From assembly GCF_903933125.1 (NCBI RefSeq), contig NZ_CAIZIZ010000320.1:1-44426 (forward strand): a stretch of DNA of 44,426 nucleotides, in the 5' to 3' direction. This document shows, in pieces, positions 1-44,426 of this stretch; within the stretch, counting starts at the first letter, position 1; each line of letters starts with the position of its first letter. The position numbers were made by a program, and so were the translations under genes. Source of the DNA: an uncultured Lamprocystis sp. GTDB lineage: Bacteria; Pseudomonadota; Gammaproteobacteria; Chromatiales; Chromatiaceae. The notes below the pieces were generated by a model, which did no database searches, was not told the DNA's origin, and saw nothing but the letters and a program-made list of their open reading frames with translations.

Positions 1-30
1 CCTACGGCGTAGGAGCGGCCCCCCGGCCGG
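1..30. repeat. REP-like palindromic hairpins downstream of aioA
   Basis: Bases 1-13 are the palindrome CCTAC-GGC-GTAGG. They are followed by GGCC-CCCC-GGCC at 17-28. The unit resembles the GGAGCGGCC hairpin at 10130-10147, so it is probably one copy of a dispersed REP-like family. It lies just after the aioA stop and could act as a weak transcription barrier, but there is no T-tract on the aioA strand. Confidence 0.45.
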
Positions 31-52
31 GTTGGCGGAAGCGCGCGCTGAC

Positions 53-2527
53 TCAGGTACTCAGGAACCGCCGTCGCTTGAACGACACGGTGCGCTTGTA
101 GTCCTTCATGGACCCGACCTTGCGAATGTCTGCCCAGGTGCCCTTGTAGTAGGGGATCAGGTTGCGGTCGGTCCAGTCGGTCACCACGTCGCCCACCACG
201 CCATTGTCGTAGCCGAACATCATGAAGGTCTGATTGCGGCCGATGTCGGGCTCCAGGTAGGCCATCGCAAAGGTGGAGCCGAAGTCGTTGTGCAACTCGA
301 CGATATCGCCCGACTCGATCCCCAGTTCCTTGGCGTCCTGCGGGTTGATCTCCAGCGGTGACATCGGGAAGCGGTCGCGCCGGAAGGCCAGGAAGCGGTC
401 GTGATAGGCGGTCTGCCAGATGTGGTTGGTGCGGCCGTTGTTGACCCAGAAGCGGTATTTCTTTTTCTGGGTCTCGACGGTGCCGGGCAGTCCGTTCCAG
501 GGCGAGGGCAGGAAGTGGGCCTTGCCGTCCTTGGTGTCGAACTTGTAGTCGGTATAGAGCATCGGGGTACCGACCAGCCGACCGTCCTTGACCTCTTTGA
601 TGGGCAACTGGACCCCGTTGGTGCCCAGGTCGCGCAGCCGGGCATAGGTGGCCAGGTCCCCGGTGGGTCCGCCCTGACTGTCGATCCCGGCGGGCTTGCG
701 GAAGCCGTCGTTGAAGGCGTCCTCCTCGGTCTTCCAATCGAAGCCGCGGAAGCGCTTGGCCATCTCGGCATTGCCGTCTTTCTCGTACATTGCCTTCAAG
801 GTGTTGGCGATGTCGGCGGCGATCAGGCAATCGGGCTTGGCCTCGCCCGGGGGGTCCATGAAGCGCTCGGACAGCCGTAAGCGGCGCTCGCCGTTCATCG
901 CGGTGAGGTTCATCTCGCCGGGATGGGCGGCCGGCAGCAAGAGATGCGCGGCATCGGAGAACTTGGTGTGATAGAGATCGATGTTGACCACGAAGAGCCC
1001 GCCGCGGTGCTCCACCGCGTCCATGATCAAATCGACCAACTCCGCCGCACTGGCCCCGCGCGCCTTGCCGATCACGTCGCGCACGATGCTCGCACGGCGG
1101 TAGACTACCTCACGGTACTGCTCGGCGTTCAGCGTCGACTGGAAGGCGTTGCAGGCCCACACCGTGAGCATCTTGCCGTTGCCCTTGATGATCTCCTCAT
1201 CGACATACTTGGCCGGGCGCCCGCCGGGGTAGGGCGGACGGGCATAGCCTTCCTGGTGGCCGCCCATGCGCACCACGCCGGTCCCGCGCCGGCCCAGATT
1301 GTGGGTGGCGAGCACCAGGTCGACCAGGGCGGACTGGATGCGGTAGTTGTCGTTGCCCCAGATGATGCCTTTCTCATAGCCGTGCATGGTGCGCTTGCGC
1401 GTGCCATCGGCCTTGGGGGCATAGGCCCAGTCGGCAGCCTTCTGGAGGTCGGCGACCGGCATCCCGGTGATCTTACTGCAATCCTTCAAGCTCAGACGGT
1501 TGGCGGCCAGGGCGGCGTCGAACCCGGTGGTATTGGCGTCGATGAACGCCTTATCGTGCCAGCCCTTTTCGACCACATAGGTCAGGAGGCCGTTGAACAG
1601 GGCGGTGTCGGTCCCGGGCAGGATCGCCAGATGCAGGACGTTCTCGGGGCCGGCGATGTGGTTGGCCACGGACAGCGTCAGACTGCGGCGTGGGTCGATA
1701 AAGATGACCTTGGCCTTGTCGGCGGCCTCACCCGGAAACCATTCCTGCTTCTTTTTGATGCTCGCACCCGTCATGTTGGGCAGGGCGTGGGCGAGGAAGT
1801 AGTTGGTCTGGGTCTCGTAGCCGTTGGCGCCGACATAGAACAGGGTGTCGGCGACCTCCGAATCCTCATAACTGTTGTTCAATTCGCCGACGCCCATGTC
1901 GCGCGTGGCGTGGCACTCGGAGTTATAGGCGGGGCGGTTATGGATGCGGACCAACTGGGTGCCGATGGCGCTGAACATCAGCTTGCCGCTGCCCCAGGTG
2001 TTCTCGAAGCCGCCGCCGGCACCGCCATGGTCGAAGGCGTTGAAGGCGATCTGGTCCGGGCCGCCGGTATCCAGGATGCGCTTGGTGACCCCGGCATAGA
2101 CCTTGAGTGCATGGTCCCAGTTGGTCTCCACCCAGTCGTCGCCGGTAAAGAGCTTGGGGAGGGAGAGGCGCTGGCGGGAAGTGCCCTCGCCGGAGTACAT
2201 GACGCTCGCCATCTGACCGCCGCGGGTCGATGACAGGCCCTGGTTCACCACGCACTGTTTATCCGGCAGGATCATGATGTGGTGACGGCTGCCGTCCCGA
2301 TCCGTGACTACGTTGTGCATCGGCGGGGTCATGATGATGCCGAGCGGCGGGACCTGCTTGCGGAAATCGATCTTGAGCGCGTTCTCGTCCGGTGCGCGTC
2401 CGCCCTCAATATTCTCCGGCCATTTATAGACGTGGTAGCCGCAGCCGACGATGCAGAAGTGGCACGTCATGTTGGTACGCTGCGCGTCCGGCGGCGGCAG
2501 CGGGATACGATCGCGAAATTGGGTCAT
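53..2527 (-). CDS. aioA: Arsenite oxidase large (molybdopterin) subunit AioA
   Basis: Catalytic subunit of periplasmic arsenite oxidase, which oxidises arsenite to arsenate at a bis-molybdopterin centre and passes electrons through a [3Fe-4S] cluster to AioB. The protein is 824 aa, the usual family length. The N-terminus carries the AioA cluster motif C22-x2-C25-x3-C29 with S99 in the position typical of AioA. Long stretches match my memory of the Alcaligenes faecalis enzyme (the [15 protein letters not shown] region, [29 protein letters not shown], and the TVSFKRRRF end). It has no signal peptide, as expected if it is carried across the membrane with Tat-tagged AioB. It lies 37 bp after aioB, and AGGT sits about 8 nt before the ATG. 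The match is to Aio rather than Arx or Arr. No cytochrome c gene is visible before the window edge. Confidence 0.97.
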
Positions 2528-2564
2528 GGGTGTTACCTGATTACGCCTGAGTCTGACCGGCGGG

Positions 2565-3083
2565 TTACAGCAAGTTGCTTTGACGGCCGTAGATCAACCC
2601 CTCGACTGCCACGGCGTAGAGGGTGTCGTCCTTGGTGTCGTGCTCCAGGAGGATGCGCGGCAGGTTCTCGGTCGCCTGACCGTCGACCATCTGGCCGTGC
2701 ATCTCCGGGTCGAAGATGCTGAAGTGGCAGCCGCACTTGAAGGTGCGCGCCGCCTTGTCGTAGCTCAGCGGACAGCCGTTATGGGTGCACTGGGTGCTGA
2801 AGGCCACGATATCCCGGTCCGGACCCACGCCGCCTGGGACCTCGTGACCGGTCTTGATGATCTGGCAGAAGGACTGCCCGTCCGGGTAATTGAAGGGTTG
2901 CGGGATCTCGACCTTGAGCGCGCCGGCCTTGGTGATGCCCTCGCGGGGGTAAGGAAGGGTGGTCGCCCCCGGCGCCCGCGGCGCCTCGGCCGCGGCGCCA
3001 AAGCCGCTCCCGACCAGGGCGGCCCCGGCTGCGGCGGCCGCACCGCTGGCCCTGAGAAACTTACGTCGGCTGAGATCGGTCAT
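2565..3083 (-). CDS. aioB: Arsenite oxidase small (Rieske) subunit AioB
   Basis: Rieske [2Fe-2S] subunit of arsenite oxidase, 172 aa, exported by the Tat system with AioA. The N-terminus [14 protein letters not shown] is a twin-arginine signal followed by an Ala/Gly-rich hydrophobic core. Cluster ligands are C99-x-H101 and C117-x2-H120. Two further cysteines, C104 and C119, sit where the disulfide of high-potential Rieske proteins forms; some AioB proteins lack this pair. The ATG at 3083 was chosen because AGGAGG (3092-3097) lies 8 nt upstream and the Tat motif follows directly. The frame stays open further upstream, but that stretch overlaps the promoter region. It is the first gene of the aioBA operon and sits behind a -24/-12 element. 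Confidence 0.96.
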
Positions 3084-3123
3084 GTATGGTTCCTCCTCGT
3101 TGTTGATCGTCCCGACCGGAGGA

Positions 3124-3137
3124 GCAACCCCCGTGCC
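3124..3137 (-). promoter_or_regulatory. Sigma-54 (-24/-12) promoter of aioBA
   Basis: Read on the minus strand, GGCACG (3137-3132), four bases (GGGG), then TTGC (3127-3124). This matches the core of the RpoN consensus TGGCACG-N4-TTGC with exact spacing; only the leading T is C. Transcription would begin near 3113, leaving a roughly 30-nt leader that contains the aioB ribosome binding site. The divergent operon encodes AioR, an RpoN-dependent activator, which makes the element functionally coherent. Confidence 0.85.
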
Positions 3138-3189
3138 GTTGCGATCCATACAACAGATCAATGGCCTAATGGACACGGCGTTGATTGGT

Positions 3190-3226
3190 GGTAACACTGC
3201 GGGGTAACGTGTTACAAAAGGGTAAC
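3190..3226. promoter_or_regulatory. Putative AioR enhancer (GTTAC/GTAAC inverted repeats)
   Basis: Three GGTAAC words (3190-3195, 3203-3208, 3221-3226) and one GTTAC (3211-3215) form two inverted repeats: GTAACAC (3191-3197) with GTGTTAC (3209-3215), and GTTAC-N6-GTAAC (3211-3226). They lie about 55-90 bp behind the -24 element of aioBA, a usual distance for sigma-54 activator sites. AioR binding is inferred from position and the neighbouring regulator gene. Confidence 0.6.
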
Positions 3227-3269
3227 GGCTCGCCGGAGCCCAGCGGACCCACTGGCAGAGGGGCGAACC

Positions 3270-4157
3270 CTGATCAAACTCTCCCGACGCGACCTCTTTG
3301 CCACCCTCTTGGCCATGGGCTCGGCACGGGCTCTGCGTGCGGACAGCGCAGCAGACACCGGCGCCGTCACCAGGCGCGCGCCCCTGCGCTTCGGCCTCAC
3401 GCCGGTGATCCTCGACGATCGGGTGACCTTCCTGCGCCAGTGGGGCGCCTGGTTGGAGGCCCGCCTGGGTCGGCCCGTGATCTTCGTGCAGCGCGGCCGT
3501 TATCGGGAGATCATGGATCTCCTGCTGCGCGGGGGGCTGGATCTGGCCTGGATCTGCGGCTATCCCTATGTGCAGCACCAGGCGGACCTGTCGCTGATCG
3601 CGGTGCCGCGTTTCCAGGGGCAGCCGCTCTATCGCTCCTATGTCATCGTGGCCGCCGATGCCCCATTCCAATCCCTGGACGACCTGAAAGGCCGACTGTT
3701 TGCCTGGTCCGATCCGGATTCCAACTCCGGCTATCTGTTTCCGCGCTACCGGCTGGCCCAACTGGGCGAGGACCCGGACCGCTACTTCCGGCGGGCCTTT
3801 TTCACCTGGGGTCACCGCCATTGTGTGGAGGCGGTGGCCGAGGGCCTGGCCGACGGAGCGGCGGTGGACGGCTATGTTTGGGAGACCCTGGCCCGGCGTG
3901 AACCTTTGCTGACAGCGCGCACCCGGGTCGTCCTGCGCTCCCCTCAGTTCGGTTTCCCGCCGCTGGTGGGCGCCCCGGATCTGGCGGGTTCGGACATGGC
4001 CGCTCTGCGCGGCGTCTTACTCGCCCAAGAGGGTGACGCCGACGGCCGCCGCCTGCTGGGCGAGCTCAACCTGGACGGCTTTTCTGCCGAGGGGCCGGCG
4101 CTCTTTCAGGACATTGCCCAGATGGCCGGTTTGGTCCGCCAGGCGGGCGACCGATGA
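3270..4157 (+). CDS. aioX: Periplasmic arsenite-binding sensor protein AioX (PhnD-like)
   Basis: Substrate-binding protein of the PhnD-like family that senses arsenite in the periplasm and signals to AioS. The body is typical ([11 protein letters not shown], then a long alternating alpha/beta fold). The family is known to bind As(III) through a conserved Cys; the WICGYPY Cys is the likely candidate and HRHC is a second one. From the first standard start (TTG 3309) the protein lacks a signal peptide. The frame is open back to a stop at 3192 and encodes [21 protein letters not shown], a Tat-like signal, just upstream. No ATG, GTG or TTG precedes it, so I place the start at CTG 3270, about 8 nt after AGAGGGG (295 aa). 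TTG 3309 remains possible. The gene overlaps aioS by 4 bp. Confidence 0.88.
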
Positions 4158-5614
4158 CCCTGTTCCCCAACAGCTACCGTCAGCGCTTGCCCCTGAGCCT
4201 GAGCATTGCGGCGGTCACGACCGCGTTCCTGATGGCCCTGGCCTTGGGACTGCAAACGCTGAAGAACCTGCGTGAGGACCAGGGACGCAACGCCCTGCGG
4301 TTGGGCCACGCCATGTCCGACGTGCTGGTCCAGGCCCTGCGCCATGATGACGTGTGGCTTGCCTATTCACTCTTGCGCGGCCCGCAGCGGGAGGCCGCGG
4401 ACGCGACCTGGGTCCTGGTGGACGATGCCGGGCGAGTCTTCGCAAGCAATCGACCGGCGCGCTACCGCGTGGACCAACCCCTGGCGGAGGCCCTGCCCTG
4501 GCTACCGGCGTCCTCCGGTTCGACGCACCCGAACACGCAGCCGTCGGCGATCGGCGGGACGGCGGAGAGCGGCCAAGACCGGCCACGCCGCCTGCTGCGA
4601 CTGCCCCTATCCAGTGACGGCGCCAGCGACGCGACCGCGGTCGGTGAGTTGATCGCCCTGCTCTCCGACGCGCCGTTTCTCAGCCGTTTCGAGGAGATCC
4701 TGCAAGGCGGTGTGCTGGTGACCTCCGGCGTTCTAATCGTACTGCTGCCGCTGGGCTGGCTCTGGGGGCGGCGCATGGCCGCACCGCTGGCAACGCTGGC
4801 GGAGTGTATGAAGCGGGTGGGCGAGGTTGACCCGCGTGCCCTGCACTGCCCGGTACCCCAAGGCGACAGCGAGATCGGCCAACTCGGCCGACGCTTCGCG
4901 CAGATGCTCGCCGCCCTGGCGCAGAAGCAAGACCTGGAGCAGCAGATGCTCCAATCCGAGCGGCTGGCGGCGGTCGGGCGGGTTGCCGCCGGCGTCGCCC
5001 ACGAGATCAACAATCCCTTAGGCGGTATGCTGATGGCCATCGACACCTTCCGACGCCGTGAAGCGCCGGAGCCGCGCACCGGGCAACTGCTCGACCTCCT
5101 GGATCGGGGATTACAACAGATCCAGCACGCCGTGTCGGCCCTTCTGGTGGAGGCGCGGTTGGACAGCCGCCCGCTGACCCCGCAGGACCTGGAAGACGTG
5201 CGGACCCTGGTCCAGTCGCAGTCGGTCGCGCCCGGGGCAACGCTTGCTTGGGATAACGGACTGGCGGGACCAGTCCCGTTTCCGGCCAACCTGGTGAGAC
5301 AGTTATTGCTCAACCTCATGCTCAATGCTCAACAGGCGGTGGATCTCGGTGGGCGGGTCGCCGTGCAGATCGATCAAGTCGACAGCGGCCTGCGCATCCA
5401 GGTGGAGAACAGCGGGGAACCGATCCCGCCCGATCGGCTTGATCGTCTGTTTGAGCCCTACCCGTCGCCGAGTCAGAAGCGCCAGGGACTTGGGCTCTGG
5501 GTGTGCTACCAGATCGCCTCCCAGCTCGGCGGAGCGATCGAGGCGCAGGCGCTGGATGGGGCGACCCGGCTGTCCGTGTATCTGCCGGTCGGGCGGGAGT
5601 TGACCCATGGCTGA
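4154..5614 (+). CDS. aioS: Arsenite-responsive sensor histidine kinase AioS
   Basis: Membrane histidine kinase of 486 aa. A first membrane segment (about residues 14-34) is followed by a periplasmic domain of about 150 residues, a second membrane segment (about 182-203), a HAMP linker, the phosphoacceptor helix with VAHEINNPLGG (H283) and an ATPase domain with the N-box around NLMLNAQQAV and GLGLWV near the end. The H-box belongs to the NtrB-like class that partners sigma-54 response regulators. The start overlaps the aioX stop (ATGA) and the end overlaps aioR by 8 bp, so the three are translationally coupled. With AioX it should phosphorylate AioR when arsenite is present. Confidence 0.93.
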   Translation: MTLFPNSYRQRLPLSLSIAAVTTAFLMALALGLQTLKNLREDQGRNALRLGHAMSDVLVQALRHDDVWLAYSLLRGPQREAADATWVLVDDAGRVFASNRPARYRVDQPLAEALPWLPASSGSTHPNTQPSAIGGTAESGQDRPRRLLRLPLSSDGASDATAVGELIALLSDAPFLSRFEEILQGGVLVTSGVLIVLLPLGWLWGRRMAAPLATLAECMKRVGEVDPRALHCPVPQGDSEIGQLGRRFAQMLAALAQKQDLEQQMLQSERLAAVGRVAAGVAHEINNPLGGMLMAIDTFRRREAPEPRTGQLLDLLDRGLQQIQHAVSALLVEARLDSRPLTPQDLEDVRTLVQSQSVAPGATLAWDNGLAGPVPFPANLVRQLLLNLMLNAQQAVDLGGRVAVQIDQVDSGLRIQVENSGEPIPPDRLDRLFEPYPSPSQKRQGLGLWVCYQIASQLGGAIEAQALDGATRLSVYLPVGRELTHG

Positions 5615-6989
5615 GCCGCGGCCCCGTATCTGTCTGGTCGAGGACGACCCGATCATGGGCGAGGCCCTGGCGGAGCGGTTGGATCTGGAGGGATTCCAGG
5701 TCCACTGGCACCGCGCGGGGCTCGCCGCGTTGCCGGACCTCACCGGCGGGACCATCCAAATTGCTGTCATTGACATCAATCTACCCGACTGCTCCGGGAT
5801 GACGCTCTTCGAGCGTATCAGTCGGGAGGCGCGGCCGGCCCCGCCCTGTGTCTTCATCACCGGCTGCGGGAACATTGAGGACGCGGTCCGGCTGCTGAAG
5901 CTCGGCGCCGCGGATTACCTGACCAAGCCGCTGGACGCGACGGCACTGGTGGACAAATTGCGCATCCTGGTCCGGGAAACGGAAGGTCGGATTCCGGCGG
6001 CCGCCGGCCAGGTGACGCGCCCTCCGCCATGGCGGGGGCCGGATGCGAGCGAGGTCGAGGCGCCCCTGGGGATCTCGCCGGCCATGCGACGGGTCGAGGA
6101 GCAACTCGCCCGCATGGCCGGTCATCCGGCCACGCCGCTGCTGATCAGCGGCGAGTCCGGCGTGGGCAAGGAACTGGTCGCGCAACGCCTGCACGCCCTG
6201 CAGTGCCCGACCGCCCCGCTGGTGGCCGTCAACTGCGCCGCCCTGCCGGAGTCCCTGATCGAGGCCGAGTTGTTCGGCCATGAGAAGGGCGCCTACACCG
6301 GTGCTGACCGCCGCCGGGCGGGGGTCTTCGAGCGCGCTGGTGCGGGCATTCTGTTCCTCGACGAGATCGGCGACATGCCGCTGTCCCTGCAACCGCGACT
6401 GCTGCGGGTGCTGCAATCCCGTAGCCTCACCCGGATCGGGGGAACCCAGACCATCAGCGTCCCGGCCCGGGTGGTCTGCGCGACGCACCAGGATCTCGGC
6501 GCCCTGGTGCGGGATGGCCGCTTCAGGGAGGATTTGTATTACCGGATCAAGGTCCTGGATCTCAGGCTGCCGCCCCTGCGGGAACGTCCGGAGGACGTGT
6601 TGTGGCTCGCGGAGCGCTTCGTTGCCGACCATGGCCGGCGTTTCCCAGAGGAACGCCGCACGCTGCAGGACGCAGACCGCGACCGGCTGCTGAGTTACCC
6701 CTGGCCGGGCAATGTGCGCGAACTGCACCACGCCCTGGAACGCGCCTGTATCATGGGCCAGGGAGACGTGCTGGCCCTTGATCTGGAGTCGATAGGGGAA
6801 CCACCGGAGGCTGCCAAGCAACTCACCCAGGGCCTCAAGGCCCACGCCCAGTCGGGGGAACGTACCGCCATCCTGGCCGTGCTGGCGACCCACGGCTACG
6901 CCATGGCCACCACCGCGGCGGCCTTGGGTGTCAGCCGCAAGACCCTATGGCAGAAGATGAAGCGGTATGGCATTGCGCGACCCGAGTAA
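5607..6989 (+). CDS. aioR: Sigma-54-dependent response regulator AioR
   Basis: NtrC-class activator of 460 aa. The receiver domain has an acidic pocket E12-D13-D14, phosphoacceptor D56 and the TKP lysine. A AAA+ domain follows, with Walker A GESGVGKE (about 181), the sigma-54 contact loop as GAYTGA (about 228, Tyr replacing the common Phe) and Walker B FLDEIGD (about 251). The C-terminus carries a Fis-type helix-turn-helix (TAAALGVSRKTLWQKMKRYG). Phosphorylated AioR should bind the inverted repeats at 3190-3226 and open the -24/-12 promoter of aioBA. It is the last gene of aioXSR. Confidence 0.94.
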   Translation: MAEPRPRICLVEDDPIMGEALAERLDLEGFQVHWHRAGLAALPDLTGGTIQIAVIDINLPDCSGMTLFERISREARPAPPCVFITGCGNIEDAVRLLKLGAADYLTKPLDATALVDKLRILVRETEGRIPAAAGQVTRPPPWRGPDASEVEAPLGISPAMRRVEEQLARMAGHPATPLLISGESGVGKELVAQRLHALQCPTAPLVAVNCAALPESLIEAELFGHEKGAYTGADRRRAGVFERAGAGILFLDEIGDMPLSLQPRLLRVLQSRSLTRIGGTQTISVPARVVCATHQDLGALVRDGRFREDLYYRIKVLDLRLPPLRERPEDVLWLAERFVADHGRRFPEERRTLQDADRDRLLSYPWPGNVRELHHALERACIMGQGDVLALDLESIGEPPEAAKQLTQGLKAHAQSGERTAILAVLATHGYAMATTAAALGVSRKTLWQKMKRYGIARPE

Positions 6990-7023
6990 CCCGGACGCTC
7001 TGACCCCCGCGCCCCCTCGCGTT

Positions 7024-7041
7024 CCGTCACCACACCGTCAT
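7024..7041 (+). promoter_or_regulatory. Putative Pho box upstream of the ornithine-lipid operon
   Basis: CCGTCAC (7024-7030), CACA, CCGTCAT (7035-7041): two 7-mers repeated at 11 bp, the geometry of a PhoB box (CTGTCAT-N4-CTGTCAT). Each half differs from the consensus at its second base, and the first also at its last. It lies about 85 bp before olsB. The best -10-like word (TATCCT at 7074-7079) is farther downstream than in a classical PhoB promoter, so the call is tentative. Confidence 0.45.
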
Positions 7042-7057
7042 CGTCTCAACACGTTCG

Positions 7058-7070
7058 CGCAACAGTTGCG
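7058..7070. promoter_or_regulatory. 13-bp palindrome upstream of olsB (possible operator)
   Basis: CGCAAC-A-GTTGCG is a perfect inverted repeat between the Pho-box-like repeat and the olsB start. Its size and position suit a dimeric regulator site, but no cognate regulator is encoded nearby. Confidence 0.3.
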
Positions 7071-7124
7071 AATTATCCTACCCCTCTCTTGATTGGAGTG
7101 TTTCGTCAGCCCCGAGGGTGTGAG

Positions 7125-7892
7125 ATGGTTGCGTCCGCGTCTGCCCTGGCCGCCAAGCGTGGTGATCGCCTGTATGTGGAACTCGCCGCGAGCGAGCACG
7201 AGGTACGCGAGGCGCAAGCCTTGCGGTACCAGGTCTTTGCGCAGGAGCTGGGCGCGCGGCTGCCGACCGCGCGGGCTGGTCTTGACGTGGATGGCTTGGA
7301 CCCCTACTGCCAGCATCTGCTGGTGCGGGACGCCGGGACTGGTCAGGTGGTGGGCTGCACGCGCATCCTGACCGATGATCAGGCCGCCCGCCTGGGGCGG
7401 TTTTACTCCGCGAGCGAGTTCGACTTGGGTCCCATCCCCTGGCTGCCGGGCCGCAAGCTCGAGGTGGGGCGGACCTGTATCGCCGCCGCGCACCGCCAGG
7501 GGTCGGCGATCGCCGTCCTGTGGTCGGGGCTCGCCGGTTATGTCCAACTCCATGGGTTTGATTTTCTGTTCGGCTGCGCCAGTTTTCCGCTGGGTGAGGG
7601 GGATGTGCAGGCGGCGGCGATCATGAACCGGCTGCGCCGTCAGGCGCTGGCACCGGAGTCGCTGCGGGTGACGCCGCGCGCGCCGTTGCTCACGACATCA
7701 GTGGCCGATACGATTCTCGATGCACCCCTGCCGGCCTTGCTGCGCGCCTATGTGCGGCTGGGTGCCAAAGTCTGCGGCGAGGCCTGTCGCGATCCGGACT
7801 TCCAGGTGGCAGATGTGCTGATGCTGCTGCGGATGGAGGATCTGAATCCTTCCTATGCGCGCCATTTCCTGGAACGGGCGGCGGGAGCCTGA
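7125..7892 (+). CDS. olsB: OlsB-type L-ornithine N-alpha-acyltransferase (GNAT family)
   Basis: Probable first enzyme of ornithine-lipid synthesis, attaching a 3-hydroxyacyl group from acyl-ACP to the alpha-amino group of ornithine. The family is often annotated 'putative hemolysin'. The 255-aa protein shows family features: EVREAQALRYQVFAQELGA near the N-terminus, LEVGRTCI, and FLFGCASFPLGEGD. The ATG at 7125 was chosen because GAGGG lies 6 nt upstream; an earlier in-frame TTG (7089) has poorer support. The product is soluble or peripheral. The next gene is an OlsA-like acyltransferase, the expected second enzyme, which strengthens the call. Confidence 0.82.
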   Translation: MVASASALAAKRGDRLYVELAASEHEVREAQALRYQVFAQELGARLPTARAGLDVDGLDPYCQHLLVRDAGTGQVVGCTRILTDDQAARLGRFYSASEFDLGPIPWLPGRKLEVGRTCIAAAHRQGSAIAVLWSGLAGYVQLHGFDFLFGCASFPLGEGDVQAAAIMNRLRRQALAPESLRVTPRAPLLTTSVADTILDAPLPALLRAYVRLGAKVCGEACRDPDFQVADVLMLLRMEDLNPSYARHFLERAAGA

Positions 7893-7954
7893 TCGGCCGT
7901 GCCTGCGATGCTTAGAGGTCAGTGCCCGCCGCAAGGTACCATCCGTGGCCTTGG

Positions 7955-7975
7955 ATTCCGGCTTCCTGCCGGAAT
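7955..7975. repeat. REP-like hairpin between olsB and olsA
   Basis: ATTCCGGC-TTCCT-GCCGGAAT, a perfect 8-bp stem with a 5-nt loop. It lies in the short gap before olsA and argues that olsA does not start as far upstream as GTG 7899. Confidence 0.6.
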
Positions 7976-8000
7976 GCTTGGGGTGGTTTTCCCACAACTG

Positions 8001-8882
8001 ATGGCGGAACGGGGCACGAGGCACATGAGGGTACAGGCGGGGGCATTCCGCTCCCTGTGGCGCGGTCTGCGCTTTCTTGAGCACGTGATCACCGGCGTGT
8101 TGATTCTGTGCGTCGTCGGTCTGGGGTCCCGCGCGGGTCGCCGGCCGGCCTGGCTGCCCGGTGTGGTGCAGTGGTGGTACGGGCGGATGAGCCGGGCGCT
8201 GGGGGTGCGGGTGAACACCGTGGGCGCGGTCGCGGATCGCTGCCTCTTGGTGTGCAACCACGTCTCCTGGCTGGACCCGATGGTCCTGGGCGCCTCGGGA
8301 CACATGGCGTTTTTGGCCAAGGCGGAGATCCGCGGCTGGCCCCTGATCGGTTGGATGTCCGATCTGGTCGGGACCCTGTTCATTGCGCGGGGCGCCCATC
8401 AGGTCGAGTCGGTGACCGCCCGGATCAGCGAGCGCATCGCGCGCGGGGAGACCTTGGCCATCTTTCCCGAGGGCACCACCAGCCGCGGCCTGGGGGTGCG
8501 CCGATTCTATCCACGGCTGTTCGCCATTGCCCAGCAACCGGGGCTGGGGGTGCAGCCGGTGGCCATCCTGTATCACCGCGAGGGCGATCCGGCGCCGGAT
8601 CAGGACATCGCCTTTGTCGATGAAGAGAGCCTGATCGCCAACCTGTGGCGGGTGCTGCGCCATCCCGGATTGGTCTGCGAGGTGCAGTTTCTGCCGCCCA
8701 TCTGGCCGCGTGTCGAGGACCAGCGACGCGCGCTGTCGGCGCTTGCGCGGCGCCGGATCGTCACCGCCTTGGGCTTGCCGGAGGGCGCTGGTATGGATGC
8801 GCCGCCCCGTCCCGGTTCGCGGGCCGGCCGGTTGCAGGCTGAGGCGGACGCCCGGAGCAGTGCGGATTCGTCCCATGGATGA
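8001..8882 (+). CDS. olsA: OlsA/PlsC-type lyso-ornithine lipid O-acyltransferase
   Basis: 1-acylglycerol-phosphate acyltransferase family member, about 293 aa. It probably adds the second acyl chain to lyso-ornithine lipid at the inner membrane. A hydrophobic segment near the N-terminus (HVITGVLILCVVGLG) precedes the catalytic HX4D box in NHVSWLD (H87, D92) and the FPEGTTS substrate box. General PlsC activity on lysophosphatidate cannot be excluded. The start is uncertain: ATG 8001 and ATG 8025 are both possible, while GTG 7899 would run through a REP-like hairpin. The end overlaps the next gene by 8 bp. Confidence 0.8.
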   Translation: MAERGTRHMRVQAGAFRSLWRGLRFLEHVITGVLILCVVGLGSRAGRRPAWLPGVVQWWYGRMSRALGVRVNTVGAVADRCLLVCNHVSWLDPMVLGASGHMAFLAKAEIRGWPLIGWMSDLVGTLFIARGAHQVESVTARISERIARGETLAIFPEGTTSRGLGVRRFYPRLFAIAQQPGLGVQPVAILYHREGDPAPDQDIAFVDEESLIANLWRVLRHPGLVCEVQFLPPIWPRVEDQRRALSALARRRIVTALGLPEGAGMDAPPRPGSRAGRLQAEADARSSADSSHG

Positions 8883-10080
8883 GCGCGCACCCCGTCCTGT
8901 CTTGCAGTTGACGGTGGTCACCGAGACCTACCCGCCCGAGATCAACGGTGTTGCCAATACCATGCGCCATCTGGTCGAGGGGCTCAGGGACCGCGGCCAT
9001 CAGTTGCATCTGGTGCGTCCGCGACAAGCGGGCGAGCGCGTCGGGCACTTGGCCGCGCCGATCGAACAGTTCCTGGTGCCCGGGGTTCCAATCCCTGGTT
9101 ACCGGGGGCTGCGCCTGGGACTGCCGGTCTATTGGCGGCTGCGCCGACTCTGGGGTCGCCGGCGGCCGGATCTGATCTATATCGCCACCCAGGGTCCGCT
9201 CGGCCATGCGGCGCTGGCTGCCGCGGTCGCGTTGCGGGTCCCCGCCGTGACCGGATTTCACACCCAGTTTCAACAGTACAGCCGGCATTACGGGCTGGGC
9301 TTTCTGACCCGACAGATCACCAACACCCTGCGGCATTTTCACAACCGCTCGGACCTCACTCTGGTGCCGACGGCGGAACTGCGGGCGGACCTGACCGCGG
9401 CAGGCTTTACCAACGTGCAGGTGTTCGGTCGCGGCGTGGATGTGACTTTGTTCGCGCCGACCCGGCGACTGGAGGCGTTGCGCGCCTCCTGGGGCTGCGG
9501 CCCGGACGATCTGGCGGTGCTCTATGTCGGGCGGGTCGCCGCGGAAAAGAATCTGGAGCTCGCACGCGAGACCTTCGCGGCAATCGAGAAGCAGCAGCCG
9601 TCAGCGCGCTTCGTGCTGGTCGGGGACGGGCCGGCACTCGCCGGTCTGCACCGTGACCATCCCCGCTTCATCTGCACCGGGGCCAGGGTCGGTGAAGACT
9701 TGGCCGCTCACTACGCGAGCGGCGACCTGTTTCTGTTCCCCAGTCTGACCGAGACCTTCGGCAACGTGGTGACCGAGGCGATGGCGAGCGGGTTGCCGGT
9801 GGTCGCCTTCGATTATGCCGCGGCGCACGCGGCGATCGTGTCCGGCGTCAACGGGGTGACGGCGCCCATGGGGGACCGCGCGGGCTTCGTGGCCGCCGGG
9901 CTGAGCGCCATCCAGGATCGTGGCCGGTTGCGCGCAGTGGGCGAGGCCGCCCGCCGTACCGCGCTCCACATGAGTTGGGAGCGGGTACTGGGCGGGGTGG
10001 AGCAACTGCTCTACGAGCTGATCCGCCGACGGCAAGGTGATCCGGAGCGGACCACTGCCGCGACAGCAGTTCCGGAGTGA
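8875..10080 (+). CDS. GT4 glycosyltransferase, possible glycolipid synthase (Agt/MgtA-like)
   Basis: GT-B fold glycosyltransferase of 401 aa. The N-terminal TETYPPEINGVANTMRHL and FHTQFQQYSRHYGLG segments belong to the group annotated as GDP-mannose-dependent mannosyltransferases, which includes Agt-type enzymes that glycosylate diacylglycerol under phosphate limitation. The C-terminal donor domain shows YVGRVAAEKN, VGDGP and the E-x7-E region ETFGNVVTEAMASG. No membrane segment is evident, so it would act on the inner leaflet as a peripheral protein. It overlaps olsA by 8 bp and so is co-transcribed with ornithine-lipid genes. The acceptor (diacylglycerol, or ornithine lipid itself) is inferred only. 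Confidence 0.75.
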   Translation: MDERAPRPVLQLTVVTETYPPEINGVANTMRHLVEGLRDRGHQLHLVRPRQAGERVGHLAAPIEQFLVPGVPIPGYRGLRLGLPVYWRLRRLWGRRRPDLIYIATQGPLGHAALAAAVALRVPAVTGFHTQFQQYSRHYGLGFLTRQITNTLRHFHNRSDLTLVPTAELRADLTAAGFTNVQVFGRGVDVTLFAPTRRLEALRASWGCGPDDLAVLYVGRVAAEKNLELARETFAAIEKQQPSARFVLVGDGPALAGLHRDHPRFICTGARVGEDLAAHYASGDLFLFPSLTETFGNVVTEAMASGLPVVAFDYAAAHAAIVSGVNGVTAPMGDRAGFVAAGLSAIQDRGRLRAVGEAARRTALHMSWERVLGGVEQLLYELIRRRQGDPERTTAATAVPE

Positions 10081-10129
10081 GTGCTTGAAGCGCGGCGCCG
10101 GCCATCCCGCAACCTGCAAGTCTGCCGTG

Positions 10130-10147
10130 GGAGCGGCCTCCGGCCGC
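10130..10147. repeat. REP-like hairpin downstream of the lipid operon
   Basis: GGAGCGGCC-TC-CGGCCGC, with stem GCGGCC (10133-10138) and GGCCGC (10142-10147). It resembles the element at 14-28. The rest of the 270-bp gap up to ilvD holds only the candidate promoter. Confidence 0.55.
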
Positions 10148-10282
10148 GATGGGGCGGGGCCTCATGGGGATGCCCTTGATCATCGTACCAGCCGGCGTCC
10201 GTCAAGGCCCTGGCACGGAAAGCTGCTCCACAGATGCTCACAGATGTATTTCTTCATGGCGGTGCCCGCGGGGCCTCTGGTG

Positions 10283-10288
10283 TATAGT
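10283..10288 (+). promoter_or_regulatory. Candidate -10 element of ilvD
   Basis: TATAGT about 63 bp before the ilvD start, followed by a GC-rich discriminator. No good -35 is spaced correctly, so confidence is low. Confidence 0.3.
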
Positions 10289-10350
10289 CCCGCGCTTTCG
10301 GACCCGGTTCAAGGCCGCCGGAACAGGCGCACGACCAGCGAGAGAAGACC

Positions 10351-12204
10351 ATGCCTCACTACCGTTCACGCACCACCACCCACGGCCGTAACATGGCCGG
10401 CGCCCGCGCCCTGTGGCGCGCCACCGGCATGACCGACGGCGATTTCGACAAGCCCATCATCGCTGTCGCCAACTCGTTCACCCAGTTCGTCCCCGGTCAT
10501 GTGCATTTGAAGGACCTGGGCCAACTGGTGGCGCGCGAGATCGAGCGGGCCGGCGGCGTTGCCAAGGAATTCAATACCATCGCGGTGGACGACGGGATCG
10601 CCATGGGCCATGGCGGCATGCTCTATTCACTGCCGTCGCGCGACATCATCGCCGACTCGGTGGAGTACATGGTCAACGCGCACTGCGCCGACGCCCTGGT
10701 GTGCATCTCCAACTGCGACAAGATCACGCCCGGGATGCTGATGGCGGCCTTGCGGCTCAACATCCCCACGGTGTTCGTCTCCGGTGGACCCATGGAGGCG
10801 GGTAAGGTGTCACTGGCCGGCAAGGGTGAGATCAAGCTCGATCTGGTCGACGCCATGGTGGCCGCGGCGGATGCGGCGGAGACTGATGCCGACGTGGCCG
10901 CGATCGAGCGTTCGGCGTGCCCCACCTGCGGATCCTGCTCCGGCATGTTCACCGCCAACTCGATGAACTGTCTGACTGAGGCGCTGGGGTTGAGCCTGCC
11001 CGGCAACGGCAGCCTGCTCGCCACCCATGCGGATCGGGAACAGTTGTTTTTGGAAGCCGGGCGGCTGATCGTGGAGCTGGCGCGGCGCTGGTACGAGCAG
11101 GACGATGCGACGGCCCTGCCGCGCAGCATCGCGAGCTTCGCGGCCTTCGAGAACGCCATGAGCCTGGATATCGCCATGGGCGGCTCCACCAACACCGTGC
11201 TGCACCTGCTGGCAGCGGCCCACGAAGCCGGGGTGGCCTTCACGATGGCGGACATGGACACCCTGAGCCGCCGGGTGCCGAATCTGTGCAAGGTCGCGCC
11301 GTCCAGCCATCTTTACCACATGGAAGATGTGCACCGTGCCGGCGGGGTCATCGGTATCCTGGGTGAACTGGATCGGGCCGGGTTGCTCCACCGTGACGTG
11401 CCGACAGTGCATTCGCGCACCCTGGGCGAGGCGCTGGACGCCTGGGATATCGCCCGCGACTCGGCCACGGAGACCGCGCGGGTCCGCTTCCTGGCCGGTC
11501 CCGGCGGGATCCCCACCCAGGTCGCCTTCAGTCAGTCCAGCCGCTGGCCGGACCTGGATCTGGATCGGGCCGCGGGCTGCATTCGTAACCTGGAACATGC
11601 CTATTCACTCGACGGCGGGCTTGCTGTCCTCTTCGGTAATCTGGCCGAGCAGGGGTGCATCGTCAAGACCGCCGGGGTCGACGCGGCCAACCTGACCTTC
11701 CGCGGGCCGGCGCGTATCTGCGAGAGCCAGGAAGACGCCGTGACGGCCATCCTGACCGGCAAGATCCAGGCCGGCGATCTGGTGCTGATTCGCTACGAGG
11801 GTCCCAAGGGCGGTCCGGGGATGCAGGAGATGCTCTATCCCACCAGCTATCTGAAATCCAAGGGGCTCGGCAAGGCGTGCGCGCTGGTAACCGACGGTCG
11901 TTTCTCCGGCGGCACCTCCGGGCTCTCCATCGGGCATGTCTCACCGGAGGCGGCCGAGGGCGGGCTGATCGGGTTGGTGCAGGACGGCGACCTGATCGAG
12001 ATCGACATCCCCAACCGGCGTATTGAATTGCTGGTTGCGCCCGCCGTGCTCGAGGCGCGTCGCGCGGCGATGAACGCCCGCGGGAAAGACGCCTGGCGGC
12101 CGGTCCAGCGTCAGCGCGAGGTCTCCGCCGCCCTGCGCGCCTATGCCGCGCTCACCACCAGTGCGGCCCATGGGGCGGTGCGCGACCTGTCTCAACTGGG
12201 GTGA
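10351..12204 (+). CDS. ilvD: Dihydroxy-acid dehydratase IlvD
   Basis: Iron-sulfur dehydratase of the isoleucine/valine pathway that converts dihydroxy-acids to 2-oxo acids in the cytoplasm. It is 617 aa, the E. coli-type length, and essentially colinear with that enzyme ([110 protein letters not shown]). The cluster cysteines lie in the CISNCDK and CPTCGSC motifs. GAGAAG precedes the ATG by about 3-8 nt. It appears monocistronic and unrelated to its neighbours, so it is a useful chromosomal anchor. Confidence 0.98.
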
Positions 12205-12310
12205 GGGGTGCTGGTCAGCCGGGCAAGCCTCGGCCGTTGTTTGCCGAAAACCCGCCATCTCATGCGTATCGATACAGTGTTTTTTGCGGGAGAGGATTTG
12301 TCGATGTTTA

Positions 12311-12330
12311 GGGGCGACTGGCGTCGCCCC
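12311..12330. repeat. REP-like hairpin after ilvD
   Basis: Perfect 8-bp arms GGGGCGAC and GTCGCCCC around TGGC, about 107 bp after the ilvD stop. It could contribute to termination, but no T-run follows. Confidence 0.5.
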
Positions 12331-12573
12331 CCGGCCCGGCGCGGCGCGTCCGCGAAAAACGCGGCAGCGCGAATGTCTCAGGGAAAAGTGCCCTTGAATA
12401 TTCAGCCGGTACTGCGCTAAGCTGCCGCGTAACCGACTCATCGCCCATCCCTTTTCGGTTTGGTGGGTAGACCGAGAGTTTATGCGGCTCCCAGGAATAA
12501 GCATCCTAACTGCGCATTCATGTATGCTGGATCTGCAGGGGTTGGCCTTGATCGTAATCCCGGCCAGCGGTCT

Positions 12574-12628
12574 GCGTAGTCAGGGCTTCCAGCCCTGACG
12601 GTGTCAGGCCAGGATGGCCTGACTACGC
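12574..12628. repeat. BIME-like double hairpin / cruciform
   Basis: Two hairpins side by side: GTCAGGGC-TTCCA-GCCCTGAC (12579-12599) and GTCAGGCC-AGGAT-GGCCTGAC (12603-12623). They are enclosed by outer arms GCGTA (12574-12578) and TACGC (12624-12628). The whole element is thus a nested palindrome able to form a four-way junction, like paired REP units. Confidence 0.75.
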
Positions 12629-12812
12629 ACCCGGCGAGCCCAAATGGCCGGAATCTTGATCGGGGCCTAAAGTCGCCCCTACATGCTGGTACAGCTTTTC
12701 CCGGAAATCACCTTAACACCACGAGGGATCGGCGAGACCCTTCTGTCTCCCGCTCAGAACGTCGATGCACGGTGTGGTTTCCCGCTGATAAACACTATGG
12801 CGCAGGATTCCG

Positions 12813-13967
12813 ATGAGTGATCAGATGACCCCAAAGATCTCGATCGTCGTTTTCATCGACGCGCTTGGCTGGGAAGTATTGAAAGGGCGCCGGTTCATGG
12901 ATGCCCAGTTGCCGTTCCGACGCAAGTTGCGCTCGGTGTTCGGCTTCTCATCCGCGTGCATCCCCTCGATCCTCACGGGGCTGATGCCCCGCGAACACCG
13001 GCACTGGTCGTTTTTTTACTACTCGCCCGCGACCTCCCCGTTTAAGCCGCTGCGTCTGCTGGGATTGCTGCCGCGCTCCCTGGTTGACCGCGGACGCGTG
13101 CGAAATCTGATCAGCAGGTTGATCAAGCGATTGTATCGTTATACGGGCTACTTCCAACTCTACAATATCCCGTTCGAACACATCGACAAGTTCGATTATT
13201 GCGAGAAGAGCGACCTCTTCGTGCCCGGTGGCATGAACCGGGGCCAGAACATCTTCGATCACCTGAAGCGTGCCGGGGTGCCATACCACGTATCGAACTG
13301 GCGCGATCCCGAAGCGAGCAACCTGGATGCACTCAAGGTCGATCTCAGGAAAGGCAGGATTGCCTTTGCGCTTCTGTACATGGCATCCATGGACGCCCTC
13401 CTGCACGAGGTCGGCAAGGAGAGCGCCCAGGTGGATCAAAAGCTCGCCTGGTACGAGGCACAGCTCGAAGAGGTGCTGCGGATAGCCGCGGAGCATTATG
13501 ATCAGGTGCGGCTGTTCGTCTGCTCCGATCACGGCATGGCCACCGTGCACACCCATTTCGACCTCATGAGTAAAGTGGAGGCCCTGGGGCTTGAGTTCGG
13601 CCGTGATTACACCGCGACCTACGATTCCACCATGGGGCGCTTCTGGTTCCACAACCCGGCGGCCCGCGAACGCATCAGCACGCTCCTGGAGCAGCTCCCA
13701 GAGGGACGTGTCCTACCGCAGCGGGAGCTCGACCAATTAGGATGCGACTTTGAGGGAAATCAGTTCGGGGAACTGATCTTTCTGATGGATGCCGGCGTCC
13801 TTATTGTTCCGAGCCACATGGGCGTCAAGCCCATCACCGGGATGCACGGTTACCACCCCGATCACCCGGACTCGGACGCGTCCCTGCTCTCCAATGTCGA
13901 GCCGCCAAACGACATCAAGGCCATCACGGACATTTTTCACTTGATGCGTGCCGAGTCCGGCGCCTGA
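12813..13967 (+). CDS. Alkaline-phosphatase-superfamily (phosphodiesterase/phosphotransferase-like) protein
   Basis: A 384-aa protein of the AlkP superfamily (type I phosphodiesterase / nucleotide pyrophosphatase group). Likely metal ligands are D16 (FIDALGWE), SDHGM (about residue 240) and GMHGYHPDHPDSD (about 345); SSACIPSILTG probably holds the nucleophile. There is no signal peptide or membrane segment, so it is probably cytoplasmic. AGGA lies about 6 nt before the ATG. It sits at the left edge of the polysaccharide cluster, where related proteins sometimes add or remove phospho-substituents on glycans. The substrate is unknown. A strand change separates it from the next gene. Confidence 0.75.
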   Translation: MSDQMTPKISIVVFIDALGWEVLKGRRFMDAQLPFRRKLRSVFGFSSACIPSILTGLMPREHRHWSFFYYSPATSPFKPLRLLGLLPRSLVDRGRVRNLISRLIKRLYRYTGYFQLYNIPFEHIDKFDYCEKSDLFVPGGMNRGQNIFDHLKRAGVPYHVSNWRDPEASNLDALKVDLRKGRIAFALLYMASMDALLHEVGKESAQVDQKLAWYEAQLEEVLRIAAEHYDQVRLFVCSDHGMATVHTHFDLMSKVEALGLEFGRDYTATYDSTMGRFWFHNPAARERISTLLEQLPEGRVLPQRELDQLGCDFEGNQFGELIFLMDAGVLIVPSHMGVKPITGMHGYHPDHPDSDASLLSNVEPPNDIKAITDIFHLMRAESGA

Positions 13968-13974
13968 TGAATCG

Positions 13975-14442
13975 TTAGTCATCCGCGTTCTTTACCAGAC
14001 CGGCCGCAGGGGCTTGGCAGGGCGTTGACCACCTGTCACCGGGATGCCAATGCAGCGGGCGTCCATTGAGTAGATTCTCCAGGTTGTTGGCTAGGGAATT
14101 GAGCATTATCACAAAGAAAAGCCCCCAAAGCGTGGGTAGCATTACCACCGAGAGACGTGCAGAAGCATGGCGAGAGATCAGCAAACGGATGCTGACCCAC
14201 GAAAAAGCCAACAGGATGAATAACTCCAGAAGAAGCAAGGGGTAGTAAAGGCTCGCTACAAGATCCTGTGCCTCTTTCGAACAGCCTCCGGCATTCGTCC
14301 AGAACATCGGCTCTTCCCTTAAATAGGAAAAGATCATGAGGACCAGGAGCAACAATAAATTGACCACCGCACCGGCGATGAGCGGAGCCGCATTGGACTG
14401 AGTATGATCCCGAGCACGGCTGCGAGTCCGGTTTGCGTGCAA
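13975..14442 (-). CDS. Hypothetical three-helix membrane protein
   Basis: Not recognised. From TTG 14442 it gives 155 aa with three strongly hydrophobic stretches (about residues 19-40, 61-90 and 98-117), the charged loop LREEPMFWTN and a polar C-terminus. It is the only sensible frame in this 590-bp stretch and has a good promoter just upstream (14473-14500). The start is uncertain because no ATG lies near the beginning. It runs convergent to the AlkP-like gene and divergent from the GT4 gene at 14559. A small auxiliary membrane protein of the polysaccharide locus is possible, but that is only context. Confidence 0.5.
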   Translation of the reverse strand: MHANRTRSRARDHTQSNAAPLIAGAVVNLLLLLVLMIFSYLREEPMFWTNAGGCSKEAQDLVASLYYPLLLLELFILLAFSWVSIRLLISRHASARLSVVMLPTLWGLFFVIMLNSLANNLENLLNGRPLHWHPGDRWSTPCQAPAAGLVKNADD

Positions 14443-14472
14443 GACGAAACGCTCAAAAAAAATAAAAATATG

Positions 14473-14500
14473 ATTATACTCTGTAGTATCAACATAACAA
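14473..14500 (-). promoter_or_regulatory. Sigma-70 promoter for the small membrane protein; overlaps a divergent -10
   Basis: On the minus strand, TTGTTA (14500-14495), a 16-bp spacer and a perfect TATAAT (14478-14473). On the plus strand TATACT (14475-14480) overlaps it and could serve the GT4 gene at 14559. The block is markedly AT-rich (about 14451-14510). Confidence 0.6.
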
Positions 14501-14558
14501 ATCTCAGCAAACCCCTGTAGCCTTGGAACAGCGGCTCTGTTGCGCATGGGGGGTGACA

Positions 14559-15818
14559 ATGAAAATTCTTTTTGTGTCGAATCTCTATCCCCCGGAAATC
14601 CTGGGAGGCTATGAAATTCTCTGCGCGCATGTCGTAGCCCAATTGGTTTCACGGGGACATCAAGCCTTAGTGCTGACCGCCAAGGGAGGAATTGCTGACG
14701 AGACTCCGGCAGCAGGTGCCGCATCAGGTCCAACGAAGTCTGCGTTACCCGTTGCAGCTGGGCAATCCGATGGTCTTGATGGAGTCGGGTCGGCCGGGGA
14801 ACTGGTCCGGCGGTCTTTGCAACTCTACCTGCCTTTTGGTCAGCCGGCGCAACTGGCGAGGCGGGCCCGGCAGCGGGTGGAAGGGCCGAACCGCAGGGCG
14901 ATGGCGCGGGCGCTGGAAGACTTCAAACCAGACTTGGTCTTTGTTTGGAGCCAACTGCGTCTGGGGCTGGGGGCGGCCCGGGAGGCCGAGGGCCGCGGGT
15001 ATCCGGTGGTCCATACCATGAATGACGAACACATCCTGATCTTCCGTCCCGGGGAGCGGAAAGGTCTGGATGGACTGGTCCGGGGGCTGCTCGAAGAACT
15101 GGTCTTTCCTGCCTCCACCTGGAAGGGGTGGAAGGGGAAGCGGATACTGGTGATCTCCGAAACCGTCCGATCGAGGTTGGCGGCCATGGCCCCCCGGTTC
15201 GCCCAGGCCCGAGTGATCTTCCAGGGCATCCCCTTGGAGCAGTTCCCCTTGAAAGGCAACCCAGGGGAGGGAAGCGACCCCCTCGAGGTCCTCTACGCCG
15301 GGCAGCTTCACCGATACAAGGGAGTACACACTGTGATTGAAGCCGTAGCCTTGGCGGGAAAAGATCATTTCTCAGTCACCATCGCTGGCGCCGGGGATCC
15401 AGTCTACGAAGAGGATCTGCGGAACCTCGCTCAAGAAAAGGGGTTGCATGTCCGTTTCGCCGGTCGCCTGGATGCCGGCTCGATGGGCGAACTCTACCGC
15501 CGCTGCCATGTGCTGGCTTTTACCTCGGTTTGGGATGAGCCTTTCGGTCTGACCCATCTGGAGGCCATGGCCAGTGGCACGCCGGTGGTCAGCGTGAGCC
15601 ACGGGGGTCCCGGGGAGTTCCTGGTCCACGGGGAAAATGCGCTGCTGTTCACCAAGGAGCGACCTGACGAACTAGCCGTTCATCTGGGCTCCCTCCTGAA
15701 GGACGGGAGCCTGCGCCGGCGCTTGGCGTTGGCGGGCCGCAAGACAGTAGAGGAACAATTTTCCCTGGAAAAGTATACAGATCGATTAGAAACCCAGCTA
15801 CGGGAGGCCTTGGCGTGA
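14559..15818 (+). CDS. GT4 family glycosyltransferase
   Basis: GT-B glycosyltransferase of 419 aa. The N-terminal acceptor domain begins MKILFVSNLYPPEILGGYE, the classical GT4 opening. The donor domain has LYAGQLHRYKGVHTVIEA, the E-x7-E-like EPFGLTHLEAMASGTPVV, and GGPGEFLVHGENALLF. GGGGG lies 5 nt before the ATG. It is transcribed opposite to most of the cluster and ends facing the flippase gene. It should add one sugar to the polyprenyl-linked repeat unit. The specificity cannot be read from the sequence. Confidence 0.88.
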   Translation: MKILFVSNLYPPEILGGYEILCAHVVAQLVSRGHQALVLTAKGGIADETPAAGAASGPTKSALPVAAGQSDGLDGVGSAGELVRRSLQLYLPFGQPAQLARRARQRVEGPNRRAMARALEDFKPDLVFVWSQLRLGLGAAREAEGRGYPVVHTMNDEHILIFRPGERKGLDGLVRGLLEELVFPASTWKGWKGKRILVISETVRSRLAAMAPRFAQARVIFQGIPLEQFPLKGNPGEGSDPLEVLYAGQLHRYKGVHTVIEAVALAGKDHFSVTIAGAGDPVYEEDLRNLAQEKGLHVRFAGRLDAGSMGELYRRCHVLAFTSVWDEPFGLTHLEAMASGTPVVSVSHGGPGEFLVHGENALLFTKERPDELAVHLGSLLKDGSLRRRLALAGRKTVEEQFSLEKYTDRLETQLREALA

Positions 15819-15894
15819 TCCTGTACCAAGTCCCGCACGGCTGAATCCGCTTCGCCCTATCCTGCCTTCGATGACTCTTGGATCGTGGAATTGC

Positions 15895-17451
15895 CTATCT
15901 CTTTTTCGGCAACCGCTCCCAATAGTAGCGGCGCTCCTGGGCGTTCATGCCGAACAGCAGGAAGGATCCCAGGAACACCAGAGTACCAAGCGCTTCGATG
16001 AAGGCAATGTTCCGCAGTGAATGGGGTTGCAGGAATTGCTCGGCAAAGTGGAACGTGACCAACATCGGTATACAGGCGAGCGCCGAAGGAAGTACCGCGG
16101 CACGATAGTAGGATGAAAACGTAAGACGATACATGCGCGCGGCCTTCGGCTGAACGATTCCCATATCCACCACGACTGTCGAAATCAGCGTCGCAAGCGC
16201 CACGCCGTTGATGCCAAAGGGAACGACCATCGCCAGGGTCATGCCCAGGTTGGCCGCCTGGCCCGCAATGAATGCATAGGCCAGAAATTTCTGGTGGCCA
16301 GTCATTGACAGGATGTTGGCGGCGTTGGCGTGCACGACGCTGCACAACATGGCGGCCAGCAGAATGCGCAGGGCGGTTTCGGCGCTCCGATAATCCTCAC
16401 CCATCCAGGCTGCAAGCACGTCCCCCCCATACCAGAACAGGCCAACTAGCAGCGGCGTGGCAAAGGCCAAGCTGAGTTTCGACCCGCGCTCAAAGGTAAT
16501 GCGTATCCGATCCTTTTGACCCTGCCCCTGCATTTCGGCGACCAGCGGGGTTAATGCGTTGGTCAACTGTCTGCACAGCCCGGAAGCCTCGGTAGCCATG
16601 CGCGAGGCGACAGTATAGTAAGCGACGGCGGAAAGGGTGAGGAACTGCTGGATGATCAGTGCGTCGATCCGAGTGTAGATGAATCCGGACACCTGGATAA
16701 GGAAGATACTGACCGAGAACGATGAGATTTCCCGCACCAAGCGTCGGTCGAAATGCCGAAAGCGGAAGCTGATGCCGGCGCATTTGGCGGCACACAGGAC
16801 GACAGCGAACAGACAGGTGATAACGCCCGTCACCAGGCCGACTGCGGCCAGCGTTTCAAGTGACGGAAGCACCATCAGTGCCCAGGCCGCGGCTGCTGTG
16901 TAGAGCACTGTACCCAGGATCTGGACCATGTTCGCCCAGGACTGTAGCTGAAAGCCGGTGAGAATACCGAAGAACATCCCCATGGGCGCCGCCAGGGCAG
17001 ACCGCAGGGCCACCAGGATGAAGGCGACTTGCGCGACCTCTGTCTTGTCGGCTGGTATATTGAGTAGTTCAGGAAGGAACGGCACCAGGCCCAGGGCCAG
17101 GGAAATGACCAGCAGGCCCAGCATAACGTAGATGCCAAAAAGGGTCGCCGTGATCCGTTGCAGTCGGTCCGCATTACCCTGGCCACGGGTCTCGGCCACG
17201 AACTTGACCACCGATACGGAAAAGCCGAAATCCAGGAGGCCCAGTAGACCGATGGTCGCCTGTAGCACGGACCACAGGCCGAAGGCATCATTACCCAATC
17301 TGTCCGCGATGATGGGCGTGATGACAAGGAACGCCGTCACATTGGTGAGCTGCCGGCCATAGTTCGTGACCGTGTTGATCACGACGGAGGACGCACGGCC
17401 CTGACCGGCGCCACGCGGCTCTTTCGTCTTACCCCGGTTCAGCAGGCCCAT
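15895..17451 (-). CDS. Polysaccharide flippase (Wzx-like, MOP superfamily)
   Basis: Integral membrane protein of 518 aa with roughly twelve to fourteen hydrophobic helices. The opening RASSVVINTVTNYGRQ and LGNDAFGLWSVLQATIGLLGLLDFGF are characteristic of polysaccharide transporters of the MATE/MOP superfamily. It would flip the undecaprenyl-linked repeat unit to the periplasm for polymerisation. ATG 17451 is preferred to an upstream TTG at 17481. Together with a Wzy-like protein (24999-26468) and Wza/Wzc-type proteins (26548-30070), it defines a Wzx/Wzy-type pathway. Confidence 0.88.
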   Translation of the reverse strand: MGLLNRGKTKEPRGAGQGRASSVVINTVTNYGRQLTNVTAFLVITPIIADRLGNDAFGLWSVLQATIGLLGLLDFGFSVSVVKFVAETRGQGNADRLQRITATLFGIYVMLGLLVISLALGLVPFLPELLNIPADKTEVAQVAFILVALRSALAAPMGMFFGILTGFQLQSWANMVQILGTVLYTAAAAWALMVLPSLETLAAVGLVTGVITCLFAVVLCAAKCAGISFRFRHFDRRLVREISSFSVSIFLIQVSGFIYTRIDALIIQQFLTLSAVAYYTVASRMATEASGLCRQLTNALTPLVAEMQGQGQKDRIRITFERGSKLSLAFATPLLVGLFWYGGDVLAAWMGEDYRSAETALRILLAAMLCSVVHANAANILSMTGHQKFLAYAFIAGQAANLGMTLAMVVPFGINGVALATLISTVVVDMGIVQPKAARMYRLTFSSYYRAAVLPSALACIPMLVTFHFAEQFLQPHSLRNIAFIEALGTLVFLGSFLLFGMNAQERRYYWERLPKKR

Positions 17452-17565
17452 GTTGTTCCCGTGCGGGAGATGTACCCGCAATTGTGTCTGTCAATTCAAT
17501 GCAACGGATTGACCAGGCTTACCGCCGGACGAGCGAACGGCACCGCAGCGGGAAGCCGGACCATT

Positions 17566-18660
17566 CTATTGGATTGCGTCGGCTTCGGAGATAATGTGCA
17601 TAAAATTCTCCACCACCTGGCCCCAGGGCGATACCAGTGCCTGCGCACGGATCCGCGCGTGAACACCCATCCGGGCGCGGTCCCGGTGGGTAAAATAATC
17701 GCAAATGGCCTTTGCGAACTCCGCTGCATCGCCTTTCGGGACAATATACCCTGCCTCCCGGTCGCCACCGAGCAGTTCCTTGGCAACGCTGAAGTCGCTC
17801 AGCAGGACAGGCAATCCGTGCAACATGGCCTCCGCCACGACCATGCCGAAACCTTCGGAGGTGGAGGCAAAGGCAAAGAGCTGCGACGCACCGAGCAAGC
17901 CACTGAGTTCGTCCCGGGGCTTCCACTCATCCAGGATGACCCGGCCGGAAAGGCCAGCCGCGGCGATCTGTTCCCGCAGCCGCGCCACGTAAGCCGGACC
18001 AAACTCCAGGTTACCGATCAGGCGCAGACTCAGGTGTTGGGCCAGTTCGGGCGCTATCGCCTTGACCTGGGCCAATGCCTCGATCAGGACATGGAAGCCC
18101 TTGCGTTCCCCGTAGTTCGCCACTGACACAATCTGTGCGGGTAGGCGGCAGGCATCGGCCTGCGGCACCTCCGCATCCGCCCAATCGCACCCGGGATAGA
18201 CCACCCGCCCCCGCCGGCGATTGTAGAATGGGCCGAGGTCTTCCCGTAGCATCGTTGCGCTCACGGCGATGTTACGGTGGGCCGGGAGCACCGCCGCCCA
18301 GGTCAGCCCGCGATGAAGCGCCCGCGAGGGTAACGAGGCGTAGGTGTCCCAATAGCAAAGCTGGGCGAAGCTGATGAACTTGAAGGGCGTGAGAAGGCGA
18401 AGCGGCGCCATGACAGGCCATAACCATCGGTAAAGCCAGGTATCATAAATGACCACACGTGCTTTCCCACGATACTCCCGGAGCAGGCGGTAAAAGGCAC
18501 GGCCGCCGGCAACCAGGGACTGGGCATGGATATCCGGCAGAAAGAGGACTTCGACGGACACGCCTCGCGCCCGCAAGCCTTTCACCAGATAACTGTTGTA
18601 GATCTCTCCGCCCGTGCGTGGTGCTGCTGGCAGCGCCGGCAGCAGGAAAATGGCATCCAT
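17566..18660 (-). CDS. GT4 family glycosyltransferase
   Basis: 364-aa GT-B enzyme. It opens MDAIFLLPALPAAPRTGGEIYNS, has a donor-domain start at IVSVANYGERKGFHVLIEAL and the E-x7-E region EGFGMVVAEAMLHGLPVLLSD. GGAG lies 9 nt before the ATG. The gap to the GT2 gene upstream is 45 bp and to the flippase downstream 114 bp, so the three minus-strand genes (GT2, GT4, flippase) are probably one transcript. Sugar specificity is unknown. Confidence 0.87.
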   Translation of the reverse strand: MDAIFLLPALPAAPRTGGEIYNSYLVKGLRARGVSVEVLFLPDIHAQSLVAGGRAFYRLLREYRGKARVVIYDTWLYRWLWPVMAPLRLLTPFKFISFAQLCYWDTYASLPSRALHRGLTWAAVLPAHRNIAVSATMLREDLGPFYNRRRGRVVYPGCDWADAEVPQADACRLPAQIVSVANYGERKGFHVLIEALAQVKAIAPELAQHLSLRLIGNLEFGPAYVARLREQIAAAGLSGRVILDEWKPRDELSGLLGASQLFAFASTSEGFGMVVAEAMLHGLPVLLSDFSVAKELLGGDREAGYIVPKGDAAEFAKAICDYFTHRDRARMGVHARIRAQALVSPWGQVVENFMHIISEADAIQ

Positions 18661-18705
18661 CCGCTTAACTCCACGCGCCAGCGTGGCGCCTTGGTGTTTT
18701 CGACG

Positions 18706-19605
18706 CTACCATCGGCTGTATTGTCCAGTACGCCATGCCGAGGCAATCATCCCATGTTTACGACCCAGCCGGTGAAGAAAATCCAGTTTCGCGTTAATGC
18801 GTTCAGACCGGGGCTTGACGGTGATACTGACACCGGCGTAATGGGCACCGCAGCGTGTCAGGTCGAGGACTTCCCAGACACTCGTCTTCCAGTGCTTGGC
18901 GGGCAGCACGCCACCCCACTTTTCGGCCAGGTATGCCGCTGCGCGCGCGTTCTTTGATGACTGCCTGAACAGTCCCCTGACGCTGGAGCGGTGGTCGTGG
19001 TAGACCAGTGCGTCGGTCACCAGTGCGAGACGCCCCCCGGTCGCCTCGATAATGCGCCAGGAAAGGTCGCAGTCTTCACCGCACAGAAGGCTTACGTCGA
19101 ATCCGTTGACTTTCCAGAAGTCAGTGCGGCGGAAGAAGGCGTTGGCTGTCTGCACATAGGGCCGGAAGGCGTTGGCCAAGGCTGCCCGTGCGTCGAGAAT
19201 ATTCCGGGAGTTCATCCACTCCTGTATCTCATTCTTGGGTTCAACGCCCTTGATGAGCCCCGCCACCCCGCACACTCCAAGGTCCGCAAGGGGTACAACT
19301 CCCAACACGAGCCAATCGGGTGTCACAACACAGTCGGCATCGGTGAACGCCAAAATATCGCCGGTGGCCGCCCGCGCCCCGGCATTGCGGGCGGCCGAGG
19401 GGCCGCGCACCGCGCGCTCCTCCATCAGGGTGATGCGTGGATAGTTGCGAACGATCTCGGCCGTGCTGTCATCGGACCCGTTGTCCACAACGATAATCTC
19501 GTGCGGCGGGGATTGCGCCGAGAGTCTCAACAAAGACTGGACACACCCCTCGATGGTACGGGAGGCGTTGTAGGCAGGAACCACGACAGAGACTGCTATG
19601 GACAT
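18706..19605 (-). CDS. GT2 family glycosyltransferase
   Basis: GT-A fold transferase, 299 aa from ATG 19605; a longer frame upstream is unlikely. Motifs: SVVVPAYNASRTIEGCVQSL (nucleotide binding), VVDNGSDDST, FTDADCVVTPDW (the DxD-type metal site, DAD) and GEDCDLSWRI (the ED catalytic base). GGGTGA lies about 6 nt before the start. There is no membrane segment. It is the first gene of the short minus-strand run GT2-GT4-flippase and should build part of the repeat unit in the cytoplasm. Confidence 0.88.
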   Translation of the reverse strand: MSIAVSVVVPAYNASRTIEGCVQSLLRLSAQSPPHEIIVVDNGSDDSTAEIVRNYPRITLMEERAVRGPSAARNAGARAATGDILAFTDADCVVTPDWLVLGVVPLADLGVCGVAGLIKGVEPKNEIQEWMNSRNILDARAALANAFRPYVQTANAFFRRTDFWKVNGFDVSLLCGEDCDLSWRIIEATGGRLALVTDALVYHDHRSSVRGLFRQSSKNARAAAYLAEKWGGVLPAKHWKTSVWEVLDLTRCGAHYAGVSITVKPRSERINAKLDFLHRLGRKHGMIASAWRTGQYSRW

Positions 19606-19938
19606 GAAAGATTCACCCTTGCGTGCCTGATCTTCCCGCGGAAAATTCAACATCGTCCCGTGCGACCCTGCACTTAATTTCCCACTTTATCATGCAGCCT
19701 ATGGTGGCACAGACCCCCAGGTCTGAGCTACAGTCAGCTGCGGCGGAATCATCGAACGGCGCTCCTTACCGTTGGTTGTTTCGCGCTTCCCAGGGTACGT
19801 ACTTCGGGGTCCCTGCCACGCTCCCCGCGGCCAATAACCAATCGCTACACACGGCCTTGGCGGCAATCGTGATCAAGGTCCGCGGGAGACAGCAGGTCAG
19901 CAAGAACGGTGTTACTGTTGTGGGAGAGCATCAGGGTA
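19606..19938. other. 333-bp divergent intergenic region
   Basis: Gap between the divergent GT2 and acyltransferase genes. It holds a small hairpin CAGACC-CCCA-GGTCTG (19710-19725). I see no convincing promoter or gene. Confidence 0.5.
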
Positions 19939-20952
19939 ATGTCTTACGCAGTCTTCAAGTCCACGCGAAACTTTGGTTCCCTTGACGGATTGCGCGCGGT
20001 CAGTATTCTTGCTGTCATTTGGCATCATTCGGCCCGTCATTTTTTTCCCGGCGTCACCATCGCCGGGCACGGCAACCTTGGCGTCAATCTTTTTTTTGTG
20101 ATCAGCGGCTTTCTGATCACCACCCTGTTATTGCGCGAGCAGGAGCGCACCGGCACTATTTCCATTCGGAAATTCATGATGCGGCGCGCCTTGCGCATCT
20201 TCCCCCTCTACTATACGGTTTTACTGTTATACCTCGTACTCGTGCTTATCGCGGAAAGGGGGACTGCGCCGGGAACGGCGTTCATGCATAATTTCTTTTT
20301 CTTCGCTACCTACACGTCCAATTGGTTTGTGCCCCTGCTGGATGCGCGCGTCATCTTTTATTTCTCCTGGTCGCTGGCGGTGGAGGAGCAGTTCTATCTG
20401 GTCTGGCCCTGGATCGAAAAATTGCTGGGACGATTATTTTCTCCCTTATTGCTTATCGCCGCACTGATTGTCGGATTAGCCGAGGCGGACATCAATTTTT
20501 TCGCTTGCATTCTCTTGGGTGTGGCGCTGGCACACTTGCTAAACCATCCGCTTCATTTTCAATGGACTCAGGCGCTGCTTGCCCCTCCCCCGATGGTACT
20601 GATCTATCTTGTTTTGACATTAGTCGCTCTGATGATTCCGGGAATGCCGATCTACATCATTTACCTGGCACTGACGTTGCTGTTGGGTGCCTGCGTGGTA
20701 CGAGAGGATCACCTGCTTGCACCGGTCCTACGCTTCCGACCCCTGGTTCTGATCGGCCGGATCAGCTATGGCCTTTACCTGCTGCATATGCTTGCATATA
20801 ACCTTGTAAAACGAGGACTTGGACAATGGATCGGGGACCAGCCCTGGATGCTTTTTGGAATGACAACCTTGGTTGGCACAGCGATGGCCTGGGTAAGTTT
20901 CCATTATTACGAAAGCTATTTCCTGCGTCTCAAGGCACGTTTCGCGACTTGA
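19939..20952 (+). CDS. Acyltransferase 3 (OafA-like) membrane protein
   Basis: Integral membrane acyltransferase of 337 aa with about ten hydrophobic helices. The family signature is clear: FGSLDGLRAVSILAVIWHHS (with the HH of the active site), GVNLFFVISGFLIT, RRALRIFPLYY, FSWSLAVEEQFYLVWPW, and ISYGLYLLHM near the end. It lacks the extra SGNH domain of longer family members. It would move acetyl or another acyl group across the membrane onto the polysaccharide. ATG 19939 was preferred to an upstream in-frame start at 19909. The sequence is AT-richer than its flanks, suggesting separate acquisition. Confidence 0.9.
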   Translation: MSYAVFKSTRNFGSLDGLRAVSILAVIWHHSARHFFPGVTIAGHGNLGVNLFFVISGFLITTLLLREQERTGTISIRKFMMRRALRIFPLYYTVLLLYLVLVLIAERGTAPGTAFMHNFFFFATYTSNWFVPLLDARVIFYFSWSLAVEEQFYLVWPWIEKLLGRLFSPLLLIAALIVGLAEADINFFACILLGVALAHLLNHPLHFQWTQALLAPPPMVLIYLVLTLVALMIPGMPIYIIYLALTLLLGACVVREDHLLAPVLRFRPLVLIGRISYGLYLLHMLAYNLVKRGLGQWIGDQPWMLFGMTTLVGTAMAWVSFHYYESYFLRLKARFAT

Positions 20953-21003
20953 TGCACAGACCTGACCTGGAGTCTTGAACGCCGTTCCAGCAAGGTTTTC
21001 TCA

Positions 21004-23391
21004 TCATTGCGGCACCTGACCCAGGGCGTCAATGTCCTCCTTGAGCCCAGTCTGTCGCAATAACCCAAAGGCCAGGCCCACCTGGGCGTATTCCGCCACC
21101 GTGGGCTCTGACATTTGCGGCAACCCGCGGGCGTCGGTGTAGCGGCGCAGAACCGGGTAGAGCTGCCTGTACACGGCCGGATCGGAGGGTAGCTCTGTAT
21201 TGGTCATCTCGGGGGGTAGGTAGGCAGCGGTCACTGCCTTCAGTTCCGGCCAGAGTGCGGGGAGATGAAAGTGTGGTCCATGGACCGGGATGCCTTTGAG
21301 GGGGTCACCGGGAACCCCGGCGCCGATGGGAACCCAGCGCTTGGCGAGCTTGGAGAGGGGGAAGCGGGGGGACCTGGCCCCGAAACCGGTGAGGTAGCTC
21401 AGTGATTGGGGATTCGCTCCGAGCTGGGGGTGGGGGCTCTGCCAGGCCCAGTCCAAATACTCGGTCTTGCCGGTGAGCCGATAGGCTTGGAGGAGGGGCA
21501 AGGTGGCGCGGGTGGAGTGGGCGAAGGTGCCCCAGCCGACCCAACCGATGGCATGATGGGCAGGCGCCCGGTAAGGATTCTCATTGACCTTGCGTACCCG
21601 CCAGTCCGCTGCCGCGATGAGGTGTTTGCGAGCCGCAGCCAGCAACTGCGCATTCTTTTTGTCACCCTCGGTGAGCAGGTATGCCCATAGCCCGGCAAGT
21701 GCAAAGTAATTGAAGCTCACCCCAGCGGTAGGATCGATATTGACCTGTGGCAGGAGATCCTCAAAGGCGACGCGATAGGACGCGTCACCGGTGGTGCGAT
21801 AGAGCTCGGCGGCGGCCCACAGCCGATTGTCGCGGACTGAGGTATCCGAATAGCTACCGGCGTGTACATCGGCGGGATTCTGGTAGCTTTGCCCCTCCGC
21901 GGGCCAGTCAGCGTGGCTGGAGAGAAAGTCCCAGGCACGCCGGGCCGCGGCCAGGGCCGCGTCGGCGCGTGCCGGACGGTAGGCGCGGATCAGCCGCGCG
22001 TGCAGGGCGCAAGCGGCAGCGAAGGCGGCGGTGGCATGGCTGGTTTTCTCGGCCAGCAAGCGTGGGGCCGCGATCCGATGCGCCGGGACATCGTCCCAGC
22101 GACGGCTGGCGACGCGGAACCAGACCCCCCCGTCCGCCGGGTCTTGCATCGTGAGGAGCCAGTCCAGACCCCACTCCAGTTCATCCAGCACGTCTGGGAT
22201 GCTGTTGTCCGACTCGGGGATGTTCAGGTCACCGTCGCGGAAGCGCTGCGGGGCCAGGTCCAGGGCGGCCCCGACCTGGTACCAGACCGGGGCCGCGTTG
22301 GGGACATACTGGCCATAGTCGCCCGCGTCGAACCAGCCGCGGCGGACCGGGTGCCGGGAATCGGGGCCGGTGTCCGTGATGCTCCCAGCGCCCAGTGGTG
22401 AGGATGCCACGACGGAGTGGAATGCAGCATCCATCGCGGGCGGAACACCGCCTTCAGGACGTTCGTAGCCAGGCTCGGCCCAGGGTGCGACTACAGAGGT
22501 GGAGTTGCGGCTGTGGTAGAAGATGCGCATGACGGCGCGGTAGGGGGCATCATAGAGGTCCGCGGCGATGGCAAAACGGTCCGATACGCCGATCCCTGGG
22601 ACGCTTAGCCGGTAGCAACCCGGCCGGTCCAGGGCGGTGAAATCCAACTGGTAAACATCGTTGCCGCTCCAGGGGTCCGCCGGGGCCGTAAGGCGGGCTT
22701 GGCCGCTGAAGACCGACTCGCCGGTCGCGATAGAAACGACCTCGAACCCGGTCGCGTCCACTGGTAGGGGCCCGGCGGTGCCCAGCCAATTGCCGAGGAA
22801 GGCGATCTTTGTCGTACCCGGCGCATAACCGACCTGATCGACCTGAATGGAGCCGGAAACGCGCTCCGGCTCGAAGCGCACCGGGACGCAGTGGCAGGCG
22901 GCCCCCGGATCTGCGGTGACACCCAGTGCCGCACAGGCGTCCAGTCGATAATCGAGGCCAGGGCGCAGCGGCTGCGCGAAGAGCAGATGCAGGCGGGTCT
23001 CCACCAGCGGCCGCTTGGCGGTATCGAAGCCGACGACCTGACGGTCCAGGCCCACCCCAATCGCGGCCTGGTGGCGAGTCGCGTCGGTCGCAGGGGTGAG
23101 CCGGTATTGGGCAGGTTCGCTCGTTGCGCCGGGGGCAAGTTGGGTGTCGTTATTCAGTGTCTCGAAGCCCAGGGAGATGGCCCGCGCCGAACGCGTCTCC
23201 ACGTAGCGAATCGGTCCCTCGGCCAGGGGTTGCACCTGACGCCCGGTGGTATCGGCCAGGGGCGAGGTGATGCCACGTTCGATCGCGGCCTGGCCCTGCC
23301 TGGCGGCCCACCCGAGCCCAAACAGGGCCGCCAGAACGCAGAGCGTCGCGCCGCGTGCGCGCTGGGGGATGCCAGGCTGCCGCTTCATCAA
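21004..23391 (-). CDS. Secreted glycoside hydrolase family 9 protein (endoglucanase-like)
   Basis: 795-aa exported protein. The N-terminus (MMKRQPGIPQRARGATLCVL...) is a signal peptide. An N-terminal Ig-like domain of the CelD type follows (IQVDQVGYAPGTTKIAFLGN). The catalytic (alpha/alpha)6 barrel starts around GWFDAGDYGQY (about residue 350, catalytic Asp pair DAGD); the acid Glu is probably E762 in SEPTVAEYA near the C-terminus. GH9 enzymes cut beta-1,4-glucans and related polymers. In a polysaccharide cluster it may trim, release or recycle the polymer rather than degrade plant cellulose. It runs convergent to the acyltransferase gene and is 57 bp from its upstream neighbour. Confidence 0.88.
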   Translation of the reverse strand: MMKRQPGIPQRARGATLCVLAALFGLGWAARQGQAAIERGITSPLADTTGRQVQPLAEGPIRYVETRSARAISLGFETLNNDTQLAPGATSEPAQYRLTPATDATRHQAAIGVGLDRQVVGFDTAKRPLVETRLHLLFAQPLRPGLDYRLDACAALGVTADPGAACHCVPVRFEPERVSGSIQVDQVGYAPGTTKIAFLGNWLGTAGPLPVDATGFEVVSIATGESVFSGQARLTAPADPWSGNDVYQLDFTALDRPGCYRLSVPGIGVSDRFAIAADLYDAPYRAVMRIFYHSRNSTSVVAPWAEPGYERPEGGVPPAMDAAFHSVVASSPLGAGSITDTGPDSRHPVRRGWFDAGDYGQYVPNAAPVWYQVGAALDLAPQRFRDGDLNIPESDNSIPDVLDELEWGLDWLLTMQDPADGGVWFRVASRRWDDVPAHRIAAPRLLAEKTSHATAAFAAACALHARLIRAYRPARADAALAAARRAWDFLSSHADWPAEGQSYQNPADVHAGSYSDTSVRDNRLWAAAELYRTTGDASYRVAFEDLLPQVNIDPTAGVSFNYFALAGLWAYLLTEGDKKNAQLLAAARKHLIAAADWRVRKVNENPYRAPAHHAIGWVGWGTFAHSTRATLPLLQAYRLTGKTEYLDWAWQSPHPQLGANPQSLSYLTGFGARSPRFPLSKLAKRWVPIGAGVPGDPLKGIPVHGPHFHLPALWPELKAVTAAYLPPEMTNTELPSDPAVYRQLYPVLRRYTDARGLPQMSEPTVAEYAQVGLAFGLLRQTGLKEDIDALGQVPQ

Positions 23392-23448
23392 CAGGCGCCG
23401 GTAACGGGCATGACCCAGGCAAGTCGCGCGAACAATTCCATCGGCCGG

Positions 23449-24579
23449 TCAATCCCGCAAGCCAAGTCGTTGCAGAATGTTGCCGATATGGCCTACGAGG
23501 CGCTTCTCCCGGTAATAGCCGACATAGGCTTCACGGGCGTTATCGACGATGCGTCGACGCTCACTTTCATGCTCCAGATAATAGCGGCATTGATCGAGCA
23601 TGTCGCTCATATCCCATTTCAACGGCACATAGGTCTCATTGGGCACCAGTATATCCGGTTCGGTGCGAATGTGCTCCACCGCAGGTTTCATCAGCAGTGC
23701 GCCGAAGTACATGGCCTCGTAGTCCTTGGGTGTGTATTCACACCAGCCTGACGGCGAGACGAAGATTCGGCTTTGTGCCATCTCGCGATAGTACTCGGAA
23801 AACGAAACTCTGGCGGTGGACGAGACAACCTGATACTTGTCAGCCAATACGTTGAGTGTGTTTATAGTGTATTCGCGATGCTTGCGGGTCCAGCCTTTGT
23901 AGAGGGTTGCGCGGCAATAGACGTCGATGCTGTGGCGACGCCGACGGATGGCGTCAACCGCCGCCTTCGCCTTGGCGACGGCAAATGCATGTGGCCGATC
24001 CTTGCCGAGCAGGACAAGATTCGGCTTACCCTCGGCAAGATAGATCATTCGCTTCCAGAGGCCGAAGTTCCATCCGAGCATGAGCTTGGATTCCTGCTCC
24101 GACGCCAGCTCCGATTGAAACAGATCGGTCCAGATCTCCGACAAGATGCTGTCCTCAGCCATGCCGACCTGGACTAGGTGCTCGATAAATTTTGACCCGC
24201 CAAGGAAGCGCCGGCGATAGTCATCCGGATCGGTATTAAGGTATTGCTTCAGATACAAGTCAAGATAGGGGAGGGCGCCGAAAAATGCTGACTGATTGCC
24301 GTCGCCATAGTCGAAATGGACGATCTTCTTACCCGGGCAGTCGCGTCTGAGTTCGCGATAGAAGTCGTTGAGCTTGTGCCGGTCGGTATCCCAGGGGACA
24401 GAGATGATCAGCAACTCGCCGTCGAAGGCTCGGGCCTGTTGCAACTTGTCCTGAAGCCCGTTGTTGACGATCTCTGTGGATTCGAGTCCGAAACAGGACT
24501 TGAGCTCCTTATGGTAGTGAATAAAGGGGTACAGGGAGCCGTGGCCAAAACCCGTATTGGATAGCACCAGTGCCTTCAT
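23449..24579 (-). CDS. Glycosyltransferase-like protein (CgeB/GT-B type)
   Basis: 376-aa cytoplasmic protein, AT-richer than most neighbours. The C-terminal half has a GT-B donor-domain pattern: RIFVSPSGWCEYTPKDYEAMYFGALLMKP followed by VPNETYVPLKWD and a final region of charged helices. This pattern resembles the CgeB / 'glycosyl transferases group 1' domain. The N-terminus MKALVLSNTGFGHGSLYPFIHYH is less typical. GGAGA lies about 6 nt before the ATG. A sugar-transfer role is likely from fold and location, but donor and acceptor are unknown. Confidence 0.65.
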   Translation of the reverse strand: MKALVLSNTGFGHGSLYPFIHYHKELKSCFGLESTEIVNNGLQDKLQQARAFDGELLIISVPWDTDRHKLNDFYRELRRDCPGKKIVHFDYGDGNQSAFFGALPYLDLYLKQYLNTDPDDYRRRFLGGSKFIEHLVQVGMAEDSILSEIWTDLFQSELASEQESKLMLGWNFGLWKRMIYLAEGKPNLVLLGKDRPHAFAVAKAKAAVDAIRRRRHSIDVYCRATLYKGWTRKHREYTINTLNVLADKYQVVSSTARVSFSEYYREMAQSRIFVSPSGWCEYTPKDYEAMYFGALLMKPAVEHIRTEPDILVPNETYVPLKWDMSDMLDQCRYYLEHESERRRIVDNAREAYVGYYREKRLVGHIGNILQRLGLRD

Positions 24580-24998
24580 CGCAATCTCCGGCAGATTGTC
24601 GTGCCGGTCCGGCGCGACGGTCAGCTGGCTACAGCATATCGTCCTTGAGGTTATGGCGTCCGGACCCCGCGGCAGGCTTTGCTCATCACTCGGTTAAGTC
24701 CGGGTGCGACGCCTGGTAACGGTCCGGCGCGAGAGCGGCAGGGACCCCGAACTATCTCACCCTGTGAAAAAACGCAACCGCGGGCAACAAAAACATTCGA
24801 GTATTCTGCCAAACTTGACTGTAGCTCAAACTTGGGGTCGGTGTCACCATCATCGCACGGGTAGCGGCCTGCAGATTTTGAGGCGGCACCCGCGCTTGGG
24901 GCGGGTGTCAACACTGGGATAGCCAAGCGTGCGCGAAAGTTGGACAGCCGCAAGTTTTCTTCTATCCATCAAGATCCTTACGGGGGACCTCGAGCAAC
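24580..24998. other. 419-bp divergent intergenic region
   Basis: Gap between the divergent GT-like and Wzy-like genes. It holds a hairpin CACCCGC-N7-GCGGGTG (24887-24907). TTGACT at 24812-24817 could be a -35, but no matching -10 follows. I see no convincing gene. Confidence 0.5.
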
Positions 24999-26468
24999 AT
25001 GACACTGCCGCCGGAACTCTTCCCGGAGTCCATCAGCGCGAAACAGATCGTCTTTGTTCTGATGACGCTGGGCTGGTTTGCGGCGGCGATTCCCGCGACC
25101 TTGCGATTCGCTTGGATGGACCGTGTCTGCATCGCCGGTATCCTTTTCATGGCGATCAATCCGATCGATGTCACCTTCTTCAGCTACACCAAATACCGTG
25201 GCGACATTCGTGGCATCGAATTTGGAGTCCCAGATTGGCTGACGATGACCTTGATCGTCGCCATGAGTTTTGCACCACGCTGGCAGCGGCGCAAATTCCA
25301 CTTTCGCAACCCCAATGAAGTCATCATGTGGGCCTACCTCGGGTGGTGCATTTTCTCCATCTTCGTGGCAATGATCCCGCAGTTTTCTTTCTTTGGTGTG
25401 ACGCGACTGATCAGGGCCTACGCCCTGTTTTTCGTGGCGTTCAATTTCATCCGAAGCGAGGACGACCTGCGCTTCGTCATCTGGACCGTCGTCGGCCTCA
25501 CCTTCTACAGCTTCGTGCAAGTCATGCTGGACAAGTATGTCCGCGGAATTTATCAGACACGCGGCTCCTTCGACCACCAGAATACCTTGGCAACGTTTCA
25601 AAACATCATGAATTTCATCGCTTTCTCGGCATTGATGGGCGATACCGGGAAGGTCTTTGATCGGTGGACAAAAATCTATTGGGGGGCCGTCGCAACAGGC
25701 TCTTTCGTCACGATTGCCACCCTATCCCGCGGCGGCCTGATGACCATGATTATGGGCTATGCCATCATCACTCCCCTGCTGTTTTGGCTTAAGCAGGATG
25801 GGCAAAAAGTCAAAAAGAAATTCAAGGCGATCGGGGTCATGTGCCTCGCGGCGCTGCCGGCACTGGCAGTCGTCCTGCCGCAGATCATCCGGCGCTTCAA
25901 CGAGGCGCCAGAGGCGTCCGGCCATGCCCGTGACGTTTTCAATGTGATGGCCAAACAGTTAGGCGACACGCACCTCTTCGGCATCGGTCTCAATAATTAC
26001 TCCTTCGCCGGCGCCTATATCGAACAGTTTCGTGAACAACTGCCGCCCGTCGACCAAGGCGGGCTGGCGCACCATATTTACTGGCTGCATTATGCCGAGC
26101 TTGGCATCGTCGGCGCTGCCCTTTTCATCTTGCTCATGCTGGGATTTATTGCAGTGATGCTGCGCTTCATCCTGAAGCGCAAAGACGGCCTGGAGCGGGT
26201 GTTTGCGATCGGCGTGCTGGCTGCCTTCATCATTGCGATGTTGATCGGCACCCTGGAGTGGAACTGGCGCCAGACCCAGATGACCCTGACGTACATGATG
26301 TTTGCCGGTTTTGCCTGCTCCCTGCCGCGGGTGGAGCGCGAGCGGCTGCGCGAGGAGCGACGCAAGAAACAACAGTTACAGGTCATGATGGTCTATGCGC
26401 AACGGGGGCGACGCGGTACCGGGATTCAAACGGCAGCAGGCACTGGAAGACTCGGATCCAGGCGCTGA
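24999..26468 (+). CDS. O-antigen polymerase/ligase-like membrane protein (Wzy_C family)
   Basis: 489-aa integral membrane protein with about ten to twelve helices. The large periplasmic loop typical of the family contains RGSFDHQNTLATFQN, and GIGLNNYSFAGAYIEQFREQ followed by LAHHIYWLHYAELGIVG is characteristic of O-antigen ligase/polymerase proteins. In this context it most likely polymerises flipped repeat units (Wzy). The C-terminal tail is strongly basic (RVERERLREERRKKQQ). It is on the plus strand and ends facing the Wza-type gene. Ligase activity is the main alternative. Confidence 0.85.
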   Translation: MTLPPELFPESISAKQIVFVLMTLGWFAAAIPATLRFAWMDRVCIAGILFMAINPIDVTFFSYTKYRGDIRGIEFGVPDWLTMTLIVAMSFAPRWQRRKFHFRNPNEVIMWAYLGWCIFSIFVAMIPQFSFFGVTRLIRAYALFFVAFNFIRSEDDLRFVIWTVVGLTFYSFVQVMLDKYVRGIYQTRGSFDHQNTLATFQNIMNFIAFSALMGDTGKVFDRWTKIYWGAVATGSFVTIATLSRGGLMTMIMGYAIITPLLFWLKQDGQKVKKKFKAIGVMCLAALPALAVVLPQIIRRFNEAPEASGHARDVFNVMAKQLGDTHLFGIGLNNYSFAGAYIEQFREQLPPVDQGGLAHHIYWLHYAELGIVGAALFILLMLGFIAVMLRFILKRKDGLERVFAIGVLAAFIIAMLIGTLEWNWRQTQMTLTYMMFAGFACSLPRVERERLREERRKKQQLQVMMVYAQRGRRGTGIQTAAGTGRLGSRR

Positions 26469-26547
26469 AAATCGCGAGGGTGTCACGGCCTGCCATGGTG
26501 TCACCACACTGACCTGCGCTGATTCCGGCCGGTCCTGGCGTCGGTGG

Positions 26548-27606
26548 CTATTTGGTCCCGCCGGCAGTGTTGCTCAAGATGACCCCGGTCTGGAGGGCGG
26601 TTATGGTGGGTACGATCTTGTCGAGCATCCGGGTCCAGGTCGTCAGGGCGGTGGGCGGGACATAGACCAAGTCACCGGGCTGAAGCTGGACGTCTGGCTC
26701 CTCACCGGCCAAGAGCTTCTTGACGTTGATGACGATCAAGGTCGGGTTGCTCAATGACCCGCGGACAATGTGGACCCGCGAGAGGTCCGCGTCCACACTG
26801 AAGCCTCCCGCCAAGGCCAGGGTCTTCGACATGGGCATCTCATCGCGGAAGGCGAAGACGGCCGGCTCTTTGACCTCGCCCAAGACATAGATCTCTGTGG
26901 ACAGACCCGAGGGGATGCTGATGTAGTCCCCGGACTGCAGGGAGACATTGAAGCGCAGATCACCCTCACGTACCAAGCGCACAAAGTCCACCGGCAGCAG
27001 CTTGCCTTGGCGCGAGACGAGGGCGTGGGTGAGGTCGGCCAACTCGACCGAACTGCCACGGAAGGATCCCTTGCTGAGTCCGCCGGCCGAAGCAATAGCA
27101 GCAGTGAGGGTCACGTCAGTCACCAGAGGGTAGACGCCCGGTCTGACGACCTCGCCATTGATGACGTAGGACAGGCTGTTGAAGGCGGTCACGATCACCG
27201 TGACCTGCGGGGCGAGCAGAAACTGGCGCAGGCGCGTAGTGAGGTCGGCCGTCAGCTCATCGACACTGCGACCCGCGGCTTGCACGTCCCCGACCAGGGG
27301 AAATGAGATCTTGCCATCGGGCCGCACCGGCACACCGGGGATGCTCAATTCAGGCTCATCGTACACGGAGATATTGAGCAAGTCCCCCTTGCCCAACTGA
27401 GGCACCTTGGTGGTCTCAGCGACAACGCGTTGCAGTTCGTGGAGTTGCTCCTCGACACTCTTGCGTTGCTCGATGCGCATTGAGGGCGCGCCTGCCTCGT
27501 GTACAGCGGTGGGGTCCGGCGCCGCGGGTTCACCGGCGCACCCCGCCAGCAGGGTGCCGGCAACGAGAAACAGTAGGGATAGGGGGTGGCAGCGCTTGGC
27601 AGGCAT
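26548..27606 (-). CDS. Polysaccharide export outer-membrane lipoprotein (Wza/GumB/EpsA-like)
   Basis: 352-aa lipoprotein. The signal peptide ends in LLAGC with lipidated C23. The polysaccharide-export domain follows (LGKGDLLNISVYDEPELSIPGVPVRPDGKISFPLVGDVQA), then SLBB-type repeats (VINGEVVRPGVYPL; YVLGEVKEPAVFAF). It forms the outer-membrane channel for the polymer. The start at 27606 leaves a 22-bp gap from the upstream co-polymerase gene, so they are co-transcribed. The reading frame is open further upstream, but that part overlaps the neighbour and lacks a signal. Confidence 0.92.
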   Translation of the reverse strand: MPAKRCHPLSLLFLVAGTLLAGCAGEPAAPDPTAVHEAGAPSMRIEQRKSVEEQLHELQRVVAETTKVPQLGKGDLLNISVYDEPELSIPGVPVRPDGKISFPLVGDVQAAGRSVDELTADLTTRLRQFLLAPQVTVIVTAFNSLSYVINGEVVRPGVYPLVTDVTLTAAIASAGGLSKGSFRGSSVELADLTHALVSRQGKLLPVDFVRLVREGDLRFNVSLQSGDYISIPSGLSTEIYVLGEVKEPAVFAFRDEMPMSKTLALAGGFSVDADLSRVHIVRGSLSNPTLIVINVKKLLAGEEPDVQLQPGDLVYVPPTALTTWTRMLDKIVPTITALQTGVILSNTAGGTK

Positions 27607-27628
27607 CGGATGCGGGATCGGGTGGGGG

Positions 27629-30070
27629 CTAGGAGGACTGGGCCTGGGGACGGAAACGGCGAGCCCAGCGTAGCCACACCGGCTGCTTGGGTTCGGGGTG
27701 GAACAGCGGTTTGCCGTCGAGCAGCTCGTAGGGAACATCCGTGACCAGGATACCCAGGACCTTGGCCCCGCGTTCTTCCAATCGCCCGACCGCCTCGCGC
27801 AACTGCTTGCGAGTCGTCTGGCCGCTACGCGCCACCAACAGCAGGCTGCCCAGGCTGGCGGCGGCTTCCAGTGCGACCTCCTGATCGCCGAGCGCCGGGA
27901 GATCGTACACGACGTTGCGTCCAGTCTGACGCAGGGTATCGAGAATGGCAATAAATTGCCGGCTACCCAACCCCGCCAGGTGATGATCGGGATCTTGCTC
28001 CAGATCGGGCTCCCGTTCGGCGATGGACGAGGGTGCGGCATCGAAACTGGCGCGAACGGAGGGCTCAGGCGTTCGGTCATATCGGCTGCACCCAGCGGCG
28101 AGGTAGGCCAGATCCGGGGTCGCGGTGACCATCACTAAGCTGGCGACTGGGGCCTCGCCGCGCAAGGCCTGAAGGAGCCCGGGTTGGTCCGGGGACAATC
28201 CTAGTAAACCTGATGGACGCATTCCCCCTCGCTGGCCCAGGTCTGCGTCAACCAGGATGACCGGCTGCTCCTTCAGGGCCAAGGCTTTGGCCAGGTTGGT
28301 GGCGACCAGTGTGCGGCCGGTTTCGGGGTCCGCGCTGGTCACCCCCATACAGCGCCAGGCATCGGGCTCGAGATTGGCATTCAGTTCGTTGACCAAGCGT
28401 CGGAAATGCACGGCGATGGCGGCTGCGCAGCGATGCGGAGCGACGACGAGGCGCTCTCCCGAGGGGACATGCTGGAACTCCCAGGCGAGCGCGATCCCAG
28501 GTATACCAAGGGCGTCACGGCGCGTTCGCAGCCGGGGGTCCAGTAGTTCGAGGAGTAGCGCCAACCCGAGCCCGACGCCCCCCCCGAGGGCCACCCCCAT
28601 CATGGCGATGGTTTTTTTCGGCGAGGGAAGGGGATAGATTGGCGGGCGGGCCGGCTCGATCAGCTCCACGCCAGCCTCATCGCGCCGGATAACGACCTCG
28701 GCCTCGTCAACCCGTCTGACCAGGCCGGTCACCAGGTTCTCAGCCGACGCCATGCGCGCTTTGAGCAACTTGAAGTCCCTCTCCGCCGCGGCCAGCGCAG
28801 CGAGCTTGGTGCGGTTCTGCTCGATGGTTTTGGCGAGGGCGCCCATCTGTGCCTCCCTGACCCGGATGTCGCTGCTGAGCTGACTCTGTTGCGCTCGAAG
28901 TTCTGTCAGTTTGGTGTTCGCTGAGTAGAAGTTCTCAGGTGCCCCCCCCTCGTCCTTGCTCTCGGCGATCATCTGCTTGAGCACATCCACCCGCGATTTA
29001 AGCTTGATAACCTTAGGGTTCTGCTCCGTATAGCGGCTGCGCGCCTCCTGTAACCCCCACTCGTACTCACTCAGGCGGGTCTTGAGCGGATTGCGGTAGA
29101 TGGTCGAGCTGACAATCATCTCCGGTTCATCTTTGATCGCTTTCTCGACCTCGGCCAAAACGTCTTTGTAAGCTTGGACCTCGGCAACCCGGGTGCTGAA
29201 CTCCGACTCCAAGCCGCTCAGGCTACCGAGCAGGACCTGGATCTCGGTGTCGAAGTCGGTGACCTGGTGGCTGGCCTTGAAGCTGCGTGCCTCGGCAGTG
29301 ATGGCGCGCAGATTGTTGCGGGCCGACTCCAACTGTTCGCTGTAGTTGGCGTGGGCATCCATGGCGTCCTTGTGCCGCATGCCTTGGCTCTGCTGGACCA
29401 ACAGCTTGGCGAACTGGTTGGCAATGTTCGCGGCGACGACCGGGTCATTCCACACCGCGGTGATCTGAAAGATGTTGGAGTCCTTGACGACGGTGAAGGC
29501 GATGGACGGGCCGAGGCGCTCCGGCGGGTCGGTGAGTTTGAGGGCATCGGCGACGGCCTGCAACGAACTGGGCAACCGGATGGTGTCGAGCAGGGTCTTG
29601 AGATTGTAGTTCTCCGTCTCGAAGGGTTTGGCACCACCCAGAGAGAACTGATCTCGATGGGTGTATGACATGACGACGGCTACCGCCTGCCACTTGGGCT
29701 TGACCCGGGTGAGGGCAGCCACCAGGAACAGGCTTGCGATGATCAGCGCGACCCCTAGCATCAGCCAAAAACGCTTGATGATCCCGCGGGCGAAACGCTC
29801 GAGATCCAGACCAGGGCCCTTCGGGGGTTCCTCCTCGTCGTCACCCATTCCCGGAAAGCCGACGAAGGGCAAGAGCGCATCGTCGCGGCTTTGGCTGCGC
29901 TCTGCGGACTCAACCGGCCCCGCGGTCGGCGCGGATGGGGACTCGGCCAGGTCCCAGGCGGTTTCGCCGGGATCCAGGAAATGCGCATTCGGGGCACCCG
30001 GCGGTTCGCCATGCCCACTGCTCCTGACCTGGCTCGAGTAGCTGTCGCGTATGCGCAACTCCTGGGTCAC
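27629..30070 (-). CDS. Polysaccharide co-polymerase (Wzz/GNVR) with degenerate BY-kinase domain
   Basis: 813-aa inner-membrane protein. A Pro/Glu-rich cytoplasmic N-terminus (about 1-95) precedes TM1 (about 104-124), a long periplasmic coiled-coil region with Wzz and GNVR features, TM2 (about 495-515, preceded by PPIYPLPSPKK) and a CpsD/Wzc-like ATPase. Walker A is degenerate: ADPETGRT, with R586 replacing the invariant Lys. The Walker A' VILVDADLG and Walker B VVYDLPALGD remain. There is no C-terminal tyrosine cluster. It should set chain length and bridge to the Wza channel, but tyrosine-kinase activity is doubtful. GTG start; the GTGA overlap couples it to the ATPase gene upstream. Confidence 0.88.
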   Translation of the reverse strand: MTQELRIRDSYSSQVRSSGHGEPPGAPNAHFLDPGETAWDLAESPSAPTAGPVESAERSQSRDDALLPFVGFPGMGDDEEEPPKGPGLDLERFARGIIKRFWLMLGVALIIASLFLVAALTRVKPKWQAVAVVMSYTHRDQFSLGGAKPFETENYNLKTLLDTIRLPSSLQAVADALKLTDPPERLGPSIAFTVVKDSNIFQITAVWNDPVVAANIANQFAKLLVQQSQGMRHKDAMDAHANYSEQLESARNNLRAITAEARSFKASHQVTDFDTEIQVLLGSLSGLESEFSTRVAEVQAYKDVLAEVEKAIKDEPEMIVSSTIYRNPLKTRLSEYEWGLQEARSRYTEQNPKVIKLKSRVDVLKQMIAESKDEGGAPENFYSANTKLTELRAQQSQLSSDIRVREAQMGALAKTIEQNRTKLAALAAAERDFKLLKARMASAENLVTGLVRRVDEAEVVIRRDEAGVELIEPARPPIYPLPSPKKTIAMMGVALGGGVGLGLALLLELLDPRLRTRRDALGIPGIALAWEFQHVPSGERLVVAPHRCAAAIAVHFRRLVNELNANLEPDAWRCMGVTSADPETGRTLVATNLAKALALKEQPVILVDADLGQRGGMRPSGLLGLSPDQPGLLQALRGEAPVASLVMVTATPDLAYLAAGCSRYDRTPEPSVRASFDAAPSSIAEREPDLEQDPDHHLAGLGSRQFIAILDTLRQTGRNVVYDLPALGDQEVALEAAASLGSLLLVARSGQTTRKQLREAVGRLEERGAKVLGILVTDVPYELLDGKPLFHPEPKQPVWLRWARRFRPQAQSS

Positions 30071-30981
30071 GGTGGGTCTACCCCTGCATCGAACAGGCCG
30101 CCATGGCGGCGTAGATCGTCAACGACGGCGGCAACCGCGGGTCCGGTGAAGCGCCCCAACCCGGCGGCCAGGATATGCTCCAGGCCGATCTTACAGATGC
30201 GGTTGACCTCGCGGGGGATGCCTCGGCTGGCGCGGAACAATGCGTCTAATGCCTCAGGATCAAAAGGAAAGTCACCTTGGTGACCAGCGACGGTGAGGCG
30301 GTGCCGAACATACTCACGCGTCTCGTCCGCCGTCATGGCCGCGAGGTGAAAACGCAGGCTTACCCGCTGGTCCACTTGGGGCAGTTGGCGCAGTCGCTCG
30401 CGCAGCTCCGGCTGACCGATGAGGATCACGGTAAGGAAATTCTGGCGCTCCGAGGCGATATTGGTCAGCCCCTTGACGGCGTCCAGGCATTGGAGATCGA
30501 GTTGCTGGGCCTCGTCCAGGAGTATGACGAGGTGGCGTCCGTGCCCGGCGATCTGCTCGGTCAACAGGCGCTTGAAGGCGGCCAGGCGGCTGTAGCGGTC
30601 CGGATAGTCCGCGGCGCGCAGGCGCTGGCCCTGGATCTGGCTCAGGATCTCCAGCAGTAGATCGTCGAAATCAAGCAGGCTGTTCTCGATGCTGACGCGG
30701 ACGTGGGTTTCGGGAGACAGGCGGGAATGCAGCACGGTACGCAGCATGGTCTTGCCCGAGCCGATCTCCCCGGTCAGCAGACCCATGCCCATATTGCGGT
30801 CTTCGGCAAGAAACAGCAGGCGCGACAGCGCCTCCGCATGTCCCGCCGACGGAAAGAAATAGCGCGTATCGCGGGTGTTGTCGAACGGCGGCGCGGGTGG
30901 GTTATTCGCGCTCAGTTGTCGCTCAAGGGTGTCGGCCATACGAAGGTGCTGTGCAGTGTGTACCGATGGGTCGGCGGACAT
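30067..30981 (-). CDS. ExeA-like AAA ATPase of the polysaccharide locus
   Basis: 304-aa AAA+ ATPase with Walker A TGEIGSGKT (K77), Walker B VILLDEAQQL and the ExeA-type RGIPREVNRICKIGL sensor-2 region. Such proteins occur next to Wzc/Wza genes in proteobacterial exopolysaccharide clusters ('secretion ATPase, PEP-CTERM locus' group). There is no peptidoglycan-binding C-terminal domain and no exosortase in the window. It overlaps the co-polymerase gene by 3 bp (GTGA). It may energise or regulate export-complex assembly. The start could also be ATG 30939; neither has a clear ribosome binding site. Confidence 0.83.
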   Translation of the reverse strand: MSADPSVHTAQHLRMADTLERQLSANNPPAPPFDNTRDTRYFFPSAGHAEALSRLLFLAEDRNMGMGLLTGEIGSGKTMLRTVLHSRLSPETHVRVSIENSLLDFDDLLLEILSQIQGQRLRAADYPDRYSRLAAFKRLLTEQIAGHGRHLVILLDEAQQLDLQCLDAVKGLTNIASERQNFLTVILIGQPELRERLRQLPQVDQRVSLRFHLAAMTADETREYVRHRLTVAGHQGDFPFDPEALDALFRASRGIPREVNRICKIGLEHILAAGLGRFTGPAVAAVVDDLRRHGGLFDAGVDPP

Positions 30982-31091
30982 GAAATGCAGATCGCAGTAT
31001 ATGACAGTTGCGTTGGGAATCAGTTAACGCGGTGCGCTTGACCGATCATCACCGGTGACGCCCAGGGCGCTTGTGCGGACCCCGGCCAAGG

Positions 31092-31517
31092 CTACCGGGC
31101 GGCGGCATCGGGGTCGGCCGTCCTGGCTGGGTTGTTCATGAAGAAGGTCAGGCGCCTGGGCAAGGGCGGGACCCGCAGGCGCTGCTCTTGGCGGGCCTGA
31201 CCTGGATAGAGGGGCACGGCGACCACGGTGACGGCACGGGTGGTGCTCAAGAACCACAAATAGTGCTTGATGGGTGTCTTGCCGACATAGATCCCGTCAA
31301 CATAGATGGCCGCCGACGTCGGCGAGGAACCAATCTCCACCAGCTCATTGGAAGCCCCTGCGGGGATGTAGCGGCAGGGATCAGGCTCTATCGCCGACGG
31401 CCTGGCCCCGGAGCTGCAATCCAGATTGCGTGTCGCGCAGCCCACCAGTGGGATGACACTGGTCAGGGCCGCGAGGGTCATGGCGATGGCCAGGGTGCTG
31501 GAGGGTGCCGCGGTCAT
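31092..31517 (-). CDS. PEGA-domain lipoprotein
   Basis: Small 141-aa lipoprotein: signal peptide with the LVGC box (C27), then a PEGA-like beta domain (VEIGSSPTSAAIYVDGIYVGKTPIKHYL...). PEGA domains are found on surface and envelope proteins. Its position between the glycosyltransferases and the export genes suggests an accessory envelope role in polysaccharide secretion. Its start overlaps the stop of the upstream glycosyltransferase by 4 bp (ATGA). The exact function is unknown. Confidence 0.75.
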   Translation of the reverse strand: MTAAPSSTLAIAMTLAALTSVIPLVGCATRNLDCSSGARPSAIEPDPCRYIPAGASNELVEIGSSPTSAAIYVDGIYVGKTPIKHYLWFLSTTRAVTVVAVPLYPGQARQEQRLRVPPLPRRLTFFMNNPARTADPDAAAR

Positions 31518-32656
31518 AGGGCGGCGGCGGCCTCCAGTTCCTCCAGCACCGCCTTGGCGGCCGCGTCCCAGGTGAAGCGCGACGCTCTCTCGATCCCTTT
31601 CGTAATCAAACGCTTGCGCAGATCCTGGTCCTGAAGCAGGCGGATCAGGCTGGCGCTCATGGCGGGCACGTCCACCGGGTCGAAGAGCAGCCCGGCATCG
31701 CCCACCACCTCTGGGATGCTCGAGGTATCGGCCGCGCACACCGGGATCCCACTGGCCATGGCCTCCAGCACCGGAATGCCGAACCCCTCGAACAGGGACG
31801 GGAAGACCAGGGCGTCCGCGGCGGCATAGAGCGCCGGGATCGCCTCGTTGGGGACGAAGCCGGAGAAGATCACCTGATCGGTCAACCCCAGCTCCCGCAC
31901 CCGTGCATCAATGACCTCGGCCCCATTCCAGCGGCCCCCCACCAGGACCAACTTGTGAGGCAATGTGGTGTCGCGCTTGAGCGCCGCAAAGGCCTCCAGC
32001 AGCCGGACATGGTTCTTGGCCGGGTGCTCCAAGCGGGCGATGTAGAGGACATAGGGGTCAGGGATCGCGAGGCTCGGCGGCAGCTCGGCGCGCGCCGCCG
32101 CGCGGGGGCGCGGGGTGAAGCGCTTCAGGTCTGCCCCGTTGTAGATGACCCGGATGCGGCTGCGCGGGATCCGGGCGAAGGACTCCAGGTCGCGGCGGGT
32201 GGATTCGCTGACCGAGATCACCCGGGTCAATCGCCGCATCATGCGCGGCAGGACGCGCATGATGTAGAACATGCGCGCCGCGTCGTACTTCTGGGGGACG
32301 TGGAGCTGGGAGAAGTCGTGCACCGTGCCAACGCTCGGCACCCCATAGGACCAGGCGAGTCGCCGGTTTCCCGCGGGCATGAAGACCGTATCGCAATGAT
32401 GGCGCCGCAGCAGACCCGGCAGGGCGGCGAGGTGCCAGAAGATGCTTGCGACCGGATGGCCGGTCCAGTCCGGCAGGGCGATCACCTCGAGGCGCGGGTG
32501 CCAGCTCTGAACCCAGTCAGCGTCCGCCCGGTTGATGAAGACCACAAAGTCGTGCCCCGGCGCCAGGTCCACGAGCTGTCCGACCACATTGGCGGCATAC
32601 TGGCTGATACCGGACTTGCCGCTGTCGGTACCGAAGGCGGAGATGCCGATCTTCAT
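31514..32656 (-). CDS. GT4 family glycosyltransferase
   Basis: 380-aa GT-B enzyme. N-terminus MKIGISAFGTDSGKSGISQYAANV; SVGTVHDFSQLHVPQKY in the acceptor domain; donor domain with LYIARLEHPAKNHVRLLEAF and the E-x7-E region EGFGIPVLEAMASGIPVCAAD. This is the mannosyltransferase-like WbdB/WbaZ group by general pattern. ATG 32656 overlaps the stop of the upstream glycosyltransferase by 4 bp; a longer frame upstream is out of phase with any homology. It is part of a three-gene GT4 run. Confidence 0.9.
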   Translation of the reverse strand: MKIGISAFGTDSGKSGISQYAANVVGQLVDLAPGHDFVVFINRADADWVQSWHPRLEVIALPDWTGHPVASIFWHLAALPGLLRRHHCDTVFMPAGNRRLAWSYGVPSVGTVHDFSQLHVPQKYDAARMFYIMRVLPRMMRRLTRVISVSESTRRDLESFARIPRSRIRVIYNGADLKRFTPRPRAAARAELPPSLAIPDPYVLYIARLEHPAKNHVRLLEAFAALKRDTTLPHKLVLVGGRWNGAEVIDARVRELGLTDQVIFSGFVPNEAIPALYAAADALVFPSLFEGFGIPVLEAMASGIPVCAADTSSIPEVVGDAGLLFDPVDVPAMSASLIRLLQDQDLRKRLITKGIERASRFTWDAAAKAVLEELEAAAAL

Positions 32657-33816
32657 GCCGCGTCCCTCAGGATGTGTGTCAATCGGTCCAAGTACCGGGC
32701 CGGCTGGAACTGCGCGCGCACGCGCGCAAGGCCTGCCAGGCCCAGGTCCGCAGCCCGTTCCCGGTTCCCCAGCAGGGCGGCGATGGCTGTGCCCATAGCC
32801 GCCGTGTCCGCCTCTGGAGCCAGGGTGCCGGTCACCCCATCGGCAAGCCAGTCCGGGATGCCGCCGACCGCGAACGCGACCACCGGGCGCCCTCTGGCCA
32901 TGCCCTCCACCCCCACCATACCGAAAGGCTCCGGCCAACGCGACGGCACGGCGCAGACGGCGGCGCGCGCATAGTAAGGCTCCAAGGCCTGGTGTGGCAC
33001 CCAGCCGGCGAAGGTCACCCGCTCGGCGATCTTCAGGTCTCCGGCCAGCGCCCGACAGGTGTCCAGGTGGTTACCGGTGCCGATCACGGTGGCGTGCCAG
33101 TCTCCGGGGACTCCGGCCAGGGCCTTCAGGAGCAGGTCCACCCCCTTACCGCGGATCACCTGGCCCACGTAGAGGACCTCCGGCTCCTCGGACAGGGGGA
33201 CGGCCCTGGCCTCGGCCAGGGACGCAGGAATGGGCGGGACGATGACCACCCGGTCCGGATCCAGGCCGTTCATCACCAACTCCCGCTCCATCCAGCGGCT
33301 GCCTACCATGAGTCGGCGCACGCCGCGATGGGCGCGGATTGCCGCCTTGACCCCGCCCAGTCCCTTCAGGGTGATGGGCAGAGCGGACCCCGGCGTGGCC
33401 CGTTGCACACAGCACAGGTTGAGGTAGCAGGCCGACCCCGCAGGCCGGTCGCAGACTCGACCGCTGAGCGGAAAATACTTGTGCCGACGCAGGCACACCA
33501 GGTCGTGATCGTGGACCATGCGCACCGTCGGGTAGCGGCGGGCCAGATCAGCCACCCGCGCCGGGTCCTCGACCTTGTGCAGGAACAGGATGTCCGGGGC
33601 GAAGGCGGCGATCAGGTCGTCGCCGTTCCCACTCCGGGCGAAGGCTGCCAGATAGTCGGCCTGGGGCTCGGGATCGGTGTGCAGCAGCCCTTGGGGCCAA
33701 CCCCGAGCCGTGAGTCCGCGGGCGGTGTCGTAGAGGATCTGTTCGACACCGCCATAGAACCCGGCCCGCTCGTGGACGTGCAGGATGCGTAATGCGGGGC
33801 GACTTGGGTGAGACAT
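32653..33816 (-). CDS. GT4 family glycosyltransferase
   Basis: 387-aa GT-B enzyme starting MSHPSRPALRILHVHERAG, a GT4 opening, with GGVEQIL close behind. The donor domain has LYVGQVIRGKGVDLLLKALAG and EPFGMVGVEGMARGRPVVAF (E-x7-E type). The middle contains a Cys-rich loop (CDRPAGSACYLNLCCV), as in GT4 proteins with a small zinc-knuckle-like insert. An upstream ATG at 33885 would overlap the previous gene by 4 bp, but the extra 23 residues have poor codon bias (about half GC at third positions) and no homology look, so 33816 was chosen. Confidence 0.88.
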   Translation of the reverse strand: MSHPSRPALRILHVHERAGFYGGVEQILYDTARGLTARGWPQGLLHTDPEPQADYLAAFARSGNGDDLIAAFAPDILFLHKVEDPARVADLARRYPTVRMVHDHDLVCLRRHKYFPLSGRVCDRPAGSACYLNLCCVQRATPGSALPITLKGLGGVKAAIRAHRGVRRLMVGSRWMERELVMNGLDPDRVVIVPPIPASLAEARAVPLSEEPEVLYVGQVIRGKGVDLLLKALAGVPGDWHATVIGTGNHLDTCRALAGDLKIAERVTFAGWVPHQALEPYYARAAVCAVPSRWPEPFGMVGVEGMARGRPVVAFAVGGIPDWLADGVTGTLAPEADTAAMGTAIAALLGNRERAADLGLAGLARVRAQFQPARYLDRLTHILRDAA

Positions 33817-33881
33817 TTCAACTCGGTACGAATGATGAGGGTTGACGCTGGAACGGCAATCAATCCGTTGCCTGCTGGAGA

Positions 33882-35120
33882 TCATCGACGGCGTTTTTCA
33901 GGTAATTCGCGGTAAATGTCGACCAGTCGCGCGGCAATGGCCGACCAGGCATAGTCACGTCTGGCCTTGATCTGACCGGCCGCGGCGATGCGCCCGGCGA
34001 GTTGCGGATCGCCCAGCACCTGGATCAGCCGGGCCGCCAGGTCCGCGGTGTCGCCGGGCAGGGCATGAATGATGTCTTCGCTATTGATGGTGAAGGACGG
34101 GATGCCCCCGACCCGGGCGGCGACCACCGGCCGACCGGACGCCCAGGCTTCCAGGATCACGATGCCGAAGGGCTCGTGCAGTGACGGCAGGCAGAAGACC
34201 TCGGCGGCATGGTAGGCGGCCGGGAGCAGCGGATCGTCCGGGCGCAGCCCGGGGATCAGGGTGACACGGTCGGTTAGTCCCAGATCCTTGATCCGGGCGA
34301 GCAGTCGCTCGTGGTAGCTCGCCACGGTCACGGGTCCGAGCAGGACCAAGTGGACCGACGGAACCAGGGCGGCCACCTGGGCCAAGGCCTCCACCAGGCC
34401 TATCTGGTTTTTTTGGTAGTCGATGCGGCTGACGCAGAGGATGATTCGCCGATCGGCAGCGATGCCATAAGCGGTGCGGAAGCCCGCGGCGTTGCTCTGG
34501 GCGAAGGCATCGCAGTCCACCCCATTGGGCACCAGTTCGACCCGCTGCCGGGGGAGCATGGCCGTGGCCGCGGCATACTCGTCACCGCCGACGCAGACCA
34601 CCGCCGCAGCATCCTCCAGCACCCGCCGGGCGCCGAGCAGGGCGCCGAACACACGGCCCCACTCAGGACGGTTCCGGATCGGGGACAGCATCTGGTCCAT
34701 CTCGCCCTTGGGGACCTCGAAGTAACCGCCGTGCAGGGTCACAACATAGGGGATGCCGCGCAACCGGGCGGCGGTGCGCACGACACCCCCGACGCGCTTG
34801 CCCGTGTGAGCATGGATCAGATTCACCCCGGGCTCGCGCAGCAGGCCCAGCAGCAGGGACAGGGAAAGCAGATTGCCGCCCTTCTTGTCCATGTCGCGGC
34901 GGTCGTTGGCGGTGAGGCCGAAGAAAGGGTAACTATAGGGAAAGCGCCGTACCGGCACCCCCTGAATGACCTCGCGGCGCTGGTTCGACAGGGCGAGGCT
35001 CGTGAAGATGACCGCCTCGTGCCCAGCCCGCTGCAGTGCCCGGCTGGTCTGGAGGATGGTTGTCTCGGTGCCGCCCCACTCGGAGGCCACGAAGCGCCTC
35101 GGAACCTGGACGATTTTCAT
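33882..35120 (-). CDS. GT4 family glycosyltransferase
   Basis: 412-aa GT-B enzyme. MKIVQVPRRFVASEWGGTETTIL opens the acceptor domain. The donor domain has ILCVSRIDYQKNQIGLVEAL, LLGPVTVASYHERL and the catalytic-region motif EPFGIVILEAWASGRPVVAARVGG. It is the first of three consecutive GT4 genes. A REP-like palindrome lies in the 145-bp gap upstream, so transcription may be separate from, or reduced relative to, the nucleotidyltransferase gene. Confidence 0.9.
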   Translation of the reverse strand: MKIVQVPRRFVASEWGGTETTILQTSRALQRAGHEAVIFTSLALSNQRREVIQGVPVRRFPYSYPFFGLTANDRRDMDKKGGNLLSLSLLLGLLREPGVNLIHAHTGKRVGGVVRTAARLRGIPYVVTLHGGYFEVPKGEMDQMLSPIRNRPEWGRVFGALLGARRVLEDAAAVVCVGGDEYAAATAMLPRQRVELVPNGVDCDAFAQSNAAGFRTAYGIAADRRIILCVSRIDYQKNQIGLVEALAQVAALVPSVHLVLLGPVTVASYHERLLARIKDLGLTDRVTLIPGLRPDDPLLPAAYHAAEVFCLPSLHEPFGIVILEAWASGRPVVAARVGGIPSFTINSEDIIHALPGDTADLAARLIQVLGDPQLAGRIAAAGQIKARRDYAWSAIAARLVDIYRELPEKRRR

Positions 35121-35149
35121 AGTATAGCCTTCGGACGTGATAACCGGAC

Positions 35150-35178
35150 GTAGGGGCGGGTTTCAAACCCGCCCCTAC
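35150..35178. repeat. 29-bp perfect REP-like palindrome
   Basis: Arms GTAGGGGCGGGTTT (35150-35163) and its exact reverse complement (35165-35178) around one base. It lies between two minus-strand polysaccharide genes. A relic of the same family (GTCGCCCCTAC) appears near 12672. Confidence 0.8.
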
Positions 35179-35265
35179 ACCAAGGGTCTGTCTGGATATC
35201 AGGTAAGAACGCTATATCCGCCGGAACTTGCACGACTTCGACCTTGCGCGCTCTCATCTGCGCCC

Positions 35266-36441
35266 TCAAGCATAGCGCCGCCACCGACGCAGAAAGGCGT
35301 CTGACGCGTCCCGCCAGGACGCGCCCGCGGGTAGGGCAAGGGCATCCGCGAGTACCGGAAGCGCGAGACTTCCCGGGCGGGACAACAGCAAGGGCAGCGT
35401 GGCGATCAACCGCTCCCTCGGATACCTCCGGGACCAGCGCGGATGCAGCAGCAACTGTGCCGGACCGAAATCGCGCAAGGTGATCGCAATATTGCGCCAC
35501 CCGCCCCATGACTCCCGCCCTTGACCCTTTGAGATGACTGGCGAGCAGTAAGTATCCCAAGCGTCGATATCTGCCCCGATGCGCGTCTGTTCGAACCAGG
35601 ATAGGGTATCCAGCCAGATGCTTGTCACCCGTTTCTGCCAAAGCGCGGCGTTCTCGGCGGCATAGCGCCGATAATCGGGGTAGAATTTATTCTCCCATGC
35701 GTGCTCATAGATCTCCATGAATGGTTCCTTCCCGCGCCAATCCATCGGGCGCAGGCGCTCGATCTTCTTCACGTAAGAGGGGTGATAGGCGTGGTTGCCG
35801 GCAAGGCGGGCATCGCCGCAGGCCAGAATGGCCTTGAACAGGTACTTGAAGAAGACTTCCTGCTCTGCGTCATTGAGCATCGAACCATTGGTGAGTCGTT
35901 GCTGGTTCATCAGGAGCAAGGCGCCGCGGTTGAGCAGCAGTCGCGTGAACTCGCCCAGTGGCAGCCGACTGAAGGGCATGGGCGGCATCGCATCAAGCAC
36001 CGCCGGGTCGCCGGCGACGACCTGGTGGCCCCAGATCATCTCAGCGTTCATGAGCGAGTATTCGGCGTTGGCCAGCGTTTCCTCGCGCAGGATGGCAAAG
36101 TCAACCTCGACTCCGACGTCGCCCTCGAGCGTCTTTGCCCGCTCAGCCAAGGCCTGCGTCAAGCCCTTGCGGCGCGCCCGGCCGAGGCCACGCACGACGA
36201 CGAAATAATCGTAGTCGTTGTAGGGCTGCGGTTGCCCATCGCGCAGGGCATAGCCTCCTTCGCCACGCCCGTAGCCACCCATAAGCACCAGGCCCCGGAA
36301 GGCCGGCGGTGTCACGAGCGCCCGCACCGCGTCGGCGATCAGCGATTGGTCACGGGCAATCCGGCCCTCCACCGCTGCGTCGCCATCCAGTGTGAAGCGG
36401 TCGCGCGCCGGTGGGGCTGTCTCGACGTCAGTGAACGGCAT
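35266..36441 (-). CDS. Predicted nucleotidyltransferase (Pol-beta-like fold)
   Basis: 391 aa. The N-terminal domain has LVLMGGYGRGEGG (helix-turn motif, G55-G56) and NDYDYF (D76, D78), with a third carboxylate at D114 (VEVDFAIL): the three-acid pattern of DNA polymerase beta-like nucleotidyltransferases. The C-terminal half is helical and unrecognised. It overlaps the start of its downstream frame-mate not at all but overlaps the upstream GT2 gene by 14 bp, so it is translated with it. Substrate unknown: a small molecule, sugar or lipid intermediate is possible. Confidence 0.7.
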   Translation of the reverse strand: MPFTDVETAPPARDRFTLDGDAAVEGRIARDQSLIADAVRALVTPPAFRGLVLMGGYGRGEGGYALRDGQPQPYNDYDYFVVVRGLGRARRKGLTQALAERAKTLEGDVGVEVDFAILREETLANAEYSLMNAEMIWGHQVVAGDPAVLDAMPPMPFSRLPLGEFTRLLLNRGALLLMNQQRLTNGSMLNDAEQEVFFKYLFKAILACGDARLAGNHAYHPSYVKKIERLRPMDWRGKEPFMEIYEHAWENKFYPDYRRYAAENAALWQKRVTSIWLDTLSWFEQTRIGADIDAWDTYCSPVISKGQGRESWGGWRNIAITLRDFGPAQLLLHPRWSRRYPRERLIATLPLLLSRPGSLALPVLADALALPAGASWRDASDAFLRRWRRYA

Positions 36442-37339
36442 AGGCTTTCCGACCCGCTAGAAGTCCACGCCAGCGGCCCCATTTTTGGACCGCACGCAGT
36501 GGCACCGTATGAAAAACAGCATCAATGGAGCCCTGTTGCGCGGCCCAGCGCAGGTCGCGCAGGACATCCATACCGAACGGAAGCAGGCAATAGCGAAGAA
36601 ACGATGTGTTGATCTCGCCGTCGTGGAAAATCCAGGCATCTGCCTTGCCCTCGCCGAATTGGCGTTTGAAGGACTGGCGCAGCGTATAATTGTGGGAATG
36701 AGTGGCGGCGGCCTCGGCTACGTAGCGGATCTCAAGTCCTGCCTTGCGCAAGCGGTACGACCACTCAATGTCTTCGGAGTATTGGATCCTGGTCTCGAAC
36801 GGAAAGCGTTCAAGGACGGCGCGCCGGACCGCGCAGTTGGCCATGGAAAAGAAATGGATCCAGGTGGCAGCCTCACGCCCGTCACCGAAGGCACGCTCGG
36901 TATCTTTGACGAAGAGGGAGCGACAATCCGGCCGTGCAGTCTGACGACCGTAGACCGCACCGACCTTTGGATCGACGAGCGGCGCGACAAGCTTTTCCAG
37001 CCAGTCTGCTCCCTCGGGTGTGGCGTCGGAGTTGATAAAGACCACGATCTCCACCTCCATCGCCACCGAGCACACCGCCTCGTTGAGCACCGTGCCAGGG
37101 TTATAGGACGTGCTGTCGTTCCGGCGGATGTGTTGCGCGTCGTTGAATTCTCTGATGATGTCAAAGGTACCGTCCGTCGAGGTCGAGTCGAAATTCCATA
37201 ACTCGAAATTCCGGTAGGTCTGCCGCCGGATCATCTCCAGTGTCCCGCGAATGACATGGCGGTCATTGTATGAGCGCATGACGATGGCGACCTTGGGTTT
37301 GAACCCACTCTGGCCCGGCCGATCAATTCGATTTTCCAT
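36428..37339 (-). CDS. GT2 family glycosyltransferase (rhamnosyltransferase-like)
   Basis: 303-aa GT-A transferase. VAIVMRSYNDRHVIRGTLEMI, FDSTSTDGTFDII, NEAVCSVAMEVEIVVFINSD (metal-site region NSD replacing DxD) and SEDIEWSYRLRKAG (catalytic ED) are typical of GT2 rhamnosyl-/glucosyltransferases. The N-terminus (MENRIDRPGQSGFKPK) is polar. Its stop overlaps the nucleotidyltransferase start by 14 bp. It probably adds a repeat-unit sugar. Confidence 0.87.
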   Translation of the reverse strand: MENRIDRPGQSGFKPKVAIVMRSYNDRHVIRGTLEMIRRQTYRNFELWNFDSTSTDGTFDIIREFNDAQHIRRNDSTSYNPGTVLNEAVCSVAMEVEIVVFINSDATPEGADWLEKLVAPLVDPKVGAVYGRQTARPDCRSLFVKDTERAFGDGREAATWIHFFSMANCAVRRAVLERFPFETRIQYSEDIEWSYRLRKAGLEIRYVAEAAATHSHNYTLRQSFKRQFGEGKADAWIFHDGEINTSFLRYCLLPFGMDVLRDLRWAAQQGSIDAVFHTVPLRAVQKWGRWRGLLAGRKAYAVH

Positions 37340-37398
37340 CTCTTGCTCTCTCGTGTCTCGACCACCACTCTCTCAACCCTCCCGGCAAACCCGCCCCA

Positions 37399-38865
37399 TT
37401 AAAAGCGGCGGAGCCAGGCTTCCCCGTTGAATAGCATTCTCAAACCACTCAGCAAATATCCTATATCTTTACTCCAGCTCCGCGTCTGAGCATAACAGGC
37501 GTCGCTCAGCAGGCGCTCCTCCAACGGTGCATCTTCCGTCAACGTGAGTTGGGTCGGTCCCAAAAGGCCCACCAGCGCCTGATCACGGACCCTTTGCCAG
37601 TCCTCCGAGCGGTCAGCATTCTGCTCGGGTGTCAACGGGGAAACCCCGACCAGACGCAGGTCGCCCTGAATCACGGCGAGGAGGCCCGGCAGGTGACGAA
37701 GCACTGGAATGGCGGTATTCCAGTATGTCGCTTTGAATCGTCTTGCGCCGGCCTCTTGTCCGGGGAACAGTGTGCGGTTGCCCACGCACTCGCGACTTAC
37801 CATCAGCGGCTTGCGGCCGGACAGGGCAGCCGCCGCCGCCGCTATTGGCCAAAGCGGCAGGGAGAAGATCAGCAGCAGCACACCAACCATCCGATCCAAG
37901 TGGGAAACGCGCGCCCGAGTTCCGGTCGCTTCCAAGCTACCAAGCAGGAAGGCCTCGCTGATCGCAAGCACCGCACCCGTATCGACGCGCATGAGATGGT
38001 TGTTAGCGACGATCGCATTGCGAATCTCCACCAGTTCGCCCACGTAGGTACGCGGAAGAATCACACTATCGCGTATGGTCGCCGCACGGTCTATGACCAC
38101 GTCGTCGCCGATCACAACCTCACCCAGCAGTTCGGCCTCCGAGTCGACCCGACTGTTCGCGCCGACGTAGGCCACCCCCTGTTTGAGGCTCTTCGGAAAG
38201 ACCGATGCCTTGCGGCCGGCAAACAGCCCCACAGCGACCGTTCGGCCCGCAACCTTGAGACCCGGGGTGCGGCCCGCCAAAATGTCGAGATTGGCTCTAT
38301 GGAAGGCCGGAAGGCTCTCCAGGCAGTTTAAAGCCGCGTTCGCAACAACGCAGCCGTCCGCGCTTGGAAGGGGTTTGGGCGCATCCCAACTCAGGCTGTC
38401 GAGCAGGTTGCCGGGCACCTGGCAGCCTGGACGCAGAAGCAGCAGACTACCGCGGGGATCCGCTCCCACCCCGCAGAACGCGAAAGTGCCTGCCTTGCTC
38501 TGGGCCTGATGCAGAAACGCCCTCAGGGTTGGAGAGCGCAACACGTCGCCGCGCAGTGCGAGAACGGCATCGGCATCTGCCAGATTGAGACGCGACCAAA
38601 CAGCAGTCGGCTGCTCTTCGCCCCGACTGAGCACATATCGTATGCTCGCCCCCCAACGTTCACCTGCTCCTAAGGTGCTGACCCTGGTCTGTTCGCCATG
38701 GGCCGACGCGACCACAACCAGATCGCGGATGCCGGTGCTCACCAATTCCTCGAGCGTATAGAGCAGCAATTCTTTACCCGTAACCGGAAGCAGCGGCACG
38801 GCCACCGTTCGTGTGAGGGGATCGAGCTCGATACCCAAGCGATCTGCAAATACGAGTGCGCGCAT
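37399..38865 (-). CDS. Fusion: nucleotidyltransferase-like + left-handed beta-helix + degenerate sugar transferase
   Basis: 488 aa with three parts. Residues 1 to about 210 resemble sugar-nucleotide pyrophosphorylases (PLLPVTGKELLLYTLEELVSTGIRDLVVVA) but lack the GxGTR signature. Residues about 225-300 are hexapeptide repeats (AYVGANSRVDSEAELLGEVVIGDDVVIDRAA). A single membrane segment (about 315-338) precedes a bacterial sugar-transferase remnant with GDLRLVGVSPLTPEQ (G401). The Asp-Glu pair that precedes LPQ in active phosphoglycosyl transferases is R390-H391 here, and the segment before it is shortened. It may be a non-catalytic scaffold or sensor. ATG 38865 was chosen over TTG 38883; AGGG lies about 4 nt upstream. 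Confidence 0.75.
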   Translation of the reverse strand: MRALVFADRLGIELDPLTRTVAVPLLPVTGKELLLYTLEELVSTGIRDLVVVASAHGEQTRVSTLGAGERWGASIRYVLSRGEEQPTAVWSRLNLADADAVLALRGDVLRSPTLRAFLHQAQSKAGTFAFCGVGADPRGSLLLLRPGCQVPGNLLDSLSWDAPKPLPSADGCVVANAALNCLESLPAFHRANLDILAGRTPGLKVAGRTVAVGLFAGRKASVFPKSLKQGVAYVGANSRVDSEAELLGEVVIGDDVVIDRAATIRDSVILPRTYVGELVEIRNAIVANNHLMRVDTGAVLAISEAFLLGSLEATGTRARVSHLDRMVGVLLLIFSLPLWPIAAAAAALSGRKPLMVSRECVGNRTLFPGQEAGARRFKATYWNTAIPVLRHLPGLLAVIQGDLRLVGVSPLTPEQNADRSEDWQRVRDQALVGLLGPTQLTLTEDAPLEERLLSDACYAQTRSWSKDIGYLLSGLRMLFNGEAWLRRF

Positions 38866-39034
38866 GTACCCTTTGTTCCTCAATAAGCTCCTGCACCAAA
38901 AAGGAAGGGCGGGAACCGTCTTTATTAGGATCTTGATGTCATTCGCTGTTCAAACGGGATATCGGAGCGACCGGAGATCTGCCGGATGCAGGTGATCCCA
39001 GGCATCACCTCAAGGCGGTGCGCCGATCCGATCA

Positions 39035-40429
39035 TCATTGGTATGAATCCGTCGGGAGCGGCGGCGCGCGATGTTCGACGCCCGCGTCCGGCAGCGGGAA
39101 ACGTTCCGGATGCTTCGCCTGCTGCCTCACGCGAAGCAGAAAGAGCGGGTTGCCGATCACATAGCGCCGCCACATGCGTCCGGGTTCCTGCATCAGCCGA
39201 TACAGCCACTCCAGCCCCATGTCCCGCATCCAGACCGGGGCGCGCGGGATGCGACCCGAGTAGAAATCGAACAACCCGCCGACACCCATACTGACGGGTG
39301 GCGCCAGTCGGTCCCGCCAGCGTTCCAGCCACAGCTCCTGGCGGGGTACACCGAACGCCACCAGTAAAATCCGCGCCTCTGAACTATTGATGGTATCGAC
39401 CACGGACGCTTCCTCCGCTGGAAGGAAAAAACCGTCTCTCGTGCCGGCAATCTTGAGATCCGGAAAGCGCTTGACCATGTTGTCGGCCGCCGCCTGCGCA
39501 ACCCCTGACCGTGCACCGAGGAGATAGATCGGCAGCCGCTCGCGGGCCGCCGCCTCGCACAGGATCGGAAACATGTCCGTGCCATTGACGTTCGCACGCA
39601 AGGCCAGGCCAAGCATCCGACAGCCAAGGTGGACGCCAATCCCGTCGGGCAAGACACGCTCCGCTGCAAGCAGCACGCGGCGGTAAGCGGCGTCCTGCCA
39701 GGCAATATTCAGGCAGTCCGGATTGACGAAGGCCAGGTGTTTGTTTGTCGTCCCCGTCGCATTGGCGATGATCCAGTCCACCGCCTCGTGCATGCTCGTG
39801 TTCACCACGGGGATGCCGAAGAAATTGATCACCGGCGGCATCTCGCGTGGGATCCCGCCGCCGCCAAGTACTCCGGACACCACCGAGCGCGCTGCCAGCC
39901 CCAAGTCGCCGGTGATCGTTTGAGCATAGACCTGATCCCGATCCATTGCCGACTCGCACTCATGAGCCAGGCCGATGCGGCGGCGAATGCCGAATGGCGA
40001 GATCAGCCCGGGCCGGACGACAAACCGCACGAGGTCGTCCACCGGAACGGCAGCCGCCTCCGTCGCACGCACGGGTCGCGGCCCAACGATCGCCATGTCG
40101 CCTCGCAATACGTTCAGCCACACTGCTAGACCACGGAACCTACCGCTGCCTGCGAACGACAGCCGTTGGAAGGGCGTTTGAAAGCGACCGATCAGTGGGG
40201 TCTGGACGAGGATGGCCCCCGTCTGGTTTTGACTCCACAGTGCGCGCACCAGAAAGAGCGGCAAGAGAACGACGAGTAGCACGGCACTGGCTGAGATATC
40301 GAGGATACGAGGTAGAAACTCCCCCAGCAGGACGCGGGTCGGATAGGTGCGCCGCCGCAGCCCGGCCAACCAGCGACGACGTCGAGAAACGCCGAGCGGA
40401 CCGGGGATCACCGGTAGGGACTTAGCCAT
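39035..40429 (-). CDS. Fusion: degenerate sugar transferase + WecG/TagA/CpsF glycosyltransferase (GT26)
   Basis: 464 aa. A membrane segment (about 44-63) is followed by a shortened sugar-transferase domain ending GDMAIVGPRPV (G110). The catalytic Asp-Glu is R99-G100, and most of the usual region between the first strand and GDM is missing. From about residue 215 a complete WecG/TagA/CpsF domain follows: FVNPDCLNIA, LPDGIGVHLG, NGTDMFPILCEAA, VAFGVPRQELWLERW and GVGGLFDFYSGRIPRAP. GT26 enzymes transfer a sugar to a lipid-linked first sugar. AAAGG lies about 10 nt before the ATG. The second half is probably active, the first probably structural. Confidence 0.82.
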   Translation of the reverse strand: MAKSLPVIPGPLGVSRRRRWLAGLRRRTYPTRVLLGEFLPRILDISASAVLLVVLLPLFLVRALWSQNQTGAILVQTPLIGRFQTPFQRLSFAGSGRFRGLAVWLNVLRGDMAIVGPRPVRATEAAAVPVDDLVRFVVRPGLISPFGIRRRIGLAHECESAMDRDQVYAQTITGDLGLAARSVVSGVLGGGGIPREMPPVINFFGIPVVNTSMHEAVDWIIANATGTTNKHLAFVNPDCLNIAWQDAAYRRVLLAAERVLPDGIGVHLGCRMLGLALRANVNGTDMFPILCEAAARERLPIYLLGARSGVAQAAADNMVKRFPDLKIAGTRDGFFLPAEEASVVDTINSSEARILLVAFGVPRQELWLERWRDRLAPPVSMGVGGLFDFYSGRIPRAPVWMRDMGLEWLYRLMQEPGRMWRRYVIGNPLFLLRVRQQAKHPERFPLPDAGVEHRAPPLPTDSYQ

Positions 40430-40535
40430 CAGTTACAGACCTTTAGGATGTTAGCCAACCATCGACAGCAACACGTCAAGCCGCTATCGGCGGCGTTGAT
40501 CGCGCCTGGCGGACCAGTGCTTGCTGCCTGACACG

Positions 40536-41150
40536 TCAATGGACGAACCCGATCTGAACGAGCAGGTCGCCAATACTGGCATGCTTCGCGTGCTCGCCCG
40601 AATACACTCTATCAGCGTACTGCCGGGACGGCTCGACGAACTGGTCGTGCATGGGTTTTACGTGTGCCAGAAACTGCTGCTCGACACCGGCTCGACCCCG
40701 TCCGCGCTCACGCTCATCGCGGGAAAGCCGTCGCGCTAACCGCACCGGCTCCGGTGTATCGATAAAGACCTTCTTGTCACAGATTACCCGAACCCGCTGG
40801 TCCCAAAGAACCAGCATTCCCTCCACAACAATCCAGGGGCAGGCATCAAGGACCTCGGTTCTGTCCAGACGCCGATGCGTTCCATAGTCATATACGGGGA
40901 CCGCAACCGACCGTCCTGCCTTGAGTTCGTGCAAATGCCTCGACAGCAGTGCGAAATCAATGGCGTCCGGATGATCGAAATTGACCATTCCACCATCATA
41001 ATCAAATTTCAGACTCTGATCATAATAATATGAGTCTTGATGCAGGATCGAGCATCGTTCTCTTCCCACCAAATCTTGCAGAAATAGTGCAAAGGTCGTC
41101 TTGCCGGATCCGCTGCCGCCCGCGATACCGATAATAGTCATGTCAGGCAT
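40536..41150 (-). CDS. udk: Uridine kinase-like protein
   Basis: 204-aa P-loop kinase. Walker A GIAGGSGSGKTTF (K17), ILHQDSYYYDQS (substrate Asp/Tyr region), NFDHPDAIDFALL and VPVYDYGTHRR are characteristic of uridine/cytidine kinases that make UMP or CMP. GAGG lies 8 nt before ATG 41150 (ATG 41141 is possible). It lies between the regulatory module and the polysaccharide genes; supplying UMP for UDP-sugars is a plausible local role. A related kinase with another substrate cannot be excluded. Confidence 0.82.
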   Translation of the reverse strand: MPDMTIIGIAGGSGSGKTTFALFLQDLVGRERCSILHQDSYYYDQSLKFDYDGGMVNFDHPDAIDFALLSRHLHELKAGRSVAVPVYDYGTHRRLDRTEVLDACPWIVVEGMLVLWDQRVRVICDKKVFIDTPEPVRLARRLSRDERERGRGRAGVEQQFLAHVKPMHDQFVEPSRQYADRVYSGEHAKHASIGDLLVQIGFVH

Positions 41151-41217
41151 CCTTAATGCCTCGCATCGAGTTCGTGGCCCGCAACCAACGGATTGCCGCA
41201 GCGCCCGACATCTGCTG

Positions 41218-41251
41218 CCGCGCACCGCAGGCCTAAGAGTCAGGTGCGCGG
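41218..41251. terminator. Strong hairpin between STAS gene and udk
   Basis: CCGCGCACC (41218-41226) pairs with GGTGCGCGG (41243-41251): a perfect 9-bp stem with a 16-nt loop in the 138-bp gap. There is no T-tract, so it may be an RNA-stability or attenuating hairpin rather than a classical terminator. Confidence 0.4.
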
Positions 41252-41288
41252 CGTCGGGGGCGGCTCTGATACGGTCGATGATTGAGCG

Positions 41289-41624
41289 TCAGGGCATGGC
41301 GCGCAGCGCCGCTTTCTCATCGTCGAAGATCCGAAATATGGTGTGCAGTTTAGTCAGCTCGAATAGCGCGCGTACATTGTTGCCCATGCCGAACAGATAG
41401 ACGTCACCGCCCTGCTTGCGGGCCGTCTGCAAACTCCCGACCAGTGTCCCACAGCCACTGGAGTCCATGAATCCGGTCTGTGTCAGGTCCAGGATCAGGC
41501 GGCCGCTACCATTGAGCAAGATCGCCTTGAGTTGTGCCTTGGCATCCGCCGCATCGGCCATCATCAGGCGCTCGGGTAGCCGGACGATATCGATCCCATC
41601 GCGGTTTTCATGTGCAAATTGCAT
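41289..41624 (-). CDS. STAS-domain anti-sigma-factor-antagonist-like protein
   Basis: 111-aa single STAS domain. The phosphorylation site is MDSSGCGTLVG (S55/S56), the position used by RsbV/SpoIIAA and HsbA. AGGAG lies 7 nt before ATG 41624; a GTG at 41642 is also in frame. It would be phosphorylated by the RsbW-like kinase encoded just upstream and dephosphorylated by the PP2C protein, and in its free form bind a partner. It is the last gene of the regulatory triplet. Confidence 0.9.
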   Translation of the reverse strand: MQFAHENRDGIDIVRLPERLMMADAADAKAQLKAILLNGSGRLILDLTQTGFMDSSGCGTLVGSLQTARKQGGDVYLFGMGNNVRALFELTKLHTIFRIFDDEKAALRAMP

Positions 41625-41684
41625 AGGGATACTCCTGCTCACAGTAGAGGGTTCGACGGCGAGATCGGGCGGGGCGCGATACCG

Positions 41685-42092
41685 CTAAAGTCGCCGCGTC
41701 AGGTTCAACACATTCTCGTCGTCGACTCGGGCATAGCGGGCCGAGTCGGCATAGGCCCGAATCATGGCGATGCCGCGGCCGGACTCGGCATCGGGTGGCG
41801 GCATTTCCGCATGGTCAAGGAAACCGGCCGGGGGCGGCTGGGCTCGATCCCGTATCTCGATGTCGATGCTGTCGTGAGCCCGGCGCCAGTGAACCCTGAT
41901 GGGGTGCCCTGGTTCGCCCAGGTACCCATGCTTGATGCTGTTGGTGACCGCTTCGATGATCGCGGTGGTGAACTCGCAGGCAGCCAAGGAATCCAGTCCG
42001 GCGTCACGGCACAGCGCGTCCACCCGGGCCTGAAGGTCGCCAAGCTTGGTGGGATCGCTATCTAACGTCAGTAATGTCGCCGAGGTGGTCAT
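41685..42092 (-). CDS. RsbW/SpoIIAB-type serine kinase (anti-sigma factor family)
   Basis: 135-aa GHKL ATPase. The N-box is ACEFTTAIIEAVTNSIKHG (E47, N51), the G-box ESGRGIAMIR is near residue 105, and DIEIRD lies between. This is the compact kinase of partner-switching systems; it phosphorylates the STAS protein or binds a target such as a sigma factor. Its start overlaps the PP2C gene by 4 bp. No sigma factor gene is present in the window, so the target may be unconventional. Confidence 0.88.
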   Translation of the reverse strand: MTTSATLLTLDSDPTKLGDLQARVDALCRDAGLDSLAACEFTTAIIEAVTNSIKHGYLGEPGHPIRVHWRRAHDSIDIEIRDRAQPPPAGFLDHAEMPPPDAESGRGIAMIRAYADSARYARVDDENVLNLTRRL

Positions 42093-43306
42093 GTTTCGCT
42101 ATCCCGCTCCAGCACCAACACCGAAATATCGTCCTGGAAATCAAGCGTGCCGCTCCATCGCTGAAGCTGCGCCTCAAGTTCACGCGTCAACCCCAGCCGG
42201 TTATCTCCGGGGCGGGCCGCGAGTGCGGACTGCATACGCTCGATGCCAAAGAGCTCACCTTGCGGATTGGCGCACTCGGTCACCCCATCGGAATATAAGA
42301 TGAGCCGATCGCCCGCGTGAAGCACCAACCGCTGTGACTCATAGTTTACATCTGGAAACATGCCGAAGGGTAGGCCGCCCGCCGCCAGCGTTTCGATCCC
42401 TCCGGCATTGCGCAGAACCAGCGGCGGCGGATGACCGGCGAGCACGATGTGGGCCTCGCCGCTTTGTTTGTCGAGGGTGCCATAGGCGATCGTGGCATAA
42501 TTGTCGAACTCGACATCCGGCTCGACCCAGCGGGTGTTCACTTCCGATAGGAATCGCCCCGGTCCAGGGAACCCTGCGGCCAGTGAACCGTTGCCGGCCG
42601 CGGTCCAATCCGACGTCAGGGCGGGCAACAAAGAGGCGTTGAGTCGGACCGAGAATAAGGCCGCCTGCACACCATGACCGGAGACATCGAACAGATAGAA
42701 ACCGATCAACTCATTGTTTAGGTAGAAGTAATTGAAGCTGTCGCCGGAGACGTGCGCAGCCGGCAGAAACAGGGATTCGGCCCGGAACGGTTCAACCAGC
42801 CGATCCGGGGGGGGGAGCATCTGACGCTGGATGCGGGCCGCCGAGGCTAAATCCCGCTGGATTTGATCATAGGCGTATTGCAGACGCTCCCGCGATTCCC
42901 GTAGCGTCCGATTCTGATCGGCGAGCAGACCCTGCACCGTGAGTATTCGCTCCGCGACCCGAAGCCGCGCACGCAGCAATTTCGCGTCGACGGGTTTTGA
43001 GAGGAAGTCGTCGGCACCGGCGTTCAGGCCCGCAAGCAGGTCTGACTTATCGGAACGCGAGGTGAGCAAAATCAGATAGACATAATATGGGAATTGCGCT
43101 GCACGAACGGCCCTGCAAAACTCCAGGCCCGACAAACAAGGCATTATCCAGTCGCAGATTACCAATTGGATGCTTGTTTCGCGCATACGATCGAGGCCGT
43201 CCAGTCCGTCGGCAGCTTCAACCGTGTTGTACCCCCAGCCTTCAAGCAGAGCGCGTACATAGAGCCGCGTGTCAGCAGCGTCATCAATGATCAAGGCGTT
43301 CAACAA
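42089..43306 (-). CDS. Receiver-PP2C (SpoIIE/RsbU-type) phosphatase
   Basis: 405 aa. The receiver domain (about 1-120) has D8-D9, phosphoacceptor D52 (CDWIMP) and SKPVD. A coiled-coil linker (about 125-165) joins it to a PP2C phosphatase (about 175-400) with VSGDSFNYF, LFDVSGHGVQAALFS, LYSDGVTEC and FQDDISVLVL metal sites. The start must be TTG 43306 or 43303: an in-frame TGA lies immediately upstream and the receiver begins at once. It should dephosphorylate the STAS protein when phosphorylated by an unseen kinase. Same layout as HsbR/RsbU regulators. Confidence 0.9.
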   Translation of the reverse strand: MLNALIIDDAADTRLYVRALLEGWGYNTVEAADGLDGLDRMRETSIQLVICDWIMPCLSGLEFCRAVRAAQFPYYVYLILLTSRSDKSDLLAGLNAGADDFLSKPVDAKLLRARLRVAERILTVQGLLADQNRTLRESRERLQYAYDQIQRDLASAARIQRQMLPPPDRLVEPFRAESLFLPAAHVSGDSFNYFYLNNELIGFYLFDVSGHGVQAALFSVRLNASLLPALTSDWTAAGNGSLAAGFPGPGRFLSEVNTRWVEPDVEFDNYATIAYGTLDKQSGEAHIVLAGHPPPLVLRNAGGIETLAAGGLPFGMFPDVNYESQRLVLHAGDRLILYSDGVTECANPQGELFGIERMQSALAARPGDNRLGLTRELEAQLQRWSGTLDFQDDISVLVLERDSET

Positions 43307-43471
43307 TCAGCCCCGAGTACCGCGAACTTTCACTAGGCCAGCATCGCAAAATTTTGATGATACAGACCAGTCATTAAAGATTTTACATCGCTAAGCGGTG
43401 TTCAGAACCAGCAGATCCACGGCGGCACAAGGGCATACCCGTCGGGTTCCACGAGCGCCTACGCGACACGC

Positions 43472-44224
43472 TCACGGCCGATAAAGCACCTTCCCGCACA
43501 CCCGACCCCCGCCCCGCTGCTTGGCCTGGCAGAGCTGGTCATCGGCCAATCGCAGCAGGGCCTCGGATCCGTCCTCGATTGCGCGTCGGCTCGTGGCCAC
43601 GCCGACGCTGACTGTTACCACCGGAGCAGCCGCGGAAGAGGCGTGACCGATGCCGCGAGCGCGCACCGCCCGCTCGATCTTCCCGGCCAGTTGTGTGCTG
43701 GGCTCGAAATCGGTCGCCGGGAGTAGGCAGACAAACGCTTCGCAGCCATAGCGGGCAATGAGGTCGCCCGGACGGTGCAGTCTTGACTCCAGAACCCTGG
43801 CGATCAAGCGGAGCGCGTCGTCGCCGGCCTGATACCCATAGTAATCGTTGTAGGCATTGAAGTGATCGATCTCGATCACAAACAGCGACAAAACGCTACC
43901 ACTGCGTCTAGCCAGCGCGCACTCGACACCGATCCGCTCGTCAAAGTAGTGCCGAGCGTAAACCCCCGTGAGGGTATCGCGGAAGGCCATGGTATGCAAC
44001 TGTTCGGACTGGAACTTAAGTGTCTCATCGTCCAGTAACACAAGGTCGGGCAGCGTCTCGTTACAGAGCGCGAACGTGGTCGGACCGTCAGCCGCTGTGA
44101 GGACCTCGCAGTCGGCGCCGAGGATCTGATAGATCGCCTGGGCAATGACCGGCTGGTGTCCCATGATTAAAATCTTGGGTCGGCAGGGCAGCTCGGCAAG
44201 CGTGCTTGAACGCGCTAGGTTCAT
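43472..44224 (-). CDS. Receiver-like + degenerate GGDEF protein with intact I-site
   Basis: 250 aa. The N-terminal part (about 16-75) looks like a receiver domain that has lost its acidic pair (ILIMGHQP instead of ILIVDDEP). The GGDEF domain follows, from TLTGVYARHYFDER. The signature is GCEAF (160-164), with Ala replacing the catalytic Glu, so cyclase activity is unlikely. The RxxD inhibitory site R151-P-G-D154 is intact at the correct 5-residue spacing, so it could bind c-di-GMP. ATG 44224 was chosen; a longer frame starts upstream. It precedes the partner-switch genes on the same strand. Confidence 0.88.
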   Translation of the reverse strand: MNLARSSTLAELPCRPKILIMGHQPVIAQAIYQILGADCEVLTAADGPTTFALCNETLPDLVLLDDETLKFQSEQLHTMAFRDTLTGVYARHYFDERIGVECALARRSGSVLSLFVIEIDHFNAYNDYYGYQAGDDALRLIARVLESRLHRPGDLIARYGCEAFVCLLPATDFEPSTQLAGKIERAVRARGIGHASSAAAPVVTVSVGVATSRRAIEDGSEALLRLADDQLCQAKQRGGGRVCGKVLYRP

Positions 44225-44310
44225 GGTTAGAGCAAAAAATTCAAAATTTAATACTACTGTTAAGTACTCCAACAGAATATTTTATGGCTCTTCGGGATCT
44301 CCGTAGGTTA

Positions 44311-44319
44311 TGATATACT
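44311..44319 (+). promoter_or_regulatory. Extended -10 promoter for the gene at the window end
   Basis: TG-A-TATACT, an extended -10, within a strongly AT-rich intergenic stretch. Transcription would start near 44326, about 30 bp before ATG 44356. Confidence 0.5.
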
Positions 44320-44355
44320 TATATTTCAGCATCTTGCGAGGTCTTGAAGGTCATC

Positions 44356-44426
44356 ATGGACTCCAACAACGAGCCACTTAGACAAGCAATAGAGCTATTG
44401 CTAGATTTGCCCAATATCCAAGTGCA
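44356..44426 (+). CDS. Partial gene, unknown; possible effector-associated helical domain
   Basis: Open from ATG 44356 (GAAGG 5 nt upstream) to the window edge; the visible start is MDSNNEPLRQAIELLLDL, followed by PNIQ. The L-rich helix ending in LPNIQ resembles the start of effector-associated domains found on bacterial conflict-system proteins, but 23 residues cannot prove it. Codon use is AT-richer than in the neighbouring genes. Confidence 0.5.
   Translation, partial: MDSNNEPLRQAIELLLDLPNIQV

Follow-up and report, generated by a model that had tools for sequence, protein, structure and literature searches.

The stretch of DNA analysed in this work (the window) comprises 44,426 nucleotides of a contig from an uncultured Lamprocystis sp., and towards its end it encodes a GGDEF protein, a REC-PP2C phosphatase, an RsbW-like serine kinase and a STAS-domain protein (Table 1). 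The latter three are encoded together, as in partner switches of the RsbU/RsbW/RsbV type (Pfam); the phosphatase and kinase genes overlap by 4 nt, the gap between the kinase and STAS genes is 42 nt, and the STAS gene is followed by genes for a PRK-like kinase, a WecG/Bac_transf protein and glycosyltransferases. An earlier note on this DNA had described these three genes as being in overlapping or close order and reading into polysaccharide genes, on which the coordinates and the Pfam matches agree, and had placed next upstream a GGDEF protein with the motifs GCEAF and RPGD, as is seen in the sequence. Chance open reading frames as the source of the four genes are ruled out by the Pfam scores and by conservation. 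No sigma factor, as that note had also stated, is found in a Pfam scan of 19 window proteins, or among the remaining large open reading frames, which were read by eye; a distant target may still exist. The GGDEF and phosphatase genes are separated by 165 nt in the window versus about 17 nt in two related genomes (G035 and G147), and due to this gap their co-transcription in the window is uncertain; a scan of the spacer gave no match to a sigma-70-like promoter or a terminator. The contig stops about 150 bp past the GGDEF gene, where the upstream reach in the source genome ends.

Table 1. Positions of the genes and sites in the window that are discussed in this work
Feature	Position	Strand	Basis
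Polysaccharide genes: nucleotidyltransferase/Bac_transf, GT2, three GT4, AAA ATPase, Wzz-type chain-length, Wza-type export	26548-38883	minus	Pfam
WecG/TagA/CpsF glycosyltransferase with Bac_transf part	39035-40429	minus	Pfam
PRK/uridine-kinase-like gene, first after STAS	40536-41225	minus	Pfam PRK 128 bits
STAS-domain protein with DSS motif	41289-41642	minus	Pfam STAS 64.5 bits
RsbW-like serine kinase (HATPase_c_2)	41685-42092	minus	Pfam HATPase_c_2 76.1 bits
REC-PP2C (SpoIIE-type) phosphatase, TTG start	42089-43306	minus	Pfam SpoIIE 138.2 and Response_reg 81.5 bits
GGDEF-PP2C spacer, 165 nt	43307-43471	.	coordinates
GGDEF pseudo-cyclase, 250 aa, ATG start, truncated N-terminal receiver	43472-44224	minus	Pfam GGDEF 118.1 bits
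Degenerate active-site motif GCEAF, residues 160-164	43733-43747	minus	sequence
I-site RPGD, residues 151-154 (R151, D154)	43763-43774	minus	sequence; aligns with WspR R242xxD245
R107, aligned with WspR R198 (second I-site arginine)	43904-43906	minus	alignment
Receiver remnant through the third strand (about residues 16-68)	44021-44179	minus	codon and blastn comparison with G127, G035, G147

In the phosphatase of the window the DD, D and K residues of the receiver and the PP2C motifs are all present, the STAS proteins carry the DSS motif with the conserved serine in all 22 aligned rows, and the N-box Asn of the kinase is found in 18 of 18 rows, while its G1 box reads DRA in the window and in G127 and D-x-G in the other 16 rows. 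The trio of genes is present in 16 of the 24 other genomes of the family that have this phosphatase, and in 15 of these 16 the fetched stretch contains polysaccharide genes; the trio beside polysaccharide genes is thus widespread in the family. In a class-wide survey of 369 genomes for the phosphatase, six besides the source genome gave a match; the trio was seen once among them (L139), and the fetched flanks contained no GGDEF gene.

The GGDEF domain of the window groups with four domains from three other genomes (G127, G035 and G147) in one clade (support 100/100), and this clade, which occurs in Thiodictyon-like genomes, is placed within a 19-row fork of REC-GGDEF cyclases (support 99/97), the name WspR-like for this fork being based on PDB matches. 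G147 has a fused relative, in which a degenerate domain of this clade comes after an active GGDEF domain. The catalytic Glu, present in 49 of 49 active-like domains, is gone from all five domains of the clade (A, A, Q, Q or V; Ala in the window protein), and the five motifs are all different, viz. GCEAF, DAQVF, SDEQF, GEAQF and GAEAF. Further, the position of the metal Asp 118 is occupied by A, E, D, A or E and that of Asn 126 by T, N, H, H or N; positions 118, 126, 161 and 163, which are invariant in the 49 active-like domains, vary in all or most of the five orthologous ones. None of the seven active-site positions is invariant in the clade, versus 71 of the 160 positions domain-wide (chance 0.015). 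Based on these residues, the loss of catalysis in this clade, which the earlier note had proposed for the window protein, is nearly certain.

The RPGD motif of the inhibitory site, noted earlier as intact in the window, and R107 are kept in all five orthologous domains; all five sites tested are invariant (chance 0.016). RPGD is unchanged, while a loop at a distance of five residues is different in every domain. In the source genome, where 41 of 51 GGDEF matches were read (the 10 omitted include short or partial ones), six domains are non-intact, and RxxD is present in the window protein and in none of the other five. However, RxxD and R107 are also found in 12 of the 14 active relatives within the WspR-like clade, due to which their retention may reflect inheritance; with 71 of 160 sites invariant, any three chosen sites would be invariant together with a chance of 0.085. 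A third contact, position 182, which is taken to be the equivalent of PleD R390 and, presumably, of PelD R402, is K, H, K, Q and Q in the five domains, and an arginine of the PelD R402 type is not matched. In PelD, R402 is reported to be needed for c-di-GMP binding (PMC8461298). For WspR, R242 and R198 are reported as required for holding c-di-GMP, and according to unpublished data of the authors, binding of added c-di-GMP persisted in a GGAAF mutant (PMC2270323). Binding of c-di-GMP by the GGDEF protein is a plausible prediction, with chances about even.

The receiver of this protein had been described as lacking its acidic pair; that it is damaged holds, but the description understates the change, as an in-frame deletion of 65 residues (195 nt) at about 44020/44021 is evident from comparison with the three orthologues, and Pfam finds no Response_reg match in the window protein, whereas the orthologues score 67 to 71 bits. 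A second deletion nearby, at about 39031, has removed most of a Bac_transf gene. In an AlphaFold2 model made from 10 sequences (mean pLDDT 68.6, pTM 0.58), half a receiver, with low-confidence strands at 17-21, 40-44 and 61-64, precedes a GGDEF fold whose structural matches are PleD and WspR; the model is too weak for the geometry of the I-site.

The GGDEF gene is under purifying selection: its dN/dS is 0.278-0.394, well below 1 in all six pairs, the truncated copy included, and its reading frame is open in all four carrier genomes of the genus. The STAS (0.086-0.168) and phosphatase (0.119-0.147) genes are more constrained, the values for the kinase and STAS genes being based on three genomes with G147 left out. 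Of eight genomes of the genus searched, four have the trio, and in all four the GGDEF gene is directly upstream of it, while the genes beyond, compared by eye, differ between G127 and G035. In other genera, however, 10 of 10 informative trio loci lack the GGDEF gene at this position, indicating that the partner switch does not need it. A search for the gene past the genus gave 14 loci, and its sole close match (L025, 82%) is the contig of G127. The next match (L026, 37%) has CGEEF, housekeeping-like neighbours by eye and no trio match. In three distant members of the family, the same stretch encodes an EAL protein whose GGDEF domain is non-canonical, located 0.5 kb downstream of the phosphatase gene in G037 and about 6-7 kb off in G083 and G144; this protein has a different architecture and was not counted as the same gene.

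Known systems share parts of this arrangement; SiaC, the phospho-substrate in one of them, is not known to be a STAS protein. In HsbR-HsbA-HsbD of Pseudomonas aeruginosa, a STAS partner switch is likewise combined with a neighbouring GGDEF protein; HsbD binds HsbA-P and, by the RxxD of its own I-site, c-di-GMP, but it has cyclase activity, is predicted to span the membrane six times, lacks a receiver, and is linked to flagellar rather than polysaccharide genes (PMC5085249). The contrast with HsbD drawn in the earlier note is hence correct as one between an active and an inactive protein, but not as one between enzyme and receptor, since HsbD also binds c-di-GMP. SiaABCD of the same species likewise has a PP2C-like phosphatase, a kinase, a phospho-substrate that binds the GGDEF protein, and that protein in one operon (PMC7647112; 7e6g), but here the cyclase SiaD is active, SiaC carries its phosphate on threonine and a polysaccharide cluster is not attached (PMC7647112). 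In SypA/SypE of Vibrio fischeri (PMC8256260) and HmpUVW of Nostoc (PMC10120452), a STAS partner switch is likewise encoded within a polysaccharide locus or next to one, with the STAS protein as output; a GGDEF pseudo-cyclase is not part of the descriptions consulted, and SypE differs from the trio in joining kinase and phosphatase in a single protein (PMC8256260). PelD and BcsE control polysaccharide by a degenerate GGDEF domain whose I-site binds c-di-GMP, as is predicted for the protein here; PelD differs in its transmembrane and GAF parts and in the third arginine unmatched here, BcsE in having another domain, and both operate without a partner switch (PMC8461298). WspR-type REC-GGDEF proteins share the parent fold, the domain order and the equivalents of R242, D245 and R198, but the active site is lost in the present clade, and in the window copy the receiver is truncated (PMC2270323). 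Stressosome modules likewise tie STAS and RsbT-type proteins to GGDEF outputs, although these are described as cyclases and the upstream RsbR/S/T complex is absent here (PMC9237108, PMC12143880). A literature search, with most subscription journals outside its scope, turned up no paper that links an inactive GGDEF protein with a STAS switch beside polysaccharide genes; the nearest case was a Streptomyces phosphodiesterase whose GGDEF domain displaces an anti-sigma factor (PMC13232838).

We tentatively propose, at slightly less than even chance, that the pseudo-cyclase is a c-di-GMP-sensing accessory recruited to a polysaccharide partner switch. The trio would control the neighbouring polysaccharide machinery, and a WspR-like REC-GGDEF cyclase would have come to lie ahead of it in a single genus, losing catalysis and keeping its I-site. 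The protein would bind c-di-GMP made elsewhere in the cell and would signal its bound state to the switch through direct contact with the kinase or the STAS protein, comparable to the contacts of HsbD with HsbA-P and of SiaD with SiaC. Such coupling to the STAS or RsbW protein is possible but somewhat doubtful, while an effect on polysaccharide output is fairly probable. This proposal is favoured by the fully supported clade with its five broken motifs, the I-site residues kept throughout it, the dN/dS values and the uniform gene placement, as well as by the conserved DSS serine and the frequency of the trio beside polysaccharide genes; it is weakened by possible inheritance of the I-site, the variable position 182, the loci without the GGDEF gene, the half-lost receiver and the 165-nt gap.

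If, instead, the GGDEF domain no longer makes or senses c-di-GMP and acts as a scaffold for dimerisation or docking, used by the switch or by another partner, RPGD being inherited structure, then the motif in 12 of 14 active relatives, the moderate I-site statistics with a variable third contact, and a dN/dS above that of the STAS and phosphatase genes would be accounted for; however, RPGD is fixed in all five domains beside a loop that differs in each, and none of the other five non-intact domains read in the source genome retains RxxD, and we regard this explanation as rather doubtful. Decay of the gene under relaxed selection after the loss of catalysis, with the deletion as a step towards its loss, is unlikely: the 195-nt deletion, the second one nearby and a dN/dS two to three times that of the phosphatase gene fit it, but the deletion keeps the frame, all four frames are open and dN/dS is well below 1 in every pair.

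It is also quite unlikely that the GGDEF gene and the trio are mere neighbours, with the trio directed at a target elsewhere, either a sigma factor or something else, as HsbR-HsbA is at RpoS and FlgM/FliA in Pseudomonas (PMC6482189). The spacer in the window and the trios lacking the gene in other genera are consistent with this, but the order is kept in four of four genomes, with about 17 nt in two of them, whereas beyond these genes G127 and G035, compared by eye, do not share the same upstream neighbours. An active cyclase was rejected, as the catalytic Glu is lost in all five domains and Asp 118 and Asn 126 are altered in most; although some non-canonical motifs, e.g. AGDEF, are reported to work (PMC3974145), a remaining cyclase activity or other use of GTP is very improbable.

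An extension of the recruited-accessory proposal, in which the cyclase has become a c-di-GMP sensor wired into the STAS switch, so that polysaccharide output would need both a serine-phosphorylation signal and c-di-GMP, is rather doubtful on present indications. If true, the drifting active-site loop, the fixed I-site and the half-lost receiver would mean that selection keeps the I-site alone, and the fusion of an active and a degenerate GGDEF domain in G147 would be a self-reading version.

Partner switches and c-di-GMP are two widespread controls of biofilms, and in the known cases where they are joined (HsbD, SiaD) an active GGDEF enzyme is regulated by the switch; if the proposal is true, the direction would be reversed, with c-di-GMP regulating the switch by way of a catalytically dead protein. 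The five related copies, whose active sites are broken in different ways while the I-site is shared, would provide a natural test set for selection from cyclase to receptor, and in these purple sulfur bacteria the pseudo-cyclase beside the polysaccharide switch may tune this switch.

The gene order described in the earlier note, viz. a GGDEF protein gene followed by the genes for a REC-PP2C phosphatase, an RsbW-like kinase and a STAS protein (the latter three referred to here as the trio), and then by polysaccharide genes, is borne out by the window coordinates (see the table), and its statement that no sigma factor is encoded nearby agrees with the absence of one among the 19 window proteins scanned. 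The genes 3' of STAS encode a PRK-like kinase, a WecG/Bac_transf protein and further polysaccharide proteins, as far as a Wza-type export protein. The phosphatase of the window has a complete receiver and the usual PP2C motifs, while DSS is present in the STAS proteins in 22 of 22 aligned rows and the N-box Asn in the kinases in 18 of 18. In 16 of the 18 rows the G1 box of the kinase is D-x-G; the window and G127 (another genome of the genus) have DRA instead.

Features in the window and in related loci
Feature	Location	Coordinates	Strand	Remark
GGDEF protein gene	window	43472-44224	minus	first of four
REC-PP2C	window	42089-43306	minus	second; receiver and PP2C motifs
RsbW-like kinase	window	41685-42092	minus	third
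STAS	window	41289-41642	minus	fourth
Bac_transf (priming sugar transferase) gene	window	38925-39031		remnant only; 556 bp missing at 39031/39032 relative to L039; gene present at this place in G127, G035 and G147
Type I phosphodiesterase/nucleotide pyrophosphatase-like gene	window	12813-13967		distant from trio; immediately follows STAS in 7 relatives from other genera (L041, L042, L045, L046, L048, L049, L050)
REC-PAS-GGDEF-GGDEF protein	L145 (G147:C19)	2194-4089		first GGDEF intact, second degenerate (GAEAF, RPGD)
EAL protein with non-canonical GGDEF domain	L137	1792-4032
EAL protein with non-canonical GGDEF domain	L057	461-2767
EAL protein with non-canonical GGDEF domain	L058	173-2266

When the REC-PP2C protein was compared with 146 genomes of the family, 24 had a match at 1e-60, the window's own genome among them; with G147, which was added separately, this gives 24 genomes other than its own. 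A STAS gene lies within 2.5 kb in 21 of these 24, an RsbW-like gene is found in 17 and all three in 16, and polysaccharide genes are present within the fetched stretch in 20 of the 24 and in 15 of the 16 trio-bearing ones. The trio is directly preceded by the GGDEF gene in the window and in all three of these other genomes that belong to the genus (G127, G035 and G147). No GGDEF gene lies there in any of the 10 trio loci from other genera in which 1 kb or more of the flank ahead of PP2C is present (the remaining three of 13 end at the contig end). Within the genus, close relatives of the GGDEF protein adjoin the trio in 4 of 8 genomes, and both trio and pseudo-cyclase are missing from the other four, one of which is in 3 contigs. 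With about 17 nt between them, the GGDEF and PP2C genes lie closest in G035 and G147; they are 165 nt apart in the window and about 190 nt apart in G127. Beyond the GGDEF gene, G127 and G035 carry different genes (read by eye), so that the unit seems to start at the GGDEF gene. The EAL proteins listed in the table are encoded at distances of 0.5 to 7 kb from genes distantly homologous to that of the phosphatase.

The window GGDEF protein, as noted earlier, has GCEAF at the place of the cyclase GG(D/E)EF motif and RPGD five residues ahead. Its identity is 82% with G127 (over the GGDEF part), 73% with G035 and 71% with G147; a second copy in G147 (58%) is the C-terminal domain of the REC-PAS-GGDEF-GGDEF protein, whose contig has no STAS or PP2C match of the trio. 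In a tree built from 60 GGDEF domains of these genomes, these five domains form a single group (support 100/100) within a fork that comprises REC-GGDEF and related proteins, and for which WspR is among the nearest relatives of known structure. Their active-site motifs are GCEAF, DAQVF, SDEQF, GEAQF and GAEAF, and RPGD is present in all five. The residues at 118, 126, 161 and 163 (Asp, Asn, Gly and Glu without exception in 49 active-like domains) are respectively A/E/D/A/E, T/N/H/H/N, A/C/E/D/A and A/A/Q/Q/V in the five, which strengthens the case for loss of catalysis. The retention of the c-di-GMP site is likewise strengthened, in terms of residues and not of binding: R107, R151 and D154 are kept in 5/5, and occur together in 33/49 active-like, 12/14 WspR-like and 1/6 other non-intact domains. 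In the 7.1 Mb draft genome of which the window forms one entire contig, 41 GGDEF domains were read out of 51 matches: intact domains number 35 (26 with RxxD) and non-intact ones six, and among the latter RxxD is present only in the window's. With 71 of 160 sites invariant across the five, the chance of three given sites all being invariant is 0.085 and that for RPGD plus R107 is 0.016, while none of the 7 active-site positions is invariant (chance 0.015); these statistics are moderate. At the position which we take to match PleD R390 and PelD R402, the five have K, H, K, Q and Q, and this counts against binding in the manner of PelD. The three retained residues align with R198, R242 and D245 of WspR, and in the WspR study the R242A and R198A proteins were c-di-GMP-free on purification, whereas a variant with GGAAF retained the ability to bind c-di-GMP supplied to it (its authors' unpublished data; PMC2270323).

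The receivers of the three orthologues are recognised by Pfam (67 to 71 bits) and, by eye, keep the acceptor Asp, the Thr and Lys positions and one of two acidic residues. The window receiver has neither acidic residue, as had been claimed, but the earlier description needs correction in that 65 residues (195 nt), from mid-receiver to linker, are also missing in frame relative to the orthologues; this copy cannot use phosphorylation as its signal. The GGDEF gene is under constraint, weaker than that on the phosphatase and STAS: dN/dS is 0.278-0.394 (6 pairs, truncated window copy included), compared with 0.119-0.147 for PP2C (6 pairs) and 0.086-0.168 for STAS (3 pairs); RsbW gives 0.359-0.462 (3 pairs).

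Precedents exist for GGDEF proteins contacting such a switch, viz. HsbD with HsbA-P (PMC5085249) and SiaD with SiaC (PMC7647112), and for dead GGDEF receptors, viz. PelD and BcsE (PMC8461298). A STAS switch on polysaccharide machinery has been proposed for SypA/SypE (PMC8256260) and HmpUVW (PMC10120452). The direct findings here are those of sequence and gene order. The window protein may bind c-di-GMP, and its coupling to the partner switch is speculative. Most likely, the STAS partner switch would act on the neighbouring polysaccharide machinery, and the pseudo-cyclase, by binding c-di-GMP, may feed an additional input into it.
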